Shown here in pieces: positions 1-64,000 of a stretch of 64,000 nucleotides of DNA. The translations under genes and the position numbers were made by a program. How positions within the stretch are numbered: position 1 is the first letter of the stretch; each line of letters begins with the position of its first letter. Location: the NCBI GenBank assembly GCA_002224055.1, contig AZLU01000019.1, positions 123,819-187,818 on the forward strand. Reading direction: 5' to 3'. The notes under the pieces are model-generated. The model saw nothing but the letters and a program-made list of their open reading frames with translations. It was not told where the DNA came from and ran no database searches. Origin of the DNA: Pezizomycotina sp. ARF18. Taxonomy: Eukaryota; Ascomycota.

Positions 1-645
1 TAAGATCCCGGGAAAGCTCCTCGGCCGTCAAACCTCCAGTATGTCCCGCATTAACACAGCCTAAAACGGAACCATCTTTTTGTCAAGGCGTACACTGGTG
101 CGAAAACTGGTGCGAAAATCACACCAACATTTCCTCCCAGATTCAGAAAAAACCTCAGTACCAGCATTCACGCCTAATCACAATGCAGACCGGCCCAAAC
201 GATAGGCCAACACTAAGGAAAAACGTCACAGCCCGCCGAACTCTCTGAACTCCTCGAAGAAGAAGAGACTCGCCGGGAAGAAAGTAAGCACCTCCTGGCT
301 CTCCGCTCCGCAATGTACAGTCGAAATCAAGGAAGGATCGGCCATGAAACGACAAAAGCTAATTGACCTCACCGAAGACCAACTCCGAGTATTGGACCAA
401 TGGCTCAAGGAACAGCTTACCAGGGGTTTTATCCACCGCTCGAACTCCGAGTTCGCCTCCCCGTGTTCTTCGTCACCGACGGAAACATGCCCGGGCAAGG
501 AAGACCGAAGCAGCTCCGCCTCGTTATTGACTACAGGGCACTCAACGCCATCCGCAAGCAAGACCAGTACCCCGTTCCGTCTCTCGGCAGCTCATGAACC
601 GAGCCAACTCTCGGCAAGCTCACGTCCTGAAGAAGTTGGCCGCCG
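1..645 (+). mobile_element. Ty3/gypsy LTR-retrotransposon fragment (fossil, RT N-terminal part)
   Basis: The clearest part lies at about 344-640 and is the start of a Ty3/gypsy reverse transcriptase. The segment RGFIHRSNSEFASP is followed by FFVTDGN, then RLVIDYRALN and QYPVP, the usual order at the N-terminus of this family. Sequence before 344 has no clear domain and may belong to the same element, whose remainder would lie beyond the window edge. No LTR, integrase or capsid part is visible. The copy is broken and clearly old. It abuts a hypothetical coding region that starts near 648. Confidence 0.7.
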
Positions 646-647
646 AG

Positions 648-1551
648 ATGCACTCCAGCGAATCAAGCTTCTCCTGGCTCGACAGTGCCAAGAGGGAGGA
701 GATGTGGAGATCCATCAGGGGCTCAAAAATCGAGCTCGAGGAGGTAACTATCGACTTGATCTCCCCGGCGACATTGAAGTATCTGGCAACGCCTCTCGCG
801 GCGAACCTTTACCACCTATTCCTCCGCTTGCCGCAGAGTCCGCGGGATATGGGCATGGAGGCGAAAGAAGTCGACGACTTAGCGCGGGAATTTTACGGCG
901 CCGTGCTCCCGCTCATCATCACGCACATGGAAGTCCTGCTGGTCGGGTTTAACTATACACAACACCACTATGGCGGCGGCGGAAGCGGCGCCACAGAACT
1001 TATGGAACAAGCGACTAACATGTGTGCCGACTGGTCTCTCGGAATGCTAGCGGCGCAATTAGACCGTCTCCAGCCCAGAGTGCTACGGTACATCAACTTC
1101 ATGGAACCCCTCGACAGAGACAGGACCGGTGAAGCGCACGTAGCGCAGTTCATGAGCACACTCACGCGCCTGGTCAGCGTAAGCCCGAAGCTCGCGATCG
1201 TCGACGCGAATTTCTGGTACGACAAGAATAGATCGCTGAAGGCAAGGCTGCGAGAGATCTTAAAGGCGCTGATGACTGGACACCACTGGCACCCGCCGGA
1301 ATGACCCGTTGCATAAGAACGGCATGAAGTTAATCATCGAGACGGAGTCCCTCGAAGTTTTGTACGATGATGGGGTGATATACGGCTCCAAGCTCGGTTC
1401 CGGAAAGGAGAATCTACGCTACCGTATCGACACGACGTTGAAGTCAAAAGACGACCGCTGGGTTAGATATTTCGATCACCCGCTTCTGGATGTTCAGCTG
1501 GAGGAAGATACATTCGGTGAGGAAGATGATTCAGAAGAAGACGGTATTTGA
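648..1551 (+). CDS. Hypothetical fungal protein, about 300 aa, acidic C-terminus
   Basis: I do not recognise the family. A frame from an ATG at 648 encodes a helical protein of about 218 aa ending HHWHPPE. One base later, the next frame (from about 1300, N-D-P-L-H-K) continues with a coherent 80-residue stretch ending in an acidic tail (EEDDSEEDGI). Both parts are GC-rich with coding-like composition, so I read them as one gene interrupted by a single-base frame change near 1300. The 5' end touches the gypsy fragment, so the true start could lie upstream, or the gene may be truncated there. No signal peptide or membrane helix is seen. Confidence 0.5.
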
Positions 1552-3635
1552 AACCAAAAAAAATACACATGATGTCTTACTTATTGGGAGCTCTAACATA
1601 GCCGCAACAAGGCTTTTGGTCGGATTTGAATAAGATACTATTACACCGGGCATTGAATATGGACGGGACTTCTGGGTTTCTTTTGCCTTTTTTTTATCCT
1701 CCTATTTTACGTCACTACTTGATTAATATTATCGCCCCCTGTTCTCTCTTTTCTAGACGGAGGCGTTCAACATCGGCTAAGGAATATTATAACTCCGCAC
1801 CACTGCAGAGAAACATCTTATTTCACGCTCAAAAAACTAAAAATGCCCTTATGACTAAATATCGGGGAAACGCGTTTATTACACATAACATCAAGGTTTT
1901 AAGTGCATACATAGTATTAGAGATTACAAACATTTGGCTATTCATACTAGTAAAACACTTCACTGGCAATAGGTTTTACAGAGCCATCAGTAGAGTGACC
2001 CACAGTTAAAAAATGATCATGCATGACGGGGTAACCGTCCAAAAAATTTCAGACGAACAATAGTTCCCGGGCAAAAGCAGGCTCGTTCATATCTCACATC
2101 TTTAATTTTCATATTATGAGGGATATTGCAACACGTTAGGGCATGCGTTGTGGGTATATAAAGCCGGCCTTTTCCTATTCGTCTTTGAGTTGTCAAGCTT
2201 CTTGAGCTTCGTTATAATTCTACGTAGTATTGTGAAGATATAGACAAATTTCGTTATTAAACGTACAAGTATAACTTTCCATTCCAGTTTCATGCTTGAG
2301 CCGATTGAGACTTTTTAACTTGCTGAAGAAGGCTTAATGACGTTTAACATGGCCAGAAAGCGGCCGCTTCCCATTTGCTATGTACAGTATTACAAACACA
2401 GAATATATTTATGAAATCGTTTGTTGAAAAAGAACACCGTGAGTCTTCCGCAATTAGAAATTCTGTATTAACTCGTCACTTAGGGCAATAAATTAACAGA
2501 GATCCCACTAACGCTATTTGTCGAGAGGCAGTGCGCGGGCAATATGTTGCATGTTGGTTCTTTTAATATCGCGTCTGCCAGAAGCCTAGCGAAAAATGTT
2601 GGAAATATCTCACCGCGAGAAATACACGAAATTCTCGAAAGTCTTGGCCTGCAGCATGCATGCAGGGCCGCCGGGACATTTCCCACAAATTGCACGTGTA
2701 TTAGATCCGTGGATCCTTATAGGGCTGAGATATTTTGTCGACTTATGCCATATACTTGGACGACGGAAAGCTTCAATTCGATATTATTAAATAGCTAAAG
2801 ATGAAGCTTCAATTGTACCGAGGAGCTTTCCAGACCGGAGTGACCGCAGCTCTGTCAAACATCTGCTGTAGCTCTCCGGCAGTGTGATCTCTACTGATAG
2901 AGCCAAGCTCAAGGTAACTTCACTCTCAGGCCTCTATATCGCCCGACGCATATGGTTATGCAACTGCATCTCCAGAAGATCTTCATCTCGTTTATGCAAT
3001 GTAAAAGCAAGAAATGTTAGATTTTATAATTATATGAGCTGTCAGGCAGAGACTCCACATTCCTTGAAAATGTAACTCCGATAAGGGAACCTTGACGTGC
3101 GCCGATAAGCCCTACAAGTATAACCTCGTGCGACGTACGTCTACGTTTTCGGATCGGTCCATAAATGGCCGGTTCTAATTGACGCAGACAACTTTTCTAC
3201 CAACAGCGAAAGCCGGTCAGGAATGCCGAACCAACTATCGAAGCGATACCCGGCGGCGGACTATTTCGCTCGATCCAGATTGTAATTACATTTGAGCTGT
3301 CTAACAGGACAGAAGCCTCTGGCTCGCATTTTCGAGCTCTGGATACGAGTTTATTGACTTCCAACTTTCCAAAAATCACTTTATGCGATGCTTTTTTCAT
3401 GTTGGAGTTCCCCGGAATCGTGGGCGCCATTGTGCGTTGGCAATATTCGCTTCTGACAGCGCGACATTGCTATACGTCGGCTTCCGGCGATGTTTATAGG
3501 ATGATAGTGGAGAAGTCCAATTTCATGATATCGCGAGCCTGTCAGATTCACTATCTCGAGCTATATCGTAAAGACGAAGTTGGGAACTCGTTGCAATAAC
3601 TAACCTTAGGAGGTACCAAAAGGCAGCTCTGAATC
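1552..3635. other. Gene-poor stretch with an orphan TATA box
   Basis: Mostly AT-rich, with only short unsupported reading frames. A good TATA element (gggtatataaagccgg, about 2152-2167) has no convincing coding region downstream. Confidence 0.4.
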
Positions 3636-3637
3636 GT

Positions 3638-3646
3638 CTATAAAGG
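3638..3646 (+). promoter_or_regulatory. TATA box of the Gly-rich secreted protein gene
   Basis: The sequence gtctataaaggg lies about 180 bp before the ATG at 3823. The stretch between them is the CT/CA-rich purine-poor leader typical of strongly expressed fungal genes, ending in an A-rich context (taaaATG). Confidence 0.7.
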
Positions 3647-3822
3647 GAACCTCATCTCGCCCTTTTTCATCTCAACATCATCAGCATCACTCTCCAGTCT
3701 TCAGCTACTCCAGCATCCACTACACTCACTACAAATCTTCCAAATCATCACAATCTCTAATCAACACTCTCTCAACAAACCAAAACCAATTCTCTCTTTT
3801 TCAAAAACCAACTTAATTTAAA

Positions 3823-5084
3823 ATGTCTTCCTCCACCGTCTCCAAGAGCGTCCTTGTCGCCCTCGTCATGGCCTCCACCGCCTCCGTCAACGCCCTCCCC
3901 ATCACCTCCGCCGACTGCCTCAACCAGTACCCCATCTCCACCTACGAGCTCGCTTGCATTAAGCGCAACGAGCCTCCCTTTACCGTCGCCGGTAAGGCCT
4001 TCGTCGCCTGCCTCTCCAACCTCGTCGGCAACGGTCAGACCATCACCAACGACAACGGCTTCAACTTCCTCGGCCTCGGCGGGCGCAACGGCTTCGGTGG
4101 CGCCGAGGACGCCGTCCGCGATGGAGCTAACGCTTTCGTCGACGGAGTCACCGACGCCGGTCGCGTGACTGCTGATGCCGCGCTCGCGGCTGTTCAGGGT
4201 ACTCTCGGCGTCGCTGGTCTCGCGGCTGAATTCGTCGACCCCAGGCAGCTTACCCGCTCCGGAAGCGCTGGTGGCTTTCCCGGTGGTGATGCCTTTGCTG
4301 ATGCTCTCGGTTTCTTGAACGGCGGCTCTGGTAACGGGGCGCTAGGAGGGCGGGAGCGGCTGGAATTGCGGGAAATGCTGCGGCTAATGCCGCTGGAAAC
4401 TTCGGTGGAAATGCGGCTGGAAACATCGTCAGCGACGCCGCGGGTATCATCGGCGGTGGCGGCATTGGCGGTAACGCCGCTGGTAACTTCGCCGAAACGC
4501 CGCTGGCAATGCCGCTGGTAACATCATCAGCGATGCCGCAGGTATCATCGGTGGCGGACTCGGCGGTGGCATTGGCGGTAACGCGGCTGGTAGCCTCGCT
4601 GGCAACGCTGGACCGGTATCCGAGGCAGCGCTGGAATCGAGGCAGCATTGGCGGCAACGCTGGAGCTGGAATTGGTGCAGGATCGGTGGAAGCATCGGCG
4701 GCAATGCCGGAGCTGGAATCGTCGGAAGGGCAGGCACCGCCGGTGCTGCTTGGCAGGGCGTTGCTCAGGGCGCTACTCAGGGTGCCGCTCAGGGTGCCGC
4801 CAGTGGCAGCTTTAACTTCGGCGGTGCTAGCATCGGCGGAAGCTTCGTTGGCAACGGTGGTATCTCTGGCCGTGTTACCGGAAACATCAACGGAGGTCGC
4901 GGTGGTATCGCTGGTGCCGCTCAGGTGCCGCTACTGGCGCGATCGCCCGCGCTGATCTCAGGCTGCTGCTCAGATTGCTGGAGCTAGCAACAACGGCGCT
5001 GGTCTCTCCAACCTTGCTGGTTTCGCGAGCGAGGAAGTCCCCGCCGCTACTAAACTGGTGACTACTAAACTGCTAGTAAAATGA
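3823..5084 (+). CDS. Secreted Gly/Asn/Ala-rich repeat protein (reading frame interrupted)
   Basis: The product starts with a clear signal peptide (about 24 residues, cleavage near VNA-LPITS) followed by a short cysteine-containing region (DCLNQYP, YELACIKR, FVACL). It then becomes a long Gly/Asn/Ala repeat with units such as GGNAAGN, SDAAGIIGGG and GGNAGAGIG. The initial frame runs to 4521, but the Gly/Asn/Ala repeat switches frame at about 4345. The next frames continue the same repeat style to GLSNLAGFASEEV and a stop at 5084. I therefore read one gene of about 420 aa with several one-base frame changes in the GC-rich repeat. It has no recognised enzyme domain; a structural wall or surface-coat role is a guess. 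The CT-rich leader and TATA box suggest strong expression. Confidence 0.7.
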
Positions 5085-5512
5085 CTACCTCAGTTAGCAT
5101 GATCCTCCCTTAAGAGCCTAATATTTGATATTGATAATAATGGTCTCCTTTCAAGTTCTTCGCCTTATGCTTTTCCATCTATTTATTTTAGTGTTCTATA
5201 TCGCTCCGATAGGAGGTGTAATTCCCATGTCTACTGGGCCTTTCTCCTAGTAAGGCTTTAGGCATAGTAATATATAATAGTTTTTCCCTTCCACACGAAT
5301 TTACCGAGATTTGCAGAAACCGACTCTGACTACTAGACAACGCAACCATCTGAAACATGTAGCAGCGTGTAGCGTGTAGACACTTCTATCGCTTAAATCT
5401 CTATATTCTTAGCAATTTGAATTAGATTTCGTAAGCTTTAGCTACAGGGATCTAGCAGCTAAAACGCCCTCTTCTTTCGGAATCTAGCCTACCTACACGA
5501 AACCGGTCACAA
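5085..5512. other. Intergenic, 3' region of the Gly-rich gene
   Basis: AT-rich, no coding signal seen; probably 3' UTR and the promoter of the protease remnant. Confidence 0.4.
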
Positions 5513-7475
5513 ATGCTGATGACCACGAAAGCAATTCTGCTAGCTCTATCCACCTCTTATTTCCTCAACGGTTCCGTAGCCCTTCCTCACCCTACTTGTG
5601 GCGTCACCGGCAAGGGTCAAAAAGGTCAAGACCGCTAGCGGCTAAGTCCGGAGAATCTAATACTGCAACAGCTGCTCACAAAGGAGCGGGGAAGTCGTTC
5701 ACGATTGAGTTGACCCAGATCGATCCCAGGGAACTGTTCACCGGCAAACCGGGTTCACCTACGGTGTCCGACGGCGGGAGCCCTTCGAAATCTGGGGCAG
5801 CTGGTAGCCATGTCAGTCGTTAAAGGCGCCAGCGTCGGGACGAATGCGTAAACCCGTCGGCATCGAAGACCGGCAACGGCAGACACAACTCGCCTTCACA
5901 AGCCTCACACGAATGCAAGCGTGGTTTTGAACAACTCGATAAAAGGAACCCGACCGCGGCCGCCGCGATTAGAAGACCAGAAGGTTGAAGACGTTTTGAA
6001 GGAGGTGCCACGGTACTTCGCCAACTTTCAAATGCAGCATAAACGTTCAGTTTGATCCTCGACACCACTTCTAAGGATACCTGCGTGTTTTCCAATCTGA
6101 CAGTGCACAAGGAGGATACTGATGTTCAGAAAATTGGTCAGGGATCCGAAGACACCAGTACTACGAATATCCACATTCAAAGGCAGCTGTGGCACAGGGT
6201 ATCACGTACGACCCCCATGGGAGGTAGAAGGCTTCTTGGGAATCTTTTTAGACCTACACTGGACCTGTTGCTTGGGAGGACGTTGCAGTTGGCGGCACGT
6301 ACATCTGGAATCAGGCCTTCGCCTGCGTTGCATAGACGTACCACGATGCTCCAAGGGGCAGCAGGTACACTGAGAATTATAAGGATCCACACGACGGCGT
6401 TTTGGGCCTAGGTGTCTGGCGACTGGCCCAACATGACGGTATCATGACTGGAAATCCACCGAAAGCACAGCCAAACCTTATGGCAAACGCTTTACAGCAG
6501 TGACTTATCAGCGACTCAATTTCAAGATTGACCCGTAGAGATGGAACGACCCGCACTAAAGGAAGTCTACGCTGATGTTGGAAAATGCCCTGCGAGGAAG
6601 GCGGACGGAGCCACGAGTGGGTGAAGCTCAGCACTGACGACGCGGCCGCTACCATTTGACTTTAACGATAAAAGTCTGGACCTACCGCTTCTATCGATAC
6701 TTCGACTGCATGGCTAAACGTGACAAAGTCGCGGCCAACTCGTACTTCATGAAATTGCAAGGATGGGGGTGCCGCTTTCATGGGATGCCGGCATTTGGCA
6801 TTTTGCGTTTTACTGCGCCGCTATGGGCATCTCACGCAGCTGCCAGACTTCGAATTTAAGATGAACGGCAAGGAAGTCATCATCTCCGGCCGCCAGATGA
6901 TCAACTTTCGCGGTGTTCAAGAACAAGAGCACGCGCGTCACTACGAGATCTGCTATATTTCTTTGCGAGTAGACGCTACTAGCAAAATATCTATCGGCAT
7001 CCCCTTCTTTCATTCGCACATGGTCTGCTTTAATCAAGGTGTACCGGCCCGAACCGGCCCGATGATCACTTGGTGCACCAAGAACGACGCACCCGCTCCG
7101 AAGAGAGACTTGGCCAACCCGCCATTCTTGGGCACCACAAGAAGACCGAAGACACCCCCGACACAGGAACTACCTGATTCCATCTTCGACATGGAATACA
7201 GCAAGCAACCCCGCCCGAGCTTCCATAGGTTCGCCGGTCGTGCCCGTAGACGTGCTGATGAAACAGCCACAGAAGCACGTGGCAGAAAGCGCCGGCGTTT
7301 ATCCCTACATTGCTCCGGGAAGAAAGCTCAGCTACGACAAAGCTGGCAGCACTCAGTCCGCTCCCAGCGTCCCATAGATGGACCTTTTCCCGCCACTCGA
7401 CGAAGACAAAGCCTCTTGCGAAAGACACACGGGTGCGCCTCTCGGACACACCGCTGCCTCCTACCACAATCTAAC
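5513..7475 (+). pseudogene. Pepsin-like aspartic protease (family A1) remnant
   Basis: A signal peptide starts at 5513 (MLMTTKAILLALSTSYFL, ending near SVA-LPHP). Propeptide-like sequence GKSFTIELTQIDP follows at about 5690. The N-lobe follows with YFANF, LILDTTSKD (about 6053-6079, equivalent to the DTGSSD active site), VAVGGTYIWNQAFA (about 6276), DGVLGLG (about 6393) and PKAQPNLMANAL. The C-lobe shows SIDTSTAWL (about 6689-6715, the second active-site Asp), LPDFEF, ISGRQMINF and IGIPFFHSHMVCFN (about 6990-7035). A low-complexity tail follows. Fungal homologues are about 400 aa and secreted, cutting extracellular protein. Both catalytic Asp are kept, but the following Gly is T or S. The pieces lie in several frames with internal stops, so the locus looks dead, unless it is a badly base-called multi-exon gene. 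Confidence 0.7.
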
Positions 7476-7759
7476 TCACGCGTTCTTTTATATACTTGGA
7501 TATATATTAGATATATGGTTTATTTATTTATTTCGTTTAGATCCTCCTATTTCGCGTTCTTCTACTATTTGCTTCGCTTTAACTTTTTTATAATATCGCG
7601 TTAATATTATGCTAGTGGCGCTTGTTTTAGTACACATAAGGTTTTCTGTTATTATTATGTCTATGAAATCACTAGCTTTCAAACCATTCCAAGGAACAGG
7701 GCTCTAAGTCTATTTATATGCGCATTGACCATACTGCGCATGTATGCGCGATCTCCATT

Positions 7760-9140
7760 TTCAGGCTATCGGGGTATTTTCTGTCCATTCTGAACAAATA
7801 CTCACCGAGCGACGACGCTTTCGATTCCCAGAGCCGTTCGCACCTTTGCTCCTGCCATCACCCTCTTCCTCCAGATCCTCTGCACCAGCTCGCACATCGT
7901 CACTCCGCCTACGACGAGCTTCAACTTTCTTCCGGTTCCTTACAGAACTTGCAGTACCTCATAGCCGAGCTCATACCTAACCGTCATAACCTTCATAATC
8001 ATCATCGTAACCGTACCTCCCCGCGCTGATAAAGCTATGCAAACCCCTGTATGTATATTTCGTATCTTCGTCAAAGGCACCGCGAGGCTTTACGAGACTG
8101 TGCACGAGTCCTGTGCAGTCGACGTCCTCCACCAGCCATTTCTACTTTCCAAAGCAAGATTTTGGCGTTCTAAATGGCGCATATGGCGCTGCGCGCGCGA
8201 TCATTACGTCTCTGAGCGGCGTTGCTATGTGGAACATGTTGAGGTTCGCTCGTACCCATCGAAGAAACTCCCGGCCGAGTTTTTCTCCCTTTTTGTGGGC
8301 GCAGGCGCGTTCGGAGACGCAGAGGAGCATCAGCGTCGTGAAACTTATTGAGCACCTGCTCTAAAAGCTCTATCTCTTCATATGTCGCGGCTTCCCCAGC
8401 GGCCGACGCCATCTTCTGACCTGATACGGCACCGCGAACTATTCTGCCGCCGTACCACGCATTTCCGTCCATCGTAATCGCCAATCCAGGCCGTCCGATG
8501 TAACCAGTCCTGCAGTACCACCTGGATCCGATACAGACTGGTGGTTAAGTATGTACCACCTCCTTCAGATTCGGTAGTAATACCGTCTCTCCGTCGTCGC
8601 TGGTAAGTGGATCCAAAAGCACGAGCGCTTCGTCCGTCACAAGCCCCTTGGTTGCAGCGGTTCGTTGATCTCGAGGTACTCTAGCTTACGTGCATGCTTC
8701 AACAACGCTGTAAAAGCCGTGTCGTTCACCTCTGTCGCGCCGTCAAGGACTAATATTTTTCGGTTTGGGCTTTTCGTGGCTAGTGCTTCGATAGATGCTG
8801 GAAGGATCTGGTTACTGTTCCCGCCGGTCGTGAAAACTTCTAGAGATCGCCAGCTGGGTTGGCTATAGTGGCGATGTGCTCCGACTGGATGTGGAAATCG
8901 GTGTCGACGGATACTTTACGTGGTAGTGGTTGGATAGCGCTTAGGCGTTCTGACAGCTCGGCTACATCGCAAGACGTGTGGATGGATAGTGTCTCCGACG
9001 AAGTATGGAGATTGAGTAGCGGTGAGAGTCGTAAGGCACGTACTCTCTCGAAGATGCTGATGCCATTGCTTCATGGACTTTCATGTTCGGTATCCGTGAT
9101 TGTATCAGAAAAATATTATGTAGGTATGAAAGGGTAGAAA
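7760..9140 (-). pseudogene. Leucine-rich F-box-like protein remnant
   Basis: Read on the minus strand from about 9140, the sequence gives RVRALRLSPLLNLH, DVAELSERLSAIQPLP and DFHIQSEHIATIANP. It goes on with SPNRKILVLDGATEVND, LLKHARKLEYLEINEP and LLPNLKEVV, a spacing of leucine-rich blocks typical of fungal F-box/LRR proteins. Further on come TYEEIELLEQVLNKF and, near 7820-7930, a basic C-terminus (EARRRR, NRKRRRS). No clear F-box is visible at the N-terminus. The blocks lie in different frames (changes near 8840, 8660 and 8560), so the gene is broken or mis-sequenced. Family assignment is by repeat style only. Confidence 0.4.
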
Positions 9141-9905
9141 TATGAGAAGTTCAATAAGAAATGGCGTGAAGGACGAGCTCAAGTAAAGTTAAAAGGAAAT
9201 TGTTATTAAACTCTATCGCTAGAACCTTCTTACTAAGGTTCCATAATATAAGTATAGAAGCTATCGAACTTTATCCGTTCTACATATGGAAGTTCGAGGC
9301 TACGCTATATTTTTATGTAGAACCACTACCAAGAGGCTCTAACATAAACTGCGATCAAGCAGGAAAAATATAGGATGAGACTCATGGAACGGTCATGGGA
9401 TGAGTAATTTTCATATACCAGATACCACGAATGGACTGGGATACATATACTGCATTCACGAGCAAGTCGGCGTTTATCATGATTAGTAGCCATCTGGGTC
9501 TGTCGATATCAGGGTATAGAGTTGACTTCGTCACGATCAAAAGCGTTTCTGGCTTGAGCAAGAGATTTTGGGCCTACTATCAAGATGTATATTAGATTAT
9601 GTGCTACCATATCCCCGCAGGGGTATAATGAGCTTTTAGAGGTGGGGAAAAACGCTCAAATGGGTCGGTCTAGGATTGAATGGGATCGTAATGGAGGACC
9701 CAAGGCTGTGGACGCATTTCAGCTAAAAGATGAACAAGGCTGGCTTGTACATAGAATGAGGGGGTTGCATCCATTTCAGTCATAGTTACCCTCCTTTTAA
9801 AAAGTTAAGAAAACGAACCACATAAAACCGTAATCGCTTTTTCTCGAATGATTCTTCGATTACGGGAACCTTTTCTTTAAAAAACTCCCTTATTCCCACA
9901 ACGAA
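9141..9905. other. Intergenic, no supported gene
   Basis: Short unsupported frames only (one of 66 codons at 9585-9785); AT-rich around 9180-9320. Confidence 0.4.
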
Positions 9906-10652
9906 ATGGATTACACTATGGACTACGATGACTTTTCAGATGACGATTACTTTGATGGCCTTTCGACATATGGACCTAAGCAGCACTCCGCTTATCGAAG
10001 CCGTGCGCGCAAAAGATGCGGAGAAGGTGCGGAGGCTGCTCAACGACGGCGCAAATATAAACGCTCGCGATGGTCAGGCACGAAATGCCCTTCAGGTTGC
10101 CGCGTCAGTTCGGGACGAAAATGATGAGATACTCAAAATTCTTCTCGATCGCGGCGCGGATCCGAACGGTCCAAGCGGGCCGGTATTCGCAATGCGCTCG
10201 AGTGTGCTGCGCGGGCTGGAACGTTAGCGGTCTTCGCGTTCTTTTCGCCTACGGAGCTACGTGCGATAGCAAGTACGGACGGCCGCTGCAAGAAGCTGCG
10301 GATGTCGGACAGGTCGGAGCGGTAAAATTGCTCCTCAACAAGGGGCAGACGCGAATCCACCGGAAGCTCGGGTATGCACGGATACCCTTTGCAAGCGGGG
10401 GCTCAGTACGGTAACAGGAAGTCGTGCAGCTTCTCCTAGATGCGGGAGCGAATGTGAACGCGGTCGGAGGTTATCATGGCACGCGTTGCAGGCCGCGCTC
10501 GTACGGGCGGGAGAATCTGGTCAAGCTCTTGTTGGAGCACGGGCGGACGTTAACATTCAGGCGGCGTGTATAAGAACCCGCTGGAATCTGCAGTCAAGAG
10601 GGGTTATGAGAATGTAGCTAAAATGCTGCGAGAAGCTGGTGCTAAGGAGTAG
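9906..10652 (+). CDS. Ankyrin-repeat protein (frame interrupted)
   Basis: An acidic N-terminus (MDYTMDYDDFSDDD) is followed by at least five ankyrin repeats. From 9970 these read TPLIEAVRAKDAEKVRRLL and DGANINARDGQ, NALQVAASV with LLDRGADPNGP, GRPLQEAADVGQVGAVKLL, VVQLLLDAGANVNAVGG, and a last repeat NPLESAVKRGYENVAKML ending GAKE with a stop at 10652. Hallmarks are the LL-x2-GA-x-(I/V)-N turns. Fungal proteins of this kind are protein-interaction modules, often NLR fragments or effector-like; no other domain is seen here. The repeats occupy different frames (changes near 10190, 10380 and 10470), with single-base shifts rather than large deletions. Confidence 0.7.
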
Positions 10653-11745
10653 GATAGCAGACAAATTTTCCCTCTTGTGCTTGTTTTTTGGGAGGAGAAA
10701 TGGTATCCAGTGCTACTATACACGATAATATAATCGGTAGCCAGAAGGGTTCACCAGAATGGAAAAAAAAAAATCAATAATTCAATTAATAAGTAGTATA
10801 GCAAGGTCTAGGAGAACGAACACATTGATCAACGCAAGGATAGTAGTATCAAAGAAGCATTTGAATAAATACCACCATAGATAAGAACATGTGTACATGG
10901 AGGATGGAGGAGATCAATATTAGGAGCAGTATCCAAAAAAAAAAAAAAAAAAAAAAAACACAGAGCTATTAGGTAATTGGGAAGCGTAGACAATACCCAA
11001 AAACCAAAACACTATAAAGCGTCTATCTCCCTCCAAAAGTCTATATATTAACGATGGTTCAAAATGTAAATGATCGCATAGGGTATGAAAAATACGGGGA
11101 ATTGCGATATTAGTTATACTTTCAAACTATCTGTCGTTATAAATTGGCGAAAAGACCCAGACTCTCCGCGTAATCAAATCGTAACATTTTTAGAAACCGG
11201 CGCTGAGGCATCTAAAGCACGTGTCCCTATTTTGGGATCAGGAACAATCCTATCACAGTTTGCACAATAGCCATGGCGGCAAATATTGAAGCTGGCAAAT
11301 AAAAAAATCTTCCCGTTAGCACGAGTTGCATAAAGCACGGAAAGCCCTGATTTCGCACAATAAATTCCCCGCTGATCTGCTTAAAGGGAAATTGGGCACC
11401 TTACAAATGGATAGGAGGCACCTGCTGGCAACGTAGGCAGACCTTTGATTGGATTGAACGCAAGCTGGCAGAAATGAATGTTATCGGGATTTATTAGGCT
11501 GTCACACGAACTGCAATATCCATGTCGCACGATAAGAACTTGAGCTGAGATTCTCATTAGTCCAGGACCTTGGATGTCTCAGGCGTCTTGAAATATATGA
11601 CGATACGGATGTGATGTTTACCTAATATCGGGATAGTTGATACGACAAAGCAAGCATAAATCAAGCGGGGGCGGAACACCACCTTCCGATGAATTATGGG
11701 CATTGTGAAGCTTCGCCGCGGTGAAGGGCTCTAGGGAGACTGCCG
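10653..11745. other. Intergenic with poly(A) tract
   Basis: Contains a run of 24 A at 10935-10958; otherwise no coding, tRNA or repeat signal recognised. Confidence 0.5.
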
Positions 11746-12341
11746 TTATGCCAACGCTCGGGCGGACTTGCAGGCGGGCTTAATACCCGTAGCGGTTTGA
11801 GTCTCATCGATCCGAGGAAGCACATTGGGGAGGACTGGCCAGGAACCGGGGGGAGGGCCACTGCCATAACCAGGAGAACCGAAGGTCATGGACCTTGCGG
11901 GGCCATTCGGGGAAGAAACTGGCTGCCCGGTGGGGGAAATGAGGTGGTGGTTGGCCAGGATTGAAATTGTTATTCTGGCCCTGGTTCTGGAATCCCGGAG
12001 GAGGGCCACCGGCGTTCTGGTTCCACTGCTGCTGCGGTGTTGAGTACTATTGATGAAACCGCCGTTTGGATTTTGCGCTGGCTGGCCGTTGAACGCAGCA
12101 TTCCCTCTAGAAGACATCCAAGTTAGTGGAACCACGAAACGTGACTTTACGACAAAATGTATCCCATGGATTGCGGATCCATTCGCCACAGGATTGGAAA
12201 GACTTACTCGGGATTCTTTTTGGCCCATTTCTTGAAGTTGACACCTTATCAATGGCCCTGTTCAGATTCCGAAACTTTATTGCCGGCTTCGGACCATCTC
12301 TTCTTGGCCGCTTGATCTTCATTACTGTAATCGTCCGTCAT
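11746..12341 (-). CDS. Low-complexity Q/N/G/P-rich protein, degraded or mis-framed
   Basis: A minus-strand ATG at 12341 gives a charged start (MTDDYSNEDQAAKKRW). Later segments read AFNGQPAQNPNGGF and then, one frame over, QQQWNQNAGGPPPGFQNQGQ and NNNFNPGQPPPHF. This is glutamine/asparagine-rich prion-like composition. The stop of the longest frame is at 11746. No family is recognised. The repeat composition continues across frame changes, so I treat the pieces as one gene, with low certainty. Confidence 0.35.
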
Positions 12342-13395
12342 ACTTTCAGACTTTGTCACGTCTGGTCGGATTATACACAGATATGCGTTTTTTTCTGAAG
12401 CGGTGGCTGTGTCGTCCCGTCGCCTTCCCCAAAAAATTACTAGATCGTACGAACTATGTATTCCCTTGTGAAACCACCGCAGAAATGTTCGCGATGTCAA
12501 GATTTGCCGAAACGAAAGGCGGTTTTATTTTCTTCCTCTATTTCTTGAAACTTAGGCGAACTTGGCTCGTTACCTAGGCACTCAAACCAGGTTTAGTGGG
12601 GGGCTGTGAGGATAGATAGAGCTCTTTCTCCAAATAAAGAAGAAGGAGAAACAGCAGAAAAAAACAATAAAAATATGAGCTAAGGCTCCGGAATTTAAAT
12701 AACGAGGGTCTCCGGAATCTGAGTAACAGCGGGGTGTGCCATGTTTCCAGCAGACTTTGGAGCAGCCATTTATGAGGCATACAAGGGAAAGGAAAAGCCT
12801 TCCTGCCTCCAGATGGTCCGACGAGGCTGCGAACTGCCTGCCGCAGGTGCGCAGGTAAAGAAGGGAACAAAAACAGTAAATGGATCCGCAGAGTTTTCCG
12901 CATCCGCGATGATAGGCTCGCGGAGAAGCCACCGGCATGCACGCTGCCGCGAACCTTCCCTAAACGAATGCAGACAATAGGAGTTATTATTCCGACATAC
13001 ATCTAGAGAGTTTGCCACTACATCATGCATCGAATCGATAGCGGATGGGATGGAGCTCAGCCACCCTGGCGCCGCGTTAAATAAACCCTCGGGAGTCCCT
13101 CCTTCCTGCGTAAAAATAGGGGAAGGTTTCAATGTCGAAAACATGCTTACGTTTCGTACCCCGAGTTACTGCTAGACTTTGCAGTCTCCCTGAAGTCTAG
13201 GAAGGAAAAACAAGGCTTGAGTAAACATCGAAGGGCTTACGGCCAGCGTTACAACGGCAACCGCGTTGTCTTATCCTCCGGTAGAAGCACCGACGCGAAA
13301 TTTGAACAACGCGAAAGACCAGAATGCCGTCCACCATTCCGAGTAGGTATTTGCATATCCAGCGGTAACAATGAGTCAGAACCATCAACGCTGAC
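12342..13395. other. Intergenic, upstream of the DUF6594 cluster
   Basis: Overlapping short frames on both strands, none with a recognisable domain. I see nothing firm here. Confidence 0.35.
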
Positions 13396-14377
13396 ATGAT
13401 TCGCGATAGATCCGCCTCCACCTCCGTCCAACCTCCGAGAAGGATGGGATATCGGCTATCCGGCATGGCCGCTTTAATGGATATGGATAACGATCTCATG
13501 CTTTTCCGGCGGTTCGGTTCCCTTAGCGTCCGGACGCTCCTTTACATGCAAAAAAAGGTGTCCGTTTTAGAGGCGAGACTAAAGGCCGAAGACGAAAGGC
13601 AGCGGTGGAGCAAGATAGATCTCGGCAAACAGGATGAGGACTCGCCCGAGAAAATCAAGATAATGGAAGAGTTAAAACCTCAGTTAAAAGATTACGGTGA
13701 GTTTTATGGCACATCGCCACTGTCTTTTAGTAAAAGCTCTAAAGGACCTATTTCTAATATAAAATAACCGATAGTGGACTATTTGGAAGCATTTTCACAA
13801 ATGCGGAAACACAATCTGGCGTCGAAAGTTCAGCGTGAAAGCCTACAAAACTGGCTGGACGGCCGCCGTCCACTTATAGACGAGGAGCAAGCTTTGTAAA
13901 ACGAAAAGATGATCTTATCGCAATATCAACGAGCGAAAAAAGTCTTTTAGATCGGTGGGTCGGCAGGAACAACTGGCTAATCAAGCTAATGTTCAACAAG
14001 GAGAAGGATTTTCCGGAAGGCGGATGGGTACCGAGGGACCCGGAGATGTCGTTTTATAGCGACCACTCCGTCGGTAGGACTGTGAAATGGGTCGTAGTAG
14101 CCCTAAGTCTAATATTCCTGATTGTACCCATGTTGATCCTGCAACTCGTTCTCGGCAATAATAGCGCCGCTGTTAGGGCGATTTTCACGGCGGTTTTCAT
14201 TGTCATATTTACCTTCTTCATGTCCGCCTTCACGCTGGCAAGACCCGCGGAGATTTTAGCAGCTACAGCAGGGTATTCGGCGTTCTGGTGGTCTTCATGG
14301 CCAACCAAGTAAATGGACCCGTGGTAGGGTCTGGGGTTCCCAGTACCCCGCGATGGCGAATTCAACGGCGCCTATGA
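13396..14377 (+). CDS. DUF6594 membrane protein, copy 1
   Basis: Exon 1 carries the family signature: RLSGMAALMDMDNDLMLFRR, FGSLSVRTLLYMQ and a coiled helix. An intron (13697-13774, GTGAGT..TAG, 78 bp) separates it from exon 2, VDYLEAFSQMRKHNLASKV then LQNWLDGRRPLIDEEQA. After a frame change near 13900 the frame resumes with LIKLMFNKEKDF, MSFYSDHSVGRTVKW and hydrophobic helices (VALSLIFLIVPMLILQL, AIFTAVFIVIFTFFMSAFT, VLVVFMANQ), as in the C-terminal membrane domain of this fungal family. Molecular function is unknown. The C-terminus has one more frame change near 14282; the 3' end at 14377 assumes that reading. It is the first of four tandem copies. Confidence 0.75.
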
Positions 14378-15338
14378 TGATATGACGGTTACTTCACCGC
14401 GATTTTATTATCTCGATCTCGCATCTAGTTCTTGTATATACATTTTCAGATGTCCGCTGTTTGTTCCGCCTTAATATTCCGATACATAGCTCTAGGCTTG
14501 AGCGCCTACTCGTCCTTAGTACAACATTTATTCTTGATTTGAATCGTGGTCACGGTGTAGGAGTTAGCTTGAGGATACTGGTAGTGTAGATAGAACCTAT
14601 AGCAAATGTACCTAAAAGGCTTTTTAGGGGGAGGTAGAGCCGGGCTCCAACAATGCGCATTTTGCTTGCTATTCACGCAACTCCTCTTTGCGCTTTAGCT
14701 TACCTAGAAAACGAGCAGTTTAATCAACGTATCAATTATACTTACTAATTTTACATCTCCCTAGTATGAGTGCCTTCCTCACCCAACCGAAAGAGGATTT
14801 TTTTGATATTAAAAACAGGTTGTGGGGCCTCTATTTACAGGCTTGGGAATTACTTCCAGTGTCTGTTCTTGGCTGCTATTGTCTTTTACGAATTATCACG
14901 CTAGGGCCGACTTTGTGCGCAGGCTTCGACCATCCATTATGTAGCTCAACGTGAATTATTCGTCATTTTTACTAGTTGATGTAATGTTCATTGTTATTGC
15001 GTTTGTGTTGATCAATCCGAACATCAGTTGCTGGGAATTGCAGATATTATCCTCCTAATATATCCAAACTAGTCACGGGAGAGCAACAATTGTTGGGGGA
15101 GCACCTGAGAGGAGCACTACACGTAACCAAGCATCGACGCTAATGCAAAGAACCATTATTTATCCAGCGCAACCTCCCGCCTTTATACATCGCAGCTTCT
15201 CGCCGCAATGATACATTGTTTATTTATTATTTTAACATGACACGTCGTTTTGTTATACTGTTATTTACCGTAGAAGTCTTGAACACGTTCACACGTGATT
15301 ATTATTATAGTCTTATTACTCACCTTTAAAGGCGCAGG
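14378..15338. other. Spacer of DUF6594 repeat unit 1
   Basis: No gene. The stretch around 14990-15055 (gcgtttgtgttg ... agatattatcctc) is homologous to the spacer after copy 2 at 18209-18265, showing that the duplicated unit included non-coding DNA. Confidence 0.5.
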
Positions 15339-15395
15339 CCTAAAGATATAAAAGCTCGCCTAGCGGGTCCCCTACCCGATTTTCTACATATATAA
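15339..15395 (+). promoter_or_regulatory. TATA-containing promoter of DUF6594 copy 2
   Basis: The sequence gatataaaagctcgcctagc plus the nearby cccgattttctacat matches the promoter of copy 3 at 18720-18780 (atataaaagccgcctagc, cccgattcatgtt). Here an AT-rich block separates it from its gene. Confidence 0.6.
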
Positions 15396-15408
15396 AGAAA
15401 GGATAAGG

Positions 15409-16046
15409 TTTTTTTTTTTTTAACTTAGTAAGTTTAAACTATTTTTAGCTTTTAATCATAAATAAAATATAATTAAATTATAATTAAGCTATAATTAGGC
15501 TATGACTAAATCAACTAAACTATATTTAAGTTATAGCTATACTATAACTAAGCTCCCTATTATTAAATCAACTTGTAATAAAAATATAAATTTAATACAG
15601 AAAAATAATTATTATTGAATCTTTGAATAAAATTATTCTATTTTTACTATCTGATAAAGAAATTTTTCAATGCTAAATTAAAAACAAAAAAAAATTTAAT
15701 TATTATAATATATATTCAAGTTATTCAAAGCCTTGAACCTATTTTTTTTATTAAATAATAAATTATTATTTAAGATAAAGCTTTTAAGATTTATTTTACA
15801 TCTATTAATTAATACTAAAAGATTTATAAAATTTATATTAAAATTATTTTATCAAAAAAAAAAAGGACTTTATTATAGATAAAAATTATAAAAGACTTAT
15901 TAACAACTTAAACATATTTTTAAAATTCTTAAATATTAAGCTTATTATTAAAAATTTTTAAAAATACGTTTAAGAGTTTAAAAATACTATAATTAATAAG
16001 TCTAATATCCTTTATAATAAAAAAATTAAAGTTTAATAATTTTAAA
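15409..16046. mobile_element. AT-rich block, likely RIP-decayed insertion
   Basis: About 640 bp made almost entirely of A and T, starting in a T run at 15409 and ending abruptly at aaaattg/caagcagg. It sits between the promoter and the coding body of DUF6594 copy 2. Sharp edges and extreme composition fit a repeat mutated by repeat-induced point mutation, but no ends or family can be recognised. Confidence 0.5.
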
Positions 16047-16426
16047 ATTGCAAGCAGGCAGTCTGGGTACGAGAGAAAGGTCGGCTTCTAAACTCTCTTT
16101 CCGGCACGAAGATTTTTGTTTGCCATGCAATCATGCCTTGCATATTGAGAAACGACGAATAGGATCAAGCACAGCCTCGCTAAGACGCTCCTTGTGCTCA
16201 TCCACCGCGTTGTTAAAAACCGCGCAGAGATCCCCTTCGAAAAAAGGGGGGTGGGATTCAGTCATCAAAGGAAACTTACCCTTTCTAGCCCTTTGACACA
16301 GGTCAAATTTGCTGCCCTTTCCATCCTCCGAAAAGTAAGGCTTGCACTTTGCAGGAGCCCTTCTTTTCCGTCCCTTCTGCCTGAGCAGACATTGTAGGAA
16401 CGCGAAACGGAGCACCGCGGAACAAA

Positions 16427-17561
16427 ATGCCTCCTCCACTGGCCCCCAGTAAGCATACCTTAACACCACAAGGTACGCTGACTCAGAGCTACCGTTACTA
16501 ACCCTACCCATAGATTCCACCACCTCCACCTCTACAGTTCCAGGCGCCGTTCAATATGCTGCCAGGGATGAATATACCTTACCATTACCCGCCTCAGCAG
16601 GAAAATCAGCAGCAACCTCCGGTGGTTGCGGCAGGGCTGGGACAGAGGTTATCAGAGCTTTGCCGCATTCATAGACCTAAACAACCACTTGATGCTCTTT
16701 CCGACGGTTCGGGTCATTAAGCGTCAGGACTCTGCCATACATGCAAGATGAGATTGCCGCTCTCGAGGATCGGTTAAAAGAAGAGGACGAGTAGCAGAAA
16801 CAAATCACCTTGGCCTCGGCAAAAGAAATTCGGCTCGGACGAGAAGAAAAAAGATAATGTATCAGCTACGGGACTTTATTAAAAGAATATAGTATGTTAT
16901 TTTATCATCTTTAGTTGTACGCAGGCAAAGATGTATTTATTTTGAGATTAACGTGCTTTGCCGGCAGTTGAATGTTAGAAATATTCGCGACAATGCGAAA
17001 ACACGGCTAGTAGCGTCCAAAACACAGAGATAGAGCCTTTTTTCACTGGCTGGATGGCCGGAAAACCCTCGTTAACGAAGAGCGAGCATTTGTAGAGAAG
17101 GAGAATGACTTGATCGCGATATTTATAATCGAAAAAAGTCTCCTTGATCGCCTAGTAAGTCAGAGTCCGTGGTTGATAAAAACACCTTTCTGGAAAAAGT
17201 AACAAATGACCTCTAATTTCACCCGCTTCACTTCAAGTTGACTAAACTTTGAAACATTAGAAAACAATCCTAACAGAGGTAGCTCCAGACAAGGAGATAT
17301 CTTTCTATAGCGACTGCTCCGTCGCAAGAACAGTCAAATGGGTGTTATTTTTCTCAGTCTTGTCTTCTTAATACTGCCAATGCTCGTCCTGCAACTTACG
17401 CTAAATGATAAGAACGTGGGCGTTAGGGTGGGCTTCACGGCAGCGTTTATTGTGATATCGGCATTTACCCTAGCGCGGCCAGCGAGATATTAGCGGCAAC
17501 AGCAGGATATTCGGCTGTTCTGGTGGTTTTTATGGTAAACCAAGTAAACGGGCCCGGGTAG
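16427..17561 (+). pseudogene. DUF6594 membrane protein, copy 2 (degraded)
   Basis: The N-terminus is proline-rich (MPPPLAPSKHTLT, then FNMLPGMNIPYHYPPQQ). The signature region follows in another frame: SFAAFIDLNNHLMLF, then DEIAALEDRLKEEDE. The membrane-proximal part reads EISFYSDCSVARTVKW and the last helix is YSAVLVVFMVNQVNGPG, with a stop at 17561. Compared with copy 1 it carries several stops and frame changes, including one directly after LKEEDE. Like copy 1, the last helix is encoded without the intron seen in copies 3 and 4. Its promoter lies upstream of the AT-rich block, so it is probably not expressed normally. Confidence 0.65.
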
Positions 17562-18719
17562 GGTCTGGAGGTTCTTAGAACTTTTTATATTAAATGCCAC
17601 GGCACCTATAATAATGATATGACGGCTATAGCGCTACTTCATTGTGGTATTATTGTTTCTGTTTCGTATGGAATTTTGTTATATATAGAAATCCGTCGCT
17701 TTTTCGGTCTAAACTTCTAGTACGTACAGTTAGATTGGAGTGTTTGCCCGTCTCTAATACAATATCTATTCTTAGAGCTAGTTGTAGATCACAAGCAACT
17801 TTGGGTATAGGAAGATTCTATATTAATGGTCAAGGCTATCCAAACCTGAACTACTATGGATTACAATGCAAGGCCGGATGTGACAGTGTAATATGACTTT
17901 AATCATCACACTAGTACTATGCATCTCCAGTCTACACCAAAGCCACATTCAGAAACCAGCAGTTATGGTAACTCTATAAGTCATTCACCACTTTAACTCT
18001 CCTCGGTGTGCGAGCTTCTTCGTTACTGCGAACAAAAGAGGGGCTGTTTTGATGCCTAGTAAACCTACTTGTAGGGTTTGTCTTTTTTGACCACGAAAGA
18101 TCAATTCGCGTTCGGATACTTTGTCTTTCAGAAGTTTCATGCTCAAAACTAGTTTAAGGTCAGCTGGTATTGCCACTAGTTTATGCATGTACGGTTCCGT
18201 CGTACACGCGTTTGTGTTGTGAATCCCAACACCAGTATCCAGCAAACGGAGATATCATCCTCTAACAGTACGCCTCGGTCTGGAGCGTAAAGAACAATGA
18301 ATAACAAACAAACCTCGTTTAAAACATCAGAAGGGTTCGCGTTATCATTGATCCTAGTTCCTACCTTCGTTCAAGCAGGCTCTTGCTCGAAAATCCCAAC
18401 AGTTCTAACCAAGGCTGGATATGCTAGCAATTTTGAATGTTTTATAGAAAAACATCGAACAAATCACAGCCCGCCACGAAGGAAACATCTAATATATTCA
18501 AACGCACTGAGAGAAAGAAGCGACCGCGCGCTTGAAGTTGAACTTGGTAGCCTAATTAAAGGTCCATAAACCGCACGTAGAACGCCAGGACAACAAAGTC
18601 TTGATATCACAAAAGGATTTACATCTGCAACTGCGATAAACTTTAGTAGTTCAAACCCGAATTCTTCAGGTTCCCCCGAAAACCATCAAGTAAGCAGGCA
18701 CTGAGAAACAAAATGCGCC
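17562..18719. other. Spacer of DUF6594 repeat unit 2
   Basis: No supported gene. The segment 18209-18265 is homologous to 14990-15055 in the previous unit. A 90-codon frame at 18297 has no recognisable features. Confidence 0.45.
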
Positions 18720-18785
18720 TCCCAGATGCTCCAAATATAAAAGCCGCCTAGCATCTGGGCGGCCTTAAGCCCGATTCATGTTGCC
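18720..18785 (+). promoter_or_regulatory. TATA promoter of DUF6594 copy 3
   Basis: The sequence ccaaatataaaagccgcc lies about 100 bp before the ATG at 18831. It matches the stranded promoter of copy 2, so it shows the original promoter-to-gene spacing. Confidence 0.6.
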
Positions 18786-18830
18786 TGTACTAACCATTTG
18801 TTGAAATTAGATTACCACCACCCCCCTTGA

Positions 18831-19907
18831 ATGTCGGAAAGGCTCGCGTCGGGGCTATCCAAACCTAGCTGCCTTCATTAACCATGAGTTGAATGACTCC
18901 ACGATTTTTCCGCCGATTCAGTAGCTTAAATGTTCGAGCACTTTTATATATGCAAGACGATGTCTCGAATCTCGAGGACGCGCTCAAAGAGAAGACAGAA
19001 ACAGCTCCAAAATGGCATTGATCTAGGTATCAAGGATTTAGACTCTCACGAGAATAATAATGTATGAGCTACAGTCTGCGTTAAAGGAGTATAGTAAGTT
19101 TTTCTGATTACTGCTCTAGCTATAGAATTTTATATTATCTATCAAGAGGTCAAACGCTAGGCGATTTCTAATAGACCTCGCAGTGGAATACCTGACGCTC
19201 GTACTGCAACTGCGTAAATTCGATCCCCCTTCGGAAGAATAATGGGGAAGTTTTTTCAAGCAGATGCATGCATGGACACCATTAGTTTGCAAAGAATAAA
19301 GGTTCGTTTCCAAGGAAAGGACCTGCTTATTCATCTAGACGAAGAAAGGAGCCATGCAGATCGATTTTTGACTCAAAGTTTAACTACAGGTTGGTTGAGC
19401 AGTTTATGAAGGTAAAGTTCTATCTCCATGCCATTAGAAATATCGCCCGGATCGCACTAATCGATTTTATTATTTCAAATCATCTGGAAAAAGAGCTTAC
19501 CGGCTGAAGTGCGGGGAGAACCGCAGATTATGCTCATAAATTCTAGGCCCACCAGTAGGTCGGCGACGGTGCTCATAGGGTTGACCTTCCTGTTACTACC
19601 TATGCTCATTTTGTAGCTATCTCTGGGGAATAAAAGCGCTGGAGTGAGGGCTGGCTTTACAGCTGCGTTTATCACCTCCTTCTCGCTCCTTATGTGCGCC
19701 TTTACACTTGCAAAGGCATCGGAGATCTTGGGGGCGACAGCAGGGTACGTAAAGGCGATTACGACGGTCGAGGCTTTTTGTAGTTTGTATAGCTAACCGT
19801 CCAACATTGGGTATGCTGCTGTACTCGTGGTGTTCATAGCTCAGAACAATGTTCCCCAGAATACGGCGCTCGGTTTGACTACGAACTCGACATCGCCCGG
19901 AATCTGA
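18831..19907 (+). pseudogene. DUF6594 membrane protein, copy 3 (degraded)
   Basis: Signature pieces are YPNLAAFINHELN, RRFSSLNVRALLYMQ and DDVSNLEDALKEK. The C-terminal domain reads RSATVLIGLTFLLLPMLIL, LSLGNKSAGVRAGFTAAFI and LLMCAFTLAKASEILGATAG. An intron position matching copy 4 then precedes YAAVLVVFIAQNNVPQN and the stop at 19907. The 3' splice site of that intron looks lost (ends TTGG rather than CAG). The middle exon is the most eroded part. It is closest to copy 4 by C-terminal sequence and gene structure. Confidence 0.65.
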
Positions 19908-20488
19908 GACTGGAAACCATGCAGGCCTGTTTCTCTCCTTGGCGCCGGCTTAGACGGGCCGTTTCATCCTTCTTGAGGTTGCAGATTTTTGAATGTTGCA
20001 GTTAAATCATAACCGGGAAACATCAGGGTTCAATACATCTCAACAAGGCGTGATATAATAGAAGTTTAACGGCTCTGTAGTAATGTATTCACCGTGACTA
20101 CGGTGAGACATCCGTAGATCGATATACCACCTCCAGTATTCCTATACCCTAATAGACGCTTTCTGAGAAATATAACAGTCTATCGGCCAACATTAAAGAG
20201 AAGTTTAAGTCCGGTCTCAATCTTCCCTGGAGTGCAAAGTTTTGTTTGCCGCAGTACTGGAGGTGCCGGTGGTCTAAATTCCTGCACGGCTGAAAAAACC
20301 GATATGCGGGGAGGCCACTGTCTGTTCTCGAAAGAGCCGCAGCCCCGCTCGCGGATTGCTCCTTAAATCCTCAACTTTTCTTTCCAAACTGAAGGCCTCA
20401 TACATACCCAAACAAGGCTGGCAAATTCTCACCGGCGAGCTACAATATCGCCCAAACTAATCTCGGCGTTTCGTCGAAACTTTAAACA
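19908..20488. other. Spacer between DUF6594 copies 3 and 4
   Basis: No gene or repeat recognised. Confidence 0.4.
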
Positions 20489-21956
20489 ATGTCGGAGCAG
20501 ATAGGTAAAGGAGACGGCCGAGTAGTGACGAACACTCCTAGCAAGCGTGTTTTGGTTTGATGAGACGACAAGAATAAGTTTGACTCAGACATGCTAATAC
20601 GTGAGGTCGTAGTGCCCCACCCTCCTCGTTTGCAGCGAGGTTTGACCATGGCATACTCCAAGAACCCGACGGAGTTGAAAGCTGTCACTTGGGATCAGAC
20701 TCGGAACTTCGAAATCGCCGACCCGGGGCGGAGGTCGGATACCCTGGCCTCTCCGCCGTCATGAACATGGAGAACGACCTGATGCTCTTCCGCCGGTTCG
20801 GCGCTTTAAGCGTAAGATCTTTGCTTTACATGCAAGATGAAATAGCGGCCTGGAGGAAAGGCTAAGGGCCGAGGACGTGAAGCAGAAGGAAAGTGGCGTA
20901 GACCTGGGCGATCGGAAGCTTGATTCGCCCGAGAAGGTGCAGATAATGAAGGAAATTCGACCTCTGCTGAAAGAATATAGTACGTGTTGTCCGCCTTGGT
21001 GTAATAACCCTTTTCTGGCAGAAAGGAAGGAGCATTCCTCCTCGCCTTTACTTGTGAAGAGGAAAATGCTATAAGATGTAGGCTAAAAATAACATATTCT
21101 CACGTAAGTGGATTACGTGGGGCCGTTGCACAGATGCGCAGCTTCGACGTTTCACCGGACACGCAGCAAGAACTCAGGCATTGGTTACGCGAGTGGCGCC
21201 GCTTGTTGATGAGGATCAGTCTTTTATTGAAAAGGAAAAGGATATTATCGCCCTGTCCACCATGGAACGGAGCTTCGTGGCCCGGTTCGCAAATAATCAT
21301 CCGTCCCTACTTAGGGTGCTTTTCAGAAAAAAGGTATCTTCATAGCCCCCTCAAACCCTCCCCCAATTTAGCCCCGTCTACTACTTTAAAGCTATAACCA
21401 CGAACTACCTCATCAAATCTTAAGGACCGATACCGTCTTACAATGAGTATTGCGATCCAGAAATGTTCTAAACTTGAAGCGGGAACCGGAGTTTTCACCC
21501 TCGCTGAGCAGTCACTGACTATGCTTTCTTGCTTATATCTACATATGTAGGTAAAATCGCCGCCAGAGGGGATCCCTCAAGATCAGGACCTCGTCTTCTT
21601 CGAAGCTCGCACCGCCGCGAGGTCTGCTACGGTGCTTGTAGGCTTAATATTTCTATTGCTACCCATGCTTGTCCTGCAATTATCGCTTGACAATAAGAGC
21701 GCCAGTGTCAGGGCTGGGTTCACGGCCGCTTTTATAGTCATCTTCTCGCTGTTGATGAGCGCTTTCACGCCGGCGAAGTCGTCAGAGATTTTGACCGCTA
21801 CAGCAGGGTGCGTAACGAACTCCAGAACCCGAGTACGCAGGCTAACCAACATAATGGCAGGTACGCCGCTGTGCTTGTGTGTTCATGGCTCAGTCTGCTA
21901 CACCTCAAAGCCTTACGCCTGGAGCTGTTACGAATTCGACTACACCTGGTGCTTGA
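20489..21956 (+). CDS. DUF6594 membrane protein, copy 4 (best preserved after copy 1)
   Basis: From MSEQIGKGDGRV at 20489, through a frame change, the signature reads YPGLSAVMNMENDLMLFRR, FGALSVRSLLYMQ, then DSPEKVQIMKEIRPLLKEY. An intron (GTACGT.., about 20979-21107) follows. Exon 2 gives AVAQMRSFDVSPDTQQELR, HWLREWRRL, STMERSFVARFANNHPSLL. The C-terminal exon has ATVLVGLIFLLLPMLVLQL, SVRAGFTAAFIVIFSLLMSA and SSEILTATAG. A 53-bp intron (21808-21860, branch-like GCTAACC) precedes YAAVLV and a terminal TPGAVTNSTTPGA tail. Several one-base frame changes are needed to read it through. Function of the family is unknown; the C-terminal helices place it in a membrane. Confidence 0.7.
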
Positions 21957-22354
21957 TGTCCTAGATAGTGTGCCCCGTTTAGTTTCTTGGTTCAGCGGTT
22001 TATATTGGTGATTACCCACTAGGAGCTTGATTCGCTCTTCCGGTTCCATTTCAATCCAAAATATATCTATACATAACAAGCGTAACCCTTTTCAAATACA
22101 CTATGATTTAATGGTACCATGATAATGATCATGATGCAAAAGACAAGAGCGAACAAATAGTACACTGGAAGTTGGAGCCCTCTTAATCTAGACTCAGCCA
22201 TACGGAGACAACGTGGATGCAATTTTCTCATGATCCCTCCTAGTTGATTATTATATAATTATTTGCGATGTAGCTTCTGCTTGGATCATTCCATAGCCTG
22301 CGACCTTGTTGATTCTTCATATTTTACGCAAACCATCGGTTCGGCCCTCTCTAT
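21957..22354. other. Intergenic 3' of the DUF6594 cluster and the methyltransferase
   Basis: Convergent 3' regions of two genes; AT-rich, nothing else seen. Confidence 0.4.
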
Positions 22355-23045
22355 CTACTTCTTTTTCGCAAGAACCCAAAAGAACGCGACATCCACACCG
22401 TCTTCCTGTTCAGTGACAACATCGCCCTCCACGACCTCAAAGCCTTTCTCCTCAACCGTTTTCCTATTGGTAGCAGCATCGTAGCCCGACCAGTAGTTCT
22501 CCGTCTCGTTCTTTGCACCACACCATCCCTTTTGTATCAGATCCGGCAAATCAAATCCCGTCAAATTGAAGAGTATATAACCACCAGGTTTCAACCAACC
22601 GCTAATTCGCTCCAGCAGAACAACCTGGTCGTCACGCGGCAGGTGAATAAGCGAGTAAAAGCCCACGACGGCGTCGAATGTCTCCTTCCCGTAGTCGAGT
22701 TGCATAATATCCGATTTTACGAATTCCACGTTCGGTTTCGGGTTCGACGGGGACTCATTCAGGAGCTTCTTGGCGAGAACGACCATGGACTCCGAGATGT
22801 CAACGCCGATTACCTTCCGACCGTCGCTACCCAGAATGTGGGACGAGGGTACACCGGCCCCACATCCCAGCTCGAGGATGTTGGCGTTGGGGGGCAGGAG
22901 AGGGATGAGTTTGTCGATGTAGTGGTACGCGGGGATGGCTTGGTGAGGCCCACTTGTGATAGTTTTGCGCGATTTCATCGTAAGCCGCTTCGACGATACG
23001 GCGCTTGCCTTCGCCGCCGCTGGGGATCGAATCGCTGGTTGCCAT
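22355..23045 (-). CDS. SAM-dependent class I methyltransferase
   Basis: Starting at an ATG at 23045 the frame gives MATSDSIPSGGEGKRRIVE and YDEIAQNYHKW. One base out of frame near 22945 it continues SGPHQAIPAYHYIDKLIP. The SAM site follows: motif I LELGCGAGVPSS, the acidic loop VIGVDIS, post-motif FDAVVGFYSLIHLP and GWLKPGGYILFNL. The C-terminus is VAFFWVLAKKK with the stop at 22355. Length (about 230 aa) and motifs match small fungal methyltransferases acting on unknown small molecules. A TATA-like element (cttataaaaac, minus strand, near 23135-23145) lies about 95 bp upstream. The single frame change is the only damage and may be a sequencing error. Confidence 0.85.
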
Positions 23046-23159
23046 GTTTGCTGCTGTTTGGATATTTTTGCTTATTTGGATGTATGAGTTGTTGTAATAC
23101 CGTTGGTTAAGGGAAATTTTGAAAATCGTGTTTAGTTTTTATAAGGCGCTGGATCCCGG

Positions 23160-23719
23160 CGAATGCCGAATGGAAACCCTGAACAAACATGCAGTAGGAT
23201 CACAATCGGCACGCAGAGGAGCGAATATAGCAACTGCAAAAAGAGCCGCGTGTAGGATTATAAGTTAAGGCTACTTCGTCGTCATCATCCTTGCATGGAT
23301 AAGGCTTTAACGTTTGACGATTCTGTCGCCACCCCTCCAGCCTTTTCCTATAATTGAATGCCGAGCCGATGTCCATAAGTTTTTCAAGTCCTGACTCCCA
23401 GCTCCTTCCTGCAAGGCGGCGCCGCGGATCCAGGATAACAATCGCCGCTTTTGTTTAGCTCCGCGGATTGGTCCACCCCGAGCTGAGCTCCTATTGGCGG
23501 TCTGGATAAGAAGAAAAATTATACCTTGAGCGGATCTCAGAAAATCAACCTCCTCTGGTGGAGTTGTAGATATTGTTTATATATAAGATTCGTTTGTGGT
23601 GCTTTGGAAAAAAAGATGGAACTTGAAGGATTAATCACTTCTAAAAACGCCTCAGGAAGCCAAAACATTCACTATTCAACAATAATCTACCTTAGTTTCC
23701 AAAGCGAGCGAAGTTACCA
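23160..23719. other. Intergenic, upstream of the methyltransferase
   Basis: No supported gene or repeat. Confidence 0.4.
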
Positions 23720-24070
23720 ATGGCGACCACTCCTGAAATGTATCATGAAGAAGAGCACTGCAAATTCATACTCGTAGTCGAAGGCTGTGCTCAGAGTACC
23801 AGTCCTGGTCACGATAGAATACGAGAATCTAACGAAAACATGTATGAAAAGAAGAGCAACCCTCTGTCGCTCCTCAGACTCCCTCACGAAGACATCCAAG
23901 TAGAACCTCTACAAGACAGACTACCAGGACATCACGGCCGTCGCCTCATGTCGTGCGACATTCTCAAAAGCCACCAAGCGATAATATTATCGGGCGAAAA
24001 ACGACGGTGACTGTCCGCAGTGCGGGAGAGAATATAAACCCCCGAAAGAGTCTGAACTGCAAGGGTAACC
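23720..24070 (+). CDS. Possible small C-x2-C protein (weak)
   Basis: From the ATG at 23720 the frame starts MATTPEMYHEEEHCKFILV. In another frame, near 24013, sequence DCPQCGREYKPPKESELQG ends at a stop. A Cys-x2-Cys end after a basic region is common among small fungal proteins of unknown role, and the pieces could be one gene with a frame change. Evidence is only composition and the Cys motif. Confidence 0.25.
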
Positions 24071-25002
24071 GATCGATCATTCCAACACTGAGACAAGATC
24101 AACTAGAAGTCTAACAAGAACTTATTCAAGGCAACGTACTTATATACAAGATTTCGCATACCTACGGCTGGATAGGCACCTTAACAGAGTGGATAGAGAG
24201 AGGAAGAAATCTGCAAAAACGATGAAAGATGGCTATTTCAACTTGAATGCTAGTGTAGATGGGGCTGTGTTCATCACAATAATTTTTGTCAGTCGCGTAA
24301 TTTCGTTTGAACAACCACTGGACGAAAAGCTGACGACGAGCGTTTACTGGGTTTGCCTGCTGCCGGTCTTGCGTTTACTTCGTCATACATATAATGCTAT
24401 TAAATTCTTCATGAACACATAGACAATAAATATCGTAATTACTTCGTGAATACGCATTCCATTTACAGTGGTGAAGAACAGCACAAGATGAGCTCGAGAC
24501 TTCACCTCGTTTATGCGCCTAAGCCTACCGAATCAGGCTCAAAACTCTTGAAGTCGCCAGTAAGCTCTTATCTCCCGTCTTCTTCTGGTTATTCTCAAAG
24601 GGCGTGATCGAGATTGCACGGCAAGTTCTAAAGTATCTGCTTCGAGATTATACTTCCGCTTCGACTTGGTGTTCACCGTCCATGATCGAGCCGCTTCGTA
24701 TGTATGTAAAAAACCTTGGAAAATTTGGTTCAGCTCAACTGTAAGCTAACCAATAGCAGCCTGTTGAACATCCGGATGATAATAGGTCCGTTCAGTGCCC
24801 AACTATAATCTCACGCCATACCTTCCAGCGTTCCTGTTAGTGGGTCACGACATCCCTGACATTCATGATTAGAAAAGGCTCAAGCCTGAACTCGCGCAGA
24901 CAAAGTCCTAAGAGCTCGGTTACTGCAATGCCGCATGTGCCAATCACGAACCCGAAATCGTAATTTTGCTTTCCGTGCCCCACCGAGTGAGCTTACGCGA
25001 GA
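24071..25002. other. Intergenic, no supported gene
   Basis: AT-rich with short frames only. Confidence 0.4.
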
Positions 25003-25016
25003 AGCTATAAAATCAG
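25003..25016 (+). promoter_or_regulatory. TATA box of the SDR gene
   Basis: The sequence aagctataaaatca lies about 145 bp before the ATG at 25155. Confidence 0.55.
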
Positions 25017-25154
25017 GGTTTAGAACCCCCGAAATGTCGCGTTCATGAAATGATCACGACAAAAACACCCCTCAGCATATTTCGTAATAGCGAAGTCGTT
25101 CAGAACACCCTAACACCGCCTTTCCATACGTGTCATCTGTCTCCAGCTTTCCGT

Positions 25155-26107
25155 ATGTCCATAGCTCTGATCACGGGTTCAACACAGGGCACCGGCTACG
25201 GCGCCGCCCAGAACCTGCTCGACGAACCGGTACCTCCCGCACACATTATTCTTGCCGTCCGATCTCCCGAACGCGGCGAAATAGCGCGGAAGAATCTCCT
25301 AGAATACTACAAAGACCACCACGCCGCGTCCATGACGAACCCGCCTGAGCCGAAGATCACGATAATAAAACTCGACTTGGCGGATTTAGCATCAGTCAAA
25401 GCGTTTCCCGAAGAAGTCAAGTTCAACGGGTTCCAGCACCTAGATACCGTAATCCTAAATGCGGGTATAAACAAAATGGACAGAAGTCTTACGAAGGATG
25501 GGCATGAGGAGCTCATTCAAGTAAACTATCTGTCGAATGTTCTGCTCGCGTTGTCGCTACTACCGCTGTTGAAAGCGGCGGAGAAGAAGCCGGCGCATTT
25601 GGATATCGTGGGATCGCAAATGCACCAGTCCGCGACGAGGGAGATAATGGGGTTTGATCGTTCAGAGGGCATACTAAAGTTCCTCGAATCGGAGGAGGCG
25701 TTTAGCCGGATACCATCGGCGAAGAAGGCGGAGATGTGGCAGTACTCCGTATCGAAGTTGTGCGTCGCGATTTCGTCCGGAGCTTATCGGAAAAGGTCAG
25801 CAAGGAAGAAGTCATAATAAACCATAGCTGCCCAGGAATAGTATACGGTACCAACAACGACGCACTGCTGCCTTGGTGGATGCAAAAGTTGGGAAGGGTA
25901 TATAGACGCGCGAAGGGAAAGGATCTGTACACTGGCGGAGGTATATATTTGAGGCTGCTAAGTCTGGACCTGAAAGCCACGGGCGATGGGTAAGGAAGGG
26001 AAACTTCACGAAGACGCTGAGACGGCAAAGGACGAGGAAGTGAGGAAGAAACTTTGGGACGAGACGATGGAGTGGGTCGGGACCGTCGAGCCGGCACTAA
26101 AATGTAG
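25155..26107 (+). CDS. Short-chain dehydrogenase/reductase (classical SDR)
   Basis: An NAD(P)-dependent oxidoreductase with a Rossmann fold. From the ATG at 25155 come MSIALITGSTQGTGYGAA (cofactor loop TGxxxGxG), KLDLADLASVKAF (adenine-site Asp), VILNAGINKMD (NAG motif), HLDIVGSQMHQ (catalytic Ser) and MWQYSVSKLC (catalytic YxxxK). The chain changes frame near 25770 and continues VSKEEVIINHSCPGIVYGT, then again near 25960 with KLHEDAETAKDEEVRKKLW. Upstream in-frame codons (from 25050) look non-coding, so I prefer the start at 25155, which lies a normal distance from the TATA box. It resembles fungal carbonyl/retinol-dehydrogenase-like SDRs; substrate unknown. The C-terminal end is uncertain. 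Confidence 0.85.
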
Positions 26108-27285
26108 TCTGCTGGAGAACTGTTGCAACGGCCGGGAGAGGAGCGGATGCAGTGGTTGGAGGTTAAGAGTCTGTGAACTTTTACTAGGCCCAAGTGGGAT
26201 TGTCCTGAGCTCGGAAATCTATAAGGCGCAATTGGTTCCAAGCGTCTCGTTTTTATCTGCAGTGAAACCTTGCTTTTTCCTTTAGCGAAGCCATTGAATA
26301 CTTGATTACCGGTATTTCCATATTTAAGCGCTATCTACGATGGACATGTGAAAACTGGAATCATCGCTCGTTATAAATGAGTTTATTTTCTAATTCGGAA
26401 ACATGCCATGGACAAGCCGTCATGGTGGTAATTAAGGTATATTAAGACTTTGAAGTACGCTCTAGGGGCTCGATTACTCAACGCCGTTGAGAATGTCTCC
26501 CATGCAAGGCTCTTGAAACCTTTAATGTATTCTGAATTGCGGAGAATCAACCTATTGCGCGGAATTACCAAACGAGTACACCAGGGTTTATTGCTAGGCA
26601 GCAGTGGTAAGCCACTCTTATCATGATAACATCTGGAGCGAACAAGTATCGAAAGCTTACCCCCCATTGGAAGTGGCAGTTAAGAAATAAGAACTGCCGT
26701 TAGCATTTCCATTGACCGTTATCTTCAGGTTAACCGTTCATCAGCCGCAATTCGTTATTTCGCCGTTCATGAAAGATCAAGCATGGTAACCGTTTTCGCG
26801 TGGGGATTCATCGCGACTTGCTATTTTCGACTATCGACTTGCCTGTATCTGTCTAATATCTGTTTGACAGGGCATACCCTGTTGAAGACAACGCAATTAT
26901 ACGTGAACTTGATAAGGTTAAATGCTAGGGATGATGTCTTAGCTGTTAACGCCAGTTCCCGTTGGGGTAATGTTATACAAACACGCTCCGGCGAAAGTGT
27001 TATTCCGCGCTGAGACGCGAGTTGACTCGCCGATTCTTGGGAGATGAAACCAGTCGAATGCTTAGACCACTTTCCTGCAAGGAATCGGAATGTGTCCCCC
27101 ACGCCGGCATTTGCTTGAATCAGCGCTCGTGACGAAGGCTTACTACCCAGTTACAGACACCAAATCTGCAGTCACTGGGTGGAATCGGGAAAAGAATGAG
27201 AGACATTCGAGATCAATCCTGGCCAGAGCGAACAGCAGGGTCGGCCGGGGTGCTCCATGAACCCTACAAAGGTTCGGAGCCGCCG
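26108..27285. other. Intergenic, no supported gene
   Basis: Short unsupported frames on both strands; no repeats noticed. Confidence 0.4.
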
Positions 27286-27330
27286 TGGCTCATATATAAT
27301 GTGATATTCATATATAGAAGTGGGGACTTA
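27286..27330 (+). promoter_or_regulatory. TATA-like elements before the receptor gene
   Basis: Two TATA-like runs (catatataatgtg and catatatagaag) lie about 170-200 bp before the ATG at 27490. Confidence 0.4.
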
Positions 27331-27489
27331 AATCTAAACGAAGCTTTCTGCTGCATGGAATTCTCTTTTTATTTTTATTTGCAAACTTCGTCGCCACTGT
27401 GGAGAAACCGAAAGCTTGATTCTCTCGTCTATTCGCTCTCGATCCACTTCGTTGGAAAGGAAAACGGGTTTTGGACCGGGAAGTTTTAG

Positions 27490-28863
27490 ATGGCTTTAAC
27501 AGCAGAGACTGGTCTTGTAAGTTTAGGTCCTGGATCGAACGTGAATTTCTGATATTTGAGGTTTGCTCACGAGACATAGGCTATTGAGTGGACGTGCGTT
27601 GTGATTTCGCTCGCGTTGGTCCTCGTCCGATTATACGTACGCTGGTCACTACTCTGCACCATCAGCGTCACAGACGGTCTCGTAGTAACGGGATGGCTAC
27701 TGTTCGTCTACGTAACGTCATCGAATACGGCAAACTTCCACCTCGGTGCTTGGGTAATCCGAACGTAACGCTCGCCGGAATCAAAATCACGACCCCAATA
27801 TCGCTTTACCGAGCCATGAGAACTTAGTTACCGCCTTTAAGGTATGTAGTGTTGCGACTCCTCATATATAGATAATTTAGGAGAATCCGATTAAGATGTT
27901 TCCAATTTTTAGCTGTTTTATATTGCCGGCCCACTCTTCTACGTCGCGCTCTGGTGCATCAAGGGGGCTTTCATCATCATGTATTATCAGATGATACCGG
28001 TCGGCTTCCGGCATATTAGGATGATACTGCATGTAACGGCGGTATTAACTGGCGTGAGCTTCGTCGTCGCGACGTGTCTGAATTACTTTGTCTGCCAACC
28101 TATCCGTCGGAATTGGTATACATTGCATTCTTCCTCCGATAAAACCTTCAAACAGACAGACAACTCACTCCCAATTCTTGGAATAGGGCGTATGACCAAC
28201 CAGACGCTTGCTTCTCATTCCCGAACCCAAAATCGTACTGGACCACCTTGGTCCTACATCTTATCACAGATTTCCTCAGTATGACTACCCTTCGACGCCT
28301 AACGTTGCTTCGAGTTCAGAAATCTAATCCGTTGTTCTAGTATACTCCCTCCCCTTCCCCCTCCTCTCGACACTCCAGCTCTCCCGACCGACGAAAATGG
28401 GCGTAATGTGTATGTTCTCCCTCGGTACAGTCTGCATCCTCTGCACCATCGGCCGCACAATAAGCATCGGTACGTCGTTCTCACTACCGCCCGTCGGCGC
28501 GTGGTCCGCCGTCGAAATGTCCGCCGGGATTGCGGTAATATGCACTCCACCACTAAAATATCTATTACGAACGCACTTCCGGGGGACGGCGACATTGGGC
28601 CTATAATGCACCAGAGTGAGTGGGGAGTGTACAGGAGGAAGAAGGCGCGGAGGAGCTACCACCAGGGAAACCATTACAGCGTGAGGCGAAGTGGCGGTAG
28701 GCAGAGTGGCGTTAGTGGTGACGGTAGTATTAGCGTTAGGGAATTAGATATTGGGGTTGAACAGTCCGAGTCCGGAGCCGGCACGTATGTAGAGGAGTTT
28801 GAGGCGGATAAGGGTCTGGCCGGGCAGAGGATTGCGAGTAGTGACTCCAGATCAACGTTATGA
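27490..28863 (+). CDS. Pth11-like rhodopsin-domain integral membrane receptor
   Basis: Four exons can be traced. Exon 1 (27490-27516) encodes MALTAETGL. Introns lie at 27517-27579 (63 bp, branch-like gctcac), 27842-27912 (71 bp) and 28279-28340 (62 bp, branch-like CTAAC). Exon 2 gives the first helices (VVISLALVLVRLYVR, DGLVVTGWLLFVYV). Exon 3 gives LFYIAGPLFYVALWCIKGAF, then IMYYQMIPVGFRHIR, TAVLTGVSFVVATCLNYFVC and QPIRRNW, the conserved Cys-x-Pro..W of the fungal rhodopsin-like domain. Exon 4 gives IYSLPFPLL, GVMCMFSLGTVCILCTIGR and MSAGIAVICTPPLKYLLR, then a Ser/Gly-rich cytoplasmic tail to 28863. Frame changes occur near 27755, 28170 and 28590. Such receptors sense surfaces or nutrients at the plasma membrane; the ligand is unknown, and no CFEM domain is present. 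Confidence 0.8.
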
Positions 28864-29137
28864 TGTTGAGAAAATTAAAGATTCTTGAGACGATATTACG
28901 TGGACGGGACGAGAAGCCTTCTTGTAAATACATAAACGATGTTATGAACGAAACCTAACTGGGTCCAATCATTCTCTACGTACTCTATCTCGATGCAAAG
29001 CATAAGTAACACGCTAAAATAAGTTCAAATTAAATGAGATCGCTACCATTCTAATACGCTACGGGAGCTTTGACATCGGATGCTGAAAAAATATTGACCT
29101 TACTATCCTATTAAGACTAATCCGCTCTGCAGAGGCA

Positions 29138-30180
29138 CTAATGAGCCCATTTCGTTCTTGCAAGCCCTCTTAGCTCAAAATGGTAACTCCGGCTACTCCT
29201 CCTTATCGCCCTCCTTAGCCGTACTAGCGGGTTGTCCTCCTCCGCTGGCGGCTTTTCCTCCATTTGGTGCATAACCAGCTTAACCTTCCGGCAGCTCCAC
29301 AGGTTGCCGTGCGTCATATGCCCATTTCCCTCAGCGAGCACAATGAATACCGGTTCGCCATCCCACATCTTATCCTCGTCGAGGCCACTGGAAGCTGCTG
29401 CCTCTTTCGCGTCCTGTGTATGATCCAGCGTAGACTCTAGGGAGTCGCTAGTACTAAGTTGCCCAGCTTGAGAGATATGCAGCGCGGATTTCGCGAAGGG
29501 GTTATGTGTCGACGCGTCGTCCTGGTCCGGGTATTCCCCAGTTCTTACGCATGCTGAAGAAAAAAGGATGTTAGCTTCAGTGCTCTCTGCGATGGGATGA
29601 GAACGCATTCGGCTCACCTCTAACCCTCGCGTGATACCCCGAAATATCAAACTTCAGCCTACCTGACCCCTCCCAGACTAAATTATCCTCCATATGCTCC
29701 TTATAATCAACGCTGAGAATATCCTGGTGCTCATTCCACGGCTCACCGGAACCGGGCACGAGTCTGTACCTAAACCCCACCCGCGAATTCTTCGACCCGT
29801 ACCTCGGTTGGAAGAGGTATTTGTGCGTACCCTTCGAAATGGCCTCTTTAGTCCGTTTCATGGCGAAAAAGAGGGACTCGTAGTTATCGGGGTGACTTGG
29901 TTGTTGGGAAACCCAACGACGAGGTCGGGCTTACCTGTTTCGCCGGCATGTTGAATCTCTTCGCCGAAACCGACTTTGAAGAAATAAAGATTGTTAGTAG
30001 GAAATTCAGAGGAGAGTAGGTGAGGGATTTATATATTTGCTTACGAATGAACTTGTTGCGGTCGAAGTAAGCTTTGTCTTTAGCATCTACTTCCTTCAGC
30101 GTGATCACGAAGTCCTTCGCGCTTACGAATGGCGCTACCAGGAGCGTTGAAAGAGATAGTAGCTTGATGGCCGATGGCAT
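29138..30180 (-). CDS. Secreted protein of unknown function, multi-exon
   Basis: The minus-strand ATG at 30180 starts a clear signal peptide (MPSAIKLLSLSTLL, cleavage near VSA-KDF) followed by KDFVITLKEVDAKDKAYFDR. A GTAAGC..AAAG intron (about 29978-30050) leads to VGFGEEIQHAGETGKPDLVV. A frame change near 29895 leads to DNYESLFFAMKRTKEAISKG, HKYLFQPRYGSKNSRVGFRY, GSGEPWNEHQDILSVDYK and LKFDISGYHARV. A second intron (GTGAGC to a T-rich CAG, about 29552-29616) precedes ACVRTGEYPDQDD, KMWDGEPVFIVLAEGNGHM and WSCRKVKLVMHQM, ending at 29138. No family is recognised. A minus-strand TATA (ggtataaatcc, near 30320) lies about 140 bp upstream. It may be a secreted protein that acts outside the cell; that is inference from the signal peptide alone. 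Confidence 0.65.
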
Positions 30181-30329
30181 CTTGAGAACTTTGCTTTTAT
30201 AGTGTTATGCCTAATATTGACTTAGTGAATCGAAGCTTTGGAGTAGATCGGACTTTGTCTGAAGACAATAGCTGGACAGCTGGATCAGTATTTTGAGACT
30301 TGAAGGTTAGCCGGATGGATTTATACCAG

Positions 30330-32178
30330 AGGATCCTCAAATCGCTAGCGTTGAGTTAGCTCTGAGCTCTCCGATATCATGATTCCAGGCCCTCGACCCT
30401 TGCGCAGAGGCCTGCAAGCTATAGTTACGGTTGACAGGGCACCTGGCTGTAGCATATCACTCATGTTTCGGGAGCTAACTTGAACCACTGAGTGGCGCTC
30501 GGGTCTTCTCGGGCCAACCGTTCGTATGGGATCACCGTTGAGCTATCAGGCCATATTTGTTTCAGTATGATATGACAACGGGCAGAAAAACTTGTGACTT
30601 TCTGTTGTCGTGATAGTCGTGAAGGTCGTTGGGGTAAAAAATTGACTATGGTGATATTCAATCGCGCTCAAAACAGCGCAGCTAAGAATCACCTACTAAT
30701 CAACACAACGGTAACTATTACCCCGGATTGTCTTAAATATGTAGACCTAAAATAAACTATTGGCTATTCTAGAACCTTAATGCAAATGATTCAAGGCTAT
30801 CTTCTCTCAAGGAAACATACGATAGATGAAACATTCACCCCGTTGATGTTAGTGACTCGTTGGCCCTAACCGTCGTGTGCGAATTCCTCTACGGGTTTTA
30901 ATAGGAGTTTGCCCATTTGTAAAGGGGAATATTAAATACAACATCGGAACCTGTATTACCGATACCCACGGACTAATGGTTTTCGCGATATCTCTTCTTT
31001 ACTTCATGTTTACGCGGTCATAAGACGTTGCGACTTTCAAACCTTAAGATTCTAGACTTTCAGTTTCAACCCGATGATACTAAATTCGACGATAGTTAGG
31101 TAACATCGAATCGTCATGCTGATTTTTGATGCAGTAGGAAGGGCCTCGGCTGGTTGGTATGCAATAAAAACAAGACACTTCTATGACTCCGATGCAAGAT
31201 AGTCAAGGCCTTATATCAGATATTCTTTCGTTACGAACGACCGGTAGTTGACCTAAGAACTGAAGTTGAGGTATCCTTATTAAAGGCTTGAAGATGAGGC
31301 GCCATAGCCGCTTTTTTAAAGGATTTGCAAGGCTCCGATGTTCTCTGGATCTTTAGAGTAGCTCTGAGAAATAATAGCCTTCCTCGACCGCGATTATCCT
31401 CTTTAGAGGACCAAAAAAGCTCCTTCAGGCCCTTGTATTATACCATCAAGCCTTTGCGAAGGCTTTTAGGTATATACCTGAAATCTAAAAGCAGGAACCG
31501 ACAAACCTTTGGCAGGATAAGGTATAACTTCATCCTGGTAAGGATATTGGCAAGCATGGTTACAAGTTAGAGCCTGGCGTATACTATTAGGGTTCGCGGG
31601 CTTTTGTCGAGGTTTGGGCTCGGACGCAGGGACAGCGAGCTTTCAGGCCTCGGATTTATTATAGGAATATTGGATTGAGAGAAAGAGCGATAATGTATAT
31701 CCTGAGAATCCTCAATAGGGTTCGTTTTTTTTTTTTTTTTTTCTTCCCCTCTCTCGGATGCATATTTATGGCCAGCATCGTTACCTCGAAACCTAGTTGT
31801 AGCTGCTTCCAAATCGCGATTGGTAAGATCGGATTAGCGTGCTTTTGTTACGTACCTTCCTTCTTTAGCTTCGAGATATCTAAACTATACTGCTTGCTTT
31901 AATCTGGCGGTAAATATGCGTGTAGAGGCGCAAACCCCCACCCTATCAGTCGACGCCCTATGGCTCATTGCAAGAGTCACAACTCCCTCCCTAGGATGAT
32001 CGAATAACCTCCCCTTATCACGAAACACTCCCGTTATTTCTTCTTCCATGCGGTAGATTGTTTTCCGTAGTGTTATTTCCTTTCTCCCACGGCAACGCGC
32101 GCTCGATTATATGAAAGAATCGTACGCGTAAAACCAAAGTTTTACATTTCATATTTTTCCTCTCATTCTACGTTACCA
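30330..32178. other. Long gene-free stretch
   Basis: About 1.85 kb with only short frames and a T run at 31725-31742. No repeat structure recognised. Confidence 0.45.
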
Positions 32179-33560
32179 ATGGACCTCCCACTAGAAATAT
32201 GGCTTCGAATAGCCTCCCTCCTCGATCACTCCTCCCTAAAATCTTTCCGGCAAGTCTACCGCAGCTTCCGCGCCGTCGCGGACGATATCCTCTTCAAACG
32301 GCTCACCGTCGACCTCCGTAAACCAGACTCCTTAACCCTCCTCCGCTAACCAGCGACGTACTTCCGCATCTTCTCCATCCCATCAAGGCTAAAAATATTC
32401 TACAAGTGGGTTTCGAAGTCCTCCACTGAAGACGAGTACGCGCTCTTACGGGAGTTGGTTGGCGCGCACTTGAAACCGCTTCTTTTGGATTACCTGACCA
32501 ATGTAAGAACGGTGGAACTCGATGTGGACTACTTGAACGTCGAACCAGGATACCTCGCGGATTTCTTCACGATTTTATCACCATCAGAGAAGAATATAAA
32601 AATAATCATGAAGAATATAGGACCAGCGTATCTTTCATCACCCGGCATCGCAAACCTCACGAGATTCAGTTACTCCTACACCCACAGCGTCGGCGAAGAG
32701 TTCCCGTCTATTATAGCGGAATAATACAACGTTCGCCGGGTATACTATACCTAGAAATACACTGCGAGATAGACTTTGACGACGTCCTAGGTTGCCTCTA
32801 CTCTCAAGGAGGGGAATTTAACGTGAAGGATTGGATATCGTGGGATATAAACCCCGGCGATCAAGCACATTCCGGCTCCCATAGTGAAGTACCGAAGGCA
32901 ACAGCGGAGCGAGCGATCGAGCTGGCGAACCTCTTCTGGCGTCACGTCGTACCGGAACTCAATGGCCTCGAAAAGCCACGCGTGCTTGGCGTTCACTGCA
33001 GGGACGAGCGGTCGCATTGGTACGAGTGGACGAAGGCTGATGATCGGTGCTCGTTGGAGGCGTGGTGTTTGCAACCAAAATCTATAATTCGAGCACAGAA
33101 GTTGAGCGTCATGGTAAAGGTGAGCGCGCTGCCGGCATCGTTGGGTGTTATTGCTCGTAGCGGAAGTTGGAAAGCGTCGAGGCGTTTTATTACATGGGTA
33201 CAACGATCTTGGTGACGGTGAAGACTTTCACGCCGATGTGGAGATTGCTAGGGAGGTTATAATGCGAGCGAGATGGAGATGTTGAGGAATGGTGTGAGGG
33301 TGGAGGTCAAGTCGCGGCCGATACCGCTGCGGGAGGTGGAGCCGGAGTTCGACTTGGGCGAGGTCTTTGCTCCAGGCCCACCCGTGCTGACGACGAGGTT
33401 TGAAGCAATATCGAAGGGGGGGGAAGTGGATTCGAAGGGTACACTAACAAGTAACGATCTTGAATACGGACTTCGATGTACCGTTTGTAAGAAAATCGTC
33501 GCCTCACTACTACCAAGGAGTGCTGAGGACCATCCAATTGAATGTTTTAACCCTGAGTAG
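32179..33560 (+). CDS. F-box protein (frame interrupted)
   Basis: The N-terminus is a good fungal F-box: MDLPLEIWLRIASLLDHSSL, then KSFRQVYRSFRAVADDILF. This domain would bind Skp1 in an SCF ubiquitin ligase. The rest is a helix-rich region without clear repeats: FYKWVSKSSTEDEYALLREL, NVRTVELDVDYLNVEPGY, GILYLEIHCEIDFDDVLGCL, FNVKDWISWDINPGDQ, AIELANLFWRHVVPELNGL and, near the end, VKSRPIPLREVEPEFDLGEV and LRCTVCKKIVASLLPR. A stop near 32348 and frame changes near 32720 and 33210-33270 interrupt the chain. The gene is convergent with the oxidoreductase, whose stop is only about 95 bp away. Confidence 0.7.
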
Positions 33561-33655
33561 TATTTGGTATTCCTTATCTAAACTGTTCTAAAACTACGTA
33601 CGCACCTTCTATAAACCCTACATCTACGACCGCCCCAGAATGCGTCCTTCTAAAG

Positions 33656-34834
33656 CTATTCCTGCGGATGAACAACCCACTTCGCCGCCGGCCTCTCCTT
33701 TGCAAGTCTCTCCAGCGCCGGCACAACAGCCTCCAACCCCCCCTCCACAACCTTAATCTCTCCCGGCACCCTAATACTACCCTGGTCACACCACCTCTTA
33801 ATACTCCCTCCCCAAACCCTCGCTAGCTCCGGATGCGCCATCGCCGCTCCAAATATATTCTTCCACTCACTACCCTCCGGCTTACTCTGCCAGCTCACAC
33901 CTTCCGTCGGCGTAGCGTACCGCTCATTATACTCCTTTTAGTATCCGACAATACAGCTCTGGAGAGCTTTTGTGTTCCTTCTTCGGAGATCGCGTCGAAG
34001 ACGTACGTTAGTTCGTCACCGACGATGTCACGGATGGCTTTAACGAGGTCGGACCGTGGTAGCGTGCGGTCGAATACGTGCGTCGCTCCCAATTCCTTCA
34101 ACGTATCGGATTGCTTTGAGGAGGCGGCTGTTGATGATGGGACTTATCCCCGCCATCCTCGCGAATTGAATCGCGTACTTACCCACAGCACTCCCCCTCC
34201 CGCAATAAATATCCCCCCCTTAACACTCTCACCGCTAGCACTCGGTTTCTCCGCATCAAACGGTATCCCCAACCCGCTCTCGTCGAACAACCCGACAAAA
34301 GCAGTAAAGCACGTCGTCGGAATAGCGGCCGCTTGATCCTCCGTTAAATTGCTCGGATCAAGCTAGCGAAGGCCTCGAGTGGCACGCGTACGTTTGGTAA
34401 CCGTTTACGTCGGCGGTGTTGGGGAACCAGGCGCCTTGCCACATTACTTTATCGCCGATCTTGAGGTGTTTGACGTCGGGCCGAGGGAGTCGACGACGCC
34501 CACGACGTCGATGCCGCCGGTGAAGGGGAAGGTTGTGAGGACTATGCCGTAGGCGTAGATTTGTAGTCGATTAGGTTTACTGGATTTATTTTTTGTTAGT
34601 TGTGCCGTTTGGGGGTGGAGGGTTGGGGGTAGAGAGTACTTACGGCCGGCGCTGGTGACTTTGATCCTAACCTGATCGCCCTGCGGAACCGGAACGGGAC
34701 GTTCTCTACGACGGGAGGCTCGCGGAGGCTTTGTATATGACGGCTTTATTCACGGTTGGTCCCGAGCCCTGGGATCTACCGCCATGGTGAGCCGCGAACT
34801 TCTCCTTCATCTTGTTGGAAGTCTCGAGGGTCAT
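33656..34834 (-). CDS. Zinc-type (MDR superfamily) alcohol dehydrogenase / enoyl reductase-like
   Basis: From the minus-strand ATG at 34834: MTLETSNKMKEKFAAHHGG, NKAVIYKAS, QGDQVRIKVTSAG. An intron (34580-34643, GTAAGT..CAG, 64 bp) is followed by LNLIDYKIYAYGIV, GGIDVVGVVDSLGP, GDKVMWQGAW, AAAIPTTCFTAFVGLF, the cofactor loop AVGKYAIQFARMAG, LKELGATHVFDRTL and IVGDELTYVFDAISEEG. It ends ELARVWGGSIKRW, GLEAVVPALERLAKERPAAK and WVVHPQE. This is the fungal quinone-reductase-like MDR type that lacks zinc ligands in most members; the product would reduce an unknown enone or quinone with NADPH. Frame changes near 34690, 34540, 34360, 34150 and 33900. A TATA (cctatataacg, minus strand near 34970) lies about 130 bp upstream. 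Confidence 0.8.
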
Positions 34835-34984
34835 TATAAGTTCGATTTTTTAGAATTATAGAGGCTGCAACTAGCGATATAAAGAACGGAGCAAAATACT
34901 TGATGTCGAAATTGTTGTTCGATGGTTGCTGATACTGATGGGAAACGAGGAGAATGAGCAAGCGTTATATAGGAAAAAATGGAA

Positions 34985-35943
34985 CGGTGAGAAGTAGAGC
35001 AGGTCAGACCGTATCTTGCCGTAGTTGAATTATATTTTTTCGTAAGTCATCGTGCCATTGATATCGCGTATATCGTGATTTACGTTGACAAATGTTCAAT
35101 CATCTACCGGATCTCCAATGCACGTACGTAACAGAAAAATTGGAGATCGCGAACATCATAGTAAAAGGTTTTTTTTTTTACGAGCCTTACAGAACACCAA
35201 TTGCAATTGCTAGCAAAGCCAGAATTACATCCGATATCTCCTTTTCTCTCATTCCGGCCAAACGCTTAAAGCTTTGTGCAACGCGATACGAGATCACCCC
35301 CGCAAGGCTTGTTTCTAACCCTGCATTCCGCAATTACTGGTAGGAAACGCCGCAACGTTCATCCATCCCTCGTATCGGAGCCCATAACTGCCGACGTCCT
35401 TCAATCGACGAGTTTTTCTCGAGCGAGTCGGCGATACATTTTTCGGCAGAAAGGGTATTTTAAAAGCCACTGACGTGAAACAGTTTCGGCAGTTAGAATC
35501 ATGAAAACGAAGTCGTTCCATGGAATACAGCACATCGTCTTTCCAGAAACGTTCAACGAATCCCCAATTTCTCGTATTCATATATCCATTAAGCTACCTA
35601 CTAGCCTTCGGGAAGTTTCTATTCGAGTTTTGTCTCGGTGCCCTTATCGATAAGCTGTTTTGCCCTAAACCCTTGCATGCTCACTAAGAAAAATAGCTCA
35701 CCTGAAAAAATTTTTTCACTCAACTCCAACAACCTCCCAACCCAGCTTCATTTTATGTAGCTCTTCTGATGGGTAGTTGACATCTACGAGCATAGAATGA
35801 AGACAACTGGGCATCCGTCCGCTCTGCCTTACATAAGCTTCATATCGGTCGACTAGTACTACGGTGGGTGACCATGTGGGAATCCCGACTCTTGTAGATA
35901 TCCTTGTTTCTTTTTTTTTTTTTGCAAATTTCTTTTGTTCTTT

Positions 35944-35980
<37 letters not shown>

Positions 35981-36053
35981 AAATTCTCTTTTTTCTCTGC
36001 ACTGTTATCACCGTCGCGCGCCGAGCTCGTCGCGCATGCGCTATAAGAAAGAA
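34985..36053. other. Gene-free stretch with T/A homopolymer
   Basis: No supported gene. Contains 28 T followed directly by 10 A at 35946-35983, which can fold on itself. Confidence 0.45.
35946..35983. repeat. T28-A10 homopolymer pair
   Basis: 28 T run directly into 10 A. Confidence 0.9.
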
Positions 36054-36266
36054 ATACCGTATTAACTGGCGGACAAGCATCAGCCTGAGGGGTTACTTTT
36101 TTGAATTTAGGGACCGTGATGTTATATGTACCGGACCGGTGCTTATCCGCTAGAGGAGCACTCGAATGCTACTAAGGTGAAGAGAGCCAGAAACTTTTCT
36201 TTTTATGCACCGGTAGAGCTATATTCAACCTGGAGATAGGTGCTTGTCCACCGGTTTATACGGTAT
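36054..36266. mobile_element. Short element with imperfect 37-bp inverted ends (MITE-like)
   Basis: The left arm at 36054-36090 (ataccgtattaactggcgg, acaagcatcagcc) matches the reverse complement of 36229-36266 (ataccgtataaaccggtgg, acaagcacctatc). Most mismatches are C/T or A/G. The interior has no coding capacity, so this could be a decayed MITE or the ends of a DNA transposon. T/A homopolymer runs flank both sides. Confidence 0.4.
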
Positions 36267-37103
36267 CAGTCTTGATAAATAGTCTAAAAGTTTTTTTTTT
36301 TTAAAAAAAAAGAAAAAAAAAAGGAAAGGGTAGCCCTTACCTACCCTATATACCCCGCGAGCTAAAAAGCATATATAATTCTTTCTCGTTGAAAAGTACT
36401 TTATGTACACGATGAATCACGACTTTCGCGTGCGTAAAAAAAAATCTCGTCGAGGTCTATGCTAGAATCTCGAAAATATCCACGTAATTACATACTGCTC
36501 AAGAGTACTTACATCGGCAACGCCGTCTCCATCCTGCGTAAGAAAGGCTGTTAATTACATAGTAACTAGCCGATATCGCTCCGCGATATAAGAAGGGGGA
36601 AGGGGCGCCGCATAATAAACATCACCGGTCGATATAATCTACGGAGCACTTCAACAGGGATCAGCCTTAGAAGACAGCGAGTCTCCAAGCCCTACGGATA
36701 TCTACTTTCTTCAGCGGAGAAAAAGAAGATTGCCGCGCCTTTCGTGAAGTACGTGTTCAAATTCCCGACCTAAACCATGGAAAATATTCGATTTTCTGCT
36801 TCTTTACAGGCGCAGGCGCTTTTGCAAAAATTGAAGAAAGTAACTATAAGATCCTTTCCTATCATTAAAAAAAGAAGAAAAGAGCCGATAAAGTAGAGTA
36901 AACGTGGGGTGGAAAGGCGAGAGAAAAAAGGTATCGTGAATCAAACTTGGAAGGACAAACAAAACCTCCTCGCCATGAACAATGAAAGTACCAAAAGAAA
37001 ACCAGAATGAGCATGATCGAAAAACATCCTCCTAAGGCCCAAAGAAACGAAAGCAAAAACACCACTCCCTACTTAATCCCAATTGTCGCTCTTCTTCCCC
37101 ACC

Positions 37104-37137
<34 letters not shown>

Positions 37138-37230
37138 ACTCAGTATCCCAACCTCAACGCATCATAACCCTCCCACTCGACGCCGACGGAAAAACCAACA
37201 CCGCGCTCGGATTATAAACGCCATACACTC
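36267..37230. other. Gene-free stretch with poly(A) tract
   Basis: A T12/A9 run near 36290-36330 and 27 A at 37108-37134; no supported gene. Confidence 0.45.
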
Positions 37231-39565
37231 CTAAAACGCCCCGAAGACCTGCCGCCGTCTACTCCGATATACATCGCCACCATAACCGCATAGACGACAA
37301 TGAGAAGGAGGGCGGCGATGAAGTGCAGCGCGAGGGTGGCGTAGACTAAACACGAAACGGATTAGTACCATTTGGGAGAAAGGAAACACGAGAAGAAAAG
37401 GAGGAAGGAGGGGAAGGCCGCCGGTACTTACGCTGCCAATCCAACCCTGTCACCACCTCCAGCAATCCTCCACGAAGAACGCGATCCTAACGAAAATATT
37501 CCAGAGGATCTCGCAGAGGAGCTCCGAGTCGCTCATGTTCGCGAACCTGTCGTTTTGTTCTTCTTGTTCGTGCAGGACTTCGAGACGGTGCGTCTGCGCA
37601 GTACTCCTTGGAGTTCTTCGCACGGGATATTGAGATGGTGGAAGTTTTCGATGTCTTCATCTTTGGCGGTCTTATTCTCCTCCTCTTTCTCGTCAATCGT
37701 TTTCAAGCTGCTTCCCTGCTGCTTCGCGATCCTATTAATCTCCTTGCTTTCCTGCTCCTTCGCGGTCTTATCCCTGTCCTCTTCTCCTTGCCTCCTCTTC
37801 CTCATTTTTCTTCTCCTCTTCCTCCCTCTCCTTCTCCATCGCAACCTTCACCTTCCTCTCCACAGCTCGAATCCTCCCCCATCCCTCTCCGCCTGCTCCT
37901 CCACCTTCCTCAACCTCTCCAAGCTCACCGCGTTGTACTTCACGATATGCTCCGGATGACTCCTCAACTTCCCCACATAACTCGGCCGTATATCTCCAAC
38001 GTACGGCCAATCCAGCCTCAAGTAGTTCGCAAGTTCCTCGTCCGTCGCATCACGTCCGATATCCAATTCTGCCTCCGCCAGGAATCCGAGGACGTACTCG
38101 TCGTACGGCAACCCAACTCCGTCAACGCACCACGACTCCTCATCGCGTTATCGCGGATAGTAGGATTAAATTCGAGGTGCGCCGTGGTACTGTTGCCGAA
38201 TTGGCTCCTTTCGCGTCGTAGCTGCTGGCAGGACGTTTCCCTGACGGAGGTAAGAGTATAATCCCAATTCAATGCCGCGCTTCACCAAGGGCATCGCGTC
38301 GGGTCGAATACCCCGTTCCGCGGTGCATGGTGTGCTACCATCCTGCTGCTCCGTCGAGGGAGGGTAGCAGTTAGTTCATTAACCTCTGCTGTATATTCTC
38401 GGATTCATCTGCGGTAACGTCGCGTACCATCTTATCGCGGCTTCTTCCATGGCCTGTAGTACCTCTCCTCGTCTTCCTCGTGCAGACGGTCTGGCTGAAG
38501 CTGCCGCCGCTACTGGAGTAGCGGGTGCGGGATACCATCAGCCCTTCTTCCCATTCGTCGAAGGTGTCGTCGAGATGATTTCTAGGCCGCCGGGTAGCTG
38601 CTTGAACGTGACGCGCGTTGTCTTCGCGGAGGTGCGGCTGAAGCTTTCGTCGTGGTCGTTGTGCTGATCCTCGTAGTTTTCGTACGAGCTTGTATCTTCT
38701 GTGAAGCGGCCCCGAGCGGGATGAAGGACTCATCGTCGCGATGCACTGCTGCAGCTCATGACCTACCCTCTCCTGCTCTTCCTGCGTGCATACCATTTCT
38801 TCTCTTCCTCCTGCTCATATTACCCTTTCCTCCCTTCCTCAAACTCCACCTCAATAACAATCTCACCCTCTTATCAGCTTCATACCCATGCTCCCCCTTA
38901 CATCCCTGCCCCCTTTCAACAGCAACCTCCTCACACCTCTCCGGTAAAACATACCCCTCCCAATAATTCCATCACGCTTCAACCTCCTCACAAACCCCTC
39001 TTCCTCCCCCTCCTCCTTCCCAAACAATAACATCCTCTCAACGCCTTCCTCTCAAGCTCCTTAGCCAACCTCTCTTCTTTCTCCAGCGTCTTTTTCAAGA
39101 CAGCCTGCATGTATTCCAACTCGGCTTCATATCGTCCATCTTCTTTTTCGTTGACTGGAGTTGGTTCTCCTTATCCTCTAGAAGTGAAGCTTTAGAGGGT
39201 GTGGTTTGGACGATGGGGTTTGCGGAGATGTGCGAGCGGAGCTGGCGGAGGCGCTTTGAGTTATGGTCCAGTTCGGGTGCTGCAGAGGAGGGTGGAGCGG
39301 ACTTGTTGATGCCGGCGTCGGACCGATGGAGAGGAGGTCTGGCCGAGGGCGTGGAGGAGGTCGGCGTCGGAGGGGACGGTGGGTTGGAGGATGGCGTGGG
39401 GATTTCGGAGCGGGGCAGACATTTGTAGGATAGGGGTGTAGATCGGGTTGAGAGTAGGGATTTGTTTGAAGAAGATTCCTTTGAGGAAATGAGGATGATG
39501 GTGTACTGTCTTGATAAACGGTTCGATGGGAAGTTGATGAGTATGGATTGGTGATGAAGAAACAA
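37231..39565 (-). CDS. Coiled-coil protein with C-terminal membrane helix, unrecognised family
   Basis: From the minus-strand ATG near 39565, a Ser/Pro/Thr-rich N-terminus leads to coiled coils: SLLEDKENQLQSTKKKMDDM, VLKKTLEKEERLAKELERK, ALRMLLFGKEEGEEEGFV. A conserved-looking core follows at about 37850-38270: EFNPTIRDNAMRSRGALTEL, YDEYVLGFLAEAELDIGRDA, TDEELANYLRLDWPYVGDIR and YVGKLRSHPEHIVKYNAVSL. Then comes a Glu/Lys-rich helix (EKEREEEEKKNEEEEARRR) and, after a GTAAGT intron (about 37346-37431), a hydrophobic helix LALHFIAALLLIVVYAVMVA near the end. This suggests a tail-anchored or single-pass protein with a long cytosolic coiled coil. Many frame changes separate these blocks, so exon limits are uncertain. 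Family and role unknown. Confidence 0.5.
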
Positions 39566-40114
39566 AGATGATATGATTTAATAAAAGAAGATGACGATGA
39601 TGAAGGAGGAATAGAAGGGCTGGGAAGAAAGTGGAATTTATTTTTTATTTATTTTTATTTATTATATTATTTTTTTTTTCTTATTGATTATCTTTTATCA
39701 TTATTTGAAATTATTCTGTCCTTTGTCCTCTACTGGCCAATTCCGGTTTGAAATTCGTTATATTAAGTTATTTTTAGCCTTTTTATATTTTATTTTTACA
39801 CTTTTGTGTTCGCCGTCGACTGCCAAATTCAATTTACTAGCAATAAATTATTAATTACTGGAAGCTCTTTTAGCCTTCTTTTAGTCTTCCTCAGCGGAAA
39901 CGTCGTTGCTCCGGGCAACGCTGTCGAGAGCTGTCACGTGGTGCATGGGCCTCCGTCAGCGGCACGAGACAGCTCCGATCGGACAGGTCCAGTCCATCAG
40001 GCTGCTTAAGGGGCTCTATCGGCGGTGACCAGGCGACGACCGTATACACCACTTGCTCAAGGTTTCCGGCAGTCTAAAATTGAAAATCCCGAAATAGCAG
40101 TCGCGCTCGTCCTC
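39566..40114. other. Intergenic between two minus-strand genes
   Basis: AT-rich half (39630-39800) and a GC-rich half (39900-40080); no gene recognised. Confidence 0.4.
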
Positions 40115-41889
40115 TCATGATGTGAAAAAAAAAACAAAAAAAGAAAGAAAAAAAAAGAAAAGGACCGCCGAACAAGAACAATCCTCTCCCTCCATCACAG
40201 CTCTCGCCCTAATCTCCCTCTCGAGTCCTTCAAATACCTCCCTCTGCTTCGCGAACATAACACCTCCAACTACCCCTACGAACTTCTCCAGTACGTCCCT
40301 CATACCGAACTCAACGAGCCACCGAGCTAACAACTCTCGCTCTACCCCCTGTTTATCTCGCACAGTGGCATTAAGCGACAGTAACATATCCGCCGCCAAC
40401 TTCTCCCTCTGTTCGACGTTCATAACACCTTTGCCCTCAGCCACATCTCACTTATATTTTACTCAAGTGCACATACCTCCCGACCTGCTTCTGCGCCGCC
40501 GTAGACCGCAGCGAAGACAGCGATGTAGCTACGGCTTCGACGACTACGTCTTCCGGCGTATTAATCGTTATTTCGGTACCGCACCACACGTGCGAGTGGT
40601 GACGCATCCAGGCGTCGTATGCGCTTTTCCGACGTGCAATCGCTTCTGGTTTATGGGCGAGAAGTGAATGCTTGCTTTGCGTCCGTGTGGGTTCGAAGAT
40701 TTGTGGAATTGAGGCGGAGGGATGAGATCAGGGACATCTTCATGGGAGGCGGGATGTGCTGGTCTCGGAGGCCGCGGGTTCGATTGCGCTTTCGATGGGC
40801 GGCATGCTAGCGATGCTCGCGACATGCAAACATCATCGTCGGCGGCGGCGGTGGAGGTGGTGGAGTGGCGATATACCGACGCTGCTCATAACTCCGATCG
40901 TCGGTGCGGCGTGGCGGTGGCACGCTCCGTTCGGTGCTTCCGCATTTATACCCGCTAGCCTCGGTGTCGCGCCCTCATCCTCGACACCCCCAACCTGCTA
41001 AAGCTCGGCGGCGGCGAATACGCGGCGGAGGCGAGCGCGTGCATCCGTGCTCACGCGGCGTTCCATTCAGACGCGGGGTCGCCGGCTATCACTACCGCCG
41101 TAGCAATCTGCTTCTTTCTGTGGAGGGAATTGAGGAGGGAGCGTGGTCAACGCGCGTGGATGTCGCATCATACCCAAGGCGCCCATTACGCTACTGCCTT
41201 ATTGTGGAGTTGCTTCTTGGATGGAGGCGGCGAGTTTTAGGAGGGCTTCTTCCTGTTTTGTGGTGGGACTCGGAGGGGCGGAGAGGGAGGTTACGGATTT
41301 CCTGGTGTTTACGCTCTGTTAGCCGTCTTACGCTCCACCTTCTCTGCTCTTCGTGCTCGTGGAGAGATAAAACAGGGAGGGAGGAGTGGTGGAGAAGAGA
41401 GGAGAGGCGTCTAAGTCACCACATAACACCCCCAACATCAAACTAATAGCGTCCGTCTGGCACCTAACCTTCTTATTCAAATCCTCCAGCTGCTTCTCAT
41501 GCACCGCTGAAAACTTGACCTTGTCGAAATTGCTCCTTACCATCCACCGTACCCCTTTTCCTTTACCCTTTCCCCGCTATTACTCTTCCCGCCGTCGTCG
41601 TCCTCTTTTACCAGTAGGTACTTCTTCAAAAATTCATCGACGCTTTGTAGTTTCGTTACAAGACGCGATGATGGTTTGCATATGTTGCATGTCTACGTCC
41701 GTTTCGGAGGGGTTTAGGGAGGGGTTTCTGGAGCCGGTTTTTGGGAGGACCTGGAGCGAGGTATTTCACGAGAGGGAGATTCTAGTTTTTCTGTAGTTGG
41801 GGGCGGACGGCGGCGGTTCTTATGCCGTAGATCTGGATGTCGGAGTAGTGGGAGATGAGGAAGGGACCGACGCCTACGCCGAACGACAT
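40115..41889 (-). CDS. Fungal protein with MSFG-type N-terminal helical domain, unrecognised role
   Basis: The minus-strand ATG at 41889 begins MSFGVGVGPFLISHYSDIQ, a start typical of fungal proteins with an N-terminal helical region. Later blocks are KLQSVDEFLKKYLLVKEDDD, RSNFDKVKFSAVHEKQLEDL and NKKVRCQTDAISLMLGVLCG, matching the W/F-spaced helices of that region. A Ser/Pro-rich middle follows, then EAIARRKSAYDAWMRHHSHV, WCGTEITINTPEDVVVEAVA, a short possible intron, and NVEQREKLAADMLLSLNATV, ELLARWLVEFGMRDVLEKF and FAKQREVFEGLEREIRARAV. The blocks lie in different frames, so the reading is provisional. It is divergent from the large RING-family gene at 43069, about 1.2 kb apart. Confidence 0.45.
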
Positions 41890-43068
41890 CTTCGCTGTCT
41901 AAGAGGTCCCCAGCCGCTCGAGGCGCAGCCGCGGGAGATTGCACGAAAAGCAACTAGGCAAAGCGAAGGCTTGCAGGGCGACAGTTCGACGCCTTTTCCT
42001 CGCAAACAACAAGGCGAATGCCGCCCGGCGGTGTACCAAACGTTTTATGGCCAGTGTGAGTCGGATGAGGCTGTGATCGCGAGCCAATACCCTTCACTCG
42101 GCGAGCGTAGATTCTCGCACGCGATGGAGACAAGAAGATGGTTTCGAGGATACTTGGAGGAAGTCTTCGGGATTTACGCTTGATTCTCAAAGCTTATCAG
42201 CCTTCAAGTGATTGCTTCGCGGGGGTTTCGTTCCAGCTCCTGTTTCGGTAGTTGCTTATCCATGCGAGCTTTTTTTTTTTTTTTTTTTTTTTTTTTCAGG
42301 CCGGCTCAGCCCCCACCTACAGCTACCCATGCATGAGAACTTTTCCGAACCAATCACGATCGCGAATTTTTGCGAAGGCGACATAGTGGAGGAGTCTTGA
42401 GGCTCTTTCGAGAGGGGACCCATGCGCCATAGGAAAGGTGGGCAACGGACTCGAGCTGAATCCGCTCTTCCTTTTTTTTTTTTTTTTTTTTTTTTTGGGG
42501 GGGGGCGGATGATTAAGGAACTTGCAACGTCAGAACGAGAACAGGACAGCCCTGTTCTGCCCTCGACAACGACTCGGCAGCTGGCGGAGGATTTTGATTA
42601 AAAAAAAAAAACTGATAGACTACATCCGGCTACCACGAGACCCCGCAAATATTCCAAACCTCCTCTCGCGAGTCCTTCCGACATACACCTCCGCAGAGCT
42701 CTTGACGATCGGCCGGTAGACCTCGCAATGGCGGCCGACATTCCCTCTCAATAACCTCCCTCCTCCCCCTCCGCACGAAGACTCCTCCGCCAAATCTTCC
42801 CTCACCCTCGTTGCCTCACCCGATACCACGATACCGCAATCCTCTCCCTCCTCGAATCGAAACACAACGTCCCGCCATCCCACATCCCCGACTCTTTATC
42901 CTCCTACACTTCCTCCTCCACAACACCGCACTACTCCCCCCACCTGTCTCTCACACTTACAACCTCCTCATTAAACACCCCTCTACGGCGCCTAATCACG
43001 TCATACCCCCTCACCGCCCACATACCGACGACGTCGAACACGACGCTAGAAATCGACGGCGGGAAATT
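41890..43068. other. Upstream region between divergent genes, with T and G runs
   Basis: Holds 27 T at 42270-42296 and 25 T followed by 9 G at 42472-42505. Pro-rich frames at 42620-43060 may be the 5' part of the next gene, but no domain supports this. Confidence 0.4.
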
Positions 43069-46000
43069 ATGCTTACATTCCACAGAACGCTGCGATTGCC
43101 GACGACGATACGCTACATCAATTACCGGCTAGTTTAGGTGAATTCCCGCTGTTTAATGTTGGTGCTTCGAGGGTAGATTACCGGAGAAGATTGTTGAGAG
43201 GGGGTGTTTTCTTTCCGATGTGGATGAGGGAGGCTGTTTGGGTTGAGTTTTCCCTCAAACAGTCCTCCTCCGTTGATAGCAGTGGGGAAGGGGGCGGCAG
43301 GGATGTGGAGGGAGGAAGAGGAAGTATGCTGTGCGCGTGTGGTGCGGCGGTATTAACGCCGTTACTGGAAAAACCATGGGGAAGGAGACGAAGAGGCGGC
43401 TGATGATGGAGGAGGACGATACAGACTCGGAAGTAGAGGGAGGAGTGGAGGAGCAGGATTACATTGTTGTGCCGGAGCAGCCGTGGTTGGACGGTGTCTG
43501 TGTGGAGGAGGGGGTTGTTAGGCAGTTTGTCGCTATGCCTCGTACGTATTCACCTTCCCGCCTCCTTCTCTAGCCATGGTATGCGGTGACTTTTTTATGC
43601 TAATGTGCAATGGCTTTTGTTTAGTCGGCTCCGGATACACAATCGAAGGCCAGAAGACCGGCGAAGAAAACACGGCGGCCTCCAACTAGAAATCATTCCC
43701 GCCGATTTACGCCATACCTACCGCGTCGAGTCGGGGACGGTGCGAGTGTACACCTGGAGTACGGTAATGGCGCTGTCACCCCGACCTCGCTAGGATTAAA
43801 GAGTGGCGATGTTGTAGACGTTAGTATATTTGATGGCTACCGTCCTACCACTATACTCGATATCCTCGAGGAAAAAGGTACAGAAAAACTAGTGTTGGCG
43901 GCGGAGTACGGCGAAGGAAAGATGAAAGCCTGGCGGGAGGAAGAACTCCGACGAAAGGCTACAGAAATACAAGCCGAAGATGGGAAGGGGCGGAGAAGAG
44001 GATGACGGAGAAAGAGAAGAGAGAAGAGAAGAAACGACTAGCGGCGGAAAAGAAAGCGGAGAAGATACGGCAGATGAAAGAAAAAACAGCAGGGAAGGCA
44101 CTACCGGGTGGATTAGCCGCTAGGAGGGCACTACCGAAGAGTTCCGGACCGAAAGATAAACTGCTGAAGAGCGATTTCCGCGTGGCAGTGGACCGCCGAT
44201 GAACTTGAAACTAGGGTCTCTAAGTCTGGAGGTTAGGTCGAAGGCGTCTCAGTCCCGCTATCGTGGTGGTGGAGGGAAGTACGAAGGGGCGATAATGGAA
44301 GCTATACTGCGGTTGAGTCAGCGCGGGGATGAGCACGGTGGACCGAGTCAAGCCCCCGAAGTGCACGCTCGACCATCTCCGCAACCCCCTCGACCGGGGT
44401 TCTCAACTCCGGCAGAGCAGGCACGGCGGGTTGCTCCGGGTTACATGACGCCGGAACAGCACGCGGGTTATCAGCAGTATTTGGCCGCTCAGCAGCAAGC
44501 CCAGGCTGCCCTTGAAGAACAGAAATCGAAGAGGGATGAGAGTCTGCGGTCTAAATTTTCTTGGAAGTCGGCACAATCCATTCCAGCCGCTGCCCTGCGC
44601 CGCAACCGCCTGTGCTGAAACTTCGACACAACATGCAGCTTATCAGCGGCAGTTAGCTGCTCAGCGCGCGCAGGTACCTACTGCCGCCACCGATTACCAT
44701 AAACCGGCGGCCCAGGAAAGCGGAGACGAAGAAGACGAGGTGCTCTACGAGAAACGCGGCCCGTAGAGATGCGAAAACCGAGGCCGACGAAAGACTACCT
44801 GGGGAAGGCTAAGGTCGTGGCGGTGGGTGATTTGAGCAGCGAGAGCCGAGTACAAATTTAGAAGGGGAATTAACGGGCAAACGTTGGGAAAGGAAGATAT
44901 CGACGAGCGGGAGCTGCGAGGGAAGAGATACTTGGGCGACTCCAGCATGGCGGGTCCTCCGCCGCTGAACCTTTTGGATGCCGATGTTTTGAAGCCGCAG
45001 AATGAATTACTGGCCAAAGCGAGAAAAGTAACAGATGAGGAGAGAGATAAAGCAAGGAATGGCGAACGCGGAACAGGAAAAACTCCAAGACGAACGGCAA
45101 CGCGCGCAGCAGGTGAAGGCGCTGCGTCGATTGTACCTGGACGATTACGAAAGCGTACAACGACAAAAACAACAACAGCAACTGCAGGACGAGGCGTCGA
45201 AATCGAAGGCTGAAAGGGAAGGTTTGCCCCTTCCACTCGAACCGGACAGCGATCCGGACCCCGCCGTGGTACACCTCCGCGTGCATGAAACCGGAAACCT
45301 ACAGATTATTGCGCCTATACGTTCTCTTGTAGCTCGACCTCTATCAGAGTTTATCCTCGCATATGCCTCCCTCGCTCCCGCTCAACAGGCTCCGACTGTT
45401 CCGCCTGAACCCTCCGGCTGCCCGACCTCCGCCCAAAATTAGTCTTGGAGATGCTACTCCCGGTACTGATGTGGATGCAAAAACAAGCTGCGGTCGATAG
45501 TTCGGTCACACAGAAGCCCCGTCGCGGAAGGCTCACGGGCGCTGCTGAACTGGCCGGTTGGAATTTAATGGGCTGGGGAGCTCCAGCAACTGAAGAACAT
45601 AAGCCTCAAGGTTCAGTCGAAGCAGTGCCCGTCGAAAATGGGTCTACGGATGATTATGATGAGGATTCGGCGAAGCTCCGGAAGACACTCGCAAAACGTC
45701 AAACCGTACGCGGCGACGAAGACGATGAAGAAGACCGGGATTATGTGGAAGCTAGGACTCGACCGAGGCGCGTGGCGCAGGCTGGTAAGTCCGGCGCGAA
45801 AATACACGGTGTCGTGTCACCTCGGAAGTCCAAGACTAGGCGAAGTCGCGCTGAAGATGAAGATGATGAGAAAGAGCGGCATGTACCTGTTGTTGCTCCC
45901 GGCTTGGGTCGCGCTGAAGTCTACATGCCCCTGCTGTATCGGAATCCATGGAGAAACCGCCGCCGCCACCATCTGTCACAACTATCGTGGGATTCACCGG

Positions 46001-47330
46001 GCCTGCTCCTCCACCGCCGCCTCCACCTCCACCTATGCGGAAAAGAAGTGATAAAGCGCTCCCTGGGTTCGCAGTAGGTGCACCGCCGCCTCCGAATAGT
46101 TTTTCCACGCCATCGCAATTTCTTTCATTCGACATTCCCACGAGCCCGCTCCTCCGCCACCGCTCCCGCCGCTTAGTGCTTCCTTTGGGCCCGCACCTCC
46201 TCCTCCTCCGCCGCCTCCTCCGCCTCCGCCGCCGCTGCCGGAACAGCGCCAGACATATGAAGCTCGTCGGCGCCTTCTTAACCCGTGTCTTGCTAACTCT
46301 TCGATAGAAAAACGGGATGAAGTCAGAATCATGGATAGCTTACTCCAGAGGTTACGAGCTGCAGACCCGGAAATTCGAGACGAGCGAGACGGAGGGAGGC
46401 GGGCACGTCTTCGTTCGATGGAGACCGCAGGTCGTCGGAGGCTCAGCTACCGAGAAGCAGAAGGGGAAAACGCAAAACCGGCGGAGCACGATTGCGTAAG
46501 TGACGACAACGACCTCCGACGAAAGAAAAGAGGAAGTAAAGCAGGATGAGCACGATGGTATGAGCGACGGTGAGAGGAGACGGGGTGGGGAGATTGGGTG
46601 GACGGGTGGAGAACACAAAGCGTAAGGAGGAAATCGCGGCCAAAAAGTTGAAGCTGGAACAACTCAAACAGCAGAGAGTACAACGAACGCAGCACCCTCA
46701 ATATGCTACATTGGCTAGGTATAATGAACCTGATCGAATGGTTGGCGATTTGACAAGTGATAAAACGCCATCGGATGCCGGTGAAGTCAAATCTGGTTCC
46801 CCAGGAGCGGAATCACCTCCGTTGAAACCCGTTGAGAGCAATGATGAGGACCTAAGTCTAGTTTGTTAGACTTGAATGAGACGATACCCAGAACGACCGA
46901 CGCAGGCGGAGATCGATGATGCGATAGCGATAATGCGTGATAACATTGCGAAGACTGTAGAACGCGGTGAGAAGCTGGATAGGTTTGGGAAAAGACGAAT
47001 GAGCTAGCCGACATGGCGTCAGCGTTTAGGAGAGGTGCGAGGGTTACTAGTAGTACTGTGGTCGTCGAGGAAGACGATGCGGCGAAAAAGAACACAAAAG
47101 GTAAGAATTGAGTGAATCGCAATTCGGGATTGCGGCCAGTCGTTGGGATCATGAAACGAAGAGAAGGGACTGCCGAGTACTCCTCCCTGCGTCCAGACTT
47201 GAAAGAATTCGGGACCGAGGGACGATGGCAAGAGGATTCTAGACTATTCGCCCCGTTCATGTCCGCCTCCATGACTACTCAGCCCATTCACGCAAAGTCG
47301 TTGTGATCTTGACAATATAGGCTATACTTA

Positions 47331-47376
<46 letters not shown>

Positions 47377-49942
47377 CTTTTTTTATTTTTAGAACAACGT
47401 TTACGCGCCGAGGTGCAAATTCCCCGCCTAAGGTCGACGAGGATGGAGACCCGCTCACGCGATTAAGCGAGAAGAGCGAGAACTGAGCGAAGAAGAGCAG
47501 GCAATAGTGTCCTACGACGATGACCCGGACCCTTATGAAAACGAATGTGAGTGGCTTTAGACGTTCGAGTCCAGCGTTCGAGTTGTGGCCCTGGTGGCTA
47601 TCTTTATTTAATCGTGAAGAGTTTTCAAAGGGCTAGGTGCTGATACTTCTTCCCCTGAATCTAGTCGACGAATCACCGATTGAAAAGAAGCCTCCGACAA
47701 CTTTGACGACGACGACATCTCGTAATAGAGGAGAACTCTGATGGTTCTGGTGGCGATACTCCCCCGCGGCGGCGGTGTGCCGGCCGGAATTACGGGTACA
47801 GACGTGCTGATCCCTTTCAGTATGCAGGCGGACAAAGTCCGAAAAGACGGTGGAGAGGACGCTCCGAATCACCTTACGGTAGCCGCTCCGCTACTGAAGC
47901 GGTATCTACGCCGCTAGAAGAGTTACCTTATGATATCTTACGATAGCTGCCCTGTGTTGAAGCGGTATCCGCGCAGATAGAAGAGTTACCTTACGAATCA
48001 TCTTATGGTAGCTACTCTGCTCCTGAAGTGGTATCTGCGCCGCCAGAAGAGTCACCTTACGAATCATTTTACGATAGCTGCCCTGTTGTTGAAGCGGTAT
48101 CCGCGCAGCTAGAAGAGTTACCTTACGAATTATCTTATGGTAGCTACTCTGCTCCTGAAGTGGTATCTGCGCGCCAGAAGAGTTACCTTACGAATCATTT
48201 TAACGATAGCTGCCCTGTGTTGAAGTGGTATCTGCGCCGCTAGAAGAGTTACCTTACGAATCATTTTACGATAGCTGCCCTGTTGTTGAAGCGGTATCCG
48301 CGCAGCTAGAAGAGTTACCTTACGAATCATTTTACGATAGCTGCCCTGTTGTTGAAGCGGTATCTGCGCCGCCAGAAGAGTTACCTTACGAATCATTTTA
48401 CGATAGCTGCCCTGTTGTTGAAGCGGTATCCGCGCAGCTAGAAGAGTTACCTTACGAATCATCTTATGGTAGCTACTCTGCTCCTGAAGTGGTATCTGCG
48501 CCGCCAGAAGAGTTACCTTACGAATCATTTTACGATAGCTGCCCTGTTGTTGAAGCGGTATCCGCGCAGCTAGAAGAGTTACCTTATGAATTATCTTATG
48601 GTAGCTACTCTGCTCCTGAAGTGGTATCTGCGCCGCCAGAAGAGTTACCTTACGAATCATTTTACGATAGCTGCCCTGTTGTTGAAGCGGTATCCGCGCA
48701 GCTAGAAGAGTTACCTTTGAATTATCTTACGATAGCTGCCCTGTTGTTGAAGTGGTATCTACATCGCTAGAAGAGGAGGAAAGTGGATCGGTCAAGCGGT
48801 CGATCTCAGACTCTCTGATAATGCCTGGAGCGTTTGCGGTCGTTCACGATGCTCAGGTTGAAAGCTCCCCAGATCTCCCACCACAGGCTGTTATAGACCC
48901 GCGGCGCCACGGTTGGGATATGGAGATCAAGTCTGAGGAGGGGAGGAGTACTTCAAGGACAAGATTGCCAGGTTGGTCTCCAGATCGGCATGGAAGACGA
49001 CAGATTTAACAATCGTTGGTACCCACCAGTCAGTGTGGAGCGTAGTGACTCTCCGCGATCAACGTGTCTCACGGCGGGATACATTTGAGCCCGAGGAGCG
49101 TAGGTCAAGACGGGATACATTCTCCCACGAAGAAGATTTGATAGACTATTCCGATGAAGACTTGGGATTCGGTTTCATAGACGACACCCCCAGCAAAAAG
49201 GTGGAAAGTTCTCCTTCGCCGCCTCCCACGCCGCCACGACAGAAAGTCGACGTCCGAGCAATGGGTATCGCGCCGGTGGTAAGCTCATCCAAGATATCAT
49301 CAAGGACGACGATAAGACAGTCAAATGGAATCCTGAGGGTTCATGTCTTCTTAACGTGCACATATTCGACTCCGCCTCTTTCGAGGCCATTACGCATATT
49401 GTTCCGCCACCGACGCGGTTACTGCTAAAGAATACGCGAAGGCGCATATCCCATTTACCATGTCGAGGAACAAGTTGGCCGGAGGCTGAAAGGCGGCAAC
49501 TTTCAAGATGTGCTATCCGTCGGACAAATGGACCGCGAGAGAATACTCGAGCAGGAGGGCGAAGACGATGACGACGAGGACTTCGATCCGCTGAAGCCAA
49601 GGATGTGTCCAGAATGCTTTATCCGGCTTTGCGATTGCATGTATGAATCCCAATTCCTTTACAAATCTTACATAAATGGAAAAGGCTAGATACTAACCTT
49701 AGGGAAATAGTGTCGGCCGTGTAATCACGTATTCTGCAATGAGTGTATAATGAACATAGCAAACGATTATGAGAACGCTGTAGCGGGAGAGTAGCCCGTG
49801 TGTTTGGTGTCAGGCATGTCGCGGGGTTCGCAGCTCCGATGAACCTGCCAGATGAGGATACTTACGTGGCGGATGTCCCGTTTCACTGCTGAACGGAGGA
49901 TGGGAGGGTCAAGTTCGCTCGATATTCACCAGCACTATGTGA
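43069..49942 (+). CDS. Giant fungal GGINA/RING-family locus with internal low-complexity, SNARE-like and tandem-repeat region
   Basis: The N-terminus (43069-43800) shows the fungal family hallmarks: MLTFHRTLRLP, DDDTLHQLPASLGEFPLFNV, GGVFFPMWMREAVWVEF, CGGINAVTGKTM, QDYIVVPEQPWLDGV, GVVRQFVAMP. An 83-bp intron (43542-43624, branch TGCTAATG) follows, then GSGYTIEGQKTGEE and GGLQLEIIPADLRHTY. The C-terminus (about 49250-49942) shows KWNPEGSCLLNVHIFDSASF, EAITHIVPPPT and DVLSVGQMDRE, then a RING-type zinc finger (CPEC, CDC, an intron at 49641-49710 with TACTAAC, CNHVFCNEC, a last C-x2-C) and HVAGFAAPMNLPDED. Between these lie about 5 kb of Q/E/K/P-rich sequence with the motifs listed separately. 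Frame changes are frequent, so whether this is one transcript or several genes is open. RING proteins are usually ubiquitin E3 ligases. Confidence 0.6.
44030..45440 (+). other. Q/A/E/K-rich coiled-coil segment inside the RING-family locus
   Basis: Alternating charged and glutamine-rich helices: RLAAEKKAEKIRQMKEKTAG, YQQYLAAQQQAQAALEEQKS, AAYQRQLAAQRAQVP, EQEKLQDERQRAQQVKALRR and RQKQQQQLQDEASKSKAERE. Separators are Pro-rich. Such composition is typical of scaffold proteins but identifies no family. The pieces alternate between frames. Confidence 0.5.
45948..46430 (+). other. Poly-proline tracts followed by a formin-DAD-like motif
   Basis: Two long proline runs (about 45950-46035 and 46190-46245, GPAPPPPPPPPPM and a second run ending PLPEQRQTYEARR) resemble a formin FH1 region. 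About 90 bp later the sequence reads RDEVRIMDSLLQRLRAADPE followed by a basic cluster (RRARL, about 46316-46410). MDxLLxxL plus basic residues is the core of the diaphanous autoregulatory domain. No FH2 domain (about 400 aa) fits between them. The resemblance is by motif only. Confidence 0.4.
46894..47055 (+). other. R-SNARE (synaptobrevin)-like motif
   Basis: The coding strand reads RPTQAEIDDAIAIMRDNIAK, then TVERGEKLDRFGK and, one frame over, TNELADMASAFRRGARVTSS. This matches the synaptobrevin heptads. The central Arg at 46963-46965 (ERGEKLD) sits where the ionic-layer arginine is expected, and FRRGA matches the C-terminal heptads. No transmembrane anchor follows; instead an acidic stretch (VEEDDAAKKNTK) and an intron with a 37-T run follow. 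A frame change falls inside the motif. Confidence 0.55.
47336..47372. repeat. T37 homopolymer inside a putative intron
   Basis: 37 consecutive T, in the likely intron following the SNARE-like motif of the large RING-family locus. Confidence 0.9.
47896..48748 (+). repeat. 66-bp coding minisatellite, 13 copies, 22-residue units
   Basis: Units begin gaagyggtatc and encode 22 residues. Type A is EVVSAPPEELPYESFYDSCP plus VV; type B is EAVSAQLEELPYESSYGSYS plus AP. The order mostly alternates, giving a 132-bp higher-order unit, with one A-like run at units 6-8. A degenerate half-unit (ESPYGSRSAT) precedes the first copy and a partial unit follows at 48749. Copies are near-identical; units 1, 5 and 13 have lengths off by one or two bases. 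The opposite strand is also open across most of the array. Confidence 0.9.
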
Positions 49943-51245
49943 TGCTCCTATGACATCACGCCCGTACCTTCCCCCTACACTCTCATTTCTCTTCGCCCTT
50001 ATATATTAAATTCCAATAAACTCTGTCCATGTCGCAATTTTGTTGCCGCTTTTGATAGCTTTAATGTGACTCATGCTTCTAGTTGAACGTATATGCGGCG
50101 TTTGTAATTTTTATTCGTACATATAAATCTTCTATCAGTCCCCGTTGCTGCTCATATTTGTTACTGTCTAGAAAACTTAATGAGGGCGATTTAACGCAGC
50201 CATTGAAGGGCTAAGCCATCTAGTAAAGCAGCTATCTCAATCTCCCGAAGTGCTGTAGCGTGGTGATAAAGCATTCACTGTAGGATCGCGGGTTTGTCTA
50301 GATCCAAACACGACTTTTGAATTCTGGCTTCAAACCTTAAGAACCATAAGATTAGGATTTTCTCAATATAAATCTTCAAGTTTCAAACCCTGTAAAGGCA
50401 CTTTCGTAACTCCAAGAAATTTCTCGAGATAACTCTTTTTTCTTCGAGGTGTCGTTACTAATAGTTTGAAGGGAGTCATCATGATGGAATGCCAAAGCTA
50501 ATATCATCGTAATCTCCCGGAGCCTTAGAGCAATCTGTAGAAGATAAAGCTAAGGAGGCTCCATCATCCTACGTGATCGAAAGTGCTAGCTATTGGGCAT
50601 GCCAAAGATGCATGATAAATCTATAGGCATCGAGATGATGCTTATATAGCTAAATAGCTAAAAGCAAGGAGCTTTAGCTACATGGAGATATTAAGATCTT
50701 AGCTGTAAATATTAAAAATTGTAATAATAAGGCGTCATGTGCCTTTAAAATAAATTATATATAGTTTATTAAAATTATAATATTATTAGTTCATTATATA
50801 TAATATTATTCCCTTAGTAAATATAGTTAATTCTGTATTAAATTTATAAGTTTAATTCCATCCCATATTATTAAATATATTATAGATCTGCACCAGCAGA
50901 AAGTACGTCGTTTTAAAGTCAATTCAGGCCCCAAAAAACCACGAACCGTCTAGATCTAGACACAGCGCCAAGGTTAATATTTGCAGTAGAGTTTACATTA
51001 TAATTTTAGCTGTGATGGCAGATACTCAAACGAAAGCTTCCATATGATAGGCTTCAAACGGAATACGTACTGTCGTTCTGAGTAGAATTGTAGTCGATGT
51101 CTTTCCAATAGATATAAGCTTGCCTACGTGCCCCGACGCATTCTGAGACCTCTTTTGCTTTTTGTGCCTTTCATTGCCCTCCTTTAACCAAATATCCCGC
51201 AACTCGCCGTCTATCCTTGAATACGACTGATTACTAGAAAAAAAA
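49943..51245. other. Gene-free stretch with AT-rich decayed block
   Basis: Strongly AT-rich at about 50690-50890, perhaps RIP-decayed. A tRNA-like stretch lies near 50240-50345 and is treated under findings. No coding region supported. Confidence 0.45.
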
Positions 51246-52631
51246 TGAAGGCTTGTATTGCTCTGATAACCTTGGGCTCGCCTCCCTTTCGGGAGCCTTT
51301 CCCGCCATTCTTGCAGAAGACAACATTGTCTCCGCACCCGAAGTGCCAAAAGAGAACGCGGCAGCTGCTGTAGCTCACGGTTCTCAATTCCATAGCTCTG
51401 ACAATATAGGCGGCAGCGTAAGGTTCCACAGTCCATCTGGTTGTAAAATGGCTCATCACACTTAATGACCACAGCTAAGAGTCAATTCTAGGCGGAGGAC
51501 ACTCAAAAAGTACTCCAGAAGATAGACCACGTGTATCGCATCGCGCTCAATGCCGACCGACTTTACGCGGAGAAAAAGAAATATCCCGCAATTACAAGAG
51601 AGTGGGATAAACCCCGACAACCCGGAGGGCCCCGCACTCGACCCGCCGAAATTTTACCAGGGCGCTTCTCAGGTGAAGGCATACTCTCGCTTAAAGGAAA
51701 ATAGCAAAGAAGCAAAATTGATCGAGAAGCGGATGAGGGTCCAATACAGTAGGACGGTGAAGAGGAGGGAGGCGATAGAAGACAGGTTTGGAAAATGGAT
51801 CCGGAGACGGAGACATTCGCGAATGAAGCTAAACTCATGGAGGAGCTTAAGTAAACACCGCCTTCCCCCTAATGTTTTTTTTTTAAGTTGATGCGAGTCG
51901 CAAGATTCGGCTGACAGTGTAACGTTAAGAGGCGCTTCTCCGGAGGGGAAAACTCTTGCCATACGGGAGCTCGGGGGCTTGAATGCCGCCAAAGAGTACA
52001 TGGTCGAGACGGATAAAGCCAATGACATGCTTGACAATCTATATAACCTGAAGGCGAAGAAGAATAGAGGCATCTTTACTCGAATCGCCGATCTTTTCAG
52101 AAGCAAGAAATCTAAAGAGGAGAATTATAAGAAGCTAGCGGCGAAATCAAAGGCGAAGGTACGTAAACCCGCTGTTAAACTAACTTAGACTGAGTAGTAT
52201 ACTAGTATCTGTGTGCTTTCATACGATTAACACCTCTTAATTTCCGAATGCAGGACCTCGCTACCTCGAAACAACTGGAAGCTAAAGTGGCCAAGAACTA
52301 AAGTGACGAGCGGGGACGACTCCCTTCTAGACGAGTCGGCGGTGCCGGCGGCTTTTTAGACGAGGTAGGCAGGGCTATGGCAATTGTCCGCGGCGAATAT
52401 TCTCTATATGAACGGCCCCCAGGCTGGGCATTGGGAAGATGCGGCCAATAAAGTAGGGTGGATGAACAAGTGCGGGCAGCTGTGCGCCGTGACTGGTAAT
52501 CGGGAGTGGATGGACATCAGCCTACGGCCGCAGCAGCGACTAGCGATGCCGGGAAGGAGGCGAGTGGGCCAGGCGCTAGCAAGGAGGAATTCTTAGATAA
52601 AGTAAAGTCGATTTTTGCAGATTTGCTTTGA
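51246..52631 (+). CDS. Helical coiled-coil protein with a signal-like start, unknown function
   Basis: The ATG at 51246 gives MKACIAL, then one frame over LGLASLSGAFPAILAEDNIV, which together look like a signal peptide. Downstream blocks are VLQKIDHVYRIALNADRLYA, SRLKENSKEAKLIEKRMRVQ, TFANEAKLMEELK, an intron ending in a T-rich stretch (about 51850-51888), RELGGLNAAKEYMVETDKAN and DMLDNLYNLKAKKNRGIF. Next come SKKSKEENYKKLAAKSKAK, an intron at about 52159-52253 (GTACGT..GCAG), DLATSKQLEAKVAKN, and possibly a last part ending GASKEEFLDKVKSIFADLL at 52631. No family is recognised. At least three frame changes are needed, and the stop after AKVAKN (near 52301) may be the real end. Confidence 0.5.
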
Positions 52632-53105
52632 TGCATTTTTCTTTTCAAATGAAGGAACTATGCCATTGTGGCCGTTCACTTTAGCGCCTACATAGGGGTT
52701 CAGGATAGCGAGAGTATTCAAACGACCAGATGTAGAATTTCAATAGGGTCAAATGAATAGTATAATACCGCACCAGATATTGTTTGATCCTCTTTGCTGC
52801 GTTTCCTCAGGTGTCCATGGAGTTACATAGTTAAAGTAGTTCTAATTCTTGGGCCGCTTCCCTAGCATCTAGCGTTTTGCTCTTCCGGATCATGGTCGGC
52901 ACATGAGAGTTCTGAATGTAAGGGAGACTGAAATACTGAGAGAATCTAACGGTAATAAAAAGAACAACCGGAAACTTTAAGCTGCGTTTGTGTATACCAG
53001 GTAAGCTGCATATTTATACGCTTCACAGTTGCGAGAAGTTTAAAATTACGAATAAGTTGCAAATGTCCGGCGACCCTAGGAGAGTAGAGAAAGTCTAACG
53101 ACTTC
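52632..53105. other. Intergenic, no supported gene
   Basis: AT-rich; nothing recognised. Confidence 0.4.
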
Positions 53106-53108
53106 TCA

Positions 53109-53120
53109 CAGATATAAAGC
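53109..53120 (+). promoter_or_regulatory. TATA box of the small gene at 53188
   Basis: The sequence cagatataaagcc lies about 75 bp before the ATG at 53188 and about 140 bp before the ATG at 53250. Confidence 0.5.
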
Positions 53121-53187
53121 CACGGGGCGCTTTCCCTGGGTTCGGGTCTGGTCCTTTTATCAAATATTCGATCCTAGATATCTTCTA

Positions 53188-53525
53188 ATGGCTACACCCC
53201 CTGAAATAAGAACATCTTACCAAACCCATCAAAGCAGAAATCACTCCAAATGGCTCGCGGAACAATGGGTTGCGTCCGAACCCTTCTCTATAGACCCGTT
53301 ACCCGTCGCTTGCCTGCCGCTTCCCCAATGGTTGAAAATGGCAAAATAGTTCCGGCCGACCAGGACGTCATGGAAGCTATTGAAACCTGCCAGACTGTCT
53401 ACGAGAAGAAACTCCACATCGGACAGCTACGCGTCGCTATACAGTTCATCCGACCGCGATGGGATCATTTGACCAATGAGAGGTTGAGCACTTTGCAGGA
53501 GAGGCTGGAGTCCTATACTACCTGA
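53188..53525 (+). CDS. Small hypothetical protein, about 90-110 aa
   Basis: Two overlapping frames are possible. The ATG at 53250 opens 91 codons ending HIGQLRVAIQFIRPRWDHLT, ERLSTLQERLESYTT. The ATG at 53188 opens MATPPEIRTSYQTHQSRNHS and SKWLAEQWVASEPFSIDPLP. The second looks like a better N-terminus and could join the C-terminal half (from MVENGKIVPADQDVMEAIE) through one frame change. The conserved-looking part is the helical C-terminus. No signal peptide, no known domain. Confidence 0.45.
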
Positions 53526-54245
53526 GCACGTGGAAATAGGATACTACATGACGATTATAGGGCTAGTTTCATTATTCTGCCTGTACCAGAGACTTTCATC
53601 AATACTTAACTATGTACATGTAGTTCTCGTCCAACTCAAAGGCCTAAGCCTTCCTTCGTGTAGCTTAAAGAACATATAGAAGCGACGGGCAGTTTGACGT
53701 AGCTAGTTCAGCGGTATAGCGAATAATTAGATTTAATGTCAAAAGTACGAGTCTAAAAGCAATTTCATCCTGTTGCCTGTCACGTTCCTCTTGGAGAACA
53801 TGACTCTCCCTCTTCTGATTCCAGTCTATCTTAACATCATCCCCCGAGAGATTCATTTGCCCATGTTTAGCGCCTGGAACCCCAACGAATGACTAGATCT
53901 GGCAAGACGGCGAGCTGCTTTTAATTTCGGGAAAGCAAATATTATCTTCCTTATCCGATAAATATCATGGGGAAGGCCTGCAAACATCGTGACGAGAACG
54001 GCAGTTAAGATATCGCTTGGCTCTTTCTCCACGATGTTCGGTTTATTCGCGACTCCCCGAGGGGCATGTAAATATGAAATTAAACAACAACATGGGATCG
54101 TGGAAACGTGTTGCTTAACCGGAAGGTATTACTGCTATTGCCTTCCTGGATATATCGGATCTCCAGGTATATTGCAGGTTCCACGATTTATTCTCATTCT
54201 TTTAAATCTCTGTACAACGGTTCACCAACGCAGGAACGCGAATGC
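53526..54245. other. Intergenic, no supported gene
   Basis: AT-rich with short frames only. Confidence 0.4.
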
Positions 54246-54246
54246 T

Positions 54247-54258
54247 CAAGGGATATAA
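54247..54258 (+). promoter_or_regulatory. TATA box of the GPI-PLD gene
   Basis: The sequence gggatataaatag lies about 120 bp before the ATG at 54371. Confidence 0.6.
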
Positions 54259-54370
54259 ATAGTGCCTCCGTCTCCCTAGACTCAAATTCTTTGAACACGC
54301 TGTGATCCTCATTGTTCGGTATTTAATTAGACGGCAGCTTGGCAACCGATTGTACCTAGATAACGGGAAA

Positions 54371-56792
54371 ATGTCTCCACAAACCTCCTTCAATGCGCGA
54401 CGGGTATTAGCCGGTATCCTTTGGGGCGCCAGTCTAACCTCCGCCTGCGGTGTCCTCGTCCACAATGAAGTATTCCGCCGCGCTTCCTCTATCTTCTCCC
54501 TTCCACCGAGCACCTCCGGTTCATCCCTCCACGACACAATCTCCGCCATCCTCCTCGACCCCTCGCGATCGGGCATAGTCCAAGCAGGCTCCTTCTTCCC
54601 CGACTGGGGCTACGGCTGTTTCTCCAACGACGCCGCATCCGAAGACGCTCATTGGCCGCCCTTTCCTCATCGCGTTCGTGAAATACATCAAGACGAAGTA
54701 CAACAACAACTTCCAAGATGACCACGTGAAAGACCTCATCGCATTCATCTTCGCCGTCGCGGCGCACGGGAGCGCTGACGCGAGTTGGCATTCATTGGGT
54801 ATGAGCGATGGATTATGACGACTTTGTCGAAGATTGATTTCGGGGGCGATTACGGCGCCGCACACTCCCACCTCGACGTCGGCGGTGATGTGGTCTTCTC
54901 CCACCGCCTAGCGGAGCTTTCGAAGAAATGGATTAATTATGCGTGGAGGGTGCCCCTGAAAGATATAATCGCATTTATAAGTCTATGGGACGCGATGTAA
55001 ATGAGATCGGACTAGGCATTTGCGCGTACAGAGGTCTGGCGGCGATGACTGCGCTCGTCAATGTCGGTAGTGCGCTTTACATTCCTTACGCGAGTAAAAG
55101 TCCTGGTATGATCGACATGCTCGATAATTACTACCTCGGGGGCGTGGAGGAGATGGGCGCCGGTGCGAGTCACTGCTGGGGTAATCTCACCCGGTGGTTT
55201 GAGAACGGAGTTGAAGCGGAGGGCGAAGGTTGGGACATTTGTGATCTTTTCAAGATGCACAGTCCCGCGGCGAAGGCCAAAACGGTGATCGGCGTTCCCG
55301 TCAACACTGTTCTGACGGAACATAGACACGGATACCTGCAGGGGCTCATGAACGATCCTACGTTCTATAAAGAGTACCAGAAGAATTTAGGGATGGTTAA
55401 GAAAGTTACCGACTCCCGCGGCACGGAGACGTATGTCATCCCGAATACTGCTGTGGTAGTCCTCCGTCAACGGATCTTCGCCCTCGTTCGGCGAACAATA
55501 AAGCATCGTTTGGAAAGCCGACATTTATCTCGACTTCCATACCCTTCTCGAATTTCGGAGCTCACATGTCTGTCGGAACTTACAAAACCGGCCAACTAGC
55601 CGTCAGCGCACCTATCGAATCCGAATTCTCCAACCAAGGTAACAACGGAGCGCTCTACGTAATCGACATCCCGTCCCTCATCGGACAATCCAAGTCCAGG
55701 GGCAATATTCACATAGCGTCACGCTGAATAAGATCATGGCCGCAAAGTCCGCTAGCACCACGAGCTATAACGACCGCTTCGGGCACGCTTCGACTACCTG
55801 GACGCTGACAGGCGAAGATCTCCTCGCCGTCTCTGCGCCATCTAGTGTATCATTCGGTGCTTCTCCAGGTGGAAGGGTGGAAATCTACCGCGGTGCAGAT
55901 ATTATCACGTCCATTCACCTCACCGGCGTAGGTATCAGCTCGACAGGCCGCAAACAATTTGGCACCCGTTTACTAGCCGCAGATGTAGACGGCGACGGCG
56001 TCGAGGAGTTGATCGTGAGCGCTAGCAGGAGCGATACGTGCGGATTCGCGGACGGACAAGTGTTCGTCTTCAAGCTGGACTCGAGGATCCGCGGAACGTT
56101 CAAAGTTGATGATTTGGATCCGTATGTATTATCGTTGCCATGTGATGAAGCTTTGTACACTTGGTTCGGAGAAACTACAGCGTTCCTACCGCAGTCGAAG
56201 TTGCTGGCGGTGGGTGCGCCCGGGAAGTCAACCGTGTTCTTTTATAAGTACAACAACGCGACCTTCCACTTCGACAATACCTTCTCCATCGCCGGTCCAC
56301 GCACGCCGGTTTCGGCGGATTTGCGATGGCAACAGGAGTTACGAAAGACGGAAGTGAATGGGTAGCCATTAGCTCGCCAAATGAGAACGTAGGCCTTTTA
56401 GGTCCGCAGGCAGGGAAAGTACGCGTTTACACGGTGTCCTCCTCCGCTGCAACTCTAAAGGTGGAAATAACGCCCTCGAAGCCGGAATTTTACGGCAAGT
56501 TCGGCATGGTACTTACTCCCGACGGTAAGGGGGGTTGTATATCGGAAGTCCGTACGCCGGCGACGAACGCGGCGCAGTGTGGTGGGCTGACATCGAAGCA
56601 ATTCTCAGTCAAGGGAAGTCTTTCGTGAGCGTGGATGAACTGCTGACCGGACCGGAAGCTAAGGCGCGTTTCGGTGCTTCGATTGCGGTTATTGAACAAG
56701 GGCTAGCAGTGGGTATACCGTACAAGGGTGTTATGGAGGAAGATGGAACCAAGCGGTTTACGGGCAGTGTTGCGCTCTACGAGAAGGCATAG
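54371..56792 (+). CDS. GPI-specific phospholipase D (zinc-dependent phospholipase domain + FG-GAP propeller)
   Basis: The enzyme cleaves the phosphate-inositol link of GPI anchors and would be secreted. A signal peptide (RRVLAGILWGASLTSACG) is followed by the N-terminal metal-dependent domain: GVLVHNEVFRRA, QAGSFFPDWGYGC, EDAHWPPF, FAVAAHGSADASWHSLG, KIDFGGDYGAAHSHLDVGGD. His and Asp of these motifs are the expected metal ligands. Next come YIPYASKSPGMIDMLDNYYL and GGVEEMGAGASHCWGNLTRW. From about 55540 a beta-propeller follows with FG-GAP repeats: FGAHMSVGTYKTGQLAVSAP, RFGHASTTWTLTGEDLLAV, ADVDGDGVEELIVSASRSD, TWFGETTAFLPQSKLLAVGA, WVAISSPNENVG, FGASIAVIEQGLAVGIP. Total length near 790 aa matches the family. 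Frame changes occur near 54650, 54790, 54980, 55470, 55730, 56320 and 56540. The start at 54371 fits the TATA box and signal peptide. Confidence 0.9.
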
Positions 56793-57684
56793 GTTTACAT
56801 TTTACGGTACATAGCCATTGCGCAGATATCACTCTGATTAGCCGTAGAATGTATAAATAATTGATATGTTAGCCACGTGTGTTAATCTAGTTAACTCCTT
56901 TCGCGAAATACGTATTTAATGATGCGTTGTCGAACAAAATACTAGCAAGATACATCTTATACATCTCAACTGGTGATTTTTTTTTTTGGTCCTGTTTCTC
57001 TCTTCCTATGTGTAACCATTAGCGTGCATAGCCCTACGGCGCTAGTGTAACGGTAGGACTCTTAATCTATCCCATGAACTCTTAAGAAATGCTTAGGTTG
57101 TTGGTGTTTTATATACGCGCTGGTTTCTAGTACCTTTTTACTACGGAAATGTGTTCTTTCAGGTGTTTACTGCAAAGTCCACTGGCAGAAACGAAATGTG
57201 AACTCTGCGGATGCCTTTGATCAAGCCCTGATATTCCGAGTCGATATTTTAGGCTGTTTTGTTTCTAGTTCAATGTTTCATTTATGTTAGGTCGTCTTAT
57301 CACCATGATCACTAGAGGCCACGAACCCCCTGAGGGAGTAGAATCGCACTATACCGGTAGAACGATCGCTCAAAGCAGAGAAGTTGAAGGCTTTATTCTT
57401 CATATAATGCTTCGAGCTTTACCAGGCTTCGAGGGCAGGTTCGTAGTCCTGCTAAACACCTTTATGCGACCGTGTAAACGTGTACAGAAACTTCGGTTTG
57501 GGCGGAGCAATAACATCGTACTCATAATTCCACGATACAGCCCCCTAATGGACCCTATATGATACCTAGTTAGAGTGCGTCGAAGTCATATAAACATCCC
57601 CAAACCACTCCTCGGTGTAATTTTCCTCCAATGATTATAACCTCCTGCAACATTCAGCCCGCGTTCTCTCGCTCCTAAACATAT
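56793..57684. other. Intergenic, no supported gene
   Basis: A 92-codon frame at 57284-57562 has no supporting features; T10 run near 56979. Confidence 0.4.
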
Positions 57685-57802
57685 ATAATCTTCCACATAG
57701 ATAGTACTGCTTAATCTCCCAAATATCGATCATCTCCCTTTTGTTTTCGCACCTCCATCGGCATCTCAGCAGTGAACCGTTTTTGATTCAGAAATAATTC
57801 AA

Positions 57803-58288
57803 ATGAAATCCTCTACCTCCTAGCTATCTCTAGCGCACTGCCGACCCTTGCCCTTCCGACCGGCATTCTGCCCCGCTCTCCCGGTACGGGAACGACCCCA
57901 TCAGCCCTCATCAACCTGCCCCTGGACCACATGCTGGCTCCGCTCCTCCCGCACCAGTCGCCGATAGTCCCACCCTAGGTACCGCCGCTTCTTCCGGAAG
58001 CATCTCCAGCATCGGCGGTATCGCAGCCCAGTCATTACTCCGCCGGGAGTCGGCATTCAGCATCCGAAGCCAAATACCAAGATGGTTCGCAAGTCGTAAT
58101 GTCCAAACTCTCGAGCAACAGGCTGCTGGAGTTGGAGGCGCTATTCCAGATCCTGGCGCGGGTACTAACGCTACACTTCTCCTCCCGGTAGCGCCGCAAC
58201 ATCTGCTGGAAAGCCGGAGCTCCCGACGCATGTCAAGGGGGAATCGCCGAAGCATAAGATCCCACCGAAACCTGCTAAGTCGGCTTAA
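57803..58288 (+). pseudogene. Pro/Ala/Ser-rich secreted protein, paralogue 1 (damaged)
   Basis: The ATG at 57803 reads MKSSTS before a frame change; the adjacent frame continues SALPTLALPTGILPRSPG, aligned with the signal-peptide end and mature start of the gene at 60166. The mature part is Pro/Ala/Ser-rich (PAPGPHAGSAPPAPVADSP, TAASSGSISSIGGIAAQS), with LEQQAAGVGGAIPDPGAG further on and a Lys/Pro-rich end KPELPTHVKGESPKHKIPP at the stop (58288). At least three frame changes are present. A TATA-like run (catatataatc, near 57680) and a CT-rich leader precede it. Confidence 0.6.
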
Positions 58289-58356
58289 CAGGGATTGAAC
58301 ATCTTATCTTGGCGCTTTATCTTTTTATAATGGGTTAGGAATGTATATAGCTTAAG

Positions 58357-58787
58357 AATGGAAGCTGCGTATTCTGTTTATGTAGTAAATGATAATTTTT
58401 CTTCTTAAGTTCTTAATTTTATAATCCTCCTTTCCGTCCTCGGCTATCGCTATAACAGCTAAAGCTTAAAACCCCGTTTCTCAATTTTCAGTTGAATCGA
58501 AGGATTTACGTATTATATACCAAAGCCCCTCGTCATCCTAGCAAACATTGTGTCCTTGAATCCCTCTCTCGAAATGGAAGCTGCGTATTCTGTTTATGTA
58601 GTAAATGATATTTTTCTTCTTAAGTTCTTAATTTTATAATCCTTTTCCGTCCTCGGCTATCGCTATAACAGCTAAAGCTTAAAACCCGTTTCTCAATTTT
58701 CAGTTGAATCGAAGGATTTACGTATTATTTTATCCACAAAGCCCTCCGTCATCCTAGCAAACATTGTGTCCTTGAATCCTCTCTCGT
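58357..58787. repeat. Tandem duplication, two 216-bp copies
   Basis: 58357-58572 and 58573-58787 are head-to-tail copies starting aatggaagctgcgtattctg and ending ccttgaatc..ctctctcg. They differ by a handful of one- to few-base indels and substitutions. The copied segment is the 3' flank of the damaged secreted-protein gene and is AT-rich non-coding. Confidence 0.92.
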
Positions 58788-59975
58788 CGTCTTTCTCCCT
58801 CCGGTCGTGTTCGCCCTGCCCCACAGCATCCTCCCTCGCACTGTGTTAAAGCAAATAGCTACATCGCCCTAGTACGCGGCAGCCAAGCCAGGCCCCGAAA
58901 GCTCGTCCATCCTATAACATCTCGCAGTGCTGATTCTACACTCTACCATTACCAGCCGTTTGGCATCCAAAACCTGTAACAAAACTGTAGAACCATGAAG
59001 TTTTGTATTCTGGTCAGGGCGGTTGGGCGAGCCGCTTCTAGCAGAAGGCAAGGGGGAGGAAATAAGAAAGGAAACGGGGTGGAAGTGGAGAAGACATTAT
59101 TACTACCCTGACGGTGATTCTTACGTTGTATATTAGTTAAACTATTTGCGTTATAAATTTGAGAGGTTTATTCTTATAATTATGATTCTTATTTACTGGA
59201 TGGGATCTTTAACCTTCTGTTACCCACTGTAGAATTACGTGTATGCCGGTGTATTTACGAGTAGAAACATATAACTCCTCCCCTTGGAAACCAATCTCCG
59301 ATACTAACAATACCTACTGCGCGTGATTTGAGTATTGCTAGTTTTTTGAGTGGAACCTAACTGCATACTTAGGCATGCCTATTGCTTTGATATTGCAAAC
59401 GGCCTCAGTACCCGATGTCTCCGTTCTGACCAATACATTTGACTCAGCTTTCTTCACATATCATACACCTACAGACGATGCCCTAGTCCGTGCAGGTGCG
59501 AAGCTAGTCTCACGAACATTCTGGGTGGGGGGGCTTTCATCCGCATAAACTTCTGCTCTGCCATGCGGAATTTCAGGCTAAGGGTTGTCATTTCTACAAG
59601 CCGCTAAACACTCAATAGTTGAAGCGTTGTAGCGTCGAGATAATTTGACACCTATGCCTCGCCTCCGCCATCTCGCTACGGCATAAATTTATTGTATATT
59701 ACAGCCGAACCACAATCCAGACGTCCAAATGAAACAATTCAATCTGTAAACCCGACGGCTATAGAATCGCAAGGCTTTGTATCCTCAAAGCAAAGTCTTT
59801 ATCCAGATTACCTACGGTTTACCCGGTGTATACGTAGTCTAGGAAAACATTAAACTGGGAGATTTTTTCCATAATATAAAAAATGAAAGCAGATTATCGC
59901 CGCGATGTTCAAACCTTCCTGTACTCTAATAGCTCTAGAATGGCATTGAAAGACACTATTCAGTATCGAATCAGG
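58788..59975. other. Intergenic between the two secreted-protein paralogues
   Basis: No supported gene. A TATA-like run (tttttataaaaaga, about 59978) is placed about 185 bp before the next gene. Confidence 0.4.
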
Positions 59976-60165
59976 CGAATTTTTATAAAAAGACCGGCCT
60001 GTGCCTTCATCGGCCAACATTGGCACTGGATTTATACTCAGTATCGCAATCCAAAATTTTAACTAGGAACATCTAACCCAGACGTCCACCGCACCAAAGA
60101 CAAGGAAAACCCACTCACAGAGAACGGAACTTTCCATAATTTGTTACACCGATCCGAACCAAAAG

Positions 60166-60807
60166 ATGGTTTGCCGAAGTTCCTCCCTCCTTATCCTCCT
60201 CCTCGCCAGCACCGTACCGGCTACGATAGCCCTTCCCATCGGTATCCTTCCACGAGGGGATAAGACACCCCCTGCGAGTCCAATCCCAGCCTGGGGACCT
60301 CCTGAAAGCGCTTCCAATTCTCCTCAGCAAGGCCAGACTGCTCCTGCCACTGGCACGTCTCATCCTCCTCATCAGGCTCCTTCGCTTGGGAGCCTGGGAG
60401 ACTGGGGCACAACTCCCGGCGCTCATAATACTCCCTCCGCCGCTGGCAGCAAAGCTCCTGCTACGGACGCGCCTCCACATCCACCTCATTCAGCCGGTTC
60501 CTCGTCGCCCGGCGTTCCGGACTATGGCTTTGATATAAGCCACGATATTACAGCAAACCTTGAAGATCTCGACGGTTTGCGGAGCCCAAGGCCTGGGCGT
60601 CAGAAAGGACACTACGGCCTCGAGGTATCAGCGATGGAGCAGCAAGCTGAGTCTAACCCTCCACCTTCTCCTCCGAAGGTTCCGTTGAGTACCGCCAGTA
60701 CTCCTACCGGAGCCGCAAGTAAGCCTCACAAGTTAGCGCATCCAAAGACGCCGGGCCGCCGCCGAGTCCTCATTCTAACTGAGGTGACTTGGGGCTTTGA
60801 TATTTAA
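60166..60807 (+). CDS. Pro/Ser/Ala-rich secreted protein, paralogue 2 (intact)
   Basis: One uninterrupted frame of 213 codons. It has a signal peptide (MVCRSSSLLILLLASTVPAT, cleavage near IA-LPIGILPR), then a Pro/Ser/Ala/Thr-rich stretch (SPQQGQTAPATGTSHPPHQ, SAAGSKAPATDAPPHPPHS), a short acidic segment (YGFDISHDITANLEDLDGL) and a basic Lys/Pro C-terminus (KPHKLAHPKTPGRRR). It shares ALPxGILPR and the overall plan with the damaged gene at 57803, 2.4 kb upstream. No cysteine in the mature part, so it is not a disulphide-rich effector. Possibly an O-glycosylated, intrinsically disordered surface or secreted protein. It is one of very few undamaged genes here. Confidence 0.75.
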   Translation: MVCRSSSLLILLLASTVPATIALPIGILPRGDKTPPASPIPAWGPPESASNSPQQGQTAPATGTSHPPHQAPSLGSLGDWGTTPGAHNTPSAAGSKAPATDAPPHPPHSAGSSSPGVPDYGFDISHDITANLEDLDGLRSPRPGRQKGHYGLEVSAMEQQAESNPPPSPPKVPLSTASTPTGAASKPHKLAHPKTPGRRRVLILTEVTWGFDI

Positions 60808-61551
60808 AAAACATTTCCCCCAAACGATCCGAGCTCCCAGCTGCTTATCTTTTTTTTTTTTTTTTTTTTTTTTTAATTTTGCTTCTTTGTTCTTCTTGTT
60901 TTGGTTGCTGTTATTACGAAAGCATGTATCCTATATCAAAATATTTCTATCCTTTGAATCAAATATACGAAGTTCAAGATTCGATAATATGGATATCGGG
61001 ACAAGATCGCCTCGAAATAGCCTCTCCTTTATAGCAAACGTGTACATGAGTCCGGAGCCGTAACTCGTCTTAATTTGGTACTCCATTCGAGTTTCCAAGG
61101 CTTTGAAGATCTGTTCGAAGCTCTATCGTCCTCTTCAAATCCTCGACGCTATCTCAACGCCGACTGTTCGCGAGAAACCATTAGAATCGATTTTCGTAAC
61201 CGCGAAATAAAGCAATATTAATAATACTTAAATTATAAACAGTAAAAATAAAATCAGCAGTACTTCTCCTTCCATCAGTCAAGGCTCCAGAGGCTGTATT
61301 TTCTGCGTCCCGTAGGGTATCGGTTTCCCCATCTTCAACCGTCTCCACGCCTGTGATGTTCGAGAGCTTCACCACATCAGGGACTATTGGGATGGCGAGC
61401 AAGGACTGGTCGCCCTTCCCAGGGCTTTCTGGATGCCGCGTCTCTGGGCCTCGGTAGGCCTCGACCTCATTTCCATATCTCAGCTCGTCTATTATTACGG
61501 GGGTTTTTTTTGTTCTATTTCTTTTTTCTTTTGCCTTTTGAAATTTTTGCA
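60808..61551. other. Intergenic with T25 run
   Basis: 25 T at 60850-60874. Frames on the minus strand (61181-61669) run into the MITE and are not supported. Confidence 0.45.
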
Positions 61552-62014
61552 GGTCTTGATATTTCAGTACCCCCTTCTTATTTCGGGACCCCCTAATTTT
61601 TCCCGGAACATCTTTACTATGAGCGAGGCACAAAATAATGTGCCTCAATATAAAATATCGTCGCTCCACTACTTGGTATATTGAAATTCTTTTAAAACAG
61701 CGGCATCATCAAAATTTACCCCCAAAATATAAATGTTATAGAAGCGGCGTACGTTTAAGCAGCGAAGGTAACAGTAAAAGCGTCACAAAGAACAAAAACG
61801 GCATAAGTAGCCACCGTAACAGCGGCAGTAAAAGCGATATGAGCGGCGATCGCAGTAGGCGGTAACAATGGCTGTATAATTCATAGTAAGTACTATATAT
61901 ATTATCAAGGCGATAAAATATACTTGCCTAACTACGCGACACATTATTTTGGTGCGTTGCCCATAGTAAAGATCTGCCAAAAAATTTTTGTGGGGCTACT
62001 GAAATATCAAGACC
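61552..62014. mobile_element. MITE with about 75-90-bp terminal inverted repeats
   Basis: The left end ggtcttgatatttcagta (61552) is the exact reverse complement of tactgaaatatcaagacc at the right end (to 62014). Similarity continues inward: atctttactatg..gca.aaaataatgtg at 61609-61642 against the reverse complement of 61940-61974. The 463-bp element has no transposase, so it is non-autonomous. Outer flanks also look inverted (aaatttttgca / catttttt), so the true ends or target-site duplication are uncertain. Confidence 0.8.
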
Positions 62015-62675
62015 CATTTTTTGAAAGCCAAAATTTTTTTTTTAAACCAACTTAATTGATCCCTACGGAAATGTTCTACATCGAGAAATTCGTTGGCGAC
62101 GAAACAAGGCGACGAGAAGGTAGTAATTTCGATCGTTCTTGTATATTGAATTGATTGATGAGGCGCGTTGGAAAATAAAATAAGATAAAATAAAATAAAA
62201 TAAAGCTGATTTCTCGCCCACTTAGTTCGGCATCTAGAACCTTTTGTTTTTTGCCCCCCTAAAAACATGCTGGGCGTCCCGGACACTTCATCCCGAATGC
62301 TCACGCTTCCTTAAGTCTGGAAGGAACTTCGATTATACGTTTCTCATGGCCGTGATTAGTTCCGAGATTATTGCTAGTAATTGATTTAGATTCTGCGGGC
62401 AACTGGTTAGAATTTCATTGTCTGACATTGTCTGACATTTCTTTTTTCGTAGGGTAAACACAACCAGACTTCATACAAGACCGACGGTGAAACACAAGTG
62501 TTTTAGCGTAGATAGATCCAGGCCCCCAAACAACGTCACGAAATTATGCAGGAACCCCGGGTTCGTAAGTCTACTTATCAAGAAAGTCTTATAGCACAAT
62601 CGATCTACCGATACAAAGTCATTCCTCGTCATACGGAAGAAGACTATCATATTACCTGTCGATTCAAATACCATC
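62015..62675. other. Intergenic before the small secreted gene
   Basis: Contains a short (taaaa)n run near 62178-62205; no gene recognised. Confidence 0.45.
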
Positions 62676-63262
62676 ATGCGATCCAACAGCCCTCGAATCA
62701 CTGCATCTCTACTCCTAATTCCGCTCTGGGTGGCTCTTGCATCCTCCTGCTATGAAGGCTACAGCTATTGCTTACACAATCGTAGGTTTCAATCATATAC
62801 CCCCCTTTTTTCCACCCCAAAAATAAATAAATAAATAAAAGTAGAAATTTCATTTGCCCGTACGATATTACTCTATCCCAGCAGATAAACAACAGTCTCC
62901 TTTTTTAACGTCACCTATGTGCCTACAGTAAGCGGCCAAGAACGCCAACGCGCCATCGAGGCCGTCGCAGTCCTCAGCGCTCGTAGCAACATGCTCCTCG
63001 ATGCCCGGAAAACCCTATTCGTCTGTCTACCAGACGACGCCGTCGACGAGAAAGAAAAACCACGGCTCGTCTTGAAGTTAACGGCGAGTGTCCGGTCGGT
63101 TGCAGGACTAATGTGTTGCGGAATGACGAGTGCATTCGCTCGAGAGGCGTTGGAGGATCGGTGGAGGATTGGAATGTTGGGAAGAAGTAAGTGTTGTATT
63201 GTAGTATTTTTGGGAGATTTATAAGAGATGTTGCTGACGTTTTGTTTGGGTTAGGACGATAG
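62676..63262 (+). CDS. Small secreted cysteine-containing protein, three exons
   Basis: Exon 1 (62676-62781) gives a signal peptide (MRSNSPRITASLLLIPLW, cleavage near LA-SSCYEG). An intron (62782-62928, 147 bp, GTAGGT..ACAG) follows. Exon 2 (62929-63186) gives SGQERQRAIEAVAVLSARSN, LLDARKTLFVCLPDDAVDEK, LKLTASVRSVAGLMCCGMTS and REALEDRWRIGMLG. A second intron (63187-63254, GTAAGT..TTAG, 68 bp) leads to a short end RRR and a stop at 63262. The splice phases join cleanly without any frame change. The mature protein is about 100 aa with five Cys (CYEGYSYC, FVCLP, MCCGM). It matches no family I know and is an effector-type candidate. Confidence 0.7.
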
Positions 63263-64000
63263 GGTTATTGGGACGGGATGGATTTGGAGGCGGTGGAGGG
63301 GTTGAACTCAACTCAGTCGCGAAGTTTTGATACATACAAACCTTCTAGCTTCTGGGAATAGATGACAATTCAATATACGCAACGGGTTCTACCAATAAAG
63401 AAGAACAAGCCGCCTGACTTACTTGTATAAAGACGCTCGGAATACAATATCAACCTCTGGAGATATAGAACTTAACCGGAAAAAAAGCGATTAATTAAAC
63501 CTTTGCCAGCTTTATGTGAACTATACATTGCTTTATTTCACGAAATATCCAAGTTAACAGAGGAAGAAATATATAGAACAATAATAATATATAGTAATAG
63601 AAGGGTATATCTTCTACATCACATGTTACTTTCCTAACTGTTGTCTACTATGTATGAGAGCTTAGGAATTCTTCCAGATCCCTCTCCACTCCACCTCGAT
63701 CTCCAGAATATCTCTTCTAACGAGAGCTTCTAGAAAAGACGCAAGTGGTTTAAAACTTTGATATAATTTCATCTAATTCCCCGTTGTATCGCCTTATTTT
63801 TGTTGAAAGCGACGTGTCTCTTTCGGGCTGGCCTGCATATAACCGACGTTCTCCTTTGTTGTGGCGCTGCAGCTGTACGTTCGCTTTTTCCTATTCGGGC
63901 AATACTTAACGCTTCCATGCAGGCGCGCGGTATGCGAGCATGCATACCAAGCTCGCTAAAATCCCCGTTTTGTTCGCTGTTACCGACGTCGACACTCGCA
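63263..64000. other. Terminal stretch, no supported gene
   Basis: AT-rich at 63470-63610; otherwise unremarkable. Confidence 0.4.

What the first reader, a model, noticed from the sequence alone, without database searches (positions are those of the whole stretch)
43069..49942. RING-family gene whose two conserved halves are split by 5 kb of SNARE-, DAD- and minisatellite-bearing sequence
The conserved N-terminal half (THFHR-type start, GGINA, QDYIVVP, VVRQFVAMP) and the C-terminal half (NVHIFDSASF, VPPPT, RING with CPEC..CNHVFCNEC) both match what I know of one fungal family. Here about 5 kb of coiled-coil, poly-proline, R-SNARE-like and 22-residue repeat sequence, all on the same strand, lies between them. 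If transcribed as one gene this would be a new type of RING protein joining ubiquitin-ligase and membrane-fusion or cytoskeleton motifs.
Basis: partly seen in the sequence, partly recalled or inferred. Interest (0 to 1): 0.75.

Follow-up and report, generated by a model that had tools for sequence, protein, structure and literature searches.

The report
Giant RING gene with SNARE insert
In this fungal genome the two conserved halves of a RING-finger protein family lie on one strand about 5 kb apart, and the DNA between them encodes a formin-like tail motif and a SNARE motif; it is likely one very long gene whose protein is predicted to link ubiquitin tagging with actin and vesicle-fusion machinery, but no transcript has been tested.

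Summary
The N-terminal (43.07-43.91 kb) and C-terminal/RING (49.24-49.89 kb) blocks of one fungal protein family are present on the + strand, in order, about 5.3 kb apart; relatives have 20-343 residues there (28 of 88 measurable), three compact paralogues in this genome 0.45-0.9 kb. The DNA between holds an R-SNARE motif without membrane anchor (Pfam E 3.9e-12, frames joined; first half alone matches yeast Snc1, E 6e-7) and a formin tail/DAD matching this fungus's own formin (E 4.8e-9), but no FH2. Thirty small frame switches interrupt the path; HSP70 genes of the same assembly break alike, so I read them as assembly indels. Stop-free tiling of 43.91-47.10 kb needs 14 segments, fewer than any of 300 shuffles. 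One gene is likely but unproven: no transcript, weak codon signal at 46.5-48.2 kb, and a long putative intron with poly-T at 47.10-47.39 kb. The two searches that covered long proteins found no relative with such an insert; their reach is limited. Bacterial relatives carry both halves in one protein, with a predicted disordered loop where the insert sits. Best mechanism (inferred): a RING-ligase scaffold carrying a decoy R-SNARE and a formin-binding DAD.

The parts
42770..43064 (+). N-terminal stretch (about 100 aa), family-like by eye only; true start lies here or upstream
   Evidence: frame path; faint resemblance to the linker before the FHRT motif of relatives, read by eye; no significant hit of its own
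43065..43541 (+). conserved N block, first part (LGxFPLFNV, GGVFFPMW, GGINAVTG, QDYIVVPEQPWLDG, VVRQFVAMP)
   Evidence: tblastn with homologues; 86 relatives
43542..43624 (+). predicted intron (GTACGT...TTTAG), restores MP-LGSGYTIEGQ
   Evidence: sequence and homologue pieces on both sides
43625..43910 (+). rest of the N block and a stretch like the degenerate ubiquitin-like part of relatives
43911..45924 (+). charged, disorder-prone, coiled-coil-like coding stretch; start of the insert
   Evidence: tiling; 43910-45925 needs 7 stop-free segments, 300 shuffles mean 17.9, min 11; composition
45957..46237 (+). poly-proline (FH1-like) stretch in two frames
46238..46417 (+). formin-type tail: YEARRRLLNP... 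and DAD (46331-46417); no FH2 before it
   Evidence: own formin identified by Drf_FH3 E 2.1e-36
46591..46860 (+). charged coiled-coil-like stretch ahead of the R-SNARE
   Evidence: not significant by codon usage (53 of 200 shuffles as high for 46515-46900)
46903..47042 (+). R-SNARE motif, zero-layer Arg codon 46963-46965; one frame switch at 46992; no hydrophobic anchor after it
   Evidence: frames joined; first half alone, single frame
47101..47392 (+). putative intron (GTAAGA ... poly-T ... TTTTTAG), 292 bp: weakest joint of the one-gene model
   Evidence: sequence; T-rich tract 47336-47390
47547..47664 (+). putative intron (GTGAGT ... CTAG), 118 bp
   Evidence: sequence
47865..48775 (+). 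minisatellite, 66-bp unit x 13.9 = 22-residue repeat
49245..49602 (+). conserved C block (RAMGIAPxGGKLIQDI, NVHIFDSASFEAITHIVPPPT, IPFYHVEEQV...SVGQMD)
49603..49889 (+). RING finger (CPEC ... C-N-H ... C-N-E-C ... C-Q-A-C) and trailing FAAPMNLPDED
49641..49710 (+). predicted intron inside the RING (GTATGA ... CTAAC ... ATAG), brings CDC next to RPCNH
   Evidence: sequence, homologues

Best explanation
The two conserved halves of a fungal RING protein family, with a formin-type tail (DAD) and an R-SNARE motif encoded between them on the same strand, are likely parts of one gene for a protein of roughly 2,200 residues that would act as a soluble ubiquitin-ligase scaffold linking actin-cable and vesicle-fusion machinery. 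Shown: presence, order and strand of both halves; homology of the R-SNARE (yeast Snc1 type, with zero-layer Arg) and of the DAD (this fungus's own formin); no hydrophobic segment like a membrane anchor in the composite; insert located where relatives vary in length. Inferred: one transcript; folding of the two halves together around the looped-out insert; RING recruiting an E2; R-SNARE binding Q-SNAREs as a decoy because it lacks an anchor; DAD binding the DID of the formin and releasing its autoinhibition, or bringing formin and t-SNAREs to the ligase as partners or substrates. Copy-number change of the 66-bp repeat would change only spacer length, since the unit is a whole number of codons.
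For: Family identity of both halves: 86 relatives at E<=1e-3 among 7,993 scored and tblastn, where each of the 23 best relatives (P0001-P0023) has hits to both blocks. Separation: 20-343 residues in the 28 of 88 proteins where both marks could be found, about 0.45-0.9 kb in three compact paralogues here. Middle coding on +: 14 stop-free segments for 43910-47100 against a shuffle mean of 28.5, minimum 19 of 300, at 228 bp per segment, like the formin (219) and HSP70 (280, 394); unbroken + coding path 42755-46514 and 48219-49603 by codon model. R-SNARE. DAD. Frame switches explained by assembly: HSP70 pieces, in profile order, change frame five times over 1,682 bp on C49 and four times over 1,181 bp on C70 (counted by hand). 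No anchor: highest 19-residue mean hydropathy 1.29. The two halves form one confident bacterial module (AlphaFold2 of P0038: pLDDT 88.0, pTM 0.86) with low-confidence residues 195-214 at the junction; a Fusarium relative carries a ubiquitin domain about there (P0026 residues 220-278; position between the blocks read by eye).
Against: No transcript. The codon model calls 46515-48218 non-coding, and it is weak: the known N block scores higher on the minus strand (12.7 against 17.9) and an upstream stretch taken as intergenic scores 12.6, with 3 of 200 shuffles as high. 45925-47100 needs fewer segments on the minus strand than on the plus (5 against 7); the upstream control 39600-42700 is also low on + (1 of 300 shuffles as low). 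Putative intron 47101-47392 is long, and unspliced the frame meets a stop within about 10 bases of 47102. The second half of the R-SNARE alone has no PDB hit, and a genome search with the Synaptobrevin model did not list the window copy. Searches covering long proteins found none with the insert. RING Pfam scores stay under the curated cut-off here, as in P0001, P0003, P0007 and P0087 but not in P0013, P0021 and P0024.
Confidence: 0.45

Rival explanations
1. Two genes, head to tail: an upstream gene (N block, coiled coil, DAD, R-SNARE) ending near 47.11 kb and a downstream gene (repeat, C block, RING) starting after 47.39 kb; an ancestral family gene was split.
For: Stop just after 47102 in the R-SNARE frame, T-rich tract and no codon signal around 47.1-47.4 kb. 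This genome also holds loci where only the N block (C127, C204) or only the C block (C41) was found, so halves may occur apart.
Against: GTAAGA donor and TTTTTAG acceptor flank the gap; coding tiling resumes on the same strand and runs into the C block; in the 23 best relatives both halves are in one protein (23 of 23).
Confidence: 0.3
2. Decayed or rearranged locus: an old family gene into which pieces of other genes (formin tail, R-SNARE) were inserted, now a pseudogene.
For: 30 frame switches; module fragments without their catalytic or anchoring parts (no FH2, no membrane anchor).
Against: HSP70 genes show the same kind and a similar density of frame breaks; all eight RING ligands, the zero-layer Arg and the DAD core are intact in sequence; middle stop density is far below shuffles.
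Confidence: 0.13
3. Assembly mis-join of unrelated loci.
For: Error-rich assembly of 408 contigs; N-only and C-only loci were found.
Against: The first junction lies inside one open frame (43742-43996) and the last within two adjoining frames (49069-49278, 49275-49415); same strand throughout; outside the window the DAD piece finds only the formin and the R-SNARE piece only the C266 R-SNARE.
Confidence: 0.07

Closest known systems
   Same: N block and C block in the same order (23 of 23); RING pattern found in part of them
   Different: 119-343 residues between the blocks in the 12 with a RING pattern and both marks; no hit to the insert at E<=1e-4 in the rows printed for P0001-P0031, apart from one piece reaching to 48886
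Tomosyn (soluble decoy R-SNARE)
   Same: Synaptobrevin-like R-SNARE motif in a large protein without a membrane anchor, as PMC8377282 (passages) describes tomosyn
   Different: No WD40/LGL scaffold reported by Pfam; R-SNARE is internal, not C-terminal
Diaphanous-related formin (own copy on C283, L044)
   Same: Poly-proline stretch and the YEARR..LNP tail with DAD
   Different: No FH2 and no FH3 reported in the window gene; the own formin has Drf_FH3 E 2.1e-36 and an FH2 fragment E 3.1e-8, just under its cut-off
Bacterial ~343-aa module (P0038 and kin; 535 stretches confirmed in genome contigs, 80 kept)
   Same: N and C blocks in one protein
   Different: No Pfam RING and no insert in P0038; 43 of 72 recovered family ORFs have an XRE-type HTH gene directly upstream

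Membership tests
fungal UBL/RING family (P0001-P0023) | conserved N block | tested here: met
fungal UBL/RING family (P0001-P0023) | conserved C block | tested here: met
fungal UBL/RING family (P0001-P0023) | C3HC4-type RING with eight ligands at the C terminus | tested here: met
   ligands read from sequence across three frames; Pfam RING models only E 7.9e-4 and under the curated cut-off, as in P0001, P0003, P0007
fungal UBL/RING family (P0001-P0023) | N-terminal ubiquitin-like domain | tested here: inconclusive
   no Pfam hit from 42755 on; 42.4-42.75 kb was not scanned; broken frames
fungal UBL/RING family (P0001-P0023) | short spacer between N and C blocks (descriptive, not catalytic) | tested here: not met
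   about 5.3 kb here against 20-343 aa in 28 of 88
synaptobrevin / R-SNARE | R-SNARE motif with zero-layer Arg | tested here: met
   Arg from sequence and alignment to Snc1
synaptobrevin / R-SNARE | C-terminal membrane anchor | tested here: not met
   stretch after the motif is charged. Works at most like a soluble R-SNARE
formin | DAD | tested here: met
formin | FH2 domain | tested here: not met
   no Pfam FH2 in pieces or composite, while one search finds an FH2 fragment and FH3 in the own formin
tomosyn | WD40 / LGL propeller scaffold | tested here: not met
   no WD40
E3 ubiquitin ligase (function) | E2 binding and ubiquitin transfer | not testable with these tools
   needs biochemistry

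The most novel reading that the evidence does not exclude
A single fungal polypeptide that is at once a RING ubiquitin ligase, a trans-acting formin activator (DAD without FH2) and a soluble decoy R-SNARE, the last two carried in a giant insert looped out of one module shared with bacteria: one molecule that could switch polarized actin cables and exocytosis by ubiquitylation.
Probability: 0.3. Interest if true: 0.75.

Novelty: new variant of a known kind. Interest (0 to 1): 0.52.

Why it matters
If one transcript spans the locus, it is a new domain combination joining ubiquitin ligation with a formin regulatory peptide and an R-SNARE, and it would give a direct molecular test of whether fungi couple actin cables, vesicle fusion and ubiquitylation in one scaffold. 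It also draws attention to a protein module shared by fungi and bacteria (535 stretches confirmed in one scan of prokaryote genomes; species not counted) for which no Pfam model matched the bacterial P0038 and no NCBIfam or PADLOC model matched the proteins tested.

Full report
What is there. The window is part of contig C19 of a 46.4-Mb, 408-contig genome whose best named relatives in the protein search are ascomycete fungi. Translating the + strand in three frames and placing open pieces chosen by eye gives 38 segments that tile 42770-49889. Of the 37 joints, 30 change frame without a putative intron (overlaps of 1-32 bases or gaps of 1-16), four are intron-like gaps, and three keep the frame but skip 9-36 bases with a stop or a frame excursion. 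The introns at 43542-43624 and 49641-49710 lie inside conserved motifs and bring them together (MP-LGSGYTIEGQ; CDC next to RPCNH), so they are supported by relatives; the annotated relative P0013 has extra residues at exactly the second place, by eye a retained intron. Those at 47101-47392 and 47547-47664 rest on splice-site letters alone.

Why the frames are broken. As a control I searched the same genome for HSP70. On contig C49, six pieces covering profile positions 39-597 in order change frame at each of five steps in 1,682 bp (four overlap, one leaves 31 bp); on C70 four steps in 1,181 bp (counted by hand from that table). The gene here has about one step per 240 bp. No stop-to-stop frame in the 64-kb window exceeds 283 residues. 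The breaks are therefore best read as indels of the assembly. This also means that in-frame continuity cannot be used as strict proof of one gene.

The family. A query of the two halves alone found 86 proteins at E<=1e-3 among 7,993 scored. The best 23 (P0001-P0023, 371-867 residues; 22 with fungal names) are annotated, where annotated, as hypothetical, RING-type domain-containing or integral membrane proteins; many of the rest are metagenomic or bacterial proteins, mostly of about 320-350 residues. tblastn of P0001-P0023 places N block pieces at 43.0-43.9 kb and C block pieces at 49.2-49.97 kb for 23 of 23; for P0024-P0031, the others printed, only N block pieces passed E 1e-4. The distance between the end of the GLQIEIIP motif and the AAGGK motif could be measured in 28 of 88 proteins: 20-343 residues; in the 12 that also match a RING pattern, 119-343. 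My patterns missed the other 60.

Paralogues. The same genome has three compact copies, with N-to-C gaps of about 0.45 kb (C5), 0.9 kb (C173) and 0.7-0.8 kb (C35), two loci where only the N block was seen (C127, C204) and one with the C block only (C41); 10 kb more on the relevant side of the last three gave no partner block at E<=0.01. The window copy, with about 5.3 kb, stands alone among these.

The middle. R-SNARE: the joined motif scores E 3.9e-12 against Pfam Synaptobrevin, E 1.4e-10 inside a longer composite, and matches yeast Snc1 in PDB at E 4.2e-10. The first 30 residues, in a single unjoined frame, still match Snc1 at E 6e-7; the second piece alone finds nothing at E<=10. The zero-layer arginine is present. 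A genome search with the Synaptobrevin model lists two other loci, C266 and C356, and not the window copy, whose frame is broken. No segment of the composite reaches the hydropathy of a membrane anchor (maximum 1.29 over 19 residues). DAD: the stretch after the poly-proline run finds, outside itself, one locus in the genome, C283, at E 4.8e-9. That locus is the fungus's formin: Drf_FH3 E 2.1e-36 and an FH2 fragment E 3.1e-8, just under the cut-off. The match is the formin tail plus DAD (44% over 52 columns), 59.3 bits against at most 31.2 for 500 shuffled queries. No FH2 was reported in the window gene. The 66-bp minisatellite, 13.9 copies, encodes a 22-residue unit.

Is it one gene? For: 43910-47100 can be read on the + strand with 14 stop-free segments, against 28.5 on average and 19 at least in 300 shuffles; 47666-49235 with 7 against at least 13, though the repeat in it helps; bases per segment are like those of the formin and HSP70 controls, and unlike 50000-53000 and 15000-20000 (77 and 85 bp). 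A codon model trained on 63 frames gives unbroken + coding from 42755 to 46514 and from 48219 to 49603. The N block runs into the middle inside one open frame. Against: the codon model leaves 46515-48218 uncalled though the R-SNARE lies there; it misjudges the strand of the known N block and scores a supposed intergenic stretch as high; 45925-47100 is more open on the minus strand than on the plus (5 against 7 segments), 43910-47100 is low on the minus strand too (18), and the upstream stretch 39600-42700 also has few segments on + (1 of 300 shuffles as low), so open + frames are not unique to this gene. A stop follows directly after 47102 if the intron is not spliced. I put one intact gene at about one in two and two genes at about 0.3.

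Where the insert sits. AlphaFold2 of the bacterial relative P0038 with 44 aligned sequences gives pLDDT 88.0 and pTM 0.86; the only internal stretch under pLDDT 50, residues 195-214, lies between the two blocks. The fungal relative P0003 gives pLDDT 79.6. In the Fusarium protein P0026 a Pfam ubiquitin domain occupies residues 220-278, by eye between its two blocks. So the insert most likely extends a loop that evolution has used before. Foldseek found no PDB match at E<=0.001 for either model; NCBIfam had nothing for P0038, P0003 and P0026 and PADLOC nothing for P0038 and P0003.

Are there other long members? A search with the middle plus C-terminal part found none, and one with the N block for proteins of about 1,000-3,200 residues found two basidiomycete proteins, of 1,059 and 1,430 residues; P0087 has an MLKL_N-like N terminus below the curated cut-off, and its spacer is 311 residues. 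Both searches have limits stated under Tried and rejected.

How it would work. [quoted passage not shown] From general knowledge (recalled, no call), the DAD of diaphanous formins binds the DID and keeps the formin closed, and a DAD supplied in trans can open it; a RING recruits an E2. A protein with all three would bring formin and t-SNAREs to a ubiquitin ligase, or hold them.

Verdict. Single transcription and function are open.

Noticed in passing
L051-L130 (genome contigs), match mostly at about 5001-6040: The N+C module is a stand-alone ~343-aa protein in many bacterial records (535 confirmed stretches in one scan, 80 kept); of 72 family ORFs recovered with over 400 bases upstream, 43 have an XRE-type HTH gene directly upstream on the same strand (one HTH protein checked by Pfam). 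No Pfam, NCBIfam or PADLOC model matched P0038. Direction of descent between bacteria and fungi was not tested.
   Followed up: partly
G000, e.g. C49:53137-54818, C70:64813-65993: HSP70 genes are broken by a frame step every 300 bp or so: the assembly seems to have pervasive indels, so any 'pseudogene' or 'short ORF' finding in this genome needs this control.
   Followed up: yes
C5, C173, C35, C127, C204, C41 (L038-L043): Six further members or half-members of the family in one genome, including loci where only one block was found: a small expanded family.
   Followed up: partly
P0087, P0088: Basidiomycete relatives of 1,059 and 1,430 aa; P0087 begins with a stretch resembling MLKL_N (E 2.5e-5, just under cut-off), hinting at a link to helical-bundle cell-death-type domains.
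   Followed up: no
window 58357-58786: Two tandem copies of a 216-bp unit, 94% matches.
   Followed up: no
window 15001-16000: Marked AT-rich kilobase (GC 0.247, against 0.48 for the window), possibly a repeat-mutated stretch.
   Followed up: no
window 42270-42296, 42472-42496, 47336-47390, 60850-60874: Poly-T or T-rich tracts of 25-55 bases, one of them in the putative 292-bp intron.
   Followed up: no
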